From the NCBI GenBank assembly GCA_002840645.1, contig PHBO01000012.1:1-63132 (forward strand): DNA of 63,132 nt, read 5' to 3'. This stretch comes from Candidatus Cloacimonetes bacterium HGW-Cloacimonetes-3 (lineage in GTDB: Bacteria > Cloacimonadota > Cloacimonadia > Cloacimonadales > Cloacimonadaceae). The notes below the pieces were generated by a model, which saw only the letters and a program-made list of their open reading frames with translations, was not told the origin of the DNA and did no database searches. The position numbers were made by a program, and so were the translations under genes. Positions 1-63,132 of the stretch are shown one piece after another. Within the stretch, counting starts at the first letter, position 1, and each line of letters begins with the position of its first letter.

Positions 1-26
1 CTCTTGACTACTTCTTTTGTTTGCAT
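1..26 (-). CDS. Start of a gene running off the left edge
   Basis: An ATG at 26 on the minus strand has an AGGAGA ribosome-binding site 7 bases upstream (34-39), and the eight visible codons (MQTKEVVK) stay open to the window edge. It would be transcribed in the same direction as frr, after the terminator at 230-255. Too little is visible to assign a product. Confidence 0.35.
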
Positions 27-106
27 TTCTATATCTCCTATCAGTGTTGAGGTGTCAACTTATTTAGGATCCCACACCTGCCTTGCTGTTATCCTTAGTA
101 TTGCCC

Positions 107-161
107 TAACAATTCCCTAACGATTCCTTAACGGCGTTAGGGAATCATTAGGGAATTGTTA
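107..161. repeat. Long intergenic hairpin built of tandem TTAGGGAAT units
   Basis: Two 27-base arms (107-133 and 135-161) are almost perfectly complementary around base 134, with one mismatch (121/147) and one G-T pair. The right arm is itself an 11-nt tandem repeat (GTTAGGGAATC, ATTAGGGAATT) that continues with a degenerate and a better copy to about 178. There is no T-tract, so it is not a standard terminator. It resembles the hairpins at 10456-10494 and 18218-18254. Confidence 0.7.
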
Positions 162-229
162 TATCGGCATTAGGGAAAACAGCAAGGGACAAGAGGGGAA
201 ACAGGGAGTGCTTATTGGTTACGCAGCAC

Positions 230-255
230 AAAAAAGGGGGGAGATAATCTCTCCC
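230..255 (-). terminator. Rho-independent terminator after frr
   Basis: Read on the minus strand, a G/C stem (247-255 paired with about 236-244) is followed directly by six T residues (235-230). It lies 40 bases past the frr stop codon and would end the rplM-to-frr transcript. Confidence 0.7.
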
Positions 256-296
256 GCCCAATCTGTCTTGCCAAAGGTATTTCGTTTCAGAAGCGC

Positions 297-851
297 TTAC
301 ACTTCCATGATTTCCAATTCTTTGGCTTTTTCGGCTTCGTCAATTTTCTTTATCCATTCGTCGGTGATATCCTGCACTTCTTTGAGGAATTTCTTTTCTT
401 CGTCCTCGCTGATCTCGCTATCCTTTTTCATCTTCTTGCCGGCTTCATTGGCGTCGCGGCGAAGGTTGCGGATATTGATGCGGGCTTCTTCGGATATCTT
501 TTTGATGTTCTTCACGATATCTTTGCGCTTATCCTCTGTTAAGGGTTGGAAAGGCAGGCGAATCACATTACCGTCGTTATCCGGAGTAATACCGATATTG
601 GCAGCCAGAATAGCCTTTTCAATATCTGCCAGAGTGGTTTTATCCCAGGGCTGCACAATAATGGTGCGGGCTTCGGGAATGGAGATATTGCACAACTGCT
701 TCACAGGTGTAGGCTGTCCGTAATAGTTAATCCTCACGTCATCCAGGATAGATGCGCTGGCGCGTCCGGTACGGACCTTGGAAAACTGGTGCAGCAGAGC
801 TTCAAAGCTCTTCAGCATCTTTTCCTTGGTGTTTGTTTTTATGTTTTCCAT
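297..851 (-). CDS. frr: Ribosome recycling factor
   Basis: Ribosome recycling factor frees the 70S ribosome from mRNA after termination, acting with EF-G in the cytosol. The 184-residue product has the family's usual length (about 185). It carries the recognisable central segment around KVRTGRAS (residues 26-33), the conserved NIRNLRRDAN near residues 147-156, and a charged C-terminal helix. The ATG at 851 follows GAGGTAA. It is the last gene of the rplM-rpsI-rpsB-tsf-pyrH-frr block, in the common bacterial tsf-pyrH-frr order, and is followed by a terminator at 230-255. No anomalies are visible. Confidence 0.97.
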   Translation of the reverse strand: MENIKTNTKEKMLKSFEALLHQFSKVRTGRASASILDDVRINYYGQPTPVKQLCNISIPEARTIIVQPWDKTTLADIEKAILAANIGITPDNDGNVIRLPFQPLTEDKRKDIVKNIKKISEEARINIRNLRRDANEAGKKMKKDSEISEDEEKKFLKEVQDITDEWIKKIDEAEKAKELEIMEV

Positions 852-896
852 GTTTACCTCGTCGGCAGCTAATTAGCGCCGATCTGAACGGTTTAT

Positions 897-1625
897 TTAG
901 GGATGAATATAGGTTCCCGCCTCTGGTTTCAGCAGGGCGTCTTTCAGCATTCCGGGCTTGGCAATGTTGAATATCTTAATGGGCATATTGTTATCCGCAG
1001 CAAGAGAAAAGGCGGTTAAATCCATCACTCCGAGGCGTTGCTCCAGACATTCCTGGAAGCTGGCGGAACTGATGAAGGTAGCTGTTTTATCCTTCATGGG
1101 ATCGGCGGTATATAGTCCATCCACCTTGGTGGCTTTCAGCACGATATCGGCTTTAAGCTCCACAGCGCGCAGCACTGCGCCTGTATCCGTGGTGAAGAAC
1201 GGATTACCCGTTCCTCCGCTAAGGAAGCAAATGCTTCCCGCTTCCATGGCAGCAATCGCAGCCTGGGGAGAATAGCGGGGCACCACCTTGTCTATCGCCA
1301 GAGAAGAGAATACTTCTGCGGGACAGCCCTTGGAAACCAGCACTTCTGCCACATATAAGGCATTCTGGATAGTGGCAAGCATGCCAATGCTATCCATCAC
1401 CACACGGTTCAGCTCTTGCTTGCGCCAGGTGCCGCCACGGAAGATATTACCTCCGCCCAGAACAATCGCCAGGCTATAGCCCAGGTTTCTTACTGCGATA
1501 AGCTCGTCCGTAAGCTTGTCTATCACGCTGTCTGCATAGCCAAAACCCTGTTCGCCGGCAAGTACTTCGCCGGAGAGTTTCAGGACTACGCGCTTCACGT
1601 TTTGGGGCTGAAAGACCTTATTCAT
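897..1625 (-). CDS. pyrH: UMP kinase
   Basis: UMP kinase phosphorylates UMP to UDP with ATP in pyrimidine nucleotide synthesis. The 242-residue protein belongs to the amino-acid-kinase fold. The N-terminal RVVLKLSGEVLAG (residues 12-24) and the glycine-rich VLGGGNIFRG (55-64) form the nucleotide-binding elements. The typical VDGLYTADP segment lies near 168-176, and the C-terminal half has the conserved LGVMDLTAFSLA stretch. The length is normal for the family. It sits between tsf (73 bases upstream) and frr (45 bases downstream) on one transcript. The ATG at 1625 is preceded by an AGGAT-type site. Confidence 0.97.
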   Translation of the reverse strand: MNKVFQPQNVKRVVLKLSGEVLAGEQGFGYADSVIDKLTDELIAVRNLGYSLAIVLGGGNIFRGGTWRKQELNRVVMDSIGMLATIQNALYVAEVLVSKGCPAEVFSSLAIDKVVPRYSPQAAIAAMEAGSICFLSGGTGNPFFTTDTGAVLRAVELKADIVLKATKVDGLYTADPMKDKTATFISSASFQECLEQRLGVMDLTAFSLAADNNMPIKIFNIAKPGMLKDALLKPEAGTYIHP

Positions 1626-1698
1626 ACAATCATCCTGTGCTTGGAGAAGCAGTATTCCAATCGGGCAGAAACGCCGAACCGGAATTTAGCTCCTGCTA

Positions 1699-2298
1699 TT
1701 ATTCTCCGCCTAAAGCGTAACGGGTGAAACGGGCAATCTGCACGTTCTCACCGGTAGTAGCGATGGCATTGGTAAGCAAATCTTTCACGGTGCGGGTGCT
1801 GTCGCCGATAAGCTCTTGCTCTAACAGTGAATGCTCGCTGCAGAACTTTTTAATGTTGCCTTCCACGATCTTCTCGACAATTTCGGGCTTCTTGCCATCA
1901 AGCACGGCTTTGTTGCGGGCAATCTCTTTCTCGCGTTCGATGACGGCGGGATCGATGTTTTCAGCACTGATAGCCAGAGGATTAGTTGCGGCAATTTGCA
2001 GGGCAATCTCGTCGGCAATAGCGCGGAATTCCGGGGTGCGGGCTACGAAATCTGATTCGCAGTTAAGCTCCAGCAACACGCCGATCTTGAAGTTAAAATG
2101 TATGTAGGAATGGATAATCCCTTCTTTTGTCTCGCGGCTGGCTTTGGATTCGGCTTTGGAAATGCCTCTCTCGCGCAGGTATTTTATGGCTTCATCAACG
2201 TTGCCATCTTTCTCTACTAAGGCTTTGCGGCATTCCATCATGCCGACGCCGGTTCTCTCACGCAGTTCTTTTACCATGGTTGCGGTAATATCTGCCAT
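1699..2298 (-). CDS. tsf: Elongation factor Ts
   Basis: EF-Ts is the guanine-nucleotide exchange factor for EF-Tu. The N-terminal UBA-like domain is clear: VKELRERTGVGMMECRKAL (residues 9-27) followed by AIKYLRERG. The exchange core contains the conserved NCESDFVAR motif near residues 79-87. At 199 residues it is the short form of the family (about 200, as in thermophiles), rather than the 280-residue E. coli form with its second core subdomain. It is separated from rpsB by a 111-base gap that carries a hairpin (2347-2390). ATG 2298 follows AAGGAGAAC. Confidence 0.97.
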   Translation of the reverse strand: MADITATMVKELRERTGVGMMECRKALVEKDGNVDEAIKYLRERGISKAESKASRETKEGIIHSYIHFNFKIGVLLELNCESDFVARTPEFRAIADEIALQIAATNPLAISAENIDPAVIEREKEIARNKAVLDGKKPEIVEKIVEGNIKKFCSEHSLLEQELIGDSTRTVKDLLTNAIATTGENVQIARFTRYALGGE

Positions 2299-2346
2299 TG
2301 GTGTTCTCCTTATGTATGGGTTAGAGTTGGACGTTAAACGTTAAAG

Positions 2347-2390
2347 GTTAGACGTTAGAGGCTTCCGGGGAAGCTTGTCTAACATCTAAC
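2347..2390. repeat. Hairpin between rpsB and tsf with GTTAGA tandem arms
   Basis: GTTAGACGTTAGA (2347-2359) pairs with TCTAACATCTAAC (2378-2390), and an inner GCTTCC/GGAAGC stem (2361-2366 with 2369-2374) caps it. The arms are tandem repeats of GTTAGAc/t. There is no T-tract on either strand. It may be a transcript processing or attenuation structure in the rpsB-tsf gap, or a member of the intergenic hairpin family seen elsewhere in the window. Confidence 0.65.
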
Positions 2391-2409
2391 TATTAACTTT
2401 GTTAACTAA

Positions 2410-3261
2410 TTATGCTTCAGTTCCGCTTACTACGGGAACTTCGATTTCTACTTTTTCAGGCTCGGCAGCAACGAGTTCGGCAACGGGTGCTTCCACACTT
2501 ACGGGGATTTCTACTGCTTCCACTTCATCGCTGGATGCGACGGTTGCCGGTGTTTGTTCGTGATTCACGCCTTCGGAGGCTATCCCGCGTCCCTCGATCA
2601 CTGCATTTGCCATGATGTCTGAGATAAGGAAGATTGCCCGGGTAGCGTCATCGTTTGAGGGGATCACAAAATCGATAAGGTCGGGATCGCAGTTTGTGTC
2701 CACCATGGCAACGATGGGGATGTTCAGGATACGTGCTTCGTGCACGGCGATATCTTCGTATTCGGTATCAACTACGAACACACAACCGGGAACGGCGTCC
2801 ATATCACGGATACCACCAAGGGAGAATTCGATCTTGTCGTGCAGGCGTTTCATCTTCAGCTGTTCAAGCTTGGTATAGTTCGAGATTGTGCCGTCTGCTT
2901 CGATCTCTTCGAAGTATTTCATCTTTTCGATGCTCTGGCGGATGGTGGACATATTGGTAAGCATGCCACCGTACCAGCGCTGATTAACGTAGAACACACC
3001 GGCTTTCTCGGCAGCTTCTTTCACCGCGCTTTGAGCCTGTTTCTTGGTTCCCACGAAGAGGACATATTCGCCTTTGGAGGCAACTTCTTTCACGTATTGA
3101 TAGGCTTCGTTAATGGCATCGACCGTTTGTTTCAGGTCGATGATGTGAATCCCATTGCGTTTGATGAAGATGTATTTCTTCATCTTGGGATTCCACTTGA
3201 AGGTCTGATGCCCGAAATGGACACCGGCTTCGAGTAGTTGTTTCATAGAAACTACGGACAT
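2410..3261 (-). CDS. rpsB: 30S ribosomal protein S2 with acidic C-terminal tail
   Basis: S2 is a late-assembling protein of the small ribosomal subunit. Residues 1-225 are canonical: LLEAGVHFGHQTFKWNPKMK (9-28), the VGTKKQAQ motif (70-77), RWYGGMLTN (95-103) and the DPDLIDFVIPSNDDA segment near 193-207. Residues from about 230 to 283 form an Ala/Val/Glu-rich acidic extension that E. coli S2 (241 residues) lacks. Such low-complexity tails occur in several phyla and are probably disordered. ATG 3261 follows TAGGAGAAA. A structured leader (3291-3354) precedes it, suggesting autoregulation of rpsB-tsf. Confidence 0.97.
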   Translation of the reverse strand: MSVVSMKQLLEAGVHFGHQTFKWNPKMKKYIFIKRNGIHIIDLKQTVDAINEAYQYVKEVASKGEYVLFVGTKKQAQSAVKEAAEKAGVFYVNQRWYGGMLTNMSTIRQSIEKMKYFEEIEADGTISNYTKLEQLKMKRLHDKIEFSLGGIRDMDAVPGCVFVVDTEYEDIAVHEARILNIPIVAMVDTNCDPDLIDFVIPSNDDATRAIFLISDIMANAVIEGRGIASEGVNHEQTPATVASSDEVEAVEIPVSVEAPVAELVAAEPEKVEIEVPVVSGTEA

Positions 3262-3290
3262 TGATTTCTCCTAAATATACGGTTTAATTT

Positions 3291-3354
3291 CTTCCGGACG
3301 GTCTAAGCAATTCAGAGAGGATATCCTCTCACCGCCTTGCAAGCGTTCCGGAAG
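3291..3354 (-). promoter_or_regulatory. Structured leader RNA upstream of rpsB
   Basis: On the minus strand an outer stem pairs CTTCCGGAACG (3354-3344) with CGTCCGGAAG (3300-3291). It encloses a perfect 16-nt palindrome GAGAGGATATCCTCTC (3330-3315). The structure ends 29 bases before the rpsB ATG. Ribosomal-protein leaders that bind S2 and repress rpsB-tsf are known in several bacterial phyla. I infer such a role from position and structure; I do not recognise a specific catalogued S2-leader consensus. Confidence 0.5.
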
Positions 3355-3407
3355 CTTATTTTGGCGCAAGCGCCGTGTTATAAAAGAGTGTTCCATACTG
3401 TTCCCAT

Positions 3408-3429
3408 TGGGGGGAGATTGTCCCCCCAA
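3408..3429 (-). terminator. G/C hairpin just downstream of rpsI
   Basis: TTGGGGGGA (3408-3416) and TCCCCCCAA (3421-3429) are perfect inverted repeats with a 4-base loop, 10 bases past the rpsI stop. No T-run follows on the minus strand. It could be a partial terminator, a pause site, or a processing hairpin between rpsI and rpsB. Confidence 0.4.
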
Positions 3430-3439
3430 AATCCATTGT

Positions 3440-3826
3440 TTAACGCTTGGAGAACTGGAATCTCTTCCTGGCTTTCGGGCGTCCTGATTTCTTACGTTCC
3501 ACCATACGGGGGTCACGGGTAAGAAATCCACGGATCTTGAGTGCTGGTCTCAGTGTTGCGTCGTATTCAACTAATGCACGGGTGATACCATGACGGATGG
3601 CTCCGGCTTGACCGCTTAATCCGCCACCGCGAACGTTTACAAAAACGTCGAAGCTATCGGATAAACCGGCAGTCTGCAGGGGTTGTTCCACTACCATTTC
3701 AAGGGTCTCACGCTGAAGATATTTCTTCATCTGCACTTTGTTGATGATGCGTTTGCCGGTTCCGGGAGTTATCCGGACTCTGGCTACGGCATTCTTTCTT
3801 CTTCCAACGGCATCAAAATTCTGCAT
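3440..3826 (-). CDS. rpsI: 30S ribosomal protein S9
   Basis: S9 is a small-subunit protein whose basic C-terminal tail reaches the P-site tRNA. The 128-residue sequence has the family hallmarks. [17 protein letters not shown] lies at residues 8-24 and [17 protein letters not shown] near 69-85. The C-terminal end is basic ([17 protein letters not shown]) and finishes in the conserved KR. It is 11 bases downstream of rplM, the near-universal rplM-rpsI pairing. ATG 3826 follows AGGAGGAAA. Confidence 0.98.
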
Positions 3827-3837
3827 GCCTTTTCCTC

Positions 3838-4266
3838 CTAAAGAGTAAGTTCAACCGGCATCTGAGCTGAGTGTGGATGCTCGCTTCCGGCATAAACTTT
3901 CAGTTTCTTGAACATTGCGCGCCCCAGAGTATTCTTCGGCATCATACCTTTCACGGCATGTTCGAGGATACGCTCTGGATGCTCTTCCATAACTTTTGCA
4001 TACGGGATTTCTTTTTGTCCACTGGGGTATCCACTATAGGTCTTATAAACCTTTTGCAGTGCCTTAAGCCCGGTTACGCGGACTTTTTCCGCGTTGATGA
4101 TGATCACATAATCACCGGTATCAAGGTTCGTCGCAAAATAAGGTTTATGCTTTCCACGCAGGATGGAAGCAACTTTAGTGGACAACCGACCGAGAGGCAA
4201 ACCCGTTGCGTCTACGATAAACCAAGCTTGTTGGATATCGGAAGGACTTGGGGTAAGGGTCTTCAT
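3838..4266 (-). CDS. rplM: 50S ribosomal protein L13
   Basis: L13 is an early-assembling large-subunit protein. The 142-residue product matches the family length and carries [21 protein letters not shown] (residues 18-38), the [16 protein letters not shown] strand (51-66) and the [11 protein letters not shown] motif (105-115). It is the first gene of the translation block; its ATG at 4266 follows AAGGAG. A TTGACA box lies 57 bases upstream (4328-4323) in the divergent gap shared with the surface-protein gene at 4570. Confidence 0.98.
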
Positions 4267-4322
4267 CGATTCTCCTTTACGGTATTTTATACAGTATGCC
4301 AGAATTTTGGACAGGGCATTAG

Positions 4323-4328
4323 TGTCAA
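4323..4328 (-). promoter_or_regulatory. Candidate -35 box for the rplM operon
   Basis: CTTGACA on the minus strand, 57 bases before the rplM ATG. No TATAAT-like -10 element lies at 16-18 bases (ATTCTG at 17). A TATAAA lies further downstream. It is one of seven TTGACA boxes found shortly before start codons in this window. Confidence 0.4.
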
Positions 4329-4475
4329 GTTAAAAGCACCTATTATTTTAACAACGATGCAATTAGTAGCAACTTCACATGAATTATCAAGTTTGATGCT
4401 AACCCACACATATCCGGTTTCAAAAGGCAAAGTAAAGGTACAATAAAGTTGGGGTTCAGAGCAGATTGGTGTATA

Positions 4476-4481
4476 TTGACA
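4476..4481 (+). promoter_or_regulatory. Candidate -35 box for the 4570 gene
   Basis: TTGACA 94 bases before the ATG at 4570; CGTTAT at 17-base spacing is the nearest -10 candidate and only a weak match. Confidence 0.3.
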
Positions 4482-4569
4482 TGTATATGCAAACTAATCG
4501 TTATGTAAGTCTTTGTATTGTGCTGAACCGGTAATTGTAAATATTGCTGTTATTCTAAGGAGTGTCCTG

Positions 4570-7218
4570 ATGCGAGTTAAACTGTTTGCACCTCTGTTTA
4601 TCTTATGTGGCTTATTTATTGTAAGCCCTGTTTTTGCCTTGGATTACTGCCTTAATTTTGATGGGGTTAATGATTATGTTACCACCAACGACAGCGGCAC
4701 ATTAAACATTTCCGGCACTGCCATAACCCTGGAAGCATGGCTGTATCCCACAGATTTTAAAACAAATCCGTGGGATAACACGATCATCGGCAAGACTAAT
4801 TCCAGCAATCTCAACAAGGGTTTTGAGCTGCGTTACGGGGGCTCTAATGGAACGCTTAGCTTCAATTTCGGCAATGGAAGTGCATGGTGTGAGTTAACTG
4901 CGCCCAATGCGCTTACCCTAAACACCTGGCAGCATGTAGCCGCAACCTACGACGGTGCGTTCATGCGTTTATACGTGAATGCTATACAGGTGGCGTCAAC
5001 ACCTCAGACCTCGGCAATAGTCCACTCGCCTGCCAATCTCAGGCTTAGCTGGGGCTTTAGTGGCAGGTTCATGAAGGGACGCCTGGACAATATCAGGATT
5101 TGGAATGTTTGCCGATCCCAGGCAGACATAGACTGGAACAAAGCCCGACCTCTTGAGTCTCAGACCGGCTTGGTACTAAACTACCCTATAACTAACGGAA
5201 CCGGATCATTGGTTGTAGATACAAGTAACAACAGTAACCACGGCACTATGTATGATGGCACTTCCTGGCTCAGCCCCGGCGGACCATATCTTCCCACAGT
5301 AACTACATGGTATCCGGCTTCCGGCATAACCCCTACATCTGCTTATGTTTTAGGTACAGTACCTGATTTAGGTTTACCCAATCCCACCCAGCACGGACAC
5401 TGTTGGAGCACAAACAATAATCCCACTTTAGCAGACAGTAAAACAGAATTGGGTCCCAAGGATAACACACAAAACGGCTTTGGGGCAAGCCTTAGCAACT
5501 TAAGCCCTCAAACTAATTATTACTATCGGGCTTATGCCACTAATCTGGCAGGAACAACCCTGGGAGATGTGTGTATGCTTAAAACAGTGCCACTTGCTCC
5601 CGCAGCACAATCTGCAACTAACATCACTACAACCTCTTTTGTAGCTAACTGGGATCCGATCCCTCAGGGCTATCAGTACTTTCTGGATGTGTCCACTTCC
5701 TCCAGCTTTACCAGCTACGTAACGGGATACGAGAATTTTACGGTTTTTGGCTTAACTACTCAAGAGGTATGGAATCTTAGCCCCGGTGTACGATACTATT
5801 ACAGAGTTCGCGGCAACGTGGTCTTGGGTGATCCGAGCCCCAATTCGGCTACAATAAGCGTTATAACAATTCCCAATCCCCCCGTTGCCACCGCTGCAAT
5901 CTTTGTTTATGACACATCCTTTCGGGCAAGGTGGAATCTCTCCACGGGAGCTTCAGGATACTATTTTGATCTCTCCACAGATCCTCTGTTTGCCGGCTTT
6001 GTGGAGGGATACAATAATCTTAGCATGGGCATCTCAAGCACCTACCTGTCCATAACGAATATTAACCCCGGCACGTATTACTACTATAGAGTGCGTGCCT
6101 ACAATTCTTCCGGTATCAGCACAAATTCTGCTACCATATCCCTGCTAACCTATCCTGCTGCGCCTGTTTCGCTGCCCCCAAGCAATATCACTGCCACTGG
6201 GTTTCAGGCAAATTGGGAAGCTTCATCAAGCGCTTATACCTATCGGCTGGATGTTTCAACGGATAACTTCGCTACTTTCCTTAGCGGATACAACAATCTG
6301 GATGTGGGCAATATAACATCTAAGGTAGTATCAGGATTATCCAGCTCTACATATTGTTACTTCAGAGTGCGGGCAGTAAATACCAGCGCTACATCTTCTA
6401 ACTCTGCCTCACAGTTTCTGAGGACAGCCCCCCTTGCCCCTGTTGTTTCTGCGGCAACAAATGTAACAGTGACAGGTTTTACGGCAAATTGGGGTTCTAC
6501 CGTGGCATCAGGATATGCCCTGGATGTTTCTACGAACAGTAGCTTTTCCAGTTGCGTTTCGGGTTACGAGAATTTAGTTCTGGGCTCTTTATTAACTTGC
6601 AATGTTACAGGATTGGCAGGAGGGACAAGCTACTATTACCGGGTAAGAGCTTATAATGCCTACAGCAGCTCAGCTAACTCGGCTACCATCTCCGTGATCA
6701 CTATTCCTCCGGCACCATCGGCTTTAAGCAGCTCTGATGCTACAAGCACAAGCTTTAGATTAAGCTGGGCTTCGATCTCCGAGGTTACTGCTTATTATCT
6801 TGATGTGTCTGCAGCCAGCAACTTCGCTTCATGCTTAAGCGGCTATAATGCCCTGAATGTAGGAATTGTGCTAAACACCACAGTTTCCGGGCTGACTTTT
6901 GGCACAGTTTACTATTGCCGGTTAAAAGCAGTAAACACCTCCGGAGTGAGTGAATATTCGGCTGTTTTACCCGTAAGCACGCAAATGGTCTCCTCCGTAA
7001 ATGTGCTGATAACTAACGTAAATGGTGCCATGCATCTTTCCTGGAATAGCCTGCCGGGAGTTCCCTGTTACTATATCTATCGCTCAGAAGTGCCTTCTCC
7101 GGCGAATTGGGGTATCCCTGTTCACAAAACGGCATCAAACTCATGGCTGGATGCGGATAGCCTTGGCTATACACACTACTTTTACCGCATCACATCTTCC
7201 ACAGAGCTATTAGAATAA
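4570..7218 (+). CDS. Secreted LamG + multi-fibronectin type III surface protein
   Basis: This is an 882-residue exported protein. The ATG at 4570 is preferred over an earlier in-frame start because AAGGAG (4557-4562) lies 7 bases upstream and a clean signal peptide follows (MRVKLFAPLFILCGLFIVSP, cleavage near VFA). Residues about 23-200 form a concanavalin-like/LamG domain (LNFDGVNDYV, ITLEAWLYP, WQHVAATYDG). The rest is six or so ~95-residue fibronectin type III-like repeats with the recurring TGFxANW and YYYRVRAYN strands. Such domains bind glycans or proteins at the cell surface. No C-terminal sorting domain is recognisable, so its anchoring is unclear. A TTGACA box lies 94 bases upstream. 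Confidence 0.85.
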   Translation: MRVKLFAPLFILCGLFIVSPVFALDYCLNFDGVNDYVTTNDSGTLNISGTAITLEAWLYPTDFKTNPWDNTIIGKTNSSNLNKGFELRYGGSNGTLSFNFGNGSAWCELTAPNALTLNTWQHVAATYDGAFMRLYVNAIQVASTPQTSAIVHSPANLRLSWGFSGRFMKGRLDNIRIWNVCRSQADIDWNKARPLESQTGLVLNYPITNGTGSLVVDTSNNSNHGTMYDGTSWLSPGGPYLPTVTTWYPASGITPTSAYVLGTVPDLGLPNPTQHGHCWSTNNNPTLADSKTELGPKDNTQNGFGASLSNLSPQTNYYYRAYATNLAGTTLGDVCMLKTVPLAPAAQSATNITTTSFVANWDPIPQGYQYFLDVSTSSSFTSYVTGYENFTVFGLTTQEVWNLSPGVRYYYRVRGNVVLGDPSPNSATISVITIPNPPVATAAIFVYDTSFRARWNLSTGASGYYFDLSTDPLFAGFVEGYNNLSMGISSTYLSITNINPGTYYYYRVRAYNSSGISTNSATISLLTYPAAPVSLPPSNITATGFQANWEASSSAYTYRLDVSTDNFATFLSGYNNLDVGNITSKVVSGLSSSTYCYFRVRAVNTSATSSNSASQFLRTAPLAPVVSAATNVTVTGFTANWGSTVASGYALDVSTNSSFSSCVSGYENLVLGSLLTCNVTGLAGGTSYYYRVRAYNAYSSSANSATISVITIPPAPSALSSSDATSTSFRLSWASISEVTAYYLDVSAASNFASCLSGYNALNVGIVLNTTVSGLTFGTVYYCRLKAVNTSGVSEYSAVLPVSTQMVSSVNVLITNVNGAMHLSWNSLPGVPCYYIYRSEVPSPANWGIPVHKTASNSWLDADSLGYTHYFYRITSSTELLE

Positions 7219-7238
7219 CTAAGAGCTTGGCTATCCCC

Positions 7239-10142
7239 TTATTTCATCAAGGTTATCTTCTTGATTAATGACCCTTGGGGATGCGTATAGCGAAGGAAAT
7301 AAACACCGGAAGCCAGGCTGTGCCTGTTGTTATCCAAGCCATCGAATACGATGTTGTGTGTTCCTGAGTTCTGACGTGTGGAGAGTATTTCCCGCACTTT
7401 CTGTCCTTTCATGTTATATAGATTAATGCTCACATCTCCGGCTACAGGATTGTAAAAACTTATCGTGGTGCTGGGATTGAAGGGATTGGGGCTGCTGTTC
7501 AGGCTGGCAGGTTTCATACTGACAAGCTCATCTTCATTGGCGGTGCCGTTTATTAGTTCCGGTAATATCTGTTGCAGAAATCCCCTTACTCCCTCTGCCT
7601 GCATGAAATACAGCGGGAAGCCAAGCAACACCAGAGTACCGGTGGATGTATAACGAAATGCCGCACATTGATCTGCCCCCGCGCTCCCCGGGTTCATGGT
7701 GGCGGTATATATGCTGTTTGGAGCATTATTAAAGGTGTATATCTGCGGCAGCATATTATTCCATGAGGCGGTGGTCTTGTTGGGATCAACCAACAGATTA
7801 GGATACTGCGTGGAATAAGCACTTATCAGGCTGGCAGAGTTGTCGTAATTTAGCGTTACCCCGCCTGCAAATCTATTCAGAAAGGCTGTGTTAAACACAG
7901 AGGGAGTTTTCCAGCAGGAAAGCAGAAGTTTACCACCACCCAGAATGTAACCGCTTATCAGGTTCATATTATCCGCAAGCAGGTTCTGAGAGAAATCGTC
8001 TGCATACCACAGCACCACTTTATACATCCCCAGGTTGCTTAGCAAGGGCAAGCCCTGAGTACTACAATCCCAGAAATCACAGACCAACGGCTCTACCGCC
8101 GAGCCATAAAAGCCATCAACCTGCACATCGTTGGGGCTTATTCCCGTGCCGGTGCCGTCTCTGGTTTCATCCACCAACAGCAGGTCATAATCAAAGGTCA
8201 ATGGCATAGGCATGGCAGTCATAATGTTGGAAAGCTGCGAGATAAAGCCACTTGCATCCACAACCGCTATAGCATACTCATAAGTGATAGCGTTAAAGGG
8301 GGTGCTGTCCACATAAGACAAATCTGTAACAGGAGCATCAGTTAGCAACTCCCATGATTGATTCATCCTGCGATACACCAAATATCCTGCATCCACACCG
8401 GGCATAAATACATCCCAGGAAACTAATACCGCGCCCCAGGATGGGATACACTCCACCAAAACGGGTTTGCGCTCCGTTATCTGCTTCAGCATCGTCCAGC
8501 TATTATAATTTGGAGTAACGGTGCTCGTATGGATGGATTGCCCGCATAAGAATTCAGTTGCCTGCCCCTGCGGTGAAGCAAATGCCAACAGTGAATCTGC
8601 CACAGTGCCATTACTAATCCTGAACGGCACCTCCAGATGGAATTGCGTGGAGGAAGGGGAAGTACTCTTGGCGTGTATTTTTACCCTGGAAATATCCTCG
8701 GCTTGCCACACACTGTACTCCATCGATGGTGTCCCGGAACCATATATCCACTGGCTGAAGAACTGCTGCAGGTTTTGTCCGCTAATCTGCTCTGCCATCG
8801 CCTGAAACTCTGCCGTAACTGCATTCCCGCCGTTATAGGTAGCAAACCACTGCTGCAAAAGCTGGAAGAAGTTATCGTTGCCTATCTTCAGACGCAGCAT
8901 ATGCAATACGGATGCTGCCTTCTCGTATGAAGGCGGGGCGAAGTAGTTATAAAAACTCGGGTTGTATATAGTCTGGGGTCCCAGGTTATTTTCCCAGCTG
9001 ATGTAATATTGATGATAACCGGAGGCTACATAGTTCGCTGCGGCTTGCCAGCCAAAGCGTTTATCTGTCCAGAGATGCTCGCTGTAGGTGGCAAAGCCCT
9101 CGGAAAGCCAAACATCCTTAAAGGTTAAGAAGCTAACCGCATTCCCAAACCACTGATGCGCCAGTTCGTGGGCTATGGTAAGTTCATATGTTTGGTTTCC
9201 GTTTATAATATAGTTCCCCAGCGTAGTCATGGTTTGGTGTTCCATCGCTCCGTAGGTACTCATGTTTACGGTGGCATTGCCATATTTCTCAAAGGGGTAA
9301 TCACCAAAGATGTCGCTGAAATAGCTGATCATTGCAGGCAAATACTGAAGATCAATCAGCGCATTGTTATACTGGCTCTGGGTAACAAAGTTCTGCACCG
9401 GCAGGTTGTTCTGGCTGGGTACTGTTTGGTTTATCTCCACATAGGGTCCGGCAGTTATGCACACCAGATAGGTGGTCATGGGATTACTGCCCAGCCAGTG
9501 TGTGGTGGAGTTTCCATTACCGAGGTTCACAATTTCGCTGCGCAGCCCGTTTGCCGCCACCTTCCAATCGCTGCGCATGGTGATATGCAAATCTACTATT
9601 GCTTTATCCCAGGGATGGTCATAACAAGGCCACCAGTTGCGGGCAGCATCGGGATCGGAAATAGTAAACACGGTGTTGGTGCCAAAGATCATCCCGATTT
9701 GATAGTTGTTTGCAGTTAGTTGGGGTATTCCACTGTAAAATACCTGCGTAGTAAACTGCTGTCCTGCCGGGATATTAGCGGTGATATTCAGTATTCCCCC
9801 GCTATGGGTATAGGCAGCAGCCTGCCCGTTTACCAGAACGGAAGAAACGGTAAGGCTAACCAGTTCGTAGCTGATAGAGGTTAGTGCCTCTTCCGCCAGC
9901 ACGGTGGCAAGTACATTGCCTTCTATAACACGGCTGGTGGTGTTTATACTTAGAGTAATCTCGTATTTTTGTACGTCGAAGCCATGCGCAGAATCAGCCC
10001 TGGCAGGTTCATAGGCGGTGTTGCTGCCTTGATGCAGATATTTTCTGGAAGGGCTGGCATCCAAAATCGGCTGCGCAAAAAGCAGCGATGCTGTTATCAT
10101 CAGTAACGTAAATAGCCAAATTCTTGTGTAAATGTTACGCAT
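7239..10142 (-). CDS. Secreted M1-family metallopeptidase with type IX-like sorting domain
   Basis: This is a 967-residue exported zinc aminopeptidase. ATG 10142 is chosen over 10175 because AGGAGG lies 5 bases upstream and a signal peptide follows at once (MRNIYTRIWLFTLLMITASL). The M1 catalytic set is complete: HELAH at 325-329 with Glu348 in the WLSEGFA context, and GAMEH at 298-302 (a GAMEN variant). The N-terminal beta-saddle precedes it (KYEITLSINTTSRVIEG). After residue 550 come FnIII-like and Rossmann-like segments. The last ~85 residues are a sorting domain (SSPNPFNPSTTISFYNP, NLYNMKGQKVRE, LASGVYFLRY). It is convergent with the 4570 gene. Likely role: extracellular peptide breakdown for an amino-acid fermenter. 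Confidence 0.92.
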   Translation of the reverse strand: MRNIYTRIWLFTLLMITASLLFAQPILDASPSRKYLHQGSNTAYEPARADSAHGFDVQKYEITLSINTTSRVIEGNVLATVLAEEALTSISYELVSLTVSSVLVNGQAAAYTHSGGILNITANIPAGQQFTTQVFYSGIPQLTANNYQIGMIFGTNTVFTISDPDAARNWWPCYDHPWDKAIVDLHITMRSDWKVAANGLRSEIVNLGNGNSTTHWLGSNPMTTYLVCITAGPYVEINQTVPSQNNLPVQNFVTQSQYNNALIDLQYLPAMISYFSDIFGDYPFEKYGNATVNMSTYGAMEHQTMTTLGNYIINGNQTYELTIAHELAHQWFGNAVSFLTFKDVWLSEGFATYSEHLWTDKRFGWQAAANYVASGYHQYYISWENNLGPQTIYNPSFYNYFAPPSYEKAASVLHMLRLKIGNDNFFQLLQQWFATYNGGNAVTAEFQAMAEQISGQNLQQFFSQWIYGSGTPSMEYSVWQAEDISRVKIHAKSTSPSSTQFHLEVPFRISNGTVADSLLAFASPQGQATEFLCGQSIHTSTVTPNYNSWTMLKQITERKPVLVECIPSWGAVLVSWDVFMPGVDAGYLVYRRMNQSWELLTDAPVTDLSYVDSTPFNAITYEYAIAVVDASGFISQLSNIMTAMPMPLTFDYDLLLVDETRDGTGTGISPNDVQVDGFYGSAVEPLVCDFWDCSTQGLPLLSNLGMYKVVLWYADDFSQNLLADNMNLISGYILGGGKLLLSCWKTPSVFNTAFLNRFAGGVTLNYDNSASLISAYSTQYPNLLVDPNKTTASWNNMLPQIYTFNNAPNSIYTATMNPGSAGADQCAAFRYTSTGTLVLLGFPLYFMQAEGVRGFLQQILPELINGTANEDELVSMKPASLNSSPNPFNPSTTISFYNPVAGDVSINLYNMKGQKVREILSTRQNSGTHNIVFDGLDNNRHSLASGVYFLRYTHPQGSLIKKITLMK

Positions 10143-10455
10143 GTAACCTCCTGTGCTTATCCTAACCGGGAACAACTTCCCTTGCTTCCCGCCATCTTCG
10201 GTTGAATTAGCTTATTTTTACAGCATGCAAATATGTTTCCATTATTCAAAGGAATAATTTCCCCCTTCATAACTACGTGGCAGAAATATGCTTGGGGTAG
10301 CCAATATAGAGGAAAATAACTGGCTCTCTTTCAAATTGAGTGGGTTGGTATTATAGGTGCCACAACCGGGATTATGTAACCAGCCATGTGTTTCAGGTCT
10401 GGTAAAGCCACGTGACTGCCAACATAGAATTAGACTGTTTATTGCGGTAAAGATT

Positions 10456-10494
10456 CCCATAACCCTCCCATATCCGATACGGGAGGGTTATGGG
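10456..10494. repeat. Intergenic hairpin with 11-nt tandem repeat
   Basis: CCCATAACCCTCCC (10456-10469) and GGGAGGGTTATGGG (10481-10494) are perfect 14-base inverted repeats with an 11-base loop. The right side is an 11-nt tandem (GGGAGGGTTAT, GGGAAGGTTAT) running to 10502. There is no T-tract. It belongs to the same structural class as 107-161 and 18218-18254. Confidence 0.7.
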
Positions 10495-10718
10495 AAGGTT
10501 ATGAGCTGCAAGCAGGGCTGAATATAGAGTTTGCTATGCAAATATAGAGTGTTTGTGGATAACTCCATATGCTACTCACTAAGTATGAAAGTGAACCTGA
10601 TATCTTAGAAACGAACATGCTTCTAAAGCAATCAATCAAGTGAGACCTATGCGTAGAGTTAGTTAATATTACGCATCACTTGTTCACAAGATTTGCCTTT
10701 ATTGAAGCGCTGTTTCGC

Positions 10719-10724
10719 TTGACA
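10719..10724 (+). promoter_or_regulatory. Candidate promoter of the beta-helix gene
   Basis: TTGACA with TATATG 17 bases later (10742-10747), 91 bases before the ATG at 10815. This is the best -35/-10 pair among the TTGACA boxes in the window. Confidence 0.45.
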
Positions 10725-10814
10725 AATACCCCTGAAACTTTTATATGGATGTCATATTAGTAAAGTGCTGGTAATCTCTGAGTAACGATTATTGAGCAAA
10801 AAAGGAAACCTATT

Positions 10815-13800
10815 ATGAAACTCACGTTGATACTAATTTTTGTTTTGACTGCTTCAATGCTGCTTGCCCTCTCCGGCAACTTCACTGTGGGAGGCAGCAA
10901 TCCCGATTACACAACTCTTACAGAAGCTATTACCGCAGCGAACACCGAAGGCTTAAGCGGGAATGTTCAGTTTTCCTTGCGACCCGGTACCTACAACGGG
11001 GCTTATGTTTTACAAAACACCGCAAACACTTTTAATCTTACTATCACTTCCGGTACTTATTCCCCCAGCGAAGTAATCCTGACCAATCCCGGCTCTAACG
11101 CTACCGATAACTACATTTTTAAAATAGATGCCAGGACTAATGTCAGCCTGCTTGGGCTTACCTTTCTGGGCAGCGGCACTTATTCCCGGGCACTGTGGAT
11201 CGAAGGCGACAGTAACTACTTGAACTTCAGCAACAACATCTTCCAGGGCGTTCAGGGCACTGTTAACTCTAATAACGAAGCCATCGTGTTTCATAGCTCC
11301 GGCAGCGAAACGGGCGATGCGGACAACGTTACGATTAGCACCAACCAGTTCTATAACGGCGGCTACCATGTTTATATAAACTCCGGCAGTTACAACGATA
11401 ACTATAACAACTGGCTGATCTCGGGCAACACCCACAGCGGAGGTTACACCGGTTTATACATTCTCCGTGCCTCGGATCTCACTATAACAGGCGAAACATA
11501 TACCGGATTAACCAACAAGGCTATCGAACTGAGTTCCACTACCGGAGATATTGAGGTTAGCCGCAACCTGGTAAGCAACTGTGCCAGTGGCATTTCTCTA
11601 AATGGCTGCACAGCCGGAAACACTTCCATTCCCCACGTTTACAACAATATTATCAGTGTGAATGGCTATGTAGGTCTAAACGTTTATGGCTGGGGAATAA
11701 ACGTTTACCATAACAGCGTGCTAAACACCGCCGGCGAATCATACAACCGTTGTGGTGCTTCCTTTTCCGGCACCGACCTGCAAGTTCGCAAGAACCACAT
11801 TGTCTGCTTAGGGGCTGCGATACCTGTTTATGCCCAAAATGTAAACCCCACAGTTGCACATCATAACATAATAGAGCACAACAACATCTACACAAACTTT
11901 ACTGATGTTGTGAAGGTTTCTAACGACACCTATAACGACATCGCCGACTTCAACACTTACGCAGAGGTTGAAAATGAAAGCCTGAACCCCTATTTCAGCA
12001 CGGATTATCTACATACAGAATCCCCCTGGATGGATAACTTGTACCCCTCCTGCGGAGTTGCTATAGATTATTCCGGCAATCCCCGCAGCCTCTCCAACAG
12101 CGATATTGGTGCTTATGAATACACTTCCAATCCCGCCTTAACCCCGCTTAGCGGAACTTATACTGTCGGAACCGGCGGAGCTTTCACCTCTATCAATGCC
12201 TTTATTAACGCTGCCTGCCTGCGTGGTCTTGCCGGCAATACCACAGGCAACTTAACCGATGCTTCCTATGCGGAGCAGATAGTGCTGGGCACAATCCCCG
12301 GTAGTGCCGGAAACCGCACTTTCAAGCTACAATCCGTTTACCCGGAAGGCTCGGTTATCACCAATCCGGATCAATCGGCAAATGATAACTATGTGTTTAA
12401 ACTTAACCGCGTTAGTAATGTAACCTTAGATTTGTTAAAGTTTCAGTCTGACCAGCCTACTTATTCCAATCTGGTTTATCTGAACGGACTTAACAAGAAT
12501 CTTAACTTCTATTACTGCAACTTTGATGCGCCTGCCAACACCTCCGGCTGCAGCATTGCCAATCCCTATTACTCTTACTCCAACGATGTATCTGTCTCCG
12601 GCTGTATTTTTACCGGAAACGGATATGGTGTGGAAGGCAGAGGTTCAGACTGGGATGTCTCTGGCTGTTTGTTTACAAATCCGTACCAAGCAGTTTTTAT
12701 GCAAACGATAGACAACAGCAGCATCCAAAACAACGTTATAAACAATGCCCGCAGCTACGCCATTAACGTCAATGGCGGAACTGCCGTAACTGTGTTTAAC
12801 AACCGCATTACCGGCGTAGCAGATGGGATATACATGGGTGCAGGCACCTACAGCGAGGGCACACGAAACCTGGTTGCCAACAACACGGTGAATCTTAGCC
12901 CAGGAAATGGCAGCGATGGCATCACCCTCTCCGGAAACGGGATAAACACAATTAACAACTCTGTATGGGCAACAGGTTATATTGCCAAAGCACTTTATTG
13001 CTACCAGCTTGGCTCTGATAACGATATCGTAAACAACATCTTTGCCGTAGATCAGGGCTATGCCGTAGAAGTAAGCTATTTTACCCCTGCTGCCAATATT
13101 GTGGTGGACTACAACTGCTATTACAATGAAGGAAGTGCCTTTGTAAAGTTTGGCTCTGTCTATAACAACCTTAGTGCCCTGCAGGCAGCCATACCCGGCA
13201 ATAACCAGCATTCGGTTAGCATTAACCCTCATTACACGGAAGACATGCATACGGAAAGCCCCTGGCTTAGGCATGCAGGTGTGATCCGAGGCGAGGCTCT
13301 TACGGATATGGATGGCGAACCCAGAGGAACATATTTTGATATTGGTGCAGACCAGCAAACCGGAACGATAGTGGATAACAGGCTTGCCGGAGCCTATAGC
13401 GTAGGAACAATTGGCAACGACTTCCTTACTATGGAAGAGGCTATTGCCGCCATCGAACTCTATGGCATCTCGGCAAACGTTACCATCAACATCACCCTGG
13501 GCACATACACAGGCTATTATACACTTCACGATTACCCCAAAGCAAACCAGAACCTGGGGATAAACTTCGTTGCCTGGGAAGGCAGCAATTTTGTACTTAG
13601 CCCCACTTTCGACCAGACCGAACAAAACTTCTTCTTCCATCTGGTGGGAGCCGATAACCTTAGCTTCAGTGGCTTTAACCTTAGCCAAAGCGGGGAAAAC
13701 AAGCGATGCTCTTACTTCGTTATGGACGGCAGATGCGATAAAATAACCATAACCGACTGCAACTTTGCCCTTGCCGGGCCTGTGAACAACAATTACAATA

Positions 13801-16163
13801 TCGGTATAAACACCCTTAGCAGCGAAGGCAGCAATTTCACCGTGAGTGACTGCGTGTTTACTTATGGCAGCACAGGGCTGGTAATAACAGGATCATATTA
13901 CGGATCGTTAAGCTATGACCACGTTATAGTTAACGGCTGCACCTTCACCAACACCAACTACCCTCTCTCCCTCCAGAAAACCCCCGATTTGTGGATCACC
14001 AACAACCAGTTTACCAATAATATCACTGCTGTTTCACTTACCTATGTTTCCGGATACAGCCTGATTAAAGACAACAAAATCTGTGCATACGGTTATTCAG
14101 GAGGCTTCAGCAGCGGAACCTGCATGAACTTATACAACTTAACAGGAACGGCAGAAGATCCCATCCAGATTGTGAACAATATCATCTATGCAGATCAGAG
14201 CAGTGCTCAGTCCGTAACAGCCTTAAATATCGGCTATTCCAGTTATGTCCTGGTTGACCACAACACGGCTATTTCAGATAACTCTACCTATAACGATTAT
14301 GGTAGTGCACTTAGCTTAGCCAATGTTAGCTATTCCACCTTTAGCAACAGCATCTTTTCTGCTCCCACCAGTGGCTACTCCGTTGTGTTAGGTGGCTGCT
14401 CAGAACTGGAGTTTTACTCTAATGCCTATTACAGCAGTGCCAGATATCTGGGTAAGATAGCCAGCACAACTTACACTCACGACGAATTTATCACCACTCA
14501 GCTTGGTGATCTCTACGGTATCTTTGCCGATCCCTTGCCCGATGCTAATGGCTACACTCAGTGTACTTATCTCCGCGATAAGGGTAACTACTCTGCCACT
14601 TCCCTTGATATCGATGGTAACAGCTTCGGCAACCCCTCTGATATGGGCGCAACGGTAGTTCCCAATTATGGTGACCCTTTAAGTGGTGTAATCTCAGTTG
14701 GCGTTGGTATGCAGTTTAGCACCCTGGAGCTTGCTCTGGATGCTCTGGAAAAACGCGGCATCTCCGGCGACGTAAGAGTGGAAGTAGCTGGCGGCGAACA
14801 AAGCTTATCCGCTACCTTGGGCTATATTCCCAATTCACTTACCAATAATGTAACGATCATTGCAGCTTCGGAAGCCAATGCCCCCGTGTTCGTTAAAACT
14901 GCCAGCACCGAAGCCGATAACTATATCCTAAGGCTGCATAACACCAGCAACTTAAGGCTGGCTTACCTCGGCTTTAGAATGACAAATCCCTCTGCTGCCA
15001 AATGCCTCGATGTGCAAAGGTTCACCCGCAATATAGACATTGATAGCTGTTCCTTTGGCACGGCAGTAAACACCTTAAGCAACACAAATAGCAGCGCTAT
15101 CTACGCTTACGATGCCATATTTGAGGGGTTTAGAATACAGTACTGTAATATAAACTACAACCCCACCGGAGCTTACATTTATGGGCTATCCTCGCAGGCA
15201 AGCCTGAACACCGGCTTTGAGTTTGTGCTCAATACGGTTGCTAACACCTTCTACGGGCTTTACAGTGCCTACCTTGCGGCCCCAGAAGTTATCGCCAATG
15301 ATTTTAACAATGCCCGCAACATCGGTATCTGGGCTTCATACAGCTCGGATATTCAGATTAGCGGAAACACCATCACCGGTAGCAGTTCCAGAGGTTTGGC
15401 ACTAAGCTATCTGGGAGCCAGCAGCGGCGTGCACAGAGTGTTCAATAACTACATTACAACGGCACCCCAGTGCCAAAACACCGTAATCTTAGAGAATAGT
15501 GCCAATGTTCAGTTCTACTACAACACCCTAATTAGCACCTCTACTTACGCCAACAGCTATGCTTTTGGGCAATCAAGCAGTTGCTCCGGCCTGGCATTCC
15601 AAAACAACATCTGTAAAGCAGCCACGGGATATGCTGCCAGCTTCAACCAGCTTGCAGACTTAAGCTCTTGGGATCACAACCTCTATTACAGCGCCGGTAG
15701 CAACGTGGTAAAGCTGGGAACAACGGTTATCAACAGCTCCCTTGCCTGGAACCAAAATACCGGTGACCAATACTCTATATTTGCCGATCCCTTGCTGGAT
15801 GGAGATACTTACAACCTTACGGCTGGTTCTCCTGCCCGTAATGCCGGTATTAATATCCCCGGCATCATCACAGACATTGACGGCAATTACCGTGACATTA
15901 CAGATATTGGCTGCATGGAATATGTTCTGTTAGTACTGGACACCCCGGAAAATATTGGTATTTCTGTTGATAGTGCTACCCAGACCGTTACCCTTAGCTG
16001 GTCAACTGTAGCAGGAGCAGGAGCATACAGGGTGCAAACTGCCAATGATCCCTATGCCAGTGTTTGGACAAACGTAACCGGCGGTATAACAGGACAATTA
16101 AGTATTACTCTGCCGCTAAACGCTGTCGGCAAGTTCTTCAGAATAGTGGCGATAGGCTCCTAA
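10815..16163 (+). CDS. Giant secreted right-handed beta-helix protein
   Basis: This 1782-residue protein has an N-terminal signal peptide (MKLTLILIFVLTASMLLALS). Four large repeats each open with the same module, a G-x-Y/F-x-VG strand plus a T-S/T-L-x-x-A-I/L helix. They start near residue 20 (FTVGGSNPDYTTLTEAI), 446 (YTVGTGGAFTSINAF), 858 (YSVGTIGNDFLTMEEA) and 1296 (ISVGVGMQFSTLELA). Between them run short parallel beta-helix coils rich in N, S, G and T (for example ISGNTITGSSSRGLAL). Each repeat closes with an aspartate-rich DxxGxxRxxxxDIGAxE segment. The last ~85 residues are FnIII-like (VTLSWSTVAGAGAYRV). This architecture is typical of polysaccharide-binding or adhesin-like surface proteins. 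A strong terminator follows (16190-16216). Confidence 0.88.
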   Translation: MKLTLILIFVLTASMLLALSGNFTVGGSNPDYTTLTEAITAANTEGLSGNVQFSLRPGTYNGAYVLQNTANTFNLTITSGTYSPSEVILTNPGSNATDNYIFKIDARTNVSLLGLTFLGSGTYSRALWIEGDSNYLNFSNNIFQGVQGTVNSNNEAIVFHSSGSETGDADNVTISTNQFYNGGYHVYINSGSYNDNYNNWLISGNTHSGGYTGLYILRASDLTITGETYTGLTNKAIELSSTTGDIEVSRNLVSNCASGISLNGCTAGNTSIPHVYNNIISVNGYVGLNVYGWGINVYHNSVLNTAGESYNRCGASFSGTDLQVRKNHIVCLGAAIPVYAQNVNPTVAHHNIIEHNNIYTNFTDVVKVSNDTYNDIADFNTYAEVENESLNPYFSTDYLHTESPWMDNLYPSCGVAIDYSGNPRSLSNSDIGAYEYTSNPALTPLSGTYTVGTGGAFTSINAFINAACLRGLAGNTTGNLTDASYAEQIVLGTIPGSAGNRTFKLQSVYPEGSVITNPDQSANDNYVFKLNRVSNVTLDLLKFQSDQPTYSNLVYLNGLNKNLNFYYCNFDAPANTSGCSIANPYYSYSNDVSVSGCIFTGNGYGVEGRGSDWDVSGCLFTNPYQAVFMQTIDNSSIQNNVINNARSYAINVNGGTAVTVFNNRITGVADGIYMGAGTYSEGTRNLVANNTVNLSPGNGSDGITLSGNGINTINNSVWATGYIAKALYCYQLGSDNDIVNNIFAVDQGYAVEVSYFTPAANIVVDYNCYYNEGSAFVKFGSVYNNLSALQAAIPGNNQHSVSINPHYTEDMHTESPWLRHAGVIRGEALTDMDGEPRGTYFDIGADQQTGTIVDNRLAGAYSVGTIGNDFLTMEEAIAAIELYGISANVTINITLGTYTGYYTLHDYPKANQNLGINFVAWEGSNFVLSPTFDQTEQNFFFHLVGADNLSFSGFNLSQSGENKRCSYFVMDGRCDKITITDCNFALAGPVNNNYNIGINTLSSEGSNFTVSDCVFTYGSTGLVITGSYYGSLSYDHVIVNGCTFTNTNYPLSLQKTPDLWITNNQFTNNITAVSLTYVSGYSLIKDNKICAYGYSGGFSSGTCMNLYNLTGTAEDPIQIVNNIIYADQSSAQSVTALNIGYSSYVLVDHNTAISDNSTYNDYGSALSLANVSYSTFSNSIFSAPTSGYSVVLGGCSELEFYSNAYYSSARYLGKIASTTYTHDEFITTQLGDLYGIFADPLPDANGYTQCTYLRDKGNYSATSLDIDGNSFGNPSDMGATVVPNYGDPLSGVISVGVGMQFSTLELALDALEKRGISGDVRVEVAGGEQSLSATLGYIPNSLTNNVTIIAASEANAPVFVKTASTEADNYILRLHNTSNLRLAYLGFRMTNPSAAKCLDVQRFTRNIDIDSCSFGTAVNTLSNTNSSAIYAYDAIFEGFRIQYCNINYNPTGAYIYGLSSQASLNTGFEFVLNTVANTFYGLYSAYLAAPEVIANDFNNARNIGIWASYSSDIQISGNTITGSSSRGLALSYLGASSGVHRVFNNYITTAPQCQNTVILENSANVQFYYNTLISTSTYANSYAFGQSSSCSGLAFQNNICKAATGYAASFNQLADLSSWDHNLYYSAGSNVVKLGTTVINSSLAWNQNTGDQYSIFADPLLDGDTYNLTAGSPARNAGINIPGIITDIDGNYRDITDIGCMEYVLLVLDTPENIGISVDSATQTVTLSWSTVAGAGAYRVQTANDPYASVWTNVTGGITGQLSITLPLNAVGKFFRIVAIGS

Positions 16164-16189
16164 TCTCGCATTGCCCAGAATTAATCGAT

Positions 16190-16216
16190 AAACCGGTGGT
16201 TTCCACCGGTTTTTTT
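16190..16216 (+). terminator. Rho-independent terminator after the beta-helix gene
   Basis: AAACCGGTGG (16190-16199) and CCACCGGTTT (16203-16212) are perfect inverted repeats with a TTT loop; together with 16213-16216 the T-run is seven bases. It lies 26 bases past the stop codon. Confidence 0.9.
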
Positions 16217-16220
16217 GTGC

Positions 16221-16226
16221 TTGACA
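16221..16226 (+). promoter_or_regulatory. Candidate -35 box for the 16289 gene
   Basis: CTTGACA directly after the preceding terminator, 62 bases before the ATG at 16289; no clear -10 at standard spacing. Confidence 0.3.
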
Positions 16227-16288
16227 TCTATGGTAAATAAATAGGTCATGTTACCAAGAATAAACACCCATAAGGAAGCGTGTTAGTG

Positions 16289-17940
16289 ATGCTAAAACCC
16301 TTCACACTTATTATCTGCCTAAGTGCTATTACTTGCATTCTATGGGCAGAGTTTCGGGATGAGCGGAGTAGGACAATGCCCCCTGCTCACCTACAGTTAT
16401 CCAGGCTTTCCCAAAACTCGGTACAATTATGCTGGAGTTATGTTCCCAACGGATCAGGCTTATCTTATATTGTGTACAGAAAAACAGGTGGTGGTGAATA
16501 CGCTAATGTTGGTGAAACTTACAATAACTTCTTCACCGAAACAAATCTTTCACCTGATACAAAGTATCAATGGCAGATATTACTTAAGGCGGGTCGGGTA
16601 TACGGTCCACCATCCAGTATTGTTACTATAAGCGGCAATCAGCAGAATTGGGCACCTTCCGAGCTTCAAGTGGAAGCTATCGCCCTAAACAAGATAAGTT
16701 TGAGGTGGCAAGACAACTGTTTTAACGAAAGCGGTTTCAAAGTTGAAAGGAAATCCCCTGAATCGGATTATCTGGAAATCGCCACCTTAAAGCCTAACAC
16801 AATTGCCTATATAGACAGCAGCTTCGCTCCCAATGCTCAATATTTATATAGACTTAGAGCAATTGCCAAAAGTATTTACAGCGATTACTCCAATGTACAA
16901 GCCTGCGCAGTAGATTCACTCTCGTGGGCAGCGAAAAGCTTTAAATATGAGTTCAAGCGGGATTTTTATAAGCACAAGCTTGCCCTTCAGTTTAGCTGGC
17001 AAAACCAGAGTTTGGTGGCTAAATATTTCATCTTAGAACGCAAGGTAGATGCAGGTGTTTTTTGTCCAATTGCCAAAATATGCGCCAATGGACTGGAAGT
17101 GGATGACAATACTGAGCTTGTTCCCGGAAAGCCTTGGACAGGGTTACTCTCTACGCAGTATTATAGCCAATGGGACGGCTTTAGTGATTATGCTCTGGAT
17201 AACTTTAGCTACACAGATGATAACCTTAAGCCCAATACTTATTACAGTTATAGGATTCGGGCTATGGCAGACAGCAGCTACAGCAGCTACTCAGAAGAGC
17301 TTGTAATGCACTTAACGCCAACCGATTGGAGTCCCGACAACATCCTTTTATTTACTAAAAGCCCAAGCTCCGTCTTTCTCAGCTGGAATTGGAGATATAC
17401 AGACGCAGCATAATGGAAGGGCTTTCTCCATGCTATAGTTACGGTTCTTGGGGTACAGATCCTGAGTGTTGGCCGAAAACCTGGAAAACAGATCAGTTGC
17501 TTAGTTGTAATTGGCAAGCCAATGGTTATCGTTTACCAAAAGAGACTGAGTGGCAATATGCCGCCAGTGTAACCTCCACCCTAAGCCCGATCGTGATAAC
17601 CGCAAAACCCCCCACTAACAATGTGTGGTATTCGGATGATTATGCTTGGCATGCACTAAATTCTGGACTGATAACACATTCCGTGGGCACCAAAAAAGCA
17701 AACAAGCTTGGCTTATATGATATGCTTGGCAACGTGTGGGAATGGGTCTGGGATACTTATGCGGATAGTGTGATAATAAACTGGGAAAATCAGCCCCAGC
17801 AGATGGTTTACGGAAACAAAGCAATCCGGGGAGGAAGTATGAGCGCTGGCAGAGAAAAATGCCAAGCTGAATTTCGTGATTTTATGCCCGCAGAGCGCAA
17901 GAAAAAGAATGTCGGGTTCCGGATTTGCCGCAATAGATAG
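16289..17940 (+). pseudogene. FnIII + formylglycine-generating-enzyme-like gene, broken by deletion
   Basis: The first frame (16289-17413) has a signal peptide (MLKPFTLIICLSAITCILWA) and three FnIII domains, then starts a fourth (SSVFLSWNW) and stops at 17413. From 17389 another frame is the C-terminal half of a FGE-sulfatase/SUMF1-type domain. It shows RRSIMEGLSPCYSYG, NGYRLPKETEWQYAA, GNVWEWVWD, IRGGS and GFRICRNR. The remaining FnIII fold and the N-terminal half of the FGE domain (the usual GKYEVTN region) are missing. A deletion near 17385-17400 has therefore fused the two parts out of frame. The intact parent would be a surface protein of the FnIII-FGE type common in this group. The downstream piece alone lacks half its fold and is unlikely to be active. 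Confidence 0.75.
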
Positions 17941-18098
17941 AAGCTAATGGGCGTGTAAAACTACATTGTTTAACTCGAAATATGTCGCGCATTAGGTAGG
18001 TGTACGAGCGAAGCTATTCATGCCACATATATAAAGTCAAACAATCAAGCTCTTGCTCCGCGTCCGCATGTAACATAGTTTTCAAGCTGCTGTAATAG

Positions 18099-18142
18099 CC
18101 GGTTTGTAACCGGAAAAACAAGGCGTTGGGTTACAAACCCAA
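18099..18142. repeat. Pair of mutually complementary small hairpins
   Basis: CCGGTTTGTAACCGG (18099-18113) and TTGGGTTACAAACCCAA (18126-18142) are each palindromic with 3-base loops. Their cores (GGTTTGTAACC, GGTTACAAACC) are also reverse complements of one another, so the DNA or RNA could fold as two small hairpins or one larger one. Confidence 0.6.
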
Positions 18143-18217
18143 GCTTACAACAGGATACAATCCTATGCTACAATAGCAGTTGCAATCCACTCTTCTTGCT
18201 ATTATTGCCCTATCACA

Positions 18218-18254
18218 GCCCACCCATTGCCCACAAAGAGGGCAATGGGTGGGC
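18218..18254. repeat. Intergenic hairpin with GGGCAATG tandem
   Basis: GCCCACCCATTGCCC (18218-18232) and GGGCAATGGGTGGGC (18240-18254) are perfect 15-base inverted repeats with a 7-base loop. The right arm runs into a second 11-nt unit (GGGCAATGGGT, GGGCAATGCTA). No T-tract follows. Confidence 0.7.
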
Positions 18255-18581
18255 AATGCTACCGCTACTAATCCATGTTTCCAATTGGTTACAGTCTGCC
18301 TGTGTGCAGGAAAAACTCGATTTATGTGCAATGCTCTTTTAGATGTTAGGGGGGGAAGAGTTACGAGGTGAGGGAGTGAAGGAAACCAGCATATCATATC
18401 CTGTAAAAAAACAGAGGGATTGAGAACGATATCAGGAATCGACAGATAGCTGTTACATACCTGACGATTTGTGGAAATGCAGCATTTTTGCTTTGATTCC
18501 CATGAAACCTGAATATCTTATTAACAAAAAGCGTCTCGAACATTATAAAAAAAAGGTTGACCAACCTTTCGGAGAAGAAAA

Positions 18582-19148
18582 ATGTGTCCTCAAGAGCTTA
18601 TTTACAGTGGCTTAGTTCCCCGGTCGCAGCATGGTAAAGGCTGTTACAGCCCGAAGCATGTTACGTTAGTCCTGCTTGTTATGTTTTTTTCCCTCACTTT
18701 CGGTTCTGCTTTTGCGCAAAACAAGAGTGAGGATTATTTAGCCGTTAAGAACTGGATTTTGCCCAAGGATGCTGTAACTTTCAGCAGCCTGAAGCTGGAG
18801 AAGGAAGTGTATATGTACCAGGACAAGCCTTTTACCGGGCTTGCCTATGAGCGCTTTACCCCAACTCAGCTATCCCGGGCAATCACCTATCATAACGGCA
18901 AACAGAATGGTTTGATGCTGTTATGGTACCCCGACGGAGCACCCCAGATGAGCGCAAACTACCGTGACGGGGCGTTAAATGGACGTTTCCAGGGCTGGTA
19001 TCATAGCGGCGGAGTGATATACGATATGGCGATAAACAATGGCACTTACGCGGGGGATAACCTTGCAGACAGCGACGATAGCCGTAGCTCGTCTGAAATA
19101 CAAGCTGCCGAAGGAGAAGGACCGGATAATGACAAAAGCGCCGAATAA
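18582..19148 (+). CDS. Exported MORN-repeat protein
   Basis: This is a 188-residue protein. A hydrophobic segment at about residues 29-45 ends in SAFAQ, a likely signal-peptide cleavage site behind an unusually long N-terminus. Between residues 85 and 150 there are three MORN/YwqK-type repeats of the pattern YHNGKQNGLMLLWYPDG. The C-terminus is acidic and low in complexity. MORN proteins of this kind (COG2849) are often called YwqK antitoxin-like, but the function is unknown. GGAGAAG precedes the ATG. The 3' end overlaps panB by 20 bases, so the two are translationally linked, and the gene heads a four-gene operon. Confidence 0.75.
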   Translation: MCPQELIYSGLVPRSQHGKGCYSPKHVTLVLLVMFFSLTFGSAFAQNKSEDYLAVKNWILPKDAVTFSSLKLEKEVYMYQDKPFTGLAYERFTPTQLSRAITYHNGKQNGLMLLWYPDGAPQMSANYRDGALNGRFQGWYHSGGVIYDMAINNGTYAGDNLADSDDSRSSSEIQAAEGEGPDNDKSAE

Positions 19149-19962
19149 TGCGCTAAACAGTGCTTCATTCATAGCGATGAAGCAAGAAGGACGCAAGATA
19201 TCCATGATAACCGCCTACGATTTTTCGATGGCGAGTTGTGTGGCACAAAGCGATGTGGATATCATCCTTGTAGGCGACAGCCTTGGGATGGTGGTGCTTG
19301 GCTACGATAATACGCTGCAAGTTACGATGGACGATATAATCTATCACAGCGCAGCCGTACGCCGTGGCGCACCCAAAGCCTTCATTATTGCCGATATGCC
19401 TTACCTGAGCTATCACCTAAGCGACACGAACACCAAGCAAAACGCTGCCGAGCTGATTATTAAAGGCAACGCCAATGCCATAAAGCTGGAAGGTGGCAGT
19501 GCTTCGCGCCTGAATGCCATCCGCGCCATTGTGGATATAGAAATACCCGTTTGTGCACATTTGGGCTTAACTCCGCAATCCGTGCACCGTTTCGGCGGAT
19601 ACAAGGTACAGGGCAGAAGCCCAGAAGAACACGAAGAGATATTTATCCAAGCCAAAGCCATAGAACAGGCAGGTGCTTTTATGCTCGTGCTGGAAGGCAT
19701 CCCGGAGCTGCTGGGCAAGGAGATCAGCGAAAGCTTGTCCATCCCCACTATTGGCATCGGTGCCGGCAGATACACAGATGGGCAAGTTTTGGTTTACCAC
19801 GATCTGCTTGGCTACTCCAATATGCAGCCCAAGTTCGTGAAGCAATACGCAGCTTTGAACACTACCATAGCTCAGGCTATATCAAGCTACACTGCCGAAG
19901 TTCGCAATGGCAGCTTCCCCACCGAAAAACAAACCTACTACCCCATAAGTAATAAAGAATAA
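19129..19962 (+). CDS. panB: 3-methyl-2-oxobutanoate hydroxymethyltransferase
   Basis: PanB adds a hydroxymethyl group from methylene-tetrahydrofolate to 3-methyl-2-oxobutanoate, the first step of pantothenate and CoA synthesis. ATG 19129 is chosen because AAGGAGAAGG (19111-19120) lies just upstream, giving the normal length of 277 residues. The (beta/alpha)8 fold shows MITAYDFSMA (residues 25-34), the metal-binding VGDSLGMVV (44-52), ADMPY, IKLEGG and the C-terminal GIGAG motif. The start overlaps the MORN gene. Downstream genes follow at 11 and 8 bases. It looks complete. Confidence 0.97.
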   Translation: MTKAPNNALNSASFIAMKQEGRKISMITAYDFSMASCVAQSDVDIILVGDSLGMVVLGYDNTLQVTMDDIIYHSAAVRRGAPKAFIIADMPYLSYHLSDTNTKQNAAELIIKGNANAIKLEGGSASRLNAIRAIVDIEIPVCAHLGLTPQSVHRFGGYKVQGRSPEEHEEIFIQAKAIEQAGAFMLVLEGIPELLGKEISESLSIPTIGIGAGRYTDGQVLVYHDLLGYSNMQPKFVKQYAALNTTIAQAISSYTAEVRNGSFPTEKQTYYPISNKE

Positions 19963-19973
19963 GGATATAACCC

Positions 19974-20594
19974 ATGACTAAGAAATCACCTTTCGCCGAA
20001 AATATGAGTCCCGATGAGAAATTTAGCGCAGTAGCCAATCTGAAAGAACAATTGGAAGAGAACTTCATCAGCCTGGGGCAATTGCTTTCCGAGATAAAAC
20101 GCTCCAAGCTCTTTTTATTTAAGGGCTATGAGAAATTCAAGGACTTCGTGGAAGCCGAATATCAGCTATCCGGAAGCCTTGCGGGACGCCTGGTATCCAC
20201 CTTTGATTTGTTTATCGAAGAAATGGATATCGATGAAGGAGAAGTGAAAGAGATTGGGTTTGACCGTTTGCAGATGATAAAGCCTTTTATGCAGAAAGCG
20301 GATTGGCAGCTTCGTGACGAATGGGTGCACAAAGCAGAAGAAATGCCCACCAAAGAACTCCGCGAGCACATAAAAGAACTAAAAAAACAGGAAAAAGAAG
20401 GCGACACAGACCTTAAAGATGTCTATGTCGATCAATATTTGGAGAAGATGATTTCATGGTTCAATTGTTCCCGTAAAGAGCTTAATTTTAAGCTCGCCTT
20501 GTATTTTCAGGATGCCGATCTTGATGAGATCAAAAAGATCGTAAAAGAGCGTCAACGCGTCTTTGAGCAAACAACCAACACCAACAAGGAGTAA
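19974..20594 (+). CDS. Conserved hypothetical, helical, operon partner of PorX-like protein
   Basis: This is a 206-residue soluble, mostly helical and highly charged protein without a signal peptide. Residues about 25-75 (LEENFISLGQLLSEIKRSKLF, YEKFKDFVEAEYQLS) resemble helical modules found in ParB-like and phage-associated DNA-binding proteins. The middle has a lysine/glutamate-rich helix (ELREHIKELKKQEKEG). It lies 11 bases after panB and 8 bases before the porX-like gene, so it is probably cotranscribed and perhaps functionally tied to the response regulator. I do not recognise a specific family. Confidence 0.75.
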   Translation: MTKKSPFAENMSPDEKFSAVANLKEQLEENFISLGQLLSEIKRSKLFLFKGYEKFKDFVEAEYQLSGSLAGRLVSTFDLFIEEMDIDEGEVKEIGFDRLQMIKPFMQKADWQLRDEWVHKAEEMPTKELREHIKELKKQEKEGDTDLKDVYVDQYLEKMISWFNCSRKELNFKLALYFQDADLDEIKKIVKERQRVFEQTTNTNKE

Positions 20595-20602
20595 AGTAAT
20601 CC

Positions 20603-22165
20603 ATGAAACAAATGCGTATTCTGTGGGTGGACGATGAGATCGATCTGCTTAAACCCTTTGTCCTATTCTTAGAGGAACGAAATTACATTGTAGATACCTG
20701 CAATAACGGCAGTGACGCTATCGAAAAGGTAGTGGAAAACAAGTATGACATGGTAATCCTGGATGAAATGATGCCGGGTCTGGACGGCTTGGCAACGCTG
20801 CAGGAAATAAAGAGAATTAATAGTGCAATCCCGATTGTGATGGTAACCAAGAGCGAAGAAGAAGGCTTGATGGATAAAGCCATTGCTTCGCAAATATCGG
20901 ATTACCTGATCAAACCCATCAACCCCAGCCAGATTATCATGGCGATAAAGAAGATATTCCAGGCAGACGAGATACGTGCCAATCAGATCGGACAGCAATA
21001 CTCGCAATATATGGCAAAGCTGAACCAAAAGCTGTTTTCCACTCCGGACTGGAAAGAATGGGGAGATATTTACCGTGAGATGGCATATTGGGAGATTCAG
21101 ATTGATGAAGTGAATGATGAAGGCTTGCGCCAGACACACTTTTTGGAAAAGCGTAATTGCAATACAGAATTCACTAACTATGTGGAACGTAACTACCGCA
21201 AATGGCTGCAAAGTGATGACCGCCCCAACCTGAGCTTTGATCTCATCTCGCAGTACATTGCACCGCACTTTGAAGAGAAGTTACCGATATACTTCATTAT
21301 TATAGACTGCATGCGTCTGGATCAATACCTTGCCATACAGCCATACATTCAGGAACTATTTGATGAAGAACTGGATTTATACTATTCTATCCTGCCTACC
21401 GCAACGCCATTCAGCCGTAATTCTATCTTCAGCGGCTTGCTGCCTATAGATATCGCCAAGCGTTTCCCGGAATACTGGGTTACCTCCTCCGAGATGGATA
21501 ACAGCCGTAACCGCAACGAACACCAGCTTTTGGATGAGCATATCACCGAACTTGGCTACCAACTGGAACCAAGCAGCAAGTATGTGAAGATATTCAATAT
21601 GGAAGAGGGTAACTTTGTGCTGCGCAAGATAGAAACATGGAACAGGGATAATCTGGTGGTATTGGTGTACAACTTCCTGGATCTGCTGGCGCATCACCGC
21701 AGTAGAGACCAGATATTGCAGGAAACCATCCCTCACGAAGAAGGCTTGCGTGCCTTTACCAAGCACTGGTTCCTGCATTCCTCGCTGTATGAAGCCTTAA
21801 AACTTATCAGCAAGCAGGATGCCATTGTAGTTATTTCCACCGATCACGGCTCCATAAAAGTGAATCGTGCCACGCAGGTTATTGGCGATAGAGATACCTC
21901 CACCACAGTGCGCTATAAGGAAGGCAAAAACCTTTCTGTGAACGACCGTCATGCCATGTTCGTGAAGAAACCTTCCGAATTTGGCTTGCCCACCAAGAGC
22001 ATCGTGGATAACTTCATCTTTGCCAAGGATGATTATTACTTCGTGTATCCCAATTCCTACCATCAGTACCAGCGGCAGTTTAATGGCACCTTCCAGCATG
22101 GTGGAGTGTCTATGGAAGAGATGATTCTGCCTGTTGCCACCTGCAGGAGTAAAAAGCACAAATAA
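20603..22165 (+). CDS. porX: PorX-like response regulator with PglZ domain
   Basis: This 520-residue protein consists of an N-terminal receiver domain (residues 5-125) and a C-terminal PglZ/alkaline-phosphatase-like domain (about 210-515). The receiver has the acid pair in WVDDE, phospho-acceptor Asp54 (ILDEMMPG) and Lys106 in the LIKP motif. The second domain shows YFIIIDCMRLDQY and VISTDHGS, the metal-ligand motifs of that fold. This order is that of PorX, which with the kinase PorY controls type IX secretion in Bacteroidetes. Sorting-domain proteins encoded nearby (7239, 28296) fit. No PorY is adjacent. A terminator-like hairpin follows. Confidence 0.88.
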   Translation: MKQMRILWVDDEIDLLKPFVLFLEERNYIVDTCNNGSDAIEKVVENKYDMVILDEMMPGLDGLATLQEIKRINSAIPIVMVTKSEEEGLMDKAIASQISDYLIKPINPSQIIMAIKKIFQADEIRANQIGQQYSQYMAKLNQKLFSTPDWKEWGDIYREMAYWEIQIDEVNDEGLRQTHFLEKRNCNTEFTNYVERNYRKWLQSDDRPNLSFDLISQYIAPHFEEKLPIYFIIIDCMRLDQYLAIQPYIQELFDEELDLYYSILPTATPFSRNSIFSGLLPIDIAKRFPEYWVTSSEMDNSRNRNEHQLLDEHITELGYQLEPSSKYVKIFNMEEGNFVLRKIETWNRDNLVVLVYNFLDLLAHHRSRDQILQETIPHEEGLRAFTKHWFLHSSLYEALKLISKQDAIVVISTDHGSIKVNRATQVIGDRDTSTTVRYKEGKNLSVNDRHAMFVKKPSEFGLPTKSIVDNFIFAKDDYYFVYPNSYHQYQRQFNGTFQHGGVSMEEMILPVATCRSKKHK

Positions 22166-22226
22166 ATTTGCTTTGGCTCTGGCTTGCCTTAATATATAAG
22201 TAGGACTGACTACTAAACAGCTAATC

Positions 22227-22285
22227 GTCCCAAGAGAAGCTCGATACCCTGGGTAAGGTTATTGATCGGCTTTTGGGACTTTTTT
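22227..22285 (+). terminator. Likely terminator of the MORN-panB-porX operon
   Basis: GTCCCAA (22227-22233) pairs with TTGGGAC (22273-22279), followed at once by six T residues. The intervening 39 bases contain further partial pairing. The loop is longer than usual. Confidence 0.5.
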
Positions 22286-22328
22286 ATCTATCGGAAATTT
22301 CAGTCCCATAACAATAAAAGAGGATATA

Positions 22329-22766
22329 ATGAAAAACATAGAATTACCCACAGAGCAGGATACTATTGATCTTGCCGCATACATCACACCGCTGTTAAAG
22401 CCGGGGGATGTGGTGCTGCTCGGCGGTGATCTTGGTAGCGGTAAGACCTTTTTCACGAAACAGGTGGGGCGTTTCCTTGGCATACAGGAACAAATAGACA
22501 GCCCTTCCTTTGTGTTGCTAAAAGAATACAATTGCGGTTTATACCCTTTGTACCATCTGGATTTGTACCGTCTGAAAGATGAAGGTGAATTGCTTGATCT
22601 GGGCATCTTTGATATGTTGGAAAGTGGAATCACAATGATAGAATGGCCTGAATTGGCAGAGAAATTGCTCCCCTATTACACTATCAAGATGGTGTTTCAT
22701 TTCGACGGACTGAAGCGCAGTGTGGATGTTATCCCCGCTGAGGAATACGAAGTTTACTTTTCCTAA
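22329..22766 (+). CDS. tsaE: tRNA threonylcarbamoyladenosine biosynthesis ATPase TsaE
   Basis: TsaE is the small ATPase that cycles the TsaB-TsaD complex making t6A at position 37 of ANN-decoding tRNAs. The 145-residue product has the Walker A motif GGDLGSGKT at residues 32-40, then SPSFVLLKEY (60-69) and YHLDLYRL (77-84). The family's IEWPE motif follows near 106-110. The length is normal. It stands between a terminator and the SIMPL gene 21 bases downstream. Confidence 0.95.
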   Translation: MKNIELPTEQDTIDLAAYITPLLKPGDVVLLGGDLGSGKTFFTKQVGRFLGIQEQIDSPSFVLLKEYNCGLYPLYHLDLYRLKDEGELLDLGIFDMLESGITMIEWPELAEKLLPYYTIKMVFHFDGLKRSVDVIPAEEYEVYFS

Positions 22767-22787
22767 TACCTGCTGAAAGGAGCGTAT

Positions 22788-23570
22788 ATGCCTACATACT
22801 TGTGGCTTATCATTGTTACCGTTGTATTCGGTGTTTTCGAGTGGCTGTTTACCGCCAAGGACAATGTCTCCGCCCGGGGCTGGGCAATTGCCGGTTTGTC
22901 CTTTATTATAGGTCTTGGCATTCTGGGCTTGTTTTTGGTGCAAAGCCGGCAGAGCGAGACCAGCTTACGCGTGGTGGGATACTCCAGCAAACTGTTTGAT
23001 TCCGACCTGGTGAAATGGAACCTAACCGTGCAGCGCAATTCCCCGCCTGATGCCCTGAAAGAAGGATATAAGCGCATGAGTGCGGATATCAGTGCCTTCA
23101 AGTTATTCCTGATAGAAAAGGGCATCCCGGAAAAAGAGATAAACATCCAGCCCATCACCAGCTTTCCTCAGAATGATAACTACGGTAATCTTACCTCCTA
23201 CAGCCTAAACCAAAGCGTGTTTATCCTTTCCCCGGATATCAAGAAGATAGAAGAGCTTGCCCTTAATCCGGAGTTCTTCGCCGACCGCGGGATGATTATG
23301 CAGAATTCCAATCTGGCTTACCTTTATTCCAAGCTGCCGGAACTGAAGAAACAGCTTTTATCTGAGGCAACCAAAGATGCCGTAGCCCGTGCAGGAGAAA
23401 TCTCAAGCAGTGCCGGAACCAAGCTGGGGAAGATGAAAGAAGCCCGCGCCGGTGTGTTTCAGATCACCGAGCCTTATTCCACCGACGTGGCAGATTATGG
23501 CTATTATAACACAAGCACTCGCAGTAAAAGCATTTCTGTTACCCTTACTGCGGTTTTCAAGCTGAAGTAG
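22788..23570 (+). CDS. SIMPL (DUF541) domain membrane-anchored protein
   Basis: This 260-residue protein has two N-terminal hydrophobic segments (about residues 3-20 and 28-46). The periplasmic SIMPL/DUF541 domain starts at LRVVGYSSKLFDSDLVKW and runs through DALKEGYKRMSADI, GIPEKEINIQPITSF and the C-terminal ISVTLTAVFKLK strand. The family is widespread and poorly understood (E. coli YggE belongs to it). AAGGAG precedes ATG 22788, and the gene is 21 bases after tsaE, likely cotranscribed. Confidence 0.85.
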   Translation: MPTYLWLIIVTVVFGVFEWLFTAKDNVSARGWAIAGLSFIIGLGILGLFLVQSRQSETSLRVVGYSSKLFDSDLVKWNLTVQRNSPPDALKEGYKRMSADISAFKLFLIEKGIPEKEINIQPITSFPQNDNYGNLTSYSLNQSVFILSPDIKKIEELALNPEFFADRGMIMQNSNLAYLYSKLPELKKQLLSEATKDAVARAGEISSSAGTKLGKMKEARAGVFQITEPYSTDVADYGYYNTSTRSKSISVTLTAVFKLK

Positions 23571-23614
23571 CTTTTTTTCCACAGCCACACCCCTGAACTC
23601 CCACAAAAAAAGCT
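23569..23614. repeat. AGCTTTTTTT...AAAAAAAGCT inverted repeat
   Basis: Ten-base arms (23569-23578 and 23605-23614) flank a 26-base loop between the SIMPL stop codon and the next promoter-like TTGACA, which the right arm touches. The A/T stem would act as a weak bidirectional terminator at best. Confidence 0.4.
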
Positions 23615-23619
23615 TGACA
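23614..23619 (+). promoter_or_regulatory. Candidate promoter of the binding lipoprotein
   Basis: CTTGACA with TAAACA at 17-base spacing (23637-23642), 52 bases before ATG 23672. Confidence 0.4.
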
Positions 23620-23671
23620 CATTACTCTGGTTTCGCTAAACAAGGGATGCCGTATGTTAAGAGGAGTTGTG

Positions 23672-24424
23672 ATGAAGCCAAGCGTTTACCGAGCCTCTTT
23701 GCTGTTGCTCGCCTTGATGTTTTTATCACTGGGGTGCACCAGGAAAGAGAAACCTGTGCTCCGTGTGGGCACTAATCCCGAATACCCTCCTTTTTCGTAT
23801 TTATTGGGGGAACAACCTACCGGTATCGAGATTGAAATCGCCCAAAGAGTTGCTGAGAAGATGAAGATGGAGATTAAGTTTGTTACTATGGACTTCGAAC
23901 AACTGTTTTCTTCTCTTGCTTCCGACAAAATAGACATGGCAATCTCTTCCGTTACAATCACTCCGGAGCGATCTAAATTATATGATTTCTCCATACCCTA
24001 TAGCGTTACCAACCAAGTGCTTATTGCCAGGCAGGATTCCCAGATAAAGATAGACAAATTTGAAGATTTGGGCAAGTATGTAATAGGCTCTCTAATGGGA
24101 ACAACCGGGCATACATATCTGGACGAAAACCTGATTGATAAAGACCTGATGTCCAAAACAAATCTCAAACTATACTCCACAGATATCGAGTCCACCGGCG
24201 ACTTGCTCAGTGGTAAGCTGGATTTAGTGATTATTGACGAGGGTGCAGCCAAAGGGTATGCTAAGCAAAGGCCGATAAAAATAGCCTTCACCATCCCCAC
24301 AAACGAGCAATATGGTATCGTTATGCAAAAAGGCAAAGCACTAAACGAGAAGATAAACAAAGCTCTGAAGGAACTGATTGATAGTGGTGAAGTGGCAGCG
24401 ATTATCAAAAACTACATGAAATAG
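23672..24424 (+). CDS. ABC transporter substrate-binding lipoprotein, amino-acid type
   Basis: This is a 250-residue family-3 solute-binding protein. ATG 23672 is preferred because AAGAGGAG lies 6 bases upstream. The lipoprotein signal peptide ends in the lipobox LSLGC, so the mature protein is lipid-anchored. Family marks are LRVGTNPEYPPFSY, GIEIEIAQRVAEKM, MAISSVTITPERSK (the signature) and the C-terminal ALKELIDSGEVAAIIKNYM. The likely ligand is a polar amino acid, but the sequence does not settle which. No permease or ATPase genes are adjacent, so the transporter partner is elsewhere, or the protein is an orphan sensor. Confidence 0.9.
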   Translation: MKPSVYRASLLLLALMFLSLGCTRKEKPVLRVGTNPEYPPFSYLLGEQPTGIEIEIAQRVAEKMKMEIKFVTMDFEQLFSSLASDKIDMAISSVTITPERSKLYDFSIPYSVTNQVLIARQDSQIKIDKFEDLGKYVIGSLMGTTGHTYLDENLIDKDLMSKTNLKLYSTDIESTGDLLSGKLDLVIIDEGAAKGYAKQRPIKIAFTIPTNEQYGIVMQKGKALNEKINKALKELIDSGEVAAIIKNYMK

Positions 24425-24490
24425 TCCCAATAAACTGTTCCATTTACTCTCCCTAATTTGCGCACATCCTTCTGCTAAGGAAGATTGAAC

Positions 24491-24496
24491 TTGACA
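24491..24496 (+). promoter_or_regulatory. Candidate -35 box for the kinase operon
   Basis: CTTGACA 70 bases before ATG 24567, without a convincing -10 at 17 bases (CACACT). Confidence 0.3.
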
Positions 24497-24566
24497 CCGT
24501 GCTTAGCCTGAATCACACTGCTTTTTTATATTACTATTAGCTGAAGAGTACCTTGCAAGGAGATTT

Positions 24567-26672
24567 ATGCTACGGAAAGCAGCTATACTTATTACCTTTT
24601 TGTGCTTCCTGGCGATTGCGACAGCAACGGATGCACAACAACTGCTTGATGAGCTAAAATTAGCCCAACGCGATAACAAGCTGATCTCCCAAACCACTAT
24701 CTTGCTTAAGCTGGGAGATTATTACCTAAACTCCAAGGATTACTTAAGCGCAGCGAATTATTACCAGCGTGCTTTCGAGCTTGCCAAACAGCGTAAGCAC
24801 ACCGGTGACATCGTATTTGCCTCTGCTCAGGCAGGTAATGCTTGTGATTTGCAAGGCGATTTTGCCCAAGCCCTGAAATGGTATTCCACAGCCCTGAGCC
24901 ATGCCACAAACACCACAGAGGAGAAAAGGTTATCCTACATTCACAATAACATCGGCAACCTGTATCTTAAGATAGGTTCCTTTGCCAAGAGTCTGGAGCA
25001 TTACCAAAAGGCTTTGGAGATTAAAAAGGGACAAAAGGATAAGCCCGGCATTGCCAACGCTTTGATGAATATGAGCGTATTCTATCTTCAGACCGGTAAC
25101 CTTGCTAAAACCCTTGAGTACCAACAGCAAGCCTTAGTATTACGCAAGGAGATTGGCGATCAATACCAAATTGCCACCACCCTAAGCTCTATCAGCGTTA
25201 CTTTCCGCCACCTGAATAACTATCCTAAAGCATTTGATTACAATCATCAAGCACTTGCCATATACACTCGGCTGAACAATCCCGCCAAAATTGCCAGTGC
25301 CTACAATAACCTTGGCGTGCTGTATCTTTATAGCGGAGATCTGAATCGTGCGCGGGAAAACTACCTGAAATCCTATCAACTGAAGCAGGATTCGCGCGAT
25401 TGGCAGAGCATTCTCTCCACCCTGAACAATCTTGCGGACATCGCATTGAAGCAAAACAAGCTCCCAGAGGCTTTCCTGTACATCAGCAAAGCAAACAGTA
25501 TCCAGCAGAACTCACAGTTTTATGATATTTCCCGCACCCTCTATAAAATCAATTCCGAATACTATGAAGCTATAGGAAATCATAGGGCTGCCCTGAAATA
25601 CTTCAAGCAATACTACACTCTCAGCGACAGCCTGGCTAATGAACAAAAGAGCAAGCAGATAAGCGAACTGGAGATAAAGTATGAAGTGCTGGAGAAAGAA
25701 AAGAACATAGAACTGCTAACCAAAAACAACGAGCTTTCCCAAAGAGACCTGAAGAAAAGCTCCCAACTGCGCAATTACCTCGTCGTGATTATATGCTTAA
25801 TCCTGATAATCGTGATAATCCTGATAAGCAGGTACCGCAGCACCCTGAGGTTAAACAAGAAGATAAACGCCAGCAGGGACAAGCTGAACGATCTGAATCG
25901 CGAACTGGAAATGCGCGTAGAAACTGAAGTAGCACGGCGTCAGGAGCAGGAACAAAGAGCTTTGCGCCAATCCCGTCTGGCGATATTGGGAGAATTGGCT
26001 GCCGGTATAGCGCATGAACTGAACCAACCCATGCAGACTCTTTCCTTAACGCTGGAAAACATCATGCTTGCTATTCATGATAAGCAAGTTAACGGCGATT
26101 ATCTGGAACAAAAGGTAAACTATCTCTTTGCCGATATATCCCGTATGCAGGATGTTATAGAGCATATACGTTGCTTTTCACGCCAGAGTGACGAAACTTC
26201 TCATATCAAGTTTAGCCTTAAGCAAAGCATCCAAAACGCTATCGCCATGGTGCAGGACAGATTCATCGCCAAAGGGGTGCAAATAGTCAGCAATCTCGCC
26301 GATGGCATCCCTGAAGTAAGCGGTAATCCCTATAAATTCGAGCATGTTATCCTAAACTTACTCACCAACGCCCGTGATGCAATAGGTGAGAAAATGGATG
26401 CATCATTGCAATCTGAGGGTATTATTGAAGTTAGCACTTATATGCAGGATAGCAAACTGTTAGTGAAAGTTACAGACAATGGCTGTGGAATCCCGGAAGA
26501 GCTTCAGGATAAGGTTTTTGATATCTTTTTCACCACCAAGAGTTTGGAGAAAGGCACCGGACTTGGGCTATCCATCTCCGCAGGCATAGTAAAGGGCATG
26601 AATGCCACCCTTGCCATTGCTTCCGATCCCGGTAGCGGTACAACCGTAACAATCAGCATCCCTCTAATATAG
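24567..26672 (+). CDS. TPR-sensor histidine kinase
   Basis: This is a 701-residue sensor kinase. It has a signal peptide (MLRKAAILITFLCFLAIATA), then about seven tetratricopeptide repeats over residues 40-350 (for example AYNNLGVLYLYSGDLNRARENY). A coiled coil, one transmembrane helix (about 403-421, VVIICLILIIVIILI), a second coiled coil and the kinase core follow. The H-box is AGIAHELNQPM with phospho-acceptor His483. The ATP-binding motifs are LLTNARDAI (N), VTDNGCGI (G1) and KGTGLGLS (G2). The periplasmic TPR module probably senses a peptide or protein partner. The NtrC-type regulator 24 bases downstream is the obvious target. Confidence 0.92.
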   Translation: MLRKAAILITFLCFLAIATATDAQQLLDELKLAQRDNKLISQTTILLKLGDYYLNSKDYLSAANYYQRAFELAKQRKHTGDIVFASAQAGNACDLQGDFAQALKWYSTALSHATNTTEEKRLSYIHNNIGNLYLKIGSFAKSLEHYQKALEIKKGQKDKPGIANALMNMSVFYLQTGNLAKTLEYQQQALVLRKEIGDQYQIATTLSSISVTFRHLNNYPKAFDYNHQALAIYTRLNNPAKIASAYNNLGVLYLYSGDLNRARENYLKSYQLKQDSRDWQSILSTLNNLADIALKQNKLPEAFLYISKANSIQQNSQFYDISRTLYKINSEYYEAIGNHRAALKYFKQYYTLSDSLANEQKSKQISELEIKYEVLEKEKNIELLTKNNELSQRDLKKSSQLRNYLVVIICLILIIVIILISRYRSTLRLNKKINASRDKLNDLNRELEMRVETEVARRQEQEQRALRQSRLAILGELAAGIAHELNQPMQTLSLTLENIMLAIHDKQVNGDYLEQKVNYLFADISRMQDVIEHIRCFSRQSDETSHIKFSLKQSIQNAIAMVQDRFIAKGVQIVSNLADGIPEVSGNPYKFEHVILNLLTNARDAIGEKMDASLQSEGIIEVSTYMQDSKLLVKVTDNGCGIPEELQDKVFDIFFTTKSLEKGTGLGLSISAGIVKGMNATLAIASDPGSGTTVTISIPLI

Positions 26673-26696
26673 GCACAGCAAGCAAAGGAAATATCT

Positions 26697-28043
26697 ATGG
26701 AAATTAGTGTTCTTATTCTCGATGACGAACAGCGCATCATCCACGAGCTTAGTGAGTTTCTGGTTCGCAAGGGCTTTGCGGTAAAAACTGCCCAGACTCC
26801 CACTGCTGCATTCAAACTGCTTAATCAGGAGCAATTTGATGTGCTGATTCTGGATATCCGACTCCCCGAAATGGATGGACTTCAGGTGCTGAAACTGGTG
26901 AAGGCAGATCACCCTGATTTGGAGGTTATCCTCATTTCCGGGCATGGCGATATGGATACTGTAATCGAGGCATTGCGCTGTGGTGCAACGGATTTCCTTA
27001 AGAAACCATTCCGCCAGACCGAACTGATGATTGCCATCGAGCGTACGACGAAGTTCATCAATCTGCAGCGCAACCTAAGCCGCTTAACCGACGATAACTC
27101 GCTAATCACCAAAGAGCTGGAACGCAGAGTGGAGAAGAACTTCATCGGCAATAGCGCAGTGATCCGCAAGCTTTTGGAAGATACCATCCATCTGGCAAGC
27201 TTTGCCGATACTCCCATCATCATCAGTGGAGAGAGCGGCACCGGCAAGGAGATAATAGCACGCATAATTCACTATGCAAGCCCGCGTAAGGATAAGAAGT
27301 TCTGTCCCATAAACTGCGCTGCTTTGCCAGAAACATTGCTGGAAAGCGAGTTCTTCGGATATAAGAAGGGCACCTTTACCGGTGCTTTGCAGGACAAGAA
27401 GGGCTATCTGGAATTAAGCGCAGGTGGTACCATCTTTTTGGATGAGATCGCCGATATGCCCCCAAATCTGCAATCTAAACTGCTGCGGGTGCTGGAAGAG
27501 AAGAAGTTTATGAAGATCGGGACAAACATGGAAGTCCCCGTTGATGTGCGCTTCGTGGCTGCCACAAACAAGGATTTAGGCAAGCTGATGCAAGACGAAA
27601 GTTTCCGCAAAGATCTTTTCTACCGCCTATCGGCATATCAGATAATTATCCCCCCCCTTCGGGAGCGAACTGAAGATATTGAGCCCTTGCTAAACTACTT
27701 TATCAGCTATTTTTGTGAGCTTAACCGCATTCCCATCCCCAAAGTTGACCCCTTGCTGCTGAAAGAAATCGTGCTATACTCCTTCCCGGGAAATGTGCGT
27801 GAACTGAAGAATCTGGTAGAGCGTGCCCTTATCATTAACCGTAGCGGAACCTTAACCACCGACGATTTCCCCATGTTTTCCTCTGACGACAGCCCCGTGG
27901 AGTCAACTTTGGATCAAATTCAGATTGCCCAGATAAAAAAGGCACTCCAGGAGGCAGATAATAACCAAAGTCAGGCTGCTATTGCCTTGGGCATCTCCAG
28001 ATTTACCCTGATACGTAAGATTCGCAAATACAATATAGAGTAA
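26697..28043 (+). CDS. NtrC-family sigma-54-dependent response regulator
   Basis: This 448-residue activator contains a receiver domain (residues 1-120, phospho-acceptor Asp53 in LILDIRLPEMDG) and a AAA+ central domain. Walker A GESGTGKE begins at residue 178, and the sigma-54 contact loop GTFTGA is at 225-230 (GAFTGA in most homologues). A Fis-type helix-turn-helix closes the protein (QSQAAIALGISRFTLIRKI). It forms a two-component pair with the TPR kinase. Its targets would have -24/-12 promoters; I found no convincing one next to this pair. Confidence 0.94.
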   Translation: MEISVLILDDEQRIIHELSEFLVRKGFAVKTAQTPTAAFKLLNQEQFDVLILDIRLPEMDGLQVLKLVKADHPDLEVILISGHGDMDTVIEALRCGATDFLKKPFRQTELMIAIERTTKFINLQRNLSRLTDDNSLITKELERRVEKNFIGNSAVIRKLLEDTIHLASFADTPIIISGESGTGKEIIARIIHYASPRKDKKFCPINCAALPETLLESEFFGYKKGTFTGALQDKKGYLELSAGGTIFLDEIADMPPNLQSKLLRVLEEKKFMKIGTNMEVPVDVRFVAATNKDLGKLMQDESFRKDLFYRLSAYQIIIPPLRERTEDIEPLLNYFISYFCELNRIPIPKVDPLLLKEIVLYSFPGNVRELKNLVERALIINRSGTLTTDDFPMFSSDDSPVESTLDQIQIAQIKKALQEADNNQSQAAIALGISRFTLIRKIRKYNIE

Positions 28044-28098
28044 TTCCCTGCTTGTTTTCTGCTTTCCGGTCACGAGCCGATCGGTATCTGACCGGGAG

Positions 28099-28133
28099 TT
28101 CATCGGGCTTTTGCCCGTTCAATGCCCGATGAA
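28099..28133. terminator. Hairpin after the two-component operon
   Basis: TTCATCGGGC (28099-28108) and GCCCGATGAA (28124-28133) are perfect inverted repeats with a 15-base loop, 56 bases after the regulator stop. No T-tract follows, so it may be a processing or stabilising element rather than a true terminator. Confidence 0.4.
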
Positions 28134-28229
28134 CCCTCTTTCGGAACTGCTTCGGACAGCAGGGAAAAAGCTGGCAATCACGGCTCAAACAAAGTTGTAT
28201 CCTTTTATATGTGAGTGTGTTGAAATATC

Positions 28230-28235
28230 TTGACA
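28230..28235 (+). promoter_or_regulatory. Candidate -35 box for the 28296 gene
   Basis: CTTGACA 60 bases before ATG 28296, with TAATCG at 17-base spacing. Confidence 0.35.
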
Positions 28236-28295
28236 AGATAATAACCGTAAATTAATCGTGTCCTGTACTTAAAGTATATACTACTTGGGGGATAT

Positions 28296-29588
28296 ATGAA
28301 AGTAAAGGCTATTATTGATTTCCAAAAGCACGTGGGAACTTTATTTCTTACAGTGCTTCTCTTGTTACCAATTGGAGCTTATGCGCAGAACATCTCAACG
28401 ATAAAAAGGTTGCAACAAGTTCACTCATACTGGTCATATTTCGGTACCGGGCCGGATGGGTATGGCGCAGATACTTATCGTTTCTTATATGATTCAAACA
28501 ATAGATTTCAAATAAATTCATATCGAAGCTATGGATACATATATCAGTATGATAGTCTGTTATATAGTTGGGACCAAACGTTTGACTTTGCCGGTTATAC
28601 ACAATTTAATGCTGATCATTTCATCTATACTACTCCCACGATGTCTGGTCAAAGTGTTCGAACCTGTGTAGTTAGTAATGATGGTTATATTCTGGAAGAT
28701 AATTATAGTTACTCACCGGCACTACCTGCTTACATTGTGACTAACAAGTATGAGTACAATGCAAATATGAGGCTTGTTCAGAAACTCCGTACATACTTAC
28801 CTCAGAATATTCAATGGAAAACCATCTGCATACTGGACAGTCTCGACAGGCGGATCGAGGAGATCAGCTATAAATCTGTGGATTCAATCAATTGGGTCCC
28901 CAGCCAGAAAATACAATATAGCTATACGGGCGAGCAGTCCCCTACGCCGTGCGAGTTTGAGAAGTGCAATTTGTACTTACCTGATTGTTCTTTTTATTAC
29001 AATTCGGGCAATTGGGGCCAAGACATTTACTTCTTAAACTATGCTCAATCTCTCTATATCTGTGATAACTGGTCAATGGGTGACATCACACTGTATGATT
29101 ACTACAATCAGGAATGGGCTCAATATTGGGAAGGAACTACGGGCTTTTACCATGGCGCAAATGGTTACTATGCAAGTTTCCCTTACGGGGCCTATGTGTG
29201 GGACCATAGCGGCATGCCTATAAGTATCTCAGGGGCAGAAGAAGGTACTAATACTTACGAATATATCTTTACTGCACCTTCCGGGTTGGAAGATAATCAC
29301 GAAAGCGTGCCAAGTGCCTTTAGCATTGCCGCCTACCCCAATCCTAACCGTGGAGAAACACAGCTTGTAATTAACTCTGATAAGCATGAACAGCTCAGGA
29401 TTTGCACTTATAACATCCGTGGGCAAAAAGTGAAAGAGGAGACGTTAAGCACAACACCTTCAGCAAGCACTACCGTGCAATGGCAAGCTACAGATATGCA
29501 GAATAAGCCGCTTCCAAATGGAGTATACCTGCTTAGCATCATAAGCGGAAGCCACAGGGAAGTGAAGAGGATAACTGTAGCTAAATAA
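28296..29588 (+). CDS. Secreted protein with type IX-like C-terminal sorting domain
   Basis: This 430-residue exported protein has a signal peptide (hydrophobic core LFLTVLLLLPIGAYA). The body of about 310 residues is rich in Y, S and N, with YxYDSL/YEYN-type strands reminiscent of YD or RHS-like surface repeats. I cannot assign a function to it. The last ~80 residues are a sorting domain with AAYPNPNRGETQLVI, TYNIRGQKVKEETL and LPNGVYLLSI. It is the second sorting-domain cargo in the window. It follows the two-component operon and is convergent with the flavoprotein gene. Confidence 0.82.
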   Translation: MKVKAIIDFQKHVGTLFLTVLLLLPIGAYAQNISTIKRLQQVHSYWSYFGTGPDGYGADTYRFLYDSNNRFQINSYRSYGYIYQYDSLLYSWDQTFDFAGYTQFNADHFIYTTPTMSGQSVRTCVVSNDGYILEDNYSYSPALPAYIVTNKYEYNANMRLVQKLRTYLPQNIQWKTICILDSLDRRIEEISYKSVDSINWVPSQKIQYSYTGEQSPTPCEFEKCNLYLPDCSFYYNSGNWGQDIYFLNYAQSLYICDNWSMGDITLYDYYNQEWAQYWEGTTGFYHGANGYYASFPYGAYVWDHSGMPISISGAEEGTNTYEYIFTAPSGLEDNHESVPSAFSIAAYPNPNRGETQLVINSDKHEQLRICTYNIRGQKVKEETLSTTPSASTTVQWQATDMQNKPLPNGVYLLSIISGSHREVKRITVAK

Positions 29589-29657
29589 TCAGTTAATACT
29601 GCTCTCTGAAACTTAGCTCCGGGAATCAACAGGGAAAAGTGCTGTATAAATGGGGGA

Positions 29658-30767
29658 TTATCCTTCCCGGTATTCTGCCTCTAATTGTTCAAATACTTCG
29701 TGCACGCTGACAATTTCGTTGTTTTTATAGCCATTTACACCGGAACAGCATACGCCCTCGTCTATATGACCGGACTGCGCATTTACCAGTGCTTTGGCGA
29801 TGCAAAAGGACACGCTTTTATAATCGCAGGTATGAAGGCATTTGTAATAGCAGGCAATCGGCTTGTTCTCTCCGGCAATAATGCTTTTCACGAACTTGGT
29901 TTTCAGCACGCGCAGGGGTAAGCCCACCGGGCTGTGAATCACCACAATATCATCCGGTGACTTGGCATTTATGTATTGCTGTTTAAACTCCATACTGGCA
30001 TCGCATTCGTCTGTAGTGATAAAGCGAGTGCCTATTTGCGCACCGGAAGCACCCATCTCAACAAACTTGCGGATATCTGCTCCGGTTTGCACACCACCGG
30101 CAACAAACACAGGTATTTTCTTGTTATACAGCCGTTCGCATTCGTTCACCACTGCCAGCACTTTGGGAAGCTGCTGTTCCAAGTCAAACTCACTATCGCC
30201 CACCTCGTCCATCTTCACGCCCTGATGTCCGCCGCTATAAGGGCTTTCCAGCACCACCGCATCCGGCAGACAGTTATAGTTCTTGAACCACTTGCGGATG
30301 ATGATGTTCAAAGCTCTGTCCGTGGAAACGATCGGCACCAGCTTAGTAAGGCTGTTTTCTGGTCTGTATTCCGGCAGGTTAAGCGCTAATCCCGCTCCGG
30401 CAATGATAATATCAATCTTCTCTTTTATGGCAGTTTGCACCATATCGGCAAAGTTAGTTAGGGCAACCATGATATTCACCGCCAGCACACCTTTGGTAAG
30501 CTCTCTGGCTTTGCGAATCTCATTGGCAAGTGCACGCATATTGGCTTCACGGAAGTTAGTAAGGAAATCCGGCTCTCTAAAGCCCGGTGCCACGGCAGAG
30601 ATAGTTCCCACTCCGCCTTCAGTGGCAACAGCGGAAGCCAGACCTGATAGTGACACACCTATACCCATGCCGCCCTGAATTATGGGGATGTTTATTTTAA
30701 GCTCACCTATATTAATCTTCTTCATCGAGCTAAGCACATCGTGAATCGCAGGTATTGATTTAACCAT
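29658..30767 (-). CDS. Nitronate monooxygenase-type FMN oxidoreductase
   Basis: This 369-residue TIM-barrel flavoprotein belongs to the 2-nitropropane dioxygenase/FabK-like family. It shows IPIIQGGMGIGVS (residues 28-40), ASAVATEGGVGTISA, NIMVALTNFAD, the SPYSGGHQGV loop near 180 and PVFVAGGVQTGADIRKFVEMGASGAQIGTRF in shorter segments from about 219 on. A C-terminal region of about 60 residues carries a cysteine cluster (CYYKCLHTCDY, CIAKAL, GVCCSG), a variant of the family that may bind metal or cluster. Residue Met15 is an alternative start. The physiological substrate is unknown. Confidence 0.9.
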   Translation of the reverse strand: MVKSIPAIHDVLSSMKKINIGELKINIPIIQGGMGIGVSLSGLASAVATEGGVGTISAVAPGFREPDFLTNFREANMRALANEIRKARELTKGVLAVNIMVALTNFADMVQTAIKEKIDIIIAGAGLALNLPEYRPENSLTKLVPIVSTDRALNIIIRKWFKNYNCLPDAVVLESPYSGGHQGVKMDEVGDSEFDLEQQLPKVLAVVNECERLYNKKIPVFVAGGVQTGADIRKFVEMGASGAQIGTRFITTDECDASMEFKQQYINAKSPDDIVVIHSPVGLPLRVLKTKFVKSIIAGENKPIACYYKCLHTCDYKSVSFCIAKALVNAQSGHIDEGVCCSGVNGYKNNEIVSVHEVFEQLEAEYREG

Positions 30768-30870
30768 TTAGTTACCTCTTTTACAGTATACTAACCTTCA
30801 TTTATTAATCCTCAAGAATTGTCAACAATAATCGGGTAACTACCTCTGTAAATGCTTATTTAGTTTGTAG

Positions 30871-30902
30871 AAAAAAAGATACCGGCACCTTAGTACCGGT
30901 AT
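30871..30902 (-). terminator. Rho-independent terminator after the small lipoprotein
   Basis: On the minus strand, ATACCGG (30902-30896) pairs with CCGGTAT (30885-30879), followed directly by seven T residues (30877-30871). It lies 41 bases past the stop of the gene at 30943. Confidence 0.75.
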
Positions 30903-30942
30903 TGTCTTGGCGGCTAATCAGCATGGGAATGCTATACTATGT

Positions 30943-31206
30943 TTAATTACCTTTGTGTTTACCCTTGTTTTTGTGGTGCTTTGGTTTCTTATTGGATTCT
31001 TTGATTTGATTTACGATGATCACGTTGTTCGTAACGTTATCAATGTAATAAACCTGCCGGTAACGAACTCCGCTAACCCAAACAATTCTTTGCTTATGGC
31101 GCGGTGGTTGTTTCCGTTCCACTGTGTTAAAAGTACAGCTGCTGGTAGAAGCTATTATCACCAGTAACAACAGGCTTGCAAGTGTAGATAGTATTCTGTT
31201 TCTCAT
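30943..31206 (-). CDS. Small basic lipoprotein
   Basis: This 87-residue protein has a lipoprotein signal peptide (LASLLLLVIIASTSSC, lipobox STSSC) followed by a short beta-rich part (IVWVSGVRYRQVYYID). The C-terminus is very basic (KKPKHHKNKGKHKGN). AAGGAGGG precedes the ATG by 5 bases and a terminator follows, so it is a genuine single-gene unit. Function unknown; the cationic tail suggests binding to nucleic acid, LPS or peptidoglycan in the periplasm. Confidence 0.75.
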   Translation of the reverse strand: MRNRILSTLASLLLLVIIASTSSCTFNTVERKQPPRHKQRIVWVSGVRYRQVYYIDNVTNNVIIVNQIKESNKKPKHHKNKGKHKGN

Positions 31207-31423
31207 AAACCCTCCTTAATTGGGAGTCTTAACTACATAGTAACCGATACCAGACTAAAAGCAAATTATAATTTATTGTGTTACACTTAGTTAGCCTGCC
31301 TTAGTCATTTGCCAGTATTGTTTATTACAGGCTACAGAATTCCTTGTCTGATGAATAAGTTTTGCTAAATGCTAAATTGAGACTACATTGTAATCATAAA
31401 CAAATAAATGAGGCGGTGTTATC

Positions 31424-31777
31424 ATGCCAAGACAAATTACTGTGGAATTGAAATGCAGATACTGTGGAGAATCCTTATCTGATGAGTCTCATCTTGTGGA
31501 CGGAAACCCCGGGATAAAGCTGAAAGTTACTACCGGTAATGCAAGCTCTGTCGTTTGGTTATCTTCCATCTTCGGAAGCAACAATCTGGAAAGCGAGTTG
31601 CAATTCGCTAAAGGTGAAATTGTAGAGTTTGCTTGCCCGCATTGCTCTGCCCCGCAAAGCACCGGTAAGAAATGTGATGTATGTGGAGCACCCGTCGCCC
31701 TCTTCAAGCTAACCGACGGAGGGAAAGTTCGCGTCTGCTGCAGAAGCGGCTGCAAAAACATCTGGCTGGATTTGTAG
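31424..31777 (+). CDS. Small zinc-ribbon protein
   Basis: This is a 117-residue cytosolic protein. Four cysteine pairs are visible: CRYC (residues 11-14), CPHC (74-77), CDVC (86-89) and CCRSGC near 106-111, pointing to two zinc-binding knuckles. The central segment (GIKLKVTTGNASSVVWLSSIFGS) is beta-rich. I recognise no named family. GAGGCGG lies 8 bases before ATG. A short hairpin (31799-31820) follows the stop, ahead of the cobalamin riboswitch. Confidence 0.7.
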   Translation: MPRQITVELKCRYCGESLSDESHLVDGNPGIKLKVTTGNASSVVWLSSIFGSNNLESELQFAKGEIVEFACPHCSAPQSTGKKCDVCGAPVALFKLTDGGKVRVCCRSGCKNIWLDL

Positions 31778-31869
31778 AATACCATCTTTTTGCTGTGCCC
31801 TTGAGTGTTATTGCTCAAGGAATCCCTTGACTGTTTCCTTGCCGGTAATTTCCTTAACCCTGTGACTTG

Positions 31870-32030
31870 TTGGTGCTTTGCACAAGGTAATAGGGAATTC
31901 CGTTAAATTCGGAAGCGGTCTCCGCCACTGTAAGCAGCATATTGGTTTAAGGCGTCACTGTCTTTTTGATGGGAAGGTGCTTTAGCGCGTGATAACGCAA
32001 ACCGCTGTGAGCCAGGAAACCTGCCACCAA
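31870..32030 (+). ncRNA. Cobalamin (B12) riboswitch
   Basis: The conserved elements of the cobalamin riboswitch occur in order. AATAGGGAAT is at 31889-31898, and GGAAGCGGTCTCCGCCACTGTAAGC runs from about 31911. GGGAAGG is at 31971-31977, and the B12 box GCCAGGAAACCTGCC lies at 32011-32025. TTGGTG (31870-31875) pairs with CACCAA (32025-32030) as the closing P1 stem. It ends about 80 bases before the TonB-dependent receptor ATG. By family knowledge it lowers receptor expression when adenosyl- or methylcobalamin is plentiful. Confidence 0.93.
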
Positions 32031-32112
32031 GCTTATATGTAACCCACGGTGAAATGGGTTATATCCGCTTTGTTCGTCTCAAGTCACGGAAATAATATCC
32101 GAGGTGAACAAC

Positions 32113-34284
32113 ATGAACCAGCCCTGCTGCCCCGCAAGAATGGTATTACTGCTATGTTTTACTCTGCTGCTATGCCACCAATCCCTCCACGGAATCTCGG
32201 GCAGAGTTATAGACCAGAAAGGCGAAGCTGTGGTTGGTGCCACCATATCCGACAGCAGGCATGCAGTGTACAGCGCAAGTGACGGCAGTTTCAGCATTAT
32301 CACAGAGGCAGACAGCATCTACATATCCCGCATCGGCTTCCACAAACTTGCCCTGAACACCCATAGCTACCTTTCCCCCATAACCCTTTTTACCTCGGAC
32401 ATACTCCTGCCGACCGTGTGGGTAAGAGCCGTGGAATACAAGCAAAGCAGCCCTTCCCTCAGTGCCTCTATCATCCATCCCGATACCAACGCTAAGATAG
32501 AGAGTGCCAACGAGTTATTACTTGCTAATTCCTCTTTCAGCACCACGGACACCAAGCTAACGGGAGAAAGGCAAACGGTGTCCCTGCTCGGCAGTTTTAG
32601 CCGTCACAGCCTTGTCATGCTGGATGGAGTGGTGCTAAACCCTGCCGGAGAAGCCTTTGACCTCAGCAAAATCCCCCTTGGGCAGATAAGCTATATCGAA
32701 GTAATCAAAGGCAATTCCTCCGTCTATGGCGGATCAGCAGCTATCGGAGGCATCATCCACATCCATACTCACAGTGCTTTGCGCAAACCTGCCCGGGAAG
32801 CAGCATTAAGCAGCTCTATAGGTTCTTTTGGGCTATACAAACAGGTTTACAGCACTTCCCTCAGCAAAAGCCCCTTATCTCTCAGCATGGAATACACCCA
32901 CCACACTGCCGCAAATAACTTCCCCTACAACACACCCGCTTTCTGGGCTGCCGAGCCGGAGCTGAAGCGGGTTCACAACAAAAAGACTGCCGATAGTTTC
33001 TATGCCAAAAGCAGCTATCTGAACGGCGGAACACAGATAGACTACAGCGTAAATGCCGGCAGTTTCGTCCGTCAGCTTCCCGGACCTATCAACTTTCTGG
33101 ATTTATACAACGATTCCAAGCTCACGGGTGATTACGCCCAGCACAATCTACGCGGCATGATAACGCACAATGAACTGGCTAATGAGCTGCTGTTATGGTG
33201 CAATACCGACCAAAGCATCTACAAGAATCTGTTTTCAGACCTCCCTTTCGGCAGCAGTCATTATCGCCAGAAGCAGCTTAACCGTGGCATCAAAGGCAGC
33301 AGCAATCTCAGCACGGATGCCGCCAAGCTGGGAATGAATGCCGAATACTCCGCAACTGATTACAGCTTCTACAATTACATCAACCACACAGAGATCACCG
33401 GTATGCGCGAAAACACTGCCCTGGCACTGCGAACTCAGCGCAATCTGTTTCCCTTTTATCTGGATTACAAGGTGCTTGCTGCCGTGCGCGGTGATTACAG
33501 TGATAAAAGCCTCCATCCCACCTGGCGGATAGAGAACGAGCTTAGCTTACCCATTGTCCCACAGCTTGTTATCGGTGGCTTTGCCGGCACTGCATACTCT
33601 CAGCCTTCTTTGTTCGACATGTTTTGGATTGGAGACAGCGAAACCTTTGGCAATCCTGATTTGAAGAGCGAAAGTTCTTTTGGCTACAGTGTTTACAGCG
33701 ACTTCAGCCATGCCGGAATGAAGCTGCACCTGGCATACTATCGCAACTATGTGGATGATCTTATTCAGTGGCGACAGTATTACCTTAATGGCGTTAGCTG
33801 GAAGCCCTTCAATGTGGGCAGTGCAGACCTGCAAAACCTCGAGCTGGAATCGCAACTGCAACTATACAAATGGCTTACGTGCTCCGGTGGGATCAGCTTC
33901 ACCGCTGCTTACGATGTCTCCCAAAACCCTGATGGCAGCCACTCCCCCACCTATAACAAGAAACTTGTTTACACCCCGGATACCAAAGCCACCATCAAGC
34001 TTGCCATAGGGGACGTGAAATGCGGAGCAGCCTTGCAATACAGCTACACGGGAGAGCAATATAGCACCCCAGACAACCTGATAGCACCACTGAAGGATTT
34101 CGATAACCTTGATGCCTCGCTTTTCTACCGTATCAGCTTCCCTTATCTCGATGTGCAGCTTGATCTTAAAGCCAATAACATCCTAAACAATCGCTACGAA
34201 ATCTATGCCTATATCCCGCAACCGGGATTTAACTGGTCAGCAGGTGTTAGCATCTCCACAAAGAACTATACAACAAACAATTAA
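32113..34284 (+). CDS. TonB-dependent outer-membrane receptor, probable cobalamin/corrinoid transporter
   Basis: This 723-residue receptor starts at ATG 32113 (GAGGTG 8 bases upstream), followed by a signal peptide (MVLLLCFTLLLCHQSLHG). Residues 28-105 form a carboxypeptidase-regulatory-like domain (GRVIDQKGEAVVGATI). The plug follows (VMLDGVVLNPAGEAFDLSKIP, YIEVIKGNSSVYGGSAAIGG). From about residue 235 it is a 22-strand-type barrel ending in LDVQLDLKANNILNNRYE and FNWSAGVSI. No TonB box was identified. The upstream B12 riboswitch makes corrinoid uptake (BtuB-like) the most likely role. It is the last backbone gene before the accessory region. Confidence 0.92.
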   Translation: MNQPCCPARMVLLLCFTLLLCHQSLHGISGRVIDQKGEAVVGATISDSRHAVYSASDGSFSIITEADSIYISRIGFHKLALNTHSYLSPITLFTSDILLPTVWVRAVEYKQSSPSLSASIIHPDTNAKIESANELLLANSSFSTTDTKLTGERQTVSLLGSFSRHSLVMLDGVVLNPAGEAFDLSKIPLGQISYIEVIKGNSSVYGGSAAIGGIIHIHTHSALRKPAREAALSSSIGSFGLYKQVYSTSLSKSPLSLSMEYTHHTAANNFPYNTPAFWAAEPELKRVHNKKTADSFYAKSSYLNGGTQIDYSVNAGSFVRQLPGPINFLDLYNDSKLTGDYAQHNLRGMITHNELANELLLWCNTDQSIYKNLFSDLPFGSSHYRQKQLNRGIKGSSNLSTDAAKLGMNAEYSATDYSFYNYINHTEITGMRENTALALRTQRNLFPFYLDYKVLAAVRGDYSDKSLHPTWRIENELSLPIVPQLVIGGFAGTAYSQPSLFDMFWIGDSETFGNPDLKSESSFGYSVYSDFSHAGMKLHLAYYRNYVDDLIQWRQYYLNGVSWKPFNVGSADLQNLELESQLQLYKWLTCSGGISFTAAYDVSQNPDGSHSPTYNKKLVYTPDTKATIKLAIGDVKCGAALQYSYTGEQYSTPDNLIAPLKDFDNLDASLFYRISFPYLDVQLDLKANNILNNRYEIYAYIPQPGFNWSAGVSISTKNYTTNN

Positions 34285-34320
34285 GCCTGCCTATAGCCAC
34301 AACCTAAATCCCTTGCAACG

Positions 34321-34481
34321 TGACAACGAAATCTGCAAATTGTGCAGCGAAATCTGCAAACTGTCGCATCCTTATGCATCGTATGACATCCTTAACAAGA
34401 CCCTATTGAGCAGTTTTGACAGGATTTTTGCAAATCAGATCACCTAAATTTGCAAATTGTGACAGGATTATTGCAATTGAG
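34321..34481. repeat. Four direct repeats at the island edge, possible transposon end
   Basis: Four direct copies of a ~21-nt motif begin at 34321 (TGACAACGAAATCTGCAAAT), 34343 (TGCAGCGAAATCTGCAAACT), 34417 (TGACAGGATTTTTGCAAATC) and 34460 (TGACAGGATTATTGCAATTG). The consensus is roughly TGacAnsgAaatcTGCAAAT. They start 37 bases after the receptor stop codon. Multiple 20-22 nt direct sites beginning near a terminal TG are typical of transposase-binding ends of Mu/Tn7-class elements. The matching end beyond the transposase gene would lie outside the window. Confidence 0.5.
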
Positions 34482-34797
34482 TTGTGCTATGAATGCGTAA
34501 CAATTGTACAAGACCGCCATTGTCCGAATGTTTGTACAAATGTCGGTCGGAAAATTGAGTGAAAATGAAAACAGGTCTAGCCCACCGTACAAATGAAAGG
34601 CGGTCATAGGGATGTACTTGGTTTGCAAATTGTTGCCATAACTTTGAAAGCTATCACAACAGAGATTTTTGGTAAAGCATTTTAGCTTGTGGATATGAGC
34701 AGAGTGAACAAAAGTTCAGTGATAGTCATGATTAGGTAAATCTAATCAATTGAAAAGTGATTTCCCCAGTTAGCTTAGGCAACTATGTATCGGTCAC

Positions 34798-34828
34798 GGA
34801 ATGCATTATACCTAGAATAATGCGTTCC
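34798..34828. repeat. Hairpin GGAATGCATTAT/ATAATGCGTTCC
   Basis: Twelve-base arms (34798-34809, 34817-34828) with one mismatch and a 7-base loop, in gene-free DNA. Role unknown; it could be an old transposon terminus. Confidence 0.45.
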
Positions 34829-34975
34829 AAACAGACCTTCTTTGCTTGGTGCCACTAATAAAAAGATATGGAGGGTTATAGAACACAGGAGCCTTTTAAT
34901 CTGGCATAAAATGAACTGATCAGGGTGACAGCCTTTAAGGGTGAAGTTAAGCTGAAAGACTTGCTATAATGCACC

Positions 34976-35196
34976 TTTAACGAGATTAGCGTATATCTGG
35001 ATTTCCCCTCAGCCTATTTGAGCAGGAAAAGTGCAACAACTATCTTGAGCGGTTGAATCAAAACCTGCGACAGAGAGATAAGTGCAACCGTATCTTTTCT
35101 GAGGAAAGATGTTGTTTCCGAATGATGAGAGCTATCTTGCAAGGATACTCAGAAGACTGGAGAGATGGTAAGATATGCATGGCAGAGCTTTTTTAA
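34976..35196 (+). pseudogene. Remnant of an IS256/Mutator-type transposase C-terminus
   Basis: Reading from 34976 gives FNEISVYLDFPSAYLSRKSA. After a frameshift near 35035 it continues NNYLERLNQNLRQRDKCNRI, then FSEERCCFRMMRAILQGYSEDW to a stop at 35194-35196. This follows the C-terminal pattern of IS256-family transposases (DFP..., TN.LERLN.E.RRR..V..IFP.E.S..R...A.L.E..EEW). The remaining ~350 residues are absent, so it is a dead fragment. It shows that other insertion sequences have passed through this junction. Confidence 0.55.
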
Positions 35197-35479
35197 AAAC
35201 CAGAGCTTAGAACCAAACACTACCTATGTTTCTGTTTGCTCGCGACGGACGGAAGCCCTGCACCACGAGCTCCGTTGGGCTTCAATTGGTCATTGCCAGG
35301 CATCAGCATGAAAAAGAACTTGACCCTTAGAATATGATTGGAAACTATGCATCCGGTCGTTTGAACTAAAATAGAATGTGAGTAGCGAGAGCAGTAGGAT
35401 GTTCTCAAATACCATTAAACTATGAGTTGGAATTTCCACCAACATTATTGACTCAACATGCCGTTATGGAGTAAGCGCA

Positions 35480-35913
35480 ATGAAATTTATCGCTGATCTG
35501 ATACAAAACTTGTTCGTTCATGAATTAACTAACTTGCTTAATGGAAGAGGTGTTGTTAAAGATGTGATGGACTCTTTATCCCCCACCAAGAATACTAACA
35601 CCGTTGTAACAAACCCTGAAGGTCGAATAAGTCAGTCATATAACAAAGCAAATGAGAATTCAAATACGAAGTAGATACTAAAAAGCTCGAATGGGAAGAT
35701 GACACAACTGAAGACTTGATCATCCTGGATACTTTGGAACACAAGCGAAATAGTTACATCTTATTGGCTCCTCAGGAAAGCACTGAATACTTCATCTACT
35801 GGTTTAAGGACAATGGCGAAAACGTTGAATTCTTATCAATCTATGATAGTAATGAGTTTGAATAAGTCAGCAAGATATTCGAAGCCAAATTCGCTGAATG
35901 GCTTGGAGATTAG
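35480..35913 (+). pseudogene. Frameshifted paralogue of the 37014 DUF1292-like gene
   Basis: An open start (MKFIADLIQNLFVHELTNLL) runs to a stop at 35672-35674. A one-base frame change at about 35670 restores VDTKKLEWEDDTTEDLIILD. The text then continues to an in-frame TAA at 35863-35865 and beyond (VSKIFEAKFAEWLGD) to 35913. The reconstructed product aligns end to end with the intact 141-residue protein at 37014-37439 (LEWEDGTTEGFLILD, EYFIYAFEEEGDNIEF, VSKIFKARL). Two lesions make it a pseudogene. It is on the opposite strand to its paralogue. Confidence 0.8.
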
Positions 35914-35965
35914 ATTCTTATAGTGATCTACACTTTGTGTTTTATGAATTTGTCAGGAGTAGCTT

Positions 35966-36427
35966 ATGCTTGATTTTCCAGATTTATCTTATAATACGTT
36001 CCTCGATATACCAGTCGAATATTATGACAAATTTGATGTTATCCTTATTGACTATGATAACACCTTAGCTCCATGGCATGGTGAAGTTGGAGATAATTAC
36101 TTGAATAGATTATCGGCGATAAAATCAAAATTCCTTGTCGTAAGCAATGGTAACCCAGAACGAATAGCAAAGTCATTTAGTAAGACAAGTATCGAAGTTT
36201 ATGGATGGTGCTTAAAGCCATTAACATATCGAATTAGAAGGATACTTAAAAAACATTCCGTTAATCCAAGTAATTGTATATTTATTGGTGATAACTTAAT
36301 TACCGATATATGGACTGGCCACAAACTTGGGTGTTTCACCATTAAAGTAGATCCGATATCAAATAAGGAACACCCAGCCACATTATTTTGGCGCTTAATC
36401 GAATATTTTCTAACACACTGTCCCTAA
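35966..36427 (+). CDS. YqeG-like HAD-superfamily phosphatase
   Basis: This 153-residue cytosolic protein is of the YqeG/HAD-IIIA type. Motif I is IDYDNTLAPW (Asp31 and Asp33 by position in DxDNT), motif II is VVSNG, motif III lies around the lysine of LKPLTYRI, and the closing acidic motif is FIGDNLITDI. The length is close to the family's ~170. AGGAG lies upstream of ATG 35966. It is the only intact plus-strand gene in the island. HAD phosphatases have been described in Ter gene neighbourhoods, so a link with the TerD cluster is possible but not shown. Confidence 0.85.
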   Translation: MLDFPDLSYNTFLDIPVEYYDKFDVILIDYDNTLAPWHGEVGDNYLNRLSAIKSKFLVVSNGNPERIAKSFSKTSIEVYGWCLKPLTYRIRRILKKHSVNPSNCIFIGDNLITDIWTGHKLGCFTIKVDPISNKEHPATLFWRLIEYFLTHCP

Positions 36428-36496
36428 AGCAATCACAGCCATGTCACTAATCGATTACGAGTACTAAATGATGTAGTAGTTTCCTACAATGCAGTG

Positions 36497-36880
36497 TTAT
36501 ATGATTTGCTTGATTTTATTGACGATATCTCCAATTTTCCCTAACCGTGAATTTGTCGGATTTAGCACCATAAAAATTGCGTCCCACTCATTATCAGTGA
36601 GCATCCAAGAGATTTCCTTGAAATGTGCCTTTTTCCCAGCATAACGGATAGTTATCGCACGGTGGTCGTATTGATCAGTTTCATATGTAGATTCTACCTC
36701 ACTAAGTGGCGCTTCAAAATAATCACCATTTTTGCACAATATAGACAGAACGCTATTTGTAACACGAAACTCCTCTAATAGCCAGCTTCTAGGCATTATC
36801 CAATATATTTGAGCGATTTTTTGCAAGATATTCAATTGCTTTGTTTTAAACGAGATGTTTGTCGCGTTGGAATCATTCAT
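36497..36880 (-). CDS. Hypothetical 127-residue protein
   Basis: This soluble protein has no signal peptide. The N-terminal 35 residues are helical; then comes a beta-rich segment (VLSILCKNGDYFEAPLSEVESTY, RAITIRYAGKKAHFKEI) resembling a PH-like or small barrel fold. A C-terminal helix ends NKIKQII. The start is preceded by AGGAGGTCATC. It lies in the short series of small minus-strand genes beyond the TerD cluster. I do not recognise a family. Confidence 0.6.
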   Translation of the reverse strand: MNDSNATNISFKTKQLNILQKIAQIYWIMPRSWLLEEFRVTNSVLSILCKNGDYFEAPLSEVESTYETDQYDHRAITIRYAGKKAHFKEISWMLTDNEWDAIFMVLNPTNSRLGKIGDIVNKIKQII

Positions 36881-37013
36881 GATGACCTCCTATTTTGATT
36901 ACTAACTTATTAGTCTAAGCCTAACTAGATTTAGTCTAATTCATATAATTAGAAGTAAAACTCTAAAAACCGGCTTAATTCTAACAGCATGATTACTCAG
37001 GGTCTTCGTCAAA

Positions 37014-37439
37014 CTATGCTTCAAGCCTAGCTTTAAATATCTTGCTCACTATTTCATATTCAATATCATCTACAGAGAAGAATTCTATGTTATCACCTTC
37101 TTCTTCAAAAGCATAGATAAAGTACTCATTACTTCCCCGAGGAGCCAAGGCAGCGTAATATAGGCAGTTGTGTTTCACCGCGTCAAGGATCAAAAAGCCT
37201 TCAGTGGTGCCATCTTCCCATTCGAGCGTTATAGTATCATCTTCGTAGTTTGAATTCTCAGTTGCTATGTTGTCTTTCTGATTTTTTTGTCCATCATTAT
37301 TTGTGATGGTAGAATTGTTACACTTAGTTGTGGAATTGGCGTCGCATATCTCCTTGGAAACAAACTCACCAATTTTTTGAATTCCTATTTTAACTCCTTC
37401 TTGAATCAACTCATTGACTAACCTAGCAATAAAATCCAT
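37014..37439 (-). CDS. DUF1292-like small protein, intact member of a duplicated pair
   Basis: This is a 141-residue protein. An amphipathic N-terminus (MDFIARLVNELIQEGVKIGI) and an Asn/Thr-rich linker lead to a C-terminal ~70-residue beta domain. The pattern is LEWEDGTTEGFLILDAV, YYAALAPRG, EYFIYAF, NIEFFSVDDIEYEIVSKIF. This pattern is that of DUF1292 (YrzB-like) proteins. A decayed copy sits at 35480-35913. Function unknown. TAGGAG lies upstream of ATG 37439. Confidence 0.7.
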   Translation of the reverse strand: MDFIARLVNELIQEGVKIGIQKIGEFVSKEICDANSTTKCNNSTITNNDGQKNQKDNIATENSNYEDDTITLEWEDGTTEGFLILDAVKHNCLYYAALAPRGSNEYFIYAFEEEGDNIEFFSVDDIEYEIVSKIFKARLEA

Positions 37440-37652
37440 TATTAACTCCTATTATCAATGGATTTTACATATTAAAGTAATTGGCAAAAAAGGCAGCACA
37501 CACAAACAGCCCCTTACTTTTTCCTTTTGGTTCTATTGGCTCTGTAACAGGAAATAAAGTCTGAGCAGTTGCTTGCATTGCAAACTTTTCTTTAAATCCA
37601 AGCCTTGCTTTCTCTTATCTAAATCCAATCCCATGCTTCCTCCCTATTTGTA

Positions 37653-38267
37653 CTATCGACTGTATTTTCTTAATACATCCACTAAACCATTAGCAGATTT
37701 GCCCTCATCGATTCCTTGTCCTATGGTCTGGAAACTCCACCCGTCGCCATCTCTGGTGAGACTTGCCATTTCCATGGCTGGTGGAGGTACAATGACTTCT
37801 CTCAGATCATAACTACACAGCAGCTGGGACCCATTCGGGACTTCACTGTACAGTTTTACATTCGCACTTACCTCGATTGGATCAAAACCCTTGTTTGGAT
37901 TGCATAAAAACAGGGTTAATACGGCTAAAATCGTATGAGTCTTGACTGACACTCTGCTAAGATCTATGAGAATGATTTCATCACATTCATCTCCATCATG
38001 GCACTCAGACACACCCTCATGATTATCCCCGGTATGCTTTATTGCCCCATCGTTTGATTCTCTTTTATTGTAGAAGACAAGTGAGTCATCTGCCCACATC
38101 ATTCCGTCATTTCCCAAGAGTACAATTGAACCATCCCAGTCAACTTCAATATCGGGCTTAAAGTCCCAAGATATGTCAAGCCGGACTTTCTGCATTGGTT
38201 CTCCCTTGTTTATAAGTCTCAGCTCGTCGGCAGTGAGCTTCTCACCTCTGTTTAATGCGATAGACAT
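37653..38267 (-). CDS. TerD-family protein, divergent
   Basis: This 204-residue member of the TerD family has the calcium-binding core in altered form. VDWDGSIVLLGNDG replaces DYDLDASAFLL..., and IKHTGDN precedes an acidic ECHDGDECDEIILIDL in place of SGDDRTG. The final strands VYxx/LCSYDLREVIVPPPAMEMASLTRDGDGW follow the family pattern. It is the most 3' Ter gene of the cluster and the most divergent of the four TerD copies. TerD proteins bind calcium and are linked to chemical stress and phage resistance. Confidence 0.8.
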   Translation of the reverse strand: MSIALNRGEKLTADELRLINKGEPMQKVRLDISWDFKPDIEVDWDGSIVLLGNDGMMWADDSLVFYNKRESNDGAIKHTGDNHEGVSECHDGDECDEIILIDLSRVSVKTHTILAVLTLFLCNPNKGFDPIEVSANVKLYSEVPNGSQLLCSYDLREVIVPPPAMEMASLTRDGDGWSFQTIGQGIDEGKSANGLVDVLRKYSR

Positions 38268-38430
38268 GATTTACTCTCTTTGTTATACTGACAACTCTGC
38301 ATAAATTCACAAATGATTGTATATATGCATTTTAGTCGTTTTGTACTTGAACATTACTCGTACAACTTAAGGGCTGTTGAATGATTGGATGTGAATCTTA
38401 ACATATATAGTAAAGCCAATTCTATGTATG

Positions 38431-38634
38431 TTATATAGAGAAAATTCCGATTATAACAAACGATATAGAGATAAAAATAAATATTGTGATTAAACAACCA
38501 CCACCTGATACAATCCTTCCAATTTTCTGCTGTCGCCCTGACTTAGTAAGAGGAATACCAATTTTTCTACTAATCCTGGCCTTTGCAGCGGATACTCCGA
38601 GCAACCTACTCCAAGAAAAACCACCTTTGTTCAT
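38431..38634 (-). CDS. Small single-pass membrane protein in the Ter cluster
   Basis: This is a 67-residue protein starting at ATG 38634, chosen because GAGGAG lies 9 bases upstream (an earlier GTG at 38655 would include that site). The N-terminal part is basic and conserved-looking (FSWSRLLGVSAAKARISRKIGIP, TKSGRQQKIGRIVSGGG). A C-terminal transmembrane helix follows (CLITIFIFISISFVIIGIFSI). It would sit in the inner membrane with a cytoplasmic basic domain. No known family comes to mind. Its place between TerD and vWA genes suggests a membrane anchor for the system. Confidence 0.65.
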   Translation of the reverse strand: MNKGGFSWSRLLGVSAAKARISRKIGIPLTKSGRQQKIGRIVSGGGCLITIFIFISISFVIIGIFSI

Positions 38635-38742
38635 ATTATCATTCTCCTCAACCACTTTTGCTGGTTGCGCATTATTATCGTTATGCCATTCAACTAATCT
38701 GGATTCAGTTTATACTCTAAAATATAAATATGAAACAACACT

Positions 38743-39366
38743 TCACACAATCACTATTTCTTCTGGAATGGGAACCAGGCCTGATTCCGGTTGACGATTC
38801 GCTATGCTATCTACGCTCACTTGAATTGATTGTGATACCCATTTGAAGTACTCAATAAGTCCATTTGTATCACCCGATTCGATAAGAATAGCTGTATGTC
38901 CAACGCGTGCAAGTGTATCTCTAGTTACATTGTGACCCAATCCGCAAGCTATTACATTTGCTACTCCATCAGTTTTCAATGCGTCAGCGGCAATTTTCCA
39001 GCCATCGGTTGGGTGACCATCTGTCAATATAAAAACCAGTGGTTTATAATCCCCTCTCACTTCTTGTGTTGATCTGACAAAATTAGACTCCGTCTCTAAC
39101 TTAACTAATTTCAAAGCCGCCCCCAATGAAGTGCGCCCATGGACAGACAATTCCGGTAGTCTTACTTGTAAAATCTCTGTAAGGGGGACAACAGTTTTCG
39201 CCTCGGTACCAAATTCCATTAACGATAACCAAACAGTTTCCAGAGCCATCGGGTTGCTTCTTAGGTCTTTTATCAATGATTGAAGGCATTGATTAATAAC
39301 CTTTATCGGTTCACCCCTCATTGAGCCAGAAATATCTATGACCAGGTAAACTGCTAGTTTTCGCAT
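38743..39366 (-). CDS. TerY-like vWA protein (copy 1)
   Basis: This 207-residue stand-alone von Willebrand A domain starts at ATG 39366 (GGAG upstream). MIDAS metal-site motifs are complete: DISGSMRGEPI near residue 11, a Thr in GRTSLGAAL near 86, and LTDGHPTD near 124. It ends in SGLVPIPEEIVIV, a short tail shared in character with the other copies. TerY proteins act as scaffolds that bind partners through the metal site. It is one of five vWA genes in this cluster. Confidence 0.88.
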   Translation of the reverse strand: MRKLAVYLVIDISGSMRGEPIKVINQCLQSLIKDLRSNPMALETVWLSLMEFGTEAKTVVPLTEILQVRLPELSVHGRTSLGAALKLVKLETESNFVRSTQEVRGDYKPLVFILTDGHPTDGWKIAADALKTDGVANVIACGLGHNVTRDTLARVGHTAILIESGDTNGLIEYFKWVSQSIQVSVDSIANRQPESGLVPIPEEIVIV

Positions 39367-39451
39367 TTTAATCTCCACTCATAATGATAGTAGGTTGTTT
39401 CTTATATTCAAAAATCTGAGAGTTAACTACCTTGCAATAAACCAAATACTC

Positions 39452-40873
39452 TCATCTTCTTTTTCCAAAATACTCATAATTGACTAACCATGCTGCGGCG
39501 TTTTTAACATATCTTCCTGTTCCTGCTGTATCCCAGTTGCAGTATAGTTTAGTAAAACCTCCGTCAAGGATAGCCCTTTTATTGTTGTTGTCATATACTA
39601 CAATTGCCGGATGCCCCTCAGAGCTATATAGTATTGTGGTGAACAAGTTGTGGTGTGGGAATTGGGCAATAGTGATTCCTTCATACAAGAAATCTATTCC
39701 AAAGGTAACGGCATGCTCTATGAAGCCTCCTGCTTTGGAAGAATCCTTTTTAGTCAGTATTTTATTTCCCATTTCACAACCTGACATATCAATGCCAAAG
39801 AGTTTTCTGGAGATTGCATCTGCGTCTGCGTGAAATGGATCATTATCTCCCCACAGGTATAATCCCTTTCCAGAATTATAAAAATCGCAGATGATATCAA
39901 TATGCTGCTGAGATAGTTTTGGGTAAGTGTCGGATATCAACCATAATTGACAACACGTTTCCAGAACATGTTTCAGTTCTGATGAAGAAGGTGGATTATC
40001 CGCCCATCGATGGATAGAAAACCCTTTTTCATGCAATGCCCTTTCAGGGGCCTTAAAATCAAAACCTTCACCTGTATAGAGGTGTAATATGGCAATCTGG
40101 TAGCCCTCGAAAGCCCCGTCTTTAGCCAGGTCAAAGTCGCTGCCTTCGATGTTCCCAAACTTGTCCTTGTTCAAAGCCCGCTGTCGGTCAAATGTGTTAT
40201 AGGGATTCAGTGATTGTTCGTTGCCTTTTCGCAGCTCTGTTGCCTTCTTTATATCGGCGGGAAGTTGGGGTAGTTCGTCTAGTGATCCCACCTCCTTCTT
40301 CTGCTCGATTTTCTGACTGCTGGTGCTAATACTGGCTGAAACCCACTGAAAGAAAGACTGGGCAGTTGCCTTGTCTAGTTTGTTCAGCTCCAACACATTG
40401 TCCGTGATGGATTTCAAGACGATAGTGTTGGCGTCAGATCCGGCAGCGCAGGCCACTATGATTCCGGTTGTGGTATTCTTGAGGGCTTTGATTGCGCTTT
40501 CAAACTCATCCGTGGGTTCGCCATCTGTTAGCAGGAACACAATAGGTTTCCAATCTCCTTTGGATTCTAAAGTCGTTTTTACAACTTCCTTGTTGATTTT
40601 GTCCACAAGAATCTTGATTGCGTGTCCCATTGATGTTCCTACACCCTCGGCTTTCAATGCAGGGGCCTGGAATTTAACCAGCTCAGTAAGGGGTAAGATT
40701 TGCTGGGCAGTTGGACCGAAGGTGATAATACTTAGATATGCAGTTTCAAGAGCATAGGGGTTTTGGCGTAAGGTAGATACAAGAATCTGTAATCCGTCCT
40801 GAAGTGCTTGGATCGGCTCACCACGCATAGACCCCGAGACATCCAGCAAGAGGTAAATTGGGAGTCTTCTCAT
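39452..40873 (-). CDS. vWA domain fused to a glutamine-amidotransferase-like domain
   Basis: This is a 473-residue two-domain protein. Residues 1-195 are a TerY-like vWA domain (DVSGSMRGEPIQ, GVGTSMGHA, LTDGEPTDEF). After a linker, residues about 245-470 form a Rossmann-like domain of the class I GATase/ThuA type. It shows YQIAILHLYTGEGFDF, CCQLWLISDTYPKLS, ICDFYNSGKGLYLWGDND, HPAIVVYDNNNKRAILDGGF and a final VKNAAAWLVNYE. The nucleophile-elbow position reads LYLWGDN with no cysteine, so it is probably a non-catalytic or ligand-binding version. It lies between the small gene at 40894 and vWA copy 1. Confidence 0.82.
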   Translation of the reverse strand: MRRLPIYLLLDVSGSMRGEPIQALQDGLQILVSTLRQNPYALETAYLSIITFGPTAQQILPLTELVKFQAPALKAEGVGTSMGHAIKILVDKINKEVVKTTLESKGDWKPIVFLLTDGEPTDEFESAIKALKNTTTGIIVACAAGSDANTIVLKSITDNVLELNKLDKATAQSFFQWVSASISTSSQKIEQKKEVGSLDELPQLPADIKKATELRKGNEQSLNPYNTFDRQRALNKDKFGNIEGSDFDLAKDGAFEGYQIAILHLYTGEGFDFKAPERALHEKGFSIHRWADNPPSSSELKHVLETCCQLWLISDTYPKLSQQHIDIICDFYNSGKGLYLWGDNDPFHADADAISRKLFGIDMSGCEMGNKILTKKDSSKAGGFIEHAVTFGIDFLYEGITIAQFPHHNLFTTILYSSEGHPAIVVYDNNNKRAILDGGFTKLYCNWDTAGTGRYVKNAAAWLVNYEYFGKRR

Positions 40874-40893
40874 AATAACCTCACTTTCCGTGA

Positions 40894-41070
40894 TTATTTG
40901 TTATACAGCCAAGCTTCTGCCATTCGCATTGCGTCGGACGCTGATGAGGCTTTGCCCACCCTTGTCCAGCCGCCCCAGTTCACGTAAACTTCCTTGGAAT
41001 AGGAATCCCATTTCACATCGTAATCTTTACGGCTACCAGACTTCACTTTACCAATTATTGTGGAAGACAT
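40894..41070 (-). CDS. 58-residue Trp-rich small protein
   Basis: This small gene has AAGGAG 7 bases before ATG 41070. The product reads SSTIIGKVKSGSRKDYDVKW, then YSKEVYVNWGGWTRVGKASS and SDAMRMAEAWLYNK. The predicted form is three beta strands plus a C-terminal helix, with no signal peptide. It lies 20 bases upstream of the vWA-GATase gene in the same direction, so it is probably cotranscribed. The regular strand-helix pattern and ribosome-binding site argue that it is real. Function unknown. Confidence 0.7.
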   Translation of the reverse strand: MSSTIIGKVKSGSRKDYDVKWDSYSKEVYVNWGGWTRVGKASSASDAMRMAEAWLYNK

Positions 41071-41186
41071 TTTTTACTCCTTTATAAGAAAGACATTTAT
41101 CAATGTTTAGCGAATATAAGCTACCACAATGCAACCAATGGATTTGCATCATACTCCAGGCATATTTCGAAAGATAGACCATATCT

Positions 41187-42191
41187 CTAACCTATTGTCT
41201 GATCTGTAGAAAATGAACCTACTGAATAATCAAGTGTCAGACCGCATGTAGGGCATGTGTTTCTCAGCTGATCATCTGGTATGCAAAGCAATGCTCCACA
41301 AGCACACTTACCCCATATAGTGTTTCCACAATAGGGACAAGATGAGTCACCAAGGAGTTCTTCGACTGGTATAGGTGGCATTTTTTTGCTTTGTTCGCTT
41401 GTGAATTCCTTGTTTAAGGGATGAGATGACACGAAACCATAGTTTTGCCCATCAATCAACCTATATCGCATTAAATACGGTCGTTTGTTTTTTTGGCATT
41501 TACACGGGATGAAGACTTGCCGCTGTTTCCCCTTGGGAATTTCTCTGACCTCTTCCACTTTCTCAAGCACTTCCGGTGCTAGATCAGTCAGATTCACGTT
41601 ATTATCGTATTTATCTCCAGATCCAATACTTGAACCTACAGACTGAATAGATGCTGAAATACAAACAAAAAGCTTGGTAAAAGTATCTACGGTCGTTTGC
41701 TCCATTAAATATGTGTTATCCGTTAACTGTTTAAGAACAGACAGATCAACGTCATCACCACAACCTATGGCATAGACCATCGCACTGGGGTGGTTCTTCC
41801 GGAGACTCGCAGCTTCATTTTCCCAATTGTCTGTGGGTTGACCATCCGTGAGGATGAAGACAATCGGCTTATAGTCCCCTTTTTGTTCGGATGTGGTTTT
41901 TACCACTTCTCTGGACAAACAATCATTTAACAATCTAAGTCCAGCACCAAGTGACGTTCCTGGTGATACCTCAAGATCCGGTACCACAAAAGTAAAAACA
42001 TCTTTTAAAGAACACAGTTGCTGGGCTTTGTCGGCAAAAGTAATGATGCTAATATACGTAATCTCAAGCGAATATGGGTTTTGTCTTAATGCTGACATCA
42101 TTGCCTTGATGCCAGCATGAACTGAATCTAATGCAATTCCAATCATCGATTCTGATGTGTCAATCAATAGATAGACTGGTAAACGTCTCAT
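41187..42191 (-). CDS. terY: TerY protein with C-terminal zinc ribbon (TerY-P triad)
   Basis: This is a 334-residue protein. Its vWA domain (residues 1-190) has DTSESMIG, PGTSLGAG and LTDGQPTDNW. It then has a TerY-C-type metal-binding module (about 225-325) with CKCQKNK, SSCPYCGNTIWGKCACGALLC and TCPTCG. This vWA + zinc-ribbon form is the partner of a kinase and a PP2C phosphatase in the TerY-P triad. Here those two genes are directly upstream (15 and 11 base gaps). GGAGG precedes the ATG. Likely role: a phosphorylation-regulated scaffold. Confidence 0.9.
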   Translation of the reverse strand: MRRLPVYLLIDTSESMIGIALDSVHAGIKAMMSALRQNPYSLEITYISIITFADKAQQLCSLKDVFTFVVPDLEVSPGTSLGAGLRLLNDCLSREVVKTTSEQKGDYKPIVFILTDGQPTDNWENEAASLRKNHPSAMVYAIGCGDDVDLSVLKQLTDNTYLMEQTTVDTFTKLFVCISASIQSVGSSIGSGDKYDNNVNLTDLAPEVLEKVEEVREIPKGKQRQVFIPCKCQKNKRPYLMRYRLIDGQNYGFVSSHPLNKEFTSEQSKKMPPIPVEELLGDSSCPYCGNTIWGKCACGALLCIPDDQLRNTCPTCGLTLDYSVGSFSTDQTIG

Positions 42192-42206
42192 TTCATTACC
42201 TCCTCA

Positions 42207-43724
42207 TCAATTCTGTACCAATTGAACTTGAATCAGCCTTCCCCCTTCATCCTCAGACAATAGAATCTGACGTCCTTCAGTCAATTGTATATGTTCGTTA
42301 GGTTTTATGATCTTTTTATTGTCCGTGATATCTATCATTTTTGGAATAGATTGATTAACCAGATACCAAAAATTGTTGTGAAACTGAAAATAGGCTACGG
42401 CCTTTTTCTGATCAGGTTTCAGTTTCTCATTGGGGAAGACATTCCTATTGACGTGCCAAGGATAAATCCTAGTTCCATTGAACACCATTAAGCGATGATT
42501 GTCCAGTTTGAATGAAGACCCCCGTTTTGAATAGAAGTTTAGAACAGGCATCATCCCCTTATAAACGGTATTACAAAACGGGCAAATTGGTTTGGTGGTA
42601 TTGTCGAATACAAACCACTTCTGTTCACATTTTGGGTTTTGGCAGGGTTGTAGCAAGTCAATGGTTCGCACGATCGCGTCTTCCCAATCATTAGCGGATG
42701 GTCTTGCAGACGGATTATGCAAACCATCCATGAATGCTTGCCTGACAAGTTGACTAATATATGGTCCCAATATTGTATACGGTCGTTTATCAAGATCCAT
42801 CCAGGGTGCAATATACGGGTAACGATTTGCTGGCTCGTTTTTTTTAACCCATTTAATGTCATAGCGGTTACTTGTATCCTTGTTGCTTTCAACAAAAAGA
42901 GCTTTTTCCCCCATAGCTAGCTCTTCATCTCTGTTTTCATCATTCATATCATGGACCTTCTTACCCCTCAGCGGATGCCTGCAGAGCAAATACATATATA
43001 TCAGGACAGCTAAGGCATGCATGTCCGTCTCTCTCTTTGGAATCTTCTTTGACTTGTCACTGATCTTGAGTTTAAGAGTCTGCATGACTTCAGGAGCAAT
43101 GAAGTCCGGGGTACCGACCACATCGGGAGGAAACTTGCCAGGTACGACTAAACCGTCAATGTCAATTATACATGCTTTCACAGATACAGGATCAATCAAG
43201 ATATTTTTGTATGAGAGGTCAGAATGTGATAACCCCGCTGCGTGCATTCTGCGGATAGCCCGTGATATCAGCAGGCAGATATTGAGATAGCTTCGCCAAT
43301 CACCAATTTCACGTTTATCGAGATTACAATATCTATGCCAAGGATTAGCGAACCATTTTCCCTCTTTTTCCCTTCCTTTAATATCTATTACTGGTGTACT
43401 CGATCCATGTGTAAAGAAAAACTCTTGAGCATATGTTGGAACTAAAACCCCAGTTTTCCCATTATACTCAACTATCTTCTCTGGCCAACAGAAGAGATTC
43501 TTCCAATACTCTCCGCCATCTTGTGAAAATATACTATCTCGATACTTTCCTACTATGTGCTCTAATCTTTCTTTACCATACACGTCAAGTTTATTGCGAA
43601 AGAAGCCAACGACATGGCGTCTATCCTCAGTAAAATATACATCTTTTACCCCTCCCTGTCCTATCATCTTATCATCAAAGGTAATTTGTGTACCATCTGT
43701 TGCTTTGATTTTAACTAAGGCCAT
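42207..43724 (-). CDS. TerY-P-type Ser/Thr protein kinase with zinc ribbon and FHA-like tail
   Basis: This is a 505-residue kinase. The lobe signatures are GQGGVKDVYF (glycine loop, about 23-32), HSDLSYKNILID (catalytic loop) and CIIDIDGL (metal-binding Asp in place of DFG). GTPDFIAPEVM forms the P+1 region and DMHALAVLIYMYLLCRHP follows. After the kinase domain come a CxxxxC...CPFC knuckle (PCQNPKCEQKW, PICPFCN, about 358-385) and a ~110-residue beta-rich domain of FHA-like pattern (YFQFHNNFWYLVNQ, IKPNEHIQLTEGRQILLS). It would phosphorylate TerY or partner proteins. It is sandwiched between terY and the phosphatase gene. Confidence 0.9.
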   Translation of the reverse strand: MALVKIKATDGTQITFDDKMIGQGGVKDVYFTEDRRHVVGFFRNKLDVYGKERLEHIVGKYRDSIFSQDGGEYWKNLFCWPEKIVEYNGKTGVLVPTYAQEFFFTHGSSTPVIDIKGREKEGKWFANPWHRYCNLDKREIGDWRSYLNICLLISRAIRRMHAAGLSHSDLSYKNILIDPVSVKACIIDIDGLVVPGKFPPDVVGTPDFIAPEVMQTLKLKISDKSKKIPKRETDMHALAVLIYMYLLCRHPLRGKKVHDMNDENRDEELAMGEKALFVESNKDTSNRYDIKWVKKNEPANRYPYIAPWMDLDKRPYTILGPYISQLVRQAFMDGLHNPSARPSANDWEDAIVRTIDLLQPCQNPKCEQKWFVFDNTTKPICPFCNTVYKGMMPVLNFYSKRGSSFKLDNHRLMVFNGTRIYPWHVNRNVFPNEKLKPDQKKAVAYFQFHNNFWYLVNQSIPKMIDITDNKKIIKPNEHIQLTEGRQILLSEDEGGRLIQVQLVQN

Positions 43725-43735
43725 GACATCTCCTA

Positions 43736-45217
43736 TTAATACATGATTACTATTGTTCGATCGTCATGGTTGCCAGGTGACCAGAAGTCAAGCCAGTCAA
43801 GTAATGCCTTTGCAGTTGACTCATTTCTTGTAGAAAAATTAACCATTATATTCATCTCTTCCCAAAGCGAGTGCCACACTTCAATTTTATTTAAATTGTT
43901 TTCAGTTTCAAAAATGGGGTCGGTCACACCATCTGACATGAGGACTAAGCAGCGGAAGTTTTTTACCAAATTGAAGCGCAGACGACGGTCAACAATTTCA
44001 TGGTAAGTTCCAGCCCAGACTTCATTCATTGTTAAAAAGCGGGTTTGCCCTCCATAAGTCCCCACATCTGGTTCGCCCTGAACAATTACTTGATTTTCGT
44101 CAGGGCTGTATATTCCTATCCCCCCGTCACCCACCCAATAAGACGCGATGAACCATCCTTGCTTCATGCGTTTGGCAACTGAAATCAATAAGGTTGTTGC
44201 ATAGTCTTTTGTATCTATCATTACATTGTTGCTACTAGCTAATGCCAGACTACTTAGTTTTGCGAGCTTTGTTCTTTCCAAATCAATGTTTTGTTTTGAC
44301 TGAAAAGCTGCGTTAACTATTATGCTCTTGTAAAGTAGTGCACGAAGATTGTTGTATCCTTCTTCTTCACCCAATTGCCACTTATCAACATAAGTTTCAA
44401 TCTTTCTCCAGAATTCTTTATCTGCTTGTGACTTAATCTGGTTTACAGCTGTTTGGACAGCAATTTGAGATCCTTTGCGGGAGAATTTAGCACTTCCAGC
44501 TCCATCAGCAACAGCGATAACTGCATAAAGGAGGTTGTTATCGTAATACATCTCAAAGTCATCATCACGAAAACGCCCATCTTGAGCGTGTGATCTGCCC
44601 CTCTTACTGGCGCCGATCAAGGAGAGGTTCTCATCGCAGTTGATTATGCGAAAATTGGTGTCGGGTTTATAATAGGGATCAGTTTCATCAGAGGGTATAT
44701 TTTTCCATAGGGTTTTAGGATCGGGGTTAACAATCAGATGCATGGGTAAGGTGTGTAATTCAATAAACTCATTACCGGTGACCTTTCTGACTAAAATGAA
44801 ATCGTACTCTCCCGGAGTTGTGGTCACACATGAAAATCTATAAGTTTCTGCATCAAATGTGACTAATATTTGCTCATTGTCCTCAGAAACATTCTTTACT
44901 TCGTAAGTTTCTTTTTCAGTTCTTTCGTTCTTAGAGAAAAAAGAACCAGTAAGATGTTTCTTTAAGTCAATATCGTAGTAGTCTCCAGCAATATTTAGAT
45001 TTGGCAGATTGATCCTAGGATGGTCAATGTGCTTTTCTTCAGGCTTTAACTCTGTTACGGTTTTAGTCTCTATTTGCGCAATCTGCTTTAGGGCTTGCTT
45101 TTTTAAGAGATAGTCATATAATCTAGGTTGTAAGTTTGAGAGATGAAATCCAACCCCCACTATACGCTTTATCTTGTATTTTTTTTCCTTTAACACTTTT
45201 GTGACATCGTTTCCCAA
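43736..45217 (-). CDS. PP2C-family protein phosphatase (TerY-P triad)
   Basis: This 493-residue protein starts at a TTG (45217) with a strong GGAGGAG site. The N-terminal ~210 residues are an unassigned beta-rich region (GEYDFILVRKV). The PP2C domain follows: GRSHAQDGRFRDDDFE, VIAVADGAGSAKFSRKGS (metal-binding Asp-Gly), TLLISVA, YWVGDGGIGIY, and LVLMSDGVTD. It would reverse the neighbouring kinase's phosphorylation. Kinase, phosphatase and zinc-ribbon TerY on one transcript are the core of the TerY-P system tested as antiviral by Gao and colleagues (2020, from memory). Confidence 0.9.
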   Translation of the reverse strand: MGNDVTKVLKEKKYKIKRIVGVGFHLSNLQPRLYDYLLKKQALKQIAQIETKTVTELKPEEKHIDHPRINLPNLNIAGDYYDIDLKKHLTGSFFSKNERTEKETYEVKNVSEDNEQILVTFDAETYRFSCVTTTPGEYDFILVRKVTGNEFIELHTLPMHLIVNPDPKTLWKNIPSDETDPYYKPDTNFRIINCDENLSLIGASKRGRSHAQDGRFRDDDFEMYYDNNLLYAVIAVADGAGSAKFSRKGSQIAVQTAVNQIKSQADKEFWRKIETYVDKWQLGEEEGYNNLRALLYKSIIVNAAFQSKQNIDLERTKLAKLSSLALASSNNVMIDTKDYATTLLISVAKRMKQGWFIASYWVGDGGIGIYSPDENQVIVQGEPDVGTYGGQTRFLTMNEVWAGTYHEIVDRRLRFNLVKNFRCLVLMSDGVTDPIFETENNLNKIEVWHSLWEEMNIMVNFSTRNESTAKALLDWLDFWSPGNHDDRTIVIMY

Positions 45218-45239
45218 GTTCTCCTCCTTTAAGCCATCG

Positions 45240-45875
45240 CTAAATTACAACTTCTACTTCAGATGGAGGCGGAGGTAATGTCAGCTCGATACTCGTCCCT
45301 ACACTTTGAGAACCACTCATTATCGAAGCACTAACCCATTTGAAGTATTGCTCAAAAGTAGCACTATCACACGTGTCAAGCCTCACGACACTCGATGCTA
45401 TGAGTTGTAATGATATAGTATCAGCTTTCATGCCTGCAGCGCAACCTGTGATAATTGCGAAGTTCCTTTTTTTACATTCAGGTATCATCTCGTTGAACAT
45501 CTTTGTGTCAGAGGGTTTACCATCAGTCATGATAAACAGTAGAGGTTTCCAGTCTTTTTTTACTTTATCACTTGAGAGTATCACTTCTTTGTCTACTTGC
45601 TGGCATAAGACTCCCAATGCTGCGCCTAACATGGTTGGTCCAGAATCTGGCATTTCAATCTCCGGTATCTGGAGGGATTCCAAGGATGTAAGTGGGAGAA
45701 TTACTTTTACCTCACGATCGAAAGTAATAATACTAATGAAAACAGTCTCTAAGGCTTGTGGATCTCTCCTCAAAGTAGATATTAGAGTTTGAATCCCACA
45801 CCTTACAGCTTCTATAGGTTCACCTTTCATTGATCCTGAAGTATCCAATAACAGATATACAGGCAATCTCCTCAT
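45240..45875 (-). CDS. TerY-like vWA protein (copy 4)
   Basis: This 211-residue stand-alone vWA domain is preceded by AGGACTG. MIDAS motifs are DTSGSMKGEPIEAVRCG, a Thr in GPTMLGAALG and MTDGKPSD. It ends in a proline-rich tail (LPPPPSEVEVVI), like copy 5 (LPPPPPEINMV), a feature that may be a docking peptide. It starts 31 bases after copy 5 and precedes the phosphatase gene. Confidence 0.88.
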   Translation of the reverse strand: MRRLPVYLLLDTSGSMKGEPIEAVRCGIQTLISTLRRDPQALETVFISIITFDREVKVILPLTSLESLQIPEIEMPDSGPTMLGAALGVLCQQVDKEVILSSDKVKKDWKPLLFIMTDGKPSDTKMFNEMIPECKKRNFAIITGCAAGMKADTISLQLIASSVVRLDTCDSATFEQYFKWVSASIMSGSQSVGTSIELTLPPPPSEVEVVI

Positions 45876-45906
45876 ATTGCAGTCCTAATATTCATGAGCC
45901 AAAATC

Positions 45907-46542
45907 CTATACCATGTTTATCTCTGGTGGAGGGGGAGGTAACTGGTCAACACCGATCTCTTGCTTTGTGTCGTTTACACTTTTGCTACTGGTCGATATA
46001 GAGCTGGATACCCACTTAAAGAATGCGGCAAGGGATTGTTTGTCAGCAGTATCCAACATCACCACGCTTTCCGGGCTTATTGCTTTCAAAGTGTTCACAT
46101 TAGCACCCTGTCCTGCCGCACAACTTACTGTAATTCCCCATTTCATTGTTTGAAATTCGGCTAATCCCTTGTTAAAATCATCCGTAGGTTCTCCATCTGT
46201 CATGATAAATACCAGAGGTCGCCAGTCACCTTTGACTTCAGGAGTCGATTTGACAATCTCGGTTTTTGCGCATTGACACAGTAATGAGAGTGCTTCCCCT
46301 AATGCAGTTGTTCCCGAAGCCACAATATCCGGCATTTGGAAGGAAGCAAGATCGGTTAAGGGTACTAACTGTTTTGCACTACTGTCAAAAGTAATAACGC
46401 TGAGATAAGCAGATTCTAATGCTTGGGGATCTTGGCGTAAGCCTGATAATAACATTTGCATTCCACTTTTAACTGCTTCAATTGGCTCTCCGGACATTGA
46501 ACCGGAGCAGTCGAGTAATAGGTAAACTGGTAGTCTACGCAT
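45907..46542 (-). CDS. TerY-like vWA protein (copy 5)
   Basis: This is a 211-residue vWA protein. ATG 46542 is used because AGGAGAAA lies just upstream; the longer frame to 46638 overlaps the preceding TerD gene. The motifs are DCSGSMSGEPIEAVKSG, GTTALGEALSLL and MTDGEPTDDF, and the C-terminus ends in a polyproline tail. It is closely similar to copy 4, suggesting tandem duplication. It lies between TerD genes and the triad. Confidence 0.88.
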   Translation of the reverse strand: MRRLPVYLLLDCSGSMSGEPIEAVKSGMQMLLSGLRQDPQALESAYLSVITFDSSAKQLVPLTDLASFQMPDIVASGTTALGEALSLLCQCAKTEIVKSTPEVKGDWRPLVFIMTDGEPTDDFNKGLAEFQTMKWGITVSCAAGQGANVNTLKAISPESVVMLDTADKQSLAAFFKWVSSSISTSSKSVNDTKQEIGVDQLPPPPPEINMV

Positions 46543-46568
46543 TTGATTTCTCCTATGTCTTTTGATAA

Positions 46569-47129
46569 TTATTGATATCTTTGCAGGAAGTAATCTAGCT
46601 CTTGGGGGTAACCGACTCCGATTGCTTCGAACTTCCACTCATTGTTCTTTCTGTACAGTCTCCCAAACTCAACAGCGGTTTCTACAGAGAAGTCTTCATC
46701 AAGCTCATATTTACAGATTTCCTCATTTGTGACACCGTCTAAAATTCGAATGTATGAATTTCTAACTTGCCCAAAATTCTGTTTTCTTGCAACGCCTTCA
46801 TGAATCGTTACAATGAATAGAATCTCTGATATTTTTGGGTCTACTTTTGATAACTCAATCTTGACGATCTCATCATCACTGTCTGCACTACTACCACCAG
46901 TTCTGTCATCACCTGAGTGAGTGACAGCTTTATCAGCTGAAACTGGATTATTATAGAATACAAAGAACTCTTCATTTGGTATCTTGCCTGAAGAATCTAG
47001 CATAAACACAGACGAGTCCAGATCGAAATCAACTCCTGTGCCTGTTTGATTTGGATTCCAACCCAAACCAATGTGAACTTGACTAAGCCCTATCTCAATC
47101 CGTTGTCCTTTAGTTAGTGATATAGCCAT
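46569..47129 (-). CDS. terD: TerD calcium-binding stress protein
   Basis: This 186-residue protein has the canonical TerD architecture: HIGLGWNPN, DFDLDSSVFMLDSSGKIP, FVFYNN, HSGDDRTGG (calcium-binding loop residues), KISEILFIVTIHEG, FGQVRNSYIRI, ICKYELDED and a final VGYPQELDYFLQRY. It is about 50-60% identical by eye to the copy at 48518-49078. TerD proteins are cytosolic or membrane-associated calcium binders required for tellurite, colicin and phage resistance in ter plasmids. The order here is terB, terD, terA-like, terD, terD, terY. Confidence 0.95.
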   Translation of the reverse strand: MAISLTKGQRIEIGLSQVHIGLGWNPNQTGTGVDFDLDSSVFMLDSSGKIPNEEFFVFYNNPVSADKAVTHSGDDRTGGSSADSDDEIVKIELSKVDPKISEILFIVTIHEGVARKQNFGQVRNSYIRILDGVTNEEICKYELDEDFSVETAVEFGRLYRKNNEWKFEAIGVGYPQELDYFLQRYQ

Positions 47130-47164
47130 AATACATCTCCTTATATAGTTGATATGTAAGAATG

Positions 47165-47779
47165 TTATTTTACGTAGCGCTTAAGAATCTCAACAAAGGC
47201 ATCTGTATCTTCAGGATCGCCAAGAGCTCTAAACTTCCATTCACCTCCCCTACGATACAGCTCCGCAAAAATCATACTATGTTTACCATTGTAACTGGAG
47301 TCTGTTGAGAGATCATAGCGGAACATTTCCGTCCCTTTAGCGTCAACGGCTCTAATAAATGCATTTTCTACCATACCGAAGTGCTGATTTTTTTTGATCC
47401 CCTGGTATATAGTGACAATGAATATGATTTTATCATATCGTGGGGGAATCTTATTTAGTAGGCAGATTATCTGTTCATCGTCTCCCTCTCCCTCTCCGGT
47501 TCTGTTGTCTCCCGTTAGCCAAATAGATCCACTGGGATGCTTTAGACTATTGAAAAACACAACATCACCGCCAATGAGTTTATCCCCTAGATCTGCTACT
47601 TTACCATCACTATCCAGAAGAAATGCAATTGCATCTAGATCATAATCCTCAACTTTAGGCGAAAAGAGACCTCTTTTTTCCTTTCGTACATCCCACCCAA
47701 GACCGATAGTTACCTGTGACAGATCGTTCTGCTCTTTGTTTAAATTGATAGTCTGTCCTTTCTGTAAACGAATAGCCAT
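47165..47779 (-). CDS. terD: TerD-family protein with insertion
   Basis: This 204-residue TerD protein has a ~12-residue insertion after the first strand (IGLGWDVRKEKRGLFSPKVEDYDLDAIAF). The calcium-site motifs are DYDLDAIAFLLDSDGKV and LTGDNRTGEGEGDDEQI; then KIIFIVTIYQG, FGMVENAFIRAVD, MFRYDLS. This longer form resembles the TerE/TerX-type paralogues. It lies 35 bases upstream of the next terD. Confidence 0.92.
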   Translation of the reverse strand: MAIRLQKGQTINLNKEQNDLSQVTIGLGWDVRKEKRGLFSPKVEDYDLDAIAFLLDSDGKVADLGDKLIGGDVVFFNSLKHPSGSIWLTGDNRTGEGEGDDEQIICLLNKIPPRYDKIIFIVTIYQGIKKNQHFGMVENAFIRAVDAKGTEMFRYDLSTDSSYNGKHSMIFAELYRRGGEWKFRALGDPEDTDAFVEILKRYVK

Positions 47780-47832
47780 AGCTCATACTCCTTGTTAAGT
47801 ATTATTACATCAATTAGGTTTCATCACATTAC

Positions 47833-48495
47833 TTATTTGCTTCCAGCATGCCACTGTAGGCCCCAACCATAGGCTTTATCGCATTCAGCATGACCAGTAT
47901 GAAATGTAAGAAGCTTCTTTACTGTGATGGAATCAGTTGCATCTAATAGAATTTCAGCGATTGCGCAGAATTTTAGGGTGCTATTTTGTTTTCCCATTTC
48001 GACAACAATATCAGGATTTTCTGGAACTTTAACTGTTACAACAGCGTTAGTTTCCATCCACTTTGCTACTCCGTCGTAAATGAAACAATAGACGATAATC
48101 CTCTTTAATTCTTTGATTCCCTTTGGGTTTACAAGGATGTTTTCGCCATCTCCAGCACCAGAGCGATCATCACCTGAGTGCCAAATCCAGGGGGCTCTTG
48201 TGAGACATCCTTGCTTTGTAGCTCTTTCTCGTGGACCTCCCTGGTTATGTGCAAACTGGATTCCATCGATCACCATTTTCTCTCCAGATCGCAATTCATA
48301 GAAGCATCCCAAATCCAAGTCTATACCTTGCGAACTGTTTAACAGGTTTGCAAAGAATCCTTTTTTTGCCACTTCCTGTGTCCAGTTTAAGTTGATGATG
48401 ATTTCACTGGTTGATGTTTGAGATTCCTTGCTAAGTACGATACGATGCGAATCACCTCGATTTTCTAAAGTAACTTTTTTTAACTCGATTGCCAT
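47833..48495 (-). CDS. TerA-like member of the TerD superfamily
   Basis: This 220-residue protein has TerD-fold features but a TerA-like pattern. It has a long N-terminal strand pair (VTLENRGDSHRIVLSK), IINLNWTQ, then IDLDLGCFYELRSGEKMVID. A calcium-loop variant is present (WHSGDDRSGAGDGENILVNP), followed by KRIIVYCFIYDGVAKW and a C-terminal AYGWGLQWHAG. In classic ter operons TerA partners TerD. It sits between two terD genes at 53- and 22-base gaps. Confidence 0.85.
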   Translation of the reverse strand: MAIELKKVTLENRGDSHRIVLSKESQTSTSEIIINLNWTQEVAKKGFFANLLNSSQGIDLDLGCFYELRSGEKMVIDGIQFAHNQGGPRERATKQGCLTRAPWIWHSGDDRSGAGDGENILVNPKGIKELKRIIVYCFIYDGVAKWMETNAVVTVKVPENPDIVVEMGKQNSTLKFCAIAEILLDATDSITVKKLLTFHTGHAECDKAYGWGLQWHAGSK

Positions 48496-48517
48496 GATAT
48501 CCTTCTCTGGTTATAAA

Positions 48518-49078
48518 TCAAGTATATTTCTGAACGAAGAAATCCAATTCTTGGGGATATCCTACACCCATTGCTTCAAATTTCCATTCATTATCGCGTT
48601 TGTACAACCTGCCAAATTCAACAGAGGTTTCGATTGAGTAGTCCTCGTCCAAATCGTATTTGCATATCTCTTCGTTAGTATTGGCATCGTAAATCCTTAT
48701 ATAAGAATTCCTAACCTGACCGAAGTTTTGTTTTCGGTTCTTACAATCATAAATGGTGACAACAAAGATTATCTGCTCGATTTTCGGATCAATTATATTC
48801 AGATCTACTGTCAAAGTCTCATCATCTCCACCATCGCTGTTCCCTCCCGTTGTATCATCACCTGATGATTCAACAGATCCATCTGGAGATTTTTGATTGT
48901 TGTAAAACACAAAATACTCATCACGAGGTATTTTGCCACCAGCATTAAGAAGGAAGGCAGATGCATCCAGGTCATAATCGTATGTTGATGCATTTGGATT
49001 AGGATCCCATCCTAATCCAACGCATACCTTAGATAGGCCAATTGACAGTCTCTGTCCCTTTTGTAATTGAATAGCCAT
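48518..49078 (-). CDS. terD: TerD calcium-binding stress protein
   Basis: This is a 186-residue canonical TerD: CVGLGWDPNPNASTYDYDLDASAF, GGKIPRDEYFVFYNN, SSGDDTTGGNSDGGDDETLTVDL, then FVVTIYDC, FGQVRNSYIRIYDA and VGYPQELDFFVQKYT. The repeated Asp clusters are the expected calcium ligands. It lies 43 bases after the terB-like gene and is nearly colinear with the copy at 46569-47129, so the pair arose by duplication. Confidence 0.95.
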   Translation of the reverse strand: MAIQLQKGQRLSIGLSKVCVGLGWDPNPNASTYDYDLDASAFLLNAGGKIPRDEYFVFYNNQKSPDGSVESSGDDTTGGNSDGGDDETLTVDLNIIDPKIEQIIFVVTIYDCKNRKQNFGQVRNSYIRIYDANTNEEICKYDLDEDYSIETSVEFGRLYKRDNEWKFEAMGVGYPQELDFFVQKYT

Positions 49079-49121
49079 GTTCTCTCCTTTTTAAACTTTA
49101 TTAGCGAAGAATATATCTGGG

Positions 49122-49499
49122 TTATGCGCCACACTCTTCACAGAGTTTGTTGAAACTCGGCTGGACTTTATTTGCAGATTTCTGAAGATCTCTTAAGAAT
49201 TCCAACTCATATTTGTCGATTTTCCCATCCGCATACAAGACAGATCTTATCAACTCAGTCTCAGCGGCATCAATTTCTCCATCAGCCAGCAGATAAGCTT
49301 TGAAGGATTCAAAAAAGAATTTCTCAAACACTTCACATGTCGATGTTGCAGATTTACGCAATCCTATCAAGAAATGCATCTCCTCTTCATCAACAATACC
49401 ATCATCCAGAATCTCTGACTTCAAGAGACTCGTTTCTGAGCTGTCAATACAGCCATCCTCAAGCAATAGTGATGCGGCTAGTTTTTTCCAGTTTGCCAT
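49122..49499 (-). CDS. TerB-like protein
   Basis: This 125-residue protein starts at ATG 49499 (AAGGAGAAAATC upstream). It is all-helical, with repeated acidic segments (LLLEDGCIDSSETSLLKSEIL, DDGIVDEEEMHFLIGL, LADGEIDAAETELIRSVLYADG). These give a TerB-like fold with two metal-binding D-G-x-I-D loops per half. TerB proteins bind divalent metal and associate with membrane TerC. No TerC is present in this window; the P-type ATPase immediately upstream takes its place in the gene order. Confidence 0.85.
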   Translation of the reverse strand: MANWKKLAASLLLEDGCIDSSETSLLKSEILDDGIVDEEEMHFLIGLRKSATSTCEVFEKFFFESFKAYLLADGEIDAAETELIRSVLYADGKIDKYELEFLRDLQKSANKVQPSFNKLCEECGA

Positions 49500-49548
49500 G
49501 ATTTTCTCCTTGTATTTTAGTTTTGTTCGATTCACGGTTATTAATGCT

Positions 49549-52380
49549 TCATTTCAAAGCAGCGACAGAATTCCGAATACCTTTTCTGATTAGATCAAAC
49601 GGAATAATTGTCATTGCAAATAATACTACGATTGAAAGCTCATAAAGAGACAGGGGCGCAGTTCTAAAGATGGCACCACCAAAATAGATCAAGACAATCT
49701 GAACGATAAAAATCAGACTGAACACCCAGAGGAATCCTTGGTTTTTCGTTATATTTGAAATGAAATTTATGCCTTCTTCTCTTGAATTCAGTAGATTAAA
49801 AAGGTTCAAATATACGAAGAATGTGAAGAAAGCTGTTAAAAATCCAATTTCATTTTGATAGAATATGCTGCTTGAATTACTTGAATTCATGTACACCAGA
49901 AATAGCATTGAGCATAATGCAATATATATCCCCTTTGAGAAAATTGATGACCACATATCTCCATTAATTATTCTCTCATCTCGAGATTTTGGCTTTTCCA
50001 GCATGTGTTTTTCAAGAGGCGGTTCCCCACTTAACGCCAACGCAGCCAAGGTATCCATGATTAGATTGATCCACAGAAGCTGTGTCATTGTAAGAGGTAA
50101 TCTTACACCAAAAAAGGGACCCAGAAGAAGGATTAAAATTGCACCTGCGTTTACTGTAAGCTGATAATTAATAAACTTCTGAATAGACCTATAAATTGAT
50201 CTGCCATAGTGCACTGCATGAGCTATGGATTCTACATTGTCATCCAGAATTATCAGATGTGAAGCCTCTTTGGCGACCTCAGTTCCACTTCCAATGCCTA
50301 TGCCGATATCTGACGCTTTAAGAGCCACAGAATCGTTAACTCCATCTCCAGTCATACCAACAACAAGTCCAAGCTCTTGCGCTATTCGCACCAACCTTTT
50401 TTTATCAAAAGGGGTACAGCGAGATACTATGCGTAGAGAAGGAAGAATCAGCTTGAGTTCATCATCAGACATATTTGCCAATTCACTGGATTCGATTGTT
50501 TTTTCTGATTCGTGTTTGATTAAATTCACATCTTTAGCTATTGCTCTTGCCGTACCGAGCTTATCACCTGTGCTCATTACAACGTGAATGCCAGCTCCAT
50601 GCAATCTATTAATTGCTCCATAAGATTCAGGTCTGAGATCATCGCGGATAGCTATAAAACCAAGCATTACCATATCGGAAGGGAGTGATTTATCATCATC
50701 AGGATGGCATTGGCAATATGTAAAAGCTATCATTCTGTATCCGTCGTCTGCTTTTTTATCAAGATAATCATTAATCTTGTTCCTAAGCCCTTCGTCTACA
50801 ACAACAATGCTCCCATCACTCGCATGATACCTGTTACTTTTTGCCAGGAGTAGTTCTGGTGCTCCTTTCACGCAGGTAAAGGCATCCTCTTGTATTATTA
50901 ATTCGCAGAGAGAGTACTTCAGTGTTGAGTTAAAAGGTACGTGTTTAACGATTGTCACATCATCATATAGTGCTGTCTGACAATCTGCTCTTACAAAAAT
51001 AGCTAGTGCTTTTTCTGTAGCATTGCCGCCAACAAGGCAATCAGTTTTTTTATCGGCTGCTAAATTCACAACACAGGATGTGTTTTCACGTACAGACAAA
51101 TCGAGCATTTTTCTTACTGATTCTGGAACAAGGTTGAAATCATCATAGGAACATATAATGTCCCTATTATCATTAGAAAACCCCGCAAAATAAACAGGAT
51201 CTAATTGACCCTTAGTGATAGTTCCAGTTTTGTCACAAAAAAGTAAGTTAAGGCTACCCGCGGTTTCGATACCCACGTTTTGCCTAACAAGAACTTTACT
51301 TGCGAGAAGCTTTTTCATATTTCTTGCCAGAACCATCGCAATCATCATGGGTAATCCTTCCGGTACGATCACTACTATTACTATTACTGCCAAAATAACA
51401 GCAGTTACAAAGTCATGCAAAGCCTTGGGAATATTATGAAAGTATTGAATTATGGCGGTTTTATCGTAGCCATTATCTATAATTGCAGTCTTGAAGAAAA
51501 ATACTAACGCAATAACAATCGCTCCAATATAGGCAACCGTAGCAATGTGCTTGGCAAGCAAATTTAGTTTTTCTTTTAATGGCCCCTCTTGTTTGGTTTC
51601 ATTGATTTCTGAAATACGGGTCTGGTCTATGGTAACGACTTTATTATCAACAACGACTTTTACGAATTTGCTATCTTTATCAGGAATTCGTATACCCCGA
51701 ACGGTTGAGACGTCCTTAAGACTAATAGTAACTTCCTGGCCTAACTCCATAGCTAATTTTCCTAAAACGGTTTTATCGCCCACTTCTTTTACAATAACGA
51801 TCCCTTCGCCATCTTCAACCGTAGTTCCTCTAAAAACTGCAGATGCTTTTTCATAATTGGTGAAATCTCCAGAATCATTCCCAGGAGATTTTTTTACGGG
51901 GTTAGCTTCTCCATTCAGAAGTCCCTGATTAACTTCAATAATTCCCTCTAATACGAGACAATCTGCAGGAACTTTGTCACCTGGTTGTAGTAAAATATGG
52001 TCACCAACCACTATATCATTAATAGGAAGAGTGACAAGCTGGTTATTGCGAAACACTTTGACAAATATACGCGATGCTTCTTCCTGCAACCTCTGGAAAG
52101 TTTGATCATTTCTGTATGTTGAGTATGTAGATACCAGAGTTGCTATCAAAACAGCCGCAGCGATTCCTACACCTTCATACCAAGCTGCATATTTCAAAAA
52201 AGCCAATATAATTGTTATCAAGAGGGAAATACACAAAATTATTATCATAGGGTCTTGAAAATTACCCCAAAGTTCTTCCCAAAAAGAAGCTCCCTTTTGG
52301 GGACTTATCTCATTTGAACCACTTCTCTCACGGGAAGCTTTTACTTCTACATCATTCAGACCTTCATAATTACTAAGCAC
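49549..52380 (-). CDS. Calcium-transporting P-type ATPase (PMCA/SERCA class)
   Basis: This 943-residue P2-type ATPase starts at a GTG (52380) 6 bases after AAGGAG. The phosphorylation site is Asp383 in CDKTGTITKG, the M4 ion-site motif is VPEGLPMMIAM, and the hinge is MTGDGVND. The actuator loop reads LLNGEANPV, where LTGES is usual; the essential Glu is kept. About ten membrane helices are visible, including VIALVFF, ILLLGPFFGVRL and WVFSLIFIVQI. It is expected to pump calcium out of the cytosol. It heads the Ter cluster and its product's ion matches the TerD ligand. Confidence 0.93.
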   Translation of the reverse strand: MLSNYEGLNDVEVKASRERSGSNEISPQKGASFWEELWGNFQDPMIIILCISLLITIILAFLKYAAWYEGVGIAAAVLIATLVSTYSTYRNDQTFQRLQEEASRIFVKVFRNNQLVTLPINDIVVGDHILLQPGDKVPADCLVLEGIIEVNQGLLNGEANPVKKSPGNDSGDFTNYEKASAVFRGTTVEDGEGIVIVKEVGDKTVLGKLAMELGQEVTISLKDVSTVRGIRIPDKDSKFVKVVVDNKVVTIDQTRISEINETKQEGPLKEKLNLLAKHIATVAYIGAIVIALVFFFKTAIIDNGYDKTAIIQYFHNIPKALHDFVTAVILAVIVIVVIVPEGLPMMIAMVLARNMKKLLASKVLVRQNVGIETAGSLNLLFCDKTGTITKGQLDPVYFAGFSNDNRDIICSYDDFNLVPESVRKMLDLSVRENTSCVVNLAADKKTDCLVGGNATEKALAIFVRADCQTALYDDVTIVKHVPFNSTLKYSLCELIIQEDAFTCVKGAPELLLAKSNRYHASDGSIVVVDEGLRNKINDYLDKKADDGYRMIAFTYCQCHPDDDKSLPSDMVMLGFIAIRDDLRPESYGAINRLHGAGIHVVMSTGDKLGTARAIAKDVNLIKHESEKTIESSELANMSDDELKLILPSLRIVSRCTPFDKKRLVRIAQELGLVVGMTGDGVNDSVALKASDIGIGIGSGTEVAKEASHLIILDDNVESIAHAVHYGRSIYRSIQKFINYQLTVNAGAILILLLGPFFGVRLPLTMTQLLWINLIMDTLAALALSGEPPLEKHMLEKPKSRDERIINGDMWSSIFSKGIYIALCSMLFLVYMNSSNSSSIFYQNEIGFLTAFFTFFVYLNLFNLLNSREEGINFISNITKNQGFLWVFSLIFIVQIVLIYFGGAIFRTAPLSLYELSIVVLFAMTIIPFDLIRKGIRNSVAALK

Positions 52381-52606
52381 TACTAACTCCTTCTATATGT
52401 TTACTATCAATCCATTTATTACAACATTACAGAATCAAGACAAGCTAACTATTTTCATGTCAGAGATCTCAAACTCATACTGATTTCAAGCCTTGAATTT
52501 TGTCAATAACAAAAATGCTAATTGCGTTGGAATCGATCAAAAAAAAATTGGGGGAATAACTTTCAGCAAAAGGGTTACAAAAAGCTACGACCTGTTTGTT
52601 GATAAA

Positions 52607-53391
52607 TTACTGAGTTTCCGCTTCAATTTCCGTGTATTCAGTCCGAGATAGCTTGCTTTCCAAGTCCTTTCTGATTTTTCCAAACCTCTGTTCATCCTCC
52701 CTTCCACAGTACTCCAAGGCAACTATGATCCACAATAGACCTTTCGCATAGTCTTTCTTGTTAATCGAGTAGAGCTTAGATAGTTCAAATATGGCAGGGA
52801 AATGACCATTGAAAGATGCTTCTCGAAGGTGCATTTCAGCTAAATCATAATTTGGTTCAGAGAGGTTTGAATAAGCTAGGCCCAGATTGAATTGAGCGTC
52901 TTTGCGTCCTTGATCGGCTGCAAGTGTCAAATATTTAATACCCTTATCGATATTGGGCTCAACAATCTTACCCTCAAGGTAGATTATGCCAAGATCATAT
53001 TGAGCGGGGTCTAATCCATGATCTGCGGATTGTGTAATAAGTCCAGACCTTTGGCAGCATCACGCTCTATGTACAGTCCATCAATGAAAATCTTTGCCAA
53101 GACATACTGAGCCAGAGCCTCTCCTTGGGCTGCTGACAAACTGTACCACTTTATTGCTTCCTCAACATTCCGCTGGGTTCCTTCTCCATTGGCATACGCA
53201 TAGGCTACATTATACTGAGCCTTTCCGTGACCCTGTTCAGCAGCACGGATATACCATTCGAATGCTTCTTTGCTATCCTGTTCTGTTTTGTAACCTTCAT
53301 ATAACATATCTCCGAAGGAGTTTTGGGATTCCGTGTTTCCACTTACAGCATCCCGCAATAACTGATCAAATCTTGAAAGCACAATATGCAC
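52607..53391 (-). pseudogene. Sel1-repeat protein gene with a frameshift
   Basis: The 5' frame (GTG 53391, or 53382) encodes Sel1-like repeats (AFEWYIRAAEQGHGKAQYNVAYAYANGEG, shown here in part) up to a stop near 53011. At about 53039-53041 a one-base shift restores ITQSADHGLDPAQYDLGIIY, which continues without a break through KYLTLAADQGRKDAQFNLG to 52607. The combined product of about 260 residues has six to seven repeats of the A-x-x-x-A-x-x-Y-L-G type. Either a recent mutation or a base-call error explains it. Sel1 proteins serve as adaptor scaffolds. Confidence 0.8.
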
Positions 53392-53422
53392 CCTTTTTTA
53401 AGTCCTAGGTTTTATACTATAT

Positions 53423-54346
53423 TCACCAAAGTGCTGGATCAAAGCTCTTAACACTACCTCTAAATACCATCAGATCTTTTCTGAATCTTTCATGGTCAAA
53501 GCTACCGCTACCCAACCAATTTTGATAGTCTTTGTAGGGTGCTCTTTGCCCATCCCGCAGTTTTAAGAAAGTATCGCTAACTCCAGGTAAAGAGATCTCC
53601 AGTTGCTTGCACACTGCCTCTGTATAATATTGAGCTAATCCTTCAATTATGTATTTGTCATAGTATGAGCACAACAATTCACCCCTGCAGCTATTAATAT
53701 CATAACCTGCCATCGTGTAAGCGTGTGCCAGTTCATGTGTGAGTACAACAAATGCCAGACAACCACTAGAAACACCCAACACATACGAGTAGTAAGCGAT
53801 TACTTGTGCGTAAAGCTCTATTCTGATGTTATCACAATGGTAAAAAGCTCCCAGAAGGTCTTCAACAGTTTTGTTTGATTCTCCAAACCACTTTTCTCTA
53901 AGTATCTTCTCCAAGAATACCGACAAGTCGTCATCGCGTTCTTTAGATTCATTATAAGCACTCCGTATTTTGGACAAGATCTTTTCACTTAAAACTGGGA
54001 TATCATTTTCATCGCATATTCTATCTATATTCAATCTATCCATGATGGGATTTGAAATACCTCTTAGTAGAGCATTCCAAAAATCGAACTCATTGTCTAT
54101 GTCTAGTTTACTCATTAATGTAGCAGTGTCAAACACTATAATATTTTCTGGAATCCCGTGAGACACTTTCGATTTTGGATAAGAATTTGTGGCTGTTTTG
54201 CTTTTCCCTCCACAAGAAAGCTTAAGAGCAGTCAGGTCATGAAGTCTTTCTTGTATAGCACGGCGATAGTTTGTTTTGATTGCTTCCACAGCATCAACTT
54301 CTTTTACAAACTCCAGATTACTGATAACACGAGTGATATTATTCAT
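53423..54346 (-). CDS. Putative zinc metallopeptidase, otherwise unknown
   Basis: This is a 307-residue cytosolic protein. The motif LTHELAHAYT places HExxH at residues 204-208, and a candidate third ligand Glu235 lies in IIEGLAQYYTEA, 27 residues later, as in gluzincin-like enzymes. The N-terminal 200 residues are helical and unassigned. AAAGGAGG precedes the ATG. It lies 18 bases after the nuclease-like gene at 54365, with which it is probably cotranscribed. It may process a partner protein of the island; no substrate is suggested by sequence. Confidence 0.65.
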   Translation of the reverse strand: MNNITRVISNLEFVKEVDAVEAIKTNYRRAIQERLHDLTALKLSCGGKSKTATNSYPKSKVSHGIPENIIVFDTATLMSKLDIDNEFDFWNALLRGISNPIMDRLNIDRICDENDIPVLSEKILSKIRSAYNESKERDDDLSVFLEKILREKWFGESNKTVEDLLGAFYHCDNIRIELYAQVIAYYSYVLGVSSGCLAFVVLTHELAHAYTMAGYDINSCRGELLCSYYDKYIIEGLAQYYTEAVCKQLEISLPGVSDTFLKLRDGQRAPYKDYQNWLGSGSFDHERFRKDLMVFRGSVKSFDPALW

Positions 54347-54364
54347 TTTATTCCTCCTTTTCGG

Positions 54365-55237
54365 TTAACTATGTAAGTCGATGTTCAGTTTTTTGCATAA
54401 GTCGATTGCCCATTGTTGAGGATCTTGACAAAAAGCGGTCAAAGCCCCCTTTTTCTTGTCTGTGTTTTTTTTGTCATTATCATCGAAGTATGCTTCAACA
54501 TAGATATTCAAAATGCCCCTTTTGATCTTGTGCTCTACCTCGGTTAATGGATAAAGAACCTTTCCTTGAGACATGTAAGTTCTTATAGTAGTTGGTGATT
54601 CAGAGGAGCAGAAAACTATATTGATCGGCTTGAGGAAACCATTACTACGCCATAAAGCTATACTTAGTTTCTCATTGTCCATCAGTATCTTATCAAGCAT
54701 TGACTTGGTTTTGCAGTTGAACATATGAAGATACTTGATTTCGATGGCGTACAGAATTTCCTCGGAATGTTTACCTGCTGGATCGCTTTGTCTATCGATA
54801 GCTCTATAAACACTTTTATTAATTATCTGCTCCATAGACAAGTTGATTTTTTGATGTTTATCCAGCATCGCCTGGATAAACTCCGGATTCAGCACTACAA
54901 GGTCGAAATGCCCCCTACTTCTAATACATTTGTTTGATAACGATGTATCTTCTAACTTTCCATCTGGATAACCGCTAATTAGATTTGCTTTTTTGTACCT
55001 GAAATTTGTGGGATACTCTCTATGTATCAATGAAATTCTTCCGTCCCTCATTGTGATTTTCGGGGTATTCCCGCTCATTAGGTCCTTGTGAAGATAGGTT
55101 TGTATATCTGCTTCAGTAAAATACAGTAAGGGCCGCTCTCTAAAACGATTAATACAAGTTTTCAGACTTAGAGCTACAACCTCGTCGATTTGAGTGTGTT
55201 TAGGGGAGAGGAATGGGGATTTTGTGTTTGTAAGCAT
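54365..55237 (-). CDS. Protein with PD-(D/E)XK-like nuclease signature
   Basis: This 290-residue soluble protein contains RGHFDLVVLNPEF (Asp112) and, after a helical insert, ILYAIEIKYL (Glu166, Lys168). The spacing and hydrophobic strands fit the D...ExK catalytic core of restriction-endonuclease-like folds. Further strands NIVFCSSE and GILNIYVEAYF follow. I recognise no named family. TAAGGAG lies before the ATG. It is one of two such proteins in a row here. Confidence 0.6.
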   Translation of the reverse strand: MLTNTKSPFLSPKHTQIDEVVALSLKTCINRFRERPLLYFTEADIQTYLHKDLMSGNTPKITMRDGRISLIHREYPTNFRYKKANLISGYPDGKLEDTSLSNKCIRSRGHFDLVVLNPEFIQAMLDKHQKINLSMEQIINKSVYRAIDRQSDPAGKHSEEILYAIEIKYLHMFNCKTKSMLDKILMDNEKLSIALWRSNGFLKPINIVFCSSESPTTIRTYMSQGKVLYPLTEVEHKIKRGILNIYVEAYFDDNDKKNTDKKKGALTAFCQDPQQWAIDLCKKLNIDLHS

Positions 55238-55247
55238 AGTTTACTCC

Positions 55248-55397
55248 TTATCTTTCTTTCTCTAACGATATGGGGTCTGCATTATCGTTGCTTCTGCAGA
55301 GGGAATCTATCAGCAGTACGATGTCCGCTCTACGATCAATTTTCAGTTTAATAACCACATGATACTCTGCACAAAGCAGCGATTCACGTGTTTCCAT
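55248..55397 (-). CDS. Possible 49-residue small protein
   Basis: An open frame from ATG 55397 encodes METRESLLCAEYHVVIKLKI followed by a helical charged end. It fills the gap between two larger genes and stops 10 bases before the next ATG. No convincing ribosome-binding site precedes it, so it may be chance. Confidence 0.25.
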   Translation of the reverse strand: METRESLLCAEYHVVIKLKIDRRADIVLLIDSLCRSNDNADPISLEKER

Positions 55398-55421
55398 GTT
55401 TTGAAATCTTAGGAGGTTTGG

Positions 55422-56186
55422 CTATGTTTCTAACCGATTTAGTTCATACTCTTGTGAGGAAGAAGTCCAACATTTTTTATCTGATTTAACCTCCAGGAAC
55501 AAATTGTACACTCTCTCATTGATAAATATGTCTTTTATACCCATTTCTTCGTCCTGTTTTAACAGATACTCTTCCCAATCAGAGACTCTTGAAGGGCACT
55601 TCTTTCCTTGATATTGATCGTTTAAAAAGTATATGAATATTAGATGCGGAAGCAAGCCACATCTCTTAAGATAATTATATGTTGCTAAACGGTTTGCTTG
55701 TTGATAGTACTTATTAAGCCAATTGCTTTTGATATTCCCATAGTCATTAACATGAAGGTCTATTGCTGTTTGCTCTAAAATCTCCGCGATTCTTCTACTG
55801 CTTTCAAATCCAGCCTTGCAAGAGGTGATCGGTTCGTCTATATGCGCTTTGGCTTCTACCAAAATCACATGATTATTTGTTTCAGATGAGGGACTATCCC
55901 ATGTATCAATAAAGCCAACTGCATCCCAATGTTGCTGCTTACCCGAAGTCGGCCAGTTCCAGTTATCCTTGATGTTGACGTCTTTAATAAAACTTAGTCT
56001 GGTAAGTTCAGAGTCGTACCAATCAGACTTAGTATTGTTGAATCCAAAGTCCATCCAGTTAATTATCTTACCGCTTCCTTGTACGCCCATAGCGAGTGAA
56101 ACAGCCTTGTTGAAGGAATTCCGGTGTCTCCCCATCCATCTCAGTAAATGGCATTCACTTCCATAACCATATCCAATGTTACCCAT
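55422..56186 (-). CDS. Second PD-(D/E)XK-like protein
   Basis: This is a 254-residue soluble protein. The N-terminus has a distinctive GYGYGSECHLLRWMGRHRNSF segment. The presumed catalytic core is HWDAVGFIDTWD (Asp88, Asp94) followed by HVILVEAKAHIDEP (Glu111, Lys113), the D...ExK pattern of restriction-like nucleases. The C-terminal half is helical with YLKRCGLLPHLIFIYFLND. AAGGAG lies before the ATG. It is probably cotranscribed with the PHP gene upstream (43-base gap). Confidence 0.65.
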   Translation of the reverse strand: MGNIGYGYGSECHLLRWMGRHRNSFNKAVSLAMGVQGSGKIINWMDFGFNNTKSDWYDSELTRLSFIKDVNIKDNWNWPTSGKQQHWDAVGFIDTWDSPSSETNNHVILVEAKAHIDEPITSCKAGFESSRRIAEILEQTAIDLHVNDYGNIKSNWLNKYYQQANRLATYNYLKRCGLLPHLIFIYFLNDQYQGKKCPSRVSDWEEYLLKQDEEMGIKDIFINERVYNLFLEVKSDKKCWTSSSQEYELNRLET

Positions 56187-56229
56187 GAGTTCTCCTTAAT
56201 GCATTATTTTTTTCTATTTATGACGAGAT

Positions 56230-57309
56230 TTATTCATAAATTTCTGGGCTATAGTACGTTCCAATTAGCTTTTCTGCTATATCCAACGCTTCACAGCATA
56301 CATAATCTTCGGCTGAAAAACAAGAAAAGTCTGTTGATTGAAGTATCGCTTCTATAAGTGTTTTGGCGCAAAGGGGAATCATATCGCACAATTCTGCGAT
56401 TTTTCTATCTGGCACTCTAAAAACCTTCAACACTTCACGATATATGCTTTTTGTGTCCCAATTAACATATTCGATTCGAGGCAATACGATATTTTCAACT
56501 GATTCTGTATACAAGTCTAACTCAATGCTGTCCGCAATACTGAGAGTATTAGAGAATAGTTGGGGAGGAAAGCAAAATAGAGATTTCATCTCCTTAGCAG
56601 TTTTAAAAAAGTACTCATTGCAGGCAAATCGTTTTGCATCCAGATGGCCGAAATCAATGCCTTTCCTGATGCAATTCAGTGCGTCGGTTGCTATGGAGTC
56701 TTTACGCTCCATGTAGTGGCAGTCATTGGTTAGGACAACTGGCACTTTGCTGTTGTAAGACATGTTCAGAAGTTTGTTCATGGCAATAGCTTCCCGGGGC
56801 AGACCATGATTCTGGACTTCATAGTAGTAATTATCATTGAAGATGCTTTTGTACCAATCTGATACTACCCTAGCTTCCTTATCTCTATTCTCCAGTAGCA
56901 GAGTGCAAATTTCTCCTACTACACTAAAAGATAGACAGATCAGTCCTGCATCGCACTCTTGCAACTGAGTTTTGCTGATTTTGGGTACTCCTGGATCACG
57001 ATTATGAGCAAGATTAATCAGCCTGGACAGATTATTGAACCCTTCCAGGTTCTTTGCCAGAAGGATAATTGAGAATGCCCTGCCATCTGTTTTATCGTTC
57101 AAGACCTCAATCTCCAATCCAATAATGGGCTGGATTCCAGCATCCCTGCATTTCTTGCTGAAGCGTACTGCTCCGGCAATGCTATTGCGGTCAGTGATCG
57201 CCACTGCAGGCATTTTTTGCTTCTTAGCTTTCTTCACCAAATTATCGATAAAGCAAGTACCGTCCAACCAACTGTATTCACTATGTACGTGTAAATGCAC
57301 AAAACTCAT
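56230..57309 (-). CDS. Stand-alone DnaE-type PHP protein
   Basis: This is a 359-residue protein. Residues 1-270 match the PHP domain of bacterial DNA polymerase III alpha: FVHLHVHSEYSWLDG, PAVAIT, DAGIQPIIGLE, NLSRLINLAH and VVLTNDCHYMERKDS. The usual TDHGN is TDRNSI here, so one metal-ligand His is lost. The polymerase palm (PDxDxDF) is absent. Residues about 285-345 (REVLKVFRVPDRKIAELCDMIP) look like the segment that follows the palm in DnaE, as if the catalytic core had been excised. Polymerase activity is excluded; a phosphoesterase or regulatory role is possible. AGGAGGG overlaps the stop of the AAA gene. Confidence 0.75.
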   Translation of the reverse strand: MSFVHLHVHSEYSWLDGTCFIDNLVKKAKKQKMPAVAITDRNSIAGAVRFSKKCRDAGIQPIIGLEIEVLNDKTDGRAFSIILLAKNLEGFNNLSRLINLAHNRDPGVPKISKTQLQECDAGLICLSFSVVGEICTLLLENRDKEARVVSDWYKSIFNDNYYYEVQNHGLPREAIAMNKLLNMSYNSKVPVVLTNDCHYMERKDSIATDALNCIRKGIDFGHLDAKRFACNEYFFKTAKEMKSLFCFPPQLFSNTLSIADSIELDLYTESVENIVLPRIEYVNWDTKSIYREVLKVFRVPDRKIAELCDMIPLCAKTLIEAILQSTDFSCFSAEDYVCCEALDIAEKLIGTYYSPEIYE

Positions 57310-57317
57310 TTACCCTC

Positions 57318-59150
57318 CTAAAAACCTATACTTTTACTAATGCCATTCGACCATGGATGTTCCAGTTCTGCGTATTTGAGCAGATCATCGAGATAGAGCC
57401 GTTTATTTTTGCCGGTTCGACTTACAGCTTCACTGCAGGCATTGTGCACCACCAAAGCGATCTGTGCGCCACTGAACTGATATCTACGAGCTAACTGGTC
57501 TACTTCAATGTCCAGTGACCCGGGGATCTCTTTTCTAAGGTACATTTTCCATAACTTATACCTGCTTTCTAGGTCAGGCAGACTGAACTTTAACTTGAGA
57601 TCAAATCTGCGAAAGAACGCCTCATCCATATTGGATTCCAGATTTGTGGTCAATATTAGGATGCCAGGGAAGGTCTCTAGTTCTTCCAAGATTATACTTT
57701 GTATGGTGTTCTCGATTGTGCCGCAAGTTGAACTGCTATCAATCCGGTTATGTATTAATTGATCTGCCTCATTGAGTAGAAACATGGGTGGGTTTGCCTC
57801 TCTTGATGCCATCTCACGCATCTCTGTGAATGCTTTCTTGATCTGCTTCTCGGTCTCTCCGTAGTATTTATTCCTAAGTTCTGGCACATTAAGCATGACA
57901 AGTTCTCTTTGTAATTCGTTAGCTATAGCTCCAGCAGTATAGGTCTTTCCTGTTCCAGGTGCGCCATAAAGCAATATTACCAAGCCTTGCTTTGTCTTGT
58001 CCTTGTCAGTTACAAACCCCCATTTACTAAGCTCATTGCTCTTATCTGTTCGGCATTTGTTGATAATGACTGTGAGGAGTTGCTTGTCCACCTCAGGTAG
58101 GATCAGATTATCGAGTGTTTGCTTGGTCTGACACTTTTCAAAAAAGGGACTCAGCCCTTTGTAGTTTGATTTTACTGCAGTTTTGGCTCTACAGCCAAGC
58201 AGTGCTAGAAAATCATCAGAAATGCCTAGTGAGCATACCTGAGCTTTGTGATACTGAGGTTGTTTATTGATAATTCCTTCTGATATAAGCACAGAAGCAT
58301 CGTTCAAATGCTTCAAAAGTAACCATCTTTCCCTGGGATCAGGGGCAAGAGAGAGGATCAAGTCAGGCTCGGTAATGCGGTCATCTCTGTGCAATTGATG
58401 ATACATAGTGAGCAGTATGATGTAAATGTGGTTTTCACTCAACCCGTATCGAAGTGCCAGGGCTTTGATCCCCAAGCTTTTCTTTGCTGAGACTATTCTA
58501 TCTTTGAGTAGGTTCAGGCAGGTTGATAGGATAGGATATTCTAATTGAGAAAACCTGTTGCCAAGCTCAGCAAAGCTATCATAGCACAAATCAAAGATCA
58601 GCCTCAGGTCGTGCAGGAAATCCTGACTATCCTGCCACTCTTCTTTCAAGCATAGTTCAAGATCAGCCATCAAGTCTCTTCCCATAATCCTCAAGGTGAA
58701 TTCCTTGCTGAGAGTGTATTCGGCAGATTGGAGGATCATGGGGTTGAGATAGTAATTTCCGGTGATCTTTTCATCGAAACAAATGATGTTACGCTCCAGC
58801 AGAAATGTTATGTAATCCAAACAATCCGAGACCTTGTAAGTATCTATCTTAGCACTCAGGCAGATGCTTGACCAACTACTCGTGCGACCAGTAAATTCCA
58901 GATGATAATGCCAGAGGTCGGCAATAACTATTACGTCCTGAGCAGAAAGTTTATACTGCTTGAATTGGGAGTGTTTGATCAGTTGGCGTATATGCTTTGT
59001 TAATTCCTTGGGCTTTGCTACCTTATCATTAGTCATACCATTAGGTGCAGATTCATCCTCAGGGTCTTCTAAATTGCAAAACTGATTTGCTGTTTTTAGC
59101 TCGATCAACTTCTGTAAAATCTCTACTGGTTCCATGCCCTCGATTTTCAT
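57318..59150 (-). CDS. Large AAA ATPase with unknown N-terminal region
   Basis: This 610-residue protein starts at ATG 59150 (GGAGG upstream; an earlier TTG at 59180 overlaps the preceding gene). The first ~340 residues are helical and unassigned. The AAA module begins near 370. Walker A GAPGTGKT is at 396-403, and Walker B is FLLNEADQL, with Asn in the place of the first Asp as in several bacterial AAA groups. LILTTNLESNMDEAFFRRFD is sensor 1/arginine-finger region and YQFSGAQIALVVHNA sensor 2. It resembles Cdc48/spastin-like remodelling ATPases. The PHP gene follows with only 8 bases between. Confidence 0.82.
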   Translation of the reverse strand: MKIEGMEPVEILQKLIELKTANQFCNLEDPEDESAPNGMTNDKVAKPKELTKHIRQLIKHSQFKQYKLSAQDVIVIADLWHYHLEFTGRTSSWSSICLSAKIDTYKVSDCLDYITFLLERNIICFDEKITGNYYLNPMILQSAEYTLSKEFTLRIMGRDLMADLELCLKEEWQDSQDFLHDLRLIFDLCYDSFAELGNRFSQLEYPILSTCLNLLKDRIVSAKKSLGIKALALRYGLSENHIYIILLTMYHQLHRDDRITEPDLILSLAPDPRERWLLLKHLNDASVLISEGIINKQPQYHKAQVCSLGISDDFLALLGCRAKTAVKSNYKGLSPFFEKCQTKQTLDNLILPEVDKQLLTVIINKCRTDKSNELSKWGFVTDKDKTKQGLVILLYGAPGTGKTYTAGAIANELQRELVMLNVPELRNKYYGETEKQIKKAFTEMREMASREANPPMFLLNEADQLIHNRIDSSSTCGTIENTIQSIILEELETFPGILILTTNLESNMDEAFFRRFDLKLKFSLPDLESRYKLWKMYLRKEIPGSLDIEVDQLARRYQFSGAQIALVVHNACSEAVSRTGKNKRLYLDDLLKYAELEHPWSNGISKSIGF

Positions 59151-59164
59151 CCTAGCCTCCACCC

Positions 59165-59836
59165 TTACAATGTGTTCCAATAGCTCAGATTGTTTACCTT
59201 GTATAGCTTTTGATATTCTGCCCTTCCACTGATGATCAGATCTGTTATGGACTTGAATATCGTCCTGGTTTTCTCATCTGTAATCTGTTTAGCAAGTTCC
59301 CTTACGTCTTTTGTATTGAAAGGTGCGTAGCGGGATGCTGTTGTGAAGTAATTGGACTTCCGTTTTTCAGGGTCTGCATCTCCCCTTAAAGTACTCACCT
59401 GCATCCGACTGCTATATACCAGATAACCGAAGCACTCCATCACTACTTTAATCATGTAACCTATCATCTGCTTACGTTTCATCAATTGTTCATTTGTATC
59501 TTTTGGATAACGCATTTCAAACTGCTTTCCAAGGCTCTCAGCCGCAGTACGCTCAAGTTCGGTGGCGGTAATCATTTTGATTATGTTCTCTCTTGCGGTT
59601 ATCATGTACCACATACCCATAGCGTCCAGTTGATCCTCATTCTTGGTCAGCATTGAAGATAATCTCGGACTGAAGAGATGTAGTGGTAAAGGATATTCTG
59701 GAGAAAGCACAAAAGGATAACTGCCCGAAGGGTACAAATTCATGGCATTCTCTGAAATGCCGGATATACTGTCAGAAGCATAGGCTTCTGCTACCCGAAG
59801 TAGGACGCTAAGCTTAGTTAAATTTAAATCTACCAT
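59165..59836 (-). CDS. Hypothetical protein upstream of the AAA ATPase
   Basis: This is a 223-residue protein starting at ATG 59836 (AGAGGTA upstream), preferred over ATG 59899. It is mainly helical and soluble, with LDAMGMWYMITARENIIKMI, RKQMIGYMIKVVMECFGYLV and a basic C-terminal half. No known motif is visible. It ends 14 bases before the AAA gene and is likely its operon partner. Confidence 0.65.
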   Translation of the reverse strand: MVDLNLTKLSVLLRVAEAYASDSISGISENAMNLYPSGSYPFVLSPEYPLPLHLFSPRLSSMLTKNEDQLDAMGMWYMITARENIIKMITATELERTAAESLGKQFEMRYPKDTNEQLMKRKQMIGYMIKVVMECFGYLVYSSRMQVSTLRGDADPEKRKSNYFTTASRYAPFNTKDVRELAKQITDEKTRTIFKSITDLIISGRAEYQKLYKVNNLSYWNTL

Positions 59837-59999
59837 AATCAATACCTCTGGGAACATACGTATGAATACACTACATCTTGTCAATGAGAATTTTTCCATT
59901 ATGTGTGCAATTGATGATTGTGCAGGGGCATATAATATTGATAGGAATGCAGATGAGCTTCAACATATTTATTTTAGACGGTTGAACCGACTTGCGAGT

Positions 60000-60512
60000 T
60001 CATGCTTTCAAACATATTAATCTGTAGCACCCAATCCTATTCAAACTCCGGAGTTGACCCAATATACCTTTCTGGACTTTTCTTCCGATTTTGGGCACAT
60101 TTTGGCGTGAAATAACCACATATATGAAGCCTCTCATATCTACCACTTCAATTGATGCCAGCGCCTCCAGATAGATATAGACCCACTGTCTGGATTTACC
60201 GATGTCTTGAGCAATATCTCGGATGGACTTGTATCTGCCTTGTTCCAGGATGTCCAGAAGCTCGTGAGCGTCTGTTAAGCTGAATGTCCAGCCCTTGTAA
60301 TGCTGATAACCGATCCTTGCTTGGTAGCGATTGGCTCGGACATAGATTGGAGGACTATCTTCTATCTGCTTGATCGCCTGGCTTTGGATCAGTTCCGGTA
60401 GTAGACTCTCTATAGCGTTGATGCTCATATTGGTCAACTGGGCTATTACCTCAGCATTAAAGGGTCGATCATACTGGTTGACGAAGTTGAGGATTAGTTC
60501 TTTCTCTGTCAT
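60000..60512 (-). CDS. Winged-helix/HTH DNA-binding protein of the transposition operon
   Basis: This 170-residue protein contains two helix-turn-helix regions. The first is at residues 15-50 (FNAEVIAQLTNMSINAIESLLPEL) and the second at about 95-120 (SIRDIAQDIGKSRQWVYIYLEAL). The C-terminus is basic. The start overlaps the GAGG region at the end of the MuB-type gene, so it is cotranscribed with the transposition genes. It could be a regulator or target-site accessory factor. No specific family is recognised. Confidence 0.7.
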   Translation of the reverse strand: MTEKELILNFVNQYDRPFNAEVIAQLTNMSINAIESLLPELIQSQAIKQIEDSPPIYVRANRYQARIGYQHYKGWTFSLTDAHELLDILEQGRYKSIRDIAQDIGKSRQWVYIYLEALASIEVVDMRGFIYVVISRQNVPKIGRKVQKGILGQLRSLNRIGCYRLICLKA

Positions 60513-60519
60513 GCCATCC

Positions 60520-61180
60520 TCAATTATCCAGATCAGCTTGAGTGATCAGTTCAAGGTTCTTGTAGATACCGATCTCTTCCACTGAGCGGATCAGTTTCAT
60601 GGCTTTTCGGACATTGCCACAAGAGTGGAAGTGGACATATTCGACTATGTTCGGATGGAAATTGATCTCCAGAATCTCACTGCACAGCTGTGCAATATCC
60701 TTCTTAGGCAGGTCTTGGAACTCATAGAAGAAGTTGCATCTATCAAAGTAATACTCATTGATCTGGTTGAGCTTATCCTTGGCATTCTGCATCCCGACCA
60801 GGATCACTATCGCTGAAGGCATAGTCTATCTCATCAACCACGATGATCGTATCAGGGTGGTCTTCCAGTGTCGATAAGCATAGCATAAAGAGGTCATTGG
60901 CTGTTCCGTATGGTATGTACTCTCCCATGCCAAACCTCTTGTATAATGCTAAGAGAAGCTTGGAGGCAAATGCTTTGGGCGTGGTAGTGGCTTCAAGTCT
61001 GAGATAGACATAACCTTTACTGAAGGCGATCCTACTGGCATAAGTGGTCTTTCCCAGTCCCGGTCTGCCATACAGCAAGCCAAGTCCCACCATCTCCAAT
61101 TTGGGTCGATTTAGAAGGTATTCTATGCATTTATCGGCAGCGACTACGTTCTGAGTCCTGACAAGTTTTCCCTGTTTCAT
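60520..61180 (-). pseudogene. MuB/TniB-type transposition ATPase, broken
   Basis: The first frame (ATG 61180, AGGAGG upstream) encodes LLYGRPGLGKTTYASRIAF (Walker A, residues 36-54) and TIIVVDEIDYAF (Walker B), then goes out of frame and stops at 60773. A second frame resumes at about 60815 with AIVILVGMQNAKDKLNQINE, CNFFYEFQDLP and a C-terminal helical lid. Between Walker B and AIVILVG about 15-20 residues expected in the family are missing. A small frameshifting deletion at about 60810-60822 has therefore inactivated it. MuB-type ATPases select targets and activate the transposase. Confidence 0.8.
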
Positions 61181-61189
61181 TATTACCTC

Positions 61190-63132
61190 CTAATTGGTTA
61201 TCCCGATTCGTTTGAGAAGTTCTGCTCTGGAGAGGTGTGCGAATGGAGAATGCTCTTTCTCTACCTCATCAGGTGTTTGTATATTCTCATTTGGCATCTT
61301 TGTTGTGTTGGGAATGGTATCCGATTGATCGATCTCTTCAGCTATGGGACTGTCCTCAGCGGTTATAGTCGTTCCAGTTTGATCTGCGGAATCTTGTCCC
61401 GCTAAGGCTGTTTGTTTTGATTTGTAATATTCTCTGGCTGTTTGACTGAAGCCTATTTTCATTTGTATTGATGTCTCACCGTTACTGGGTTTGTACTCGA
61501 GTCCTATCCGGTTGAATGATTCTTTGATTTCCTGTTGAATTATCTTCTCCATCTCTTGCTGTGCCAGTCTTTCTTTCTCATCTGCTTCCAGCTTCTCCCG
61601 CTCTTCCGGACTCAGCATATCAGGATGCTTCGGCAGGTTCATCATCGCCTTTCTGGTTATCTCATCAATGATCTCATCGCTATCCTTAGGTGGTACCTCA
61701 AGCATGGGAGGACTGTTGAAGATTGCTCTGGCACCCTGATCCTCAAGCTTCTCTTGCTTGGCTGTGGAGTTACTCAAGATTCTATCAACTGCTTTCTGCG
61801 AGTTCACCACCAACTTCTTGGCATTGCGTTCTTTCTCTCGTCTGAGTCCTTTGATCTCGTTGTATTCTTTATTCAGTTCCTTATGCGAGACAGCCTTGTC
61901 CATAGACACCTCAATAAACGGATGCTGTGTCTTTCTTAGCGCTGCCTGGCAGATGAATACGTCATTCTTATCATAGACCACTATCCATCTGGCATCGCTG
62001 TAATCGAATCTGATGATGCAAGGCTGTCCCACATGGTTCACCAGTTCCCGGTGCCAATAGACCTTCTTATCCAGTCTGATGCCCTCACTACGGATGTTCT
62101 TGCGCTCCATTGCCATCATCAGGAAGTTGAGCCTGGATATCTCCACTTGTCGATTCTCAGCTATTCTGGCAGCACTGAATACTTCAAAAGGAGTTCGTCT
62201 GTTGAGTGAGGTATGCGGGGTCTCACCATAACAGAATCGCACATAGAAGGCTATCATCTGCATGGTCTCCTCTATAGTGGGTGGCTTACCGGTATAGAGT
62301 TTCTTTGCCCACTTCTCGTTCCGGTGTAGCACTGATGGTTTATCAGCAATCGAAGCTCCCCTGAAGGTGGTAATGAACCGCTCAAACTGTTCCTGGAAGG
62401 TTTTGAAAAAGCGTTCAATCACCTTGGCTTTGGCATTGTAGCTTTCTGCGAATCTTACCCCGATATTGAGCCGGGGGAAGATGCCACCCAGTTCCTTGTT
62501 CAGATCGTGCTCTTCCCATCTCTCATGAAAGAGTTTAGCTCGGAAGGCTTTGCCGTTATCCAGATAAACATACTCCGGTATCACAGCCATGGTTCCACTA
62601 TTGTTATCCGCTATCTGCGAGCAGTTGATGAAGCCGTTACGGAAGGCAGTGAGGATATGCTGGCTATCTTCAGTGAAGGCAAGTGAGGCTCCCACCGGAT
62701 ATCGGCTTGCCCAGTCCATCACCATGATCATCGTCATACGTTGAGCTCTTCCGGTCTGAGGATTGAGGATGTCGAAAGAGAGAGTATGTCCATCTGCTAC
62801 CCATACCTGTCCAACAGATAAGCTGCTATCATCACGCATAATGGTCTTGATGATCCGTTCTGAGACGAACTTACTGCCGTCTCTAGCCTGATGCCACTCT
62901 GCCGGATGTCTGGCTGCCCATTCCTCGCACCAGCGTCTGAGCGTGCGTTCGTTGGTACTGGATTCAATCACATTGTTTCTGGACATCTGCTTGAGGTTGG
63001 TGATGGCAGAGCCAATCTTGATGCGATTGGGATTGAGCAGCAGATGCAGCAGATAGTGCTGTTCCTGAAAGGTGATCTTACGTTCTTTATACTTGCCCTT
63101 ACTCTTATGGATCAGGGCATACATATCCAGCT
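61190..63132 (-). CDS. Mu-type DDE transposase, 5' end beyond the window
   Basis: At least 646 residues are open to the right edge; the ATG at 63124 has no ribosome-binding site and the frame continues past it, so the true N-terminus (DNA-binding domains) is probably outside. The integrase core has the three acidic residues (numbered from 63124): Asp111 in VWVADGHTL, Asp189 in VYLDNGKAF and Glu237 in KVIERFFKTF. A Mu-transposase C-terminal beta barrel follows (RSEGIRLDKKVYWH, WIVVYDKNDVFICQA). The acidic, Gln/Glu-rich tail ends in LSRAELLKRIGITN, the likely ATPase-contact end. It heads the transposition operon. Confidence 0.9.
   Translation of the reverse strand, partial: LDMYALIHKSKGKYKERKITFQEQHYLLHLLLNPNRIKIGSAITNLKQMSRNNVIESSTNERTLRRWCEEWAARHPAEWHQARDGSKFVSERIIKTIMRDDSSLSVGQVWVADGHTLSFDILNPQTGRAQRMTMIMVMDWASRYPVGASLAFTEDSQHILTAFRNGFINCSQIADNNSGTMAVIPEYVYLDNGKAFRAKLFHERWEEHDLNKELGGIFPRLNIGVRFAESYNAKAKVIERFFKTFQEQFERFITTFRGASIADKPSVLHRNEKWAKKLYTGKPPTIEETMQMIAFYVRFCYGETPHTSLNRRTPFEVFSAARIAENRQVEISRLNFLMMAMERKNIRSEGIRLDKKVYWHRELVNHVGQPCIIRFDYSDARWIVVYDKNDVFICQAALRKTQHPFIEVSMDKAVSHKELNKEYNEIKGLRREKERNAKKLVVNSQKAVDRILSNSTAKQEKLEDQGARAIFNSPPMLEVPPKDSDEIIDEITRKAMMNLPKHPDMLSPEEREKLEADEKERLAQQEMEKIIQQEIKESFNRIGLEYKPSNGETSIQMKIGFSQTAREYYKSKQTALAGQDSADQTGTTITAEDSPIAEEIDQSDTIPNTTKMPNENIQTPDEVEKEHSPFAHLSRAELLKRIGITN

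Follow-up and report, generated by a model that had tools for sequence, protein, structure and literature searches.

What is the long co-directional run of vWA, kinase, phosphatase and TerD genes in the window (the whole 63,132-nucleotide stretch analysed here), and has it grown out of a smaller defence system? The TerY-P triad of Gao et al. 2020, made up of kinase, phosphatase and TerY, is said to have antiviral activity, and the original prediction saw in this cluster an expansion built around it. Judged by its sequence, the gene set is instead one already known, the classical ter locus (terZABCDEF plus terWY1XY2Y3, phosphatase and kinase), intact on IncHI2 plasmids; what is unusual is a Ca2+ pump in a genome lacking TerC, a vWA fusion with a 238-aa domain and the presence of five vWA genes. 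As a working interpretation, to which we give a probability of roughly 0.4, we propose a mobile, extended ter locus for stress response and phage inhibition, in a TerC-less version with a calcium pump.

Gene content and layout of the cluster

All cluster genes lie on the minus strand and encode five vWA proteins, a kinase, a PP2C phosphatase, four TerD proteins, one TerA-like and one TerB-like protein, a PMCA-type Ca2+ ATPase and two small ORFs (Table 1). This inventory agrees almost gene for gene, in position and strand, with the one originally predicted, whose two small genes are probably the 58-aa and 74-aa ORFs. From 52380 down to 38743 the intergenic gaps measure 11-116 nt, and no terminator-like sites were found between the genes on the cluster strand; a promoter scan returned no more sites than in shuffles. 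The last TerD gene is separated from the fifth vWA gene by 475 nt. The listed GTG start of the TerY1-like gene (46638) overlaps a TerD gene, and an ATG with a good ribosome site is found at 46542.

Table 1 Features of the cluster and of the transposition genes in its flank
Feature	Position	Strand	Evidence
TerD, divergent	37653..38267	(-)	PF02342 E=1.6e-26
Small basic protein, 74 aa, hydrophobic C-terminus	38431..38655	(-)	homologues within 2 Bacteroidota ter loci
Fifth vWA, divergent, tail LVPIPEEIVIV	38743..39378	(-)	PF00092 E=5.7e-15
vWA fused to ~238-aa C-terminal domain	39452..40873	(-)	PF00092; domain at window 39452-40168
Small ORF, 58 aa, ribosome site AAAGGAG	40894..41070	(-)	no homologue found
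vWA-TerY_C, TerY3-like, metal-binding	41187..42191	(-)	PF15616 E=1.1e-12 and PF00092
Ser/Thr kinase, C-terminal zinc ribbon (C361, C366, C381, C384)	42207..43724	(-)	PF00069 E=1.7e-12
PP2C phosphatase	43736..45217	(-)	PF13672 E=5e-33
vWA, TerY2-like, tail LPPPPSEVEVVI	45240..45875	(-)	PF00092
vWA, TerY1-like, intact MIDAS, tail LPPPPPEINMV	45907..46542	(-)	PF00092
TerD	46569..47129	(-)	PF02342 E=9.7e-67
TerD, TerX-resembling	47165..47779	(-)	PF02342 E=3.4e-61; aligned with IncHI2 TerX
TerA-like short TerD-superfamily protein	47833..48495	(-)	hhalign vs TerD profile, prob. 96.8%, E=2.9e-10
TerD	48518..49078	(-)	PF02342 E=1.5e-68
TerB-like, four DGx[IV]D acidic loops	49122..49535	(-)	PF05099 E=0.0015, sub-threshold
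PMCA-type Ca2+ P-type ATPase, first operon gene	49549..52380	(-)	TIGR01517 507.2 bits
HTH protein, broken TniB-like AAA and TniA/TnsB-like transposase (transposition genes of Tn7/Tn5053-like type)	60000..63124	(-)	probable vehicle

Ca2+ is the putative ligand, as suggested by work on TerD and by residue conservation: the TerD acidic residues D36, D38, D74, D86 and E87 were invariant among 13 aligned proteins. The TerA-like protein, which had no Pfam match, has homologues with 64-65% identity in three Bacteroidota ter loci (L016, L033 and L055), and the homologue of the TerB-like protein in locus L018 exceeds the Pfam cut-off.

The MIDAS residues were invariant in an alignment of 19 vWA proteins, and 138 of 139 short TerY proteins carry the C-terminal motif LPPPPPE[IV]x[VI][VIL]. 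Proline-rich tails had been predicted for the vWA proteins as a group: two of the five fit this description well, one weakly and one internally, but the TerY_C protein does not. The hypothesis about the tail itself is half supported at most: the tail is nearly universal, but it takes an ordered conformation in the confident single-chain model (TerY1-like protein, pLDDT 92.5), and its binding to TerD would be conjecture. Plasmid rows were left out of the alignment behind the vWA-family model. Profile comparison (E 5e-10) and fold comparison both give ArnB as the best PDB match of the family; vWA folds are common, and this match by itself is no proof of a shared mechanism. The near-invariant TerY tail offers a concrete mutational target for how vWA adaptors link signalling to TerD.

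The domain fused to the vWA protein of 39452..40873 gave a best Pfam E of 0.14 and PDB E values >1. No convincing homologue was found in plasmids, IMG/VR, 125 genomes of the phylum, 44 genomes that host the kinase loci, or three samples of genomes from other phyla (395, 395 and 388), and in the phage search the vWA part alone was matched. A fragment resembling the domain in locus L136 (49 aa, 41%) contains stops. A first impression of a glutamine-amidotransferase-like sequence was dropped in view of these searches and because the single-sequence fold of the domain was poor (pLDDT 33).

The vWA fusion, the fifth vWA, the divergent TerD and the 58-aa ORF were not seen elsewhere as a unit. Together with the distance of the last TerD gene, this would fit independent modules stacked as transposon cargo, namely a core ter part (41187-52380) and an unrelated 3' part (37653-41070). 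We nevertheless hold such stacking to be very improbable, given that the genes of the 3' part are vWA and TerD paralogues too, that homologues of the 74-aa gene sit inside two other ter loci, and that the spacing is tight down to 38743.

Conservation across genomes and relation to the TerY-P triad

We compared 58 loci of at least 18 kb from other genomes, centred on the same kinase. PP2C and vWA genes were present in all 58 and TerD in 52, so this co-occurrence search agrees with the prediction that the genes are not neighbours by chance. TerY_C was found in 53 loci, TerC in 19, a Ca2+ ATPase in 8 and biosynthetic ATP-grasp/PRTase/StiP/HpcH genes in 11; the window had no match to these biosynthetic genes. 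Chance grouping is excluded: the 2.67-Mb genome has four TerD genes, every one of them in the cluster, and other phyla have the set as well. The set of TerD, TerA-like, TerB, vWA, PP2C, kinase and Ca2+ ATPase genes is present in the three Bacteroidota loci mentioned above, while in locus L025 the ATPase comes first and the order PP2C-kinase-TerY_C is that of the window. The idea of one integrated system is thus upheld as a conserved, co-directional gene set, but not as growth from the antiviral triad of Gao et al.

The kinase homologues are 55-60% identical and share the four zinc-ribbon Cys without exception; besides the ribbon, the kinase carries another conserved domain, roughly 110 aa long. 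An FHA domain suspected at its C-terminus was not confirmed. Ter loci are widespread: of 72,556 plasmid records, 2,351 contain a homologue of the kinase (best 59%). The IncHI2 plasmid pSH111_227 carries a classical ter locus with the signalling genes of the window; the kinase of IncHI2 plasmids is 54% identical to that of the window.

In the window the vWA, PP2C and kinase genes are adjacent, as in the TerY-P triad, and a zinc ribbon stands in place of the C-terminal OB-fold of Gao-type kinases. According to PMC11090510, the antiphage modules of Gao et al., which stand alone, have OB-fold kinases, and the zinc ribbon is found in kinases of the ter type. The nearest homologues of the set are the classical ter loci, found on IncHI2 plasmids and on many chromosomes, in which duplicates of vWA genes, several TerD genes, TerA and TerB, and a kinase-phosphatase pair are already present; an origin of the set by expansion of the triad is not supported.

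The locus might still be primarily antiviral in the manner of TerY-P, with the triad sensing infection and the other genes serving as effectors or modulators. All three gene types are present, some phages are inhibited by ter loci (cited in PMC8115787), and the flank resembles defence islands in holding an IetA-like AAA ATPase and a transposase. We consider this function unlikely, however, as the kinase is of the ter kind, domain searches of the operon found neither a nuclease nor any other obvious killing effector, and PADLOC-DB, a library that may contain no TerY-P models, gave no such match for the window or the IncHI2 proteins. No McrB/McrC or CnuH/CnuE domain (CoCoNuT type II/III-A) was found in the operon proteins or the scanned flanking genes.

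The ter locus is almost absent from the host's phylum, and the cluster is probably a horizontally acquired, extended ter locus. The Tn7/Tn5053-like genes are probably its vehicle, a link that we infer; no transposon end repeats were recognised.

The calcium pump and a proposed working

The ATPase scores just above the TIGR01517 cut-off (507.05 bits), its DKTGT, PEGLP, GDGVND and M6 NLIMDT motifs are all intact, and it is the genome's only Cation_ATPase_C match. TerC (PF03741) had no match anywhere in the genome. Ter-linked ATPases split between two separate clades, and one of them lies 3 bp from a ter operon of Methylococcaceae. Calcium pumps of two clades in ter loci, one in a TerC-free genome, give independent genomic support to the calcium hypothesis, for which a TerC-free, pump-bearing locus is a simple test system. 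Mutual exclusion of TerC and ATPase was also considered and rejected, as the counts (TerC only 21 loci, ATPase only 14, both 1, neither 52) were not significant (Fisher p=0.10). The alternation of the two is confounded by ancestry.

To our knowledge, tellurite resistance or phage inhibition is recorded for TerC-containing loci only, so the function of the window locus may differ. Classical ter loci make their hosts resistant to tellurite (PMC8115787, PMC9933665), and phage-inhibition and colicin-resistance phenotypes are cited in PMC8115787. Resistance to metal or oxidative stress, in which a toxic ion is removed or buffered by the pump together with the TerD complexes while the role of the kinase pathway is purely regulatory, would match the tellurite phenotype, the position of a P-type ATPase as first operon gene and the frequent company of TerC or an ATPase. 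It is nonetheless a doubtful reading of a locus whose ATPase is a member of the Ca2+ (PMCA) family rather than of the heavy-metal families, and in which TerC, the usual transporter, is missing.

For the preferred reading, a TerC-less ter locus for stress and phage inhibition, we infer a calcium signal, an assembly, a phosphorylation target and an output as follows. TerD, TerA-like and TerB would be Ca2+-binding cytoplasmic parts assembling beside a membrane transporter, the PMCA Ca2+ ATPase standing in for TerC. The vWA proteins that bear a MIDAS (TerY1/Y2, TerY_C) would act as adaptors, and the zinc-ribbon kinase and PP2C would set the phosphorylation state of these adaptors or of the TerD proteins. 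A Ca2+/metal or envelope-stress signal might alter complex assembly, by analogy with ArnC acting on ArnA/ArnB; phosphorylation by ArnC switches these archaeal proteins (zinc finger-FHA and vWA, respectively) between loose and tight states (PMC6509490, PMC12852372).

More speculatively, and in our estimate with little likelihood, the locus could represent a TerC-independent ter class with the Ca2+ ATPase as membrane part. Its TerY adaptors would be chained by the C-terminal LPPPPPE, whose glutamate would dock in the MIDAS of the neighbouring vWA, the kinase and PP2C would open and close the chain, and the fused-domain vWA would be a private input or output.

Comparison with known systems

The ArnA/ArnB-ArnC-PP2A regulation of the archaellum in Sulfolobus likewise combines a vWA adaptor, a zinc finger with a regulatory domain, a kinase and a phosphatase; being archaeal, with another gene set and without TerD or a pump, it is an analogy of working, not of membership. 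The TerY-P triad (Gao et al. 2020) shares the TerY-like vWA, PP2C phosphatase and kinase, but its kinase is of the OB-fold kind and it stands alone, whereas the window's zinc-ribbon kinase is embedded in a ter operon.

The Bacteroidales loci L016, L033 and L055 are similar in having TerD, TerA-like, two more TerD, two vWA, PP2C, kinase, TerB-like and PMCA ATPase genes; TerY_C is common to the window, L016 and L033 and was not seen in L055. They differ in carrying TerB and the ATPase at the 3' end, the latter from another clade than that of the window, and in lacking a vWA fusion and having no more than three vWA genes, against five in the window and at most four in any other locus.

As expected of a ter cluster, the window has several TerD genes, TerY-type vWA genes including TerY_C, a zinc-ribbon kinase with PP2C, and TerB (by way of the L018 homologue); TerC and the accessory biosynthetic operon are absent, and many kinase-centred ter loci also show no TerC. 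The classical cluster (terZABCDEF with terW-terY1-terX-terY2-terY3-PP2C-kinase, on IncHI2 plasmids and in many proteobacteria) is likewise mobile and shares two short vWA, vWA-TerY_C, PP2C, the zinc-ribbon kinase, several TerD, TerA and TerB. Compared with it, the window lacks TerC and the ATP-grasp/PRTase/StiP/HpcH genes, and has a PMCA Ca2+ ATPase, a short TerA-like protein, a vWA fusion, five vWA genes and the order PP2C-kinase-TerY_C.

Gene content and conservation of the set

The same parts as listed in the original prediction were recovered on the minus strand of C21, one complete contig of 63,132 bases within a 2.67-Mb assembly. The Ca2+ ATPase scores only just above its NCBIfam cut-off (507.2 versus 507.05), the TerA-like protein lacks a Pfam match and is a TerD-superfamily member by profile comparison, and the identity of the TerB-like protein as TerB is indirect. 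Between the ATPase and the fifth vWA gene, neighbouring genes are separated by 11-116 nt, a ribosome site is present at most cluster genes and no terminator-like site was found between the genes on the minus strand, so that one long transcript of these genes appears plausible from sequence. The divergent TerD gene is set 475 nt beyond the fifth vWA gene, and the cluster accounts for all four TerD genes in the genome.

Features of the contig and their positions
Feature	Position	Content
Cluster, 5' part (minus strand)	from 52380	PMCA-type Ca2+ ATPase, TerB-like, TerD, TerA-like, TerD, TerD
Cluster, middle (minus strand)		vWA, vWA, PP2C, kinase, vWA-TerY_C
Cluster, 3' end (minus strand)	to 37653	58-aa ORF, vWA + 238-aa extension, fifth vWA, 74-aa ORF, divergent TerD
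74-aa ORF	38431-38655	between fifth vWA and last TerD
Protein pair	53423-55237	307 and 290 aa, adjacent
Four-gene module	55422-59899	uncharacterised protein, PHP domain like DnaE N-terminus, IetA-like AAA ATPase, uncharacterised protein
TniB-like ATPase	60520-61180	split over two frames; adjoins transposase
TniA/TnsB-like transposase	61190-63124	

When 84,980 species genomes were scanned by degenerate pattern using a kinase alignment, at least 417 relatives were confirmed; the best 80 were retrieved and supplemented with six plasmid loci. In loci spanning 18 kb or more, 58 in number, picked by kinase similarity, many of them related and with flanks of about 10 kb at most, PP2C and vWA occur in all 58, TerY_C in 53, TerD in 52, TerC in 19 and the Ca2+ ATPase in 8. 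Three Bacteroidota loci (L016, L033, L055) share the order TerD-TerA-like-TerD-TerD-vWA-vWA-(TerY_C)-PP2C-kinase-TerB-like-ATPase; L025 has the ATPase in first place, and the PP2C-kinase-TerY_C order of the window recurs in L025 and L018. Since the set recurs in this way, the additional genes are not chance neighbours of the triad.

We assign the cluster to the ter-type loci with a probability of about 0.97. The predicted extension beyond three genes holds relative to the triad of Gao et al. but not for ter loci in general, because classical ter loci already have this signalling block, surrounded by short vWA genes in duplicate and by TerD genes. One IncHI2A plasmid locus carries TerD, TerC, TerB, TerA, TerZ, biosynthetic genes, TerW, vWA, TerD (TerX position), vWA, TerY_C, PP2C and kinase, and homologues of the window kinase occur on 2,351 plasmids (best, 59% identical). 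A primarily antiviral role is a rival, less likely reading. Kinases of stand-alone antiphage modules have an OB-fold, whereas the window kinase has four invariant zinc-ribbon cysteines followed by a conserved domain, a zinc ribbon being found in TerY-P triads of the CoCoNuT/ter kind (PMC11090510). No cluster protein had a TerY-P match in PADLOC-DB.

Mobility and flanking genes

GC content falls from 46% (1-36000) to 40% (36400-60000). Within the phylum, TerD was found in 2 of 125 genomes, and none of 60 relatives had the kinase at meaningful strength. Tn7/Tn5053-like genes lie at the end of the contig: a Mu-transpos_C transposase, a broken TniB-like AAA gene and an HTH protein. The cluster is probably cargo of this element, although no ends of the element were found. 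Near 60815 the TniB-like gene lacks about 50 nt that six relatives have, so this copy of the set may be inactive or misassembled. The same genome has a second transposase copy, 91% identical, at G000:C19:217884-219815, and close relatives occur in genomes of the same family.

The four-gene module, whose AAA ATPase has a long N-terminal extension, also occurs as a divergent second copy (L147:14577-19915, 33-51% identity) some 15 kb away from the 91% identical transposase; it may be a recurring module that serves defence or is linked to transposition. Neither protein of the adjacent pair has a Pfam match; the 307-aa member, the first, carries a zinc-metallopeptidase-like HELAHAY motif. Separately, a ter-type set (vWA-TerY_C-PP2C-kinase) is located at the end of a 30.8-kb IMG/VR contig (L093).

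vWA proteins, small ORF and calcium pump

No other locus compared has more than four vWA genes; the cluster here has five. The searched collections yielded no convincing homologue of the unique 238-aa domain of the vWA fusion, and no usable structure model was obtained. The motif LPPPPPE[IV]x[VI][VIL] reaches the C-terminus of short vWA (TerY) proteins; counted by eye, 138 of 139 bear this tail (132 strict, 6 variant), the remaining one having lost its frame. Q often replaces E in alphaproteobacteria, and L201, P203 and P205 are invariant among 49 aligned sequences. AlphaFold modelled the protein of 45907-46542 at pLDDT 92.5. The final block still reaches ~81 and forms a short strand or bridge, which suggests that the tail is probably ordered, packed on its own domain or, domain-swapped, on that of a neighbour.

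The 74-aa ORF seems to be a small ter component that has gone unrecognised, because relatives of 56-59 aa sit immediately behind vWA genes in two Bacteroidota ter loci (L044:4524-4703, L059:5604-5774). This family of small basic proteins (FSWxRxLGxxxAKxRxxRKxGIPxxxxGxxxKIG), found in ter loci of two phyla, apparently lacks annotation as a ter gene; another partial match lies on a Criblamydia plasmid, away from ter genes.

TerC was not found anywhere in the genome, and its only Cation_ATPase_C protein lies inside the cluster. Across loci, mutual exclusion of TerC and the ATPase was not significant. In a quick tree, ter-linked ATPases form two separate clades, one holding the window's ATPase with those of Electronema and Methylococcaceae, and one holding those of Bacteroidota and Planctomycetes; a Methylococcaceae PMCA ATPase (L134:7703-10411) lies 3 bp from the ter biosynthetic gene HpcH, in a ter locus also containing TerA, TerB, several TerD and biosynthetic genes. 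Together these suggest repeated recruitment of Ca2+ ATPases to ter loci, tempered by intermixed unlinked copies. Metal resistance is a rival reading of the cluster, less likely than the calcium-linked complex proposed below and on a par with the antiviral reading.

Proposed working and the Arn switch

The best explanation of the cluster, though a tentative one, is that it would work as a calcium-linked, phosphorylation-switched membrane complex. Both profile searches (E 5e-10) and fold comparison place archaeal ArnB as the best PDB relative of the vWA family; ArnB forms an experimentally studied phosphorylation switch with ArnA (zinc-finger/FHA), the kinase ArnC and the phosphatase PP2A (PMC6509490, PMC12852372, PMC7472852). 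MIDAS sites of integrin and midasin are bound by glutamates of their partners (PMC6509490). The Arn switch offers the best available model for the ter signalling block, a likeness by analogy rather than membership.
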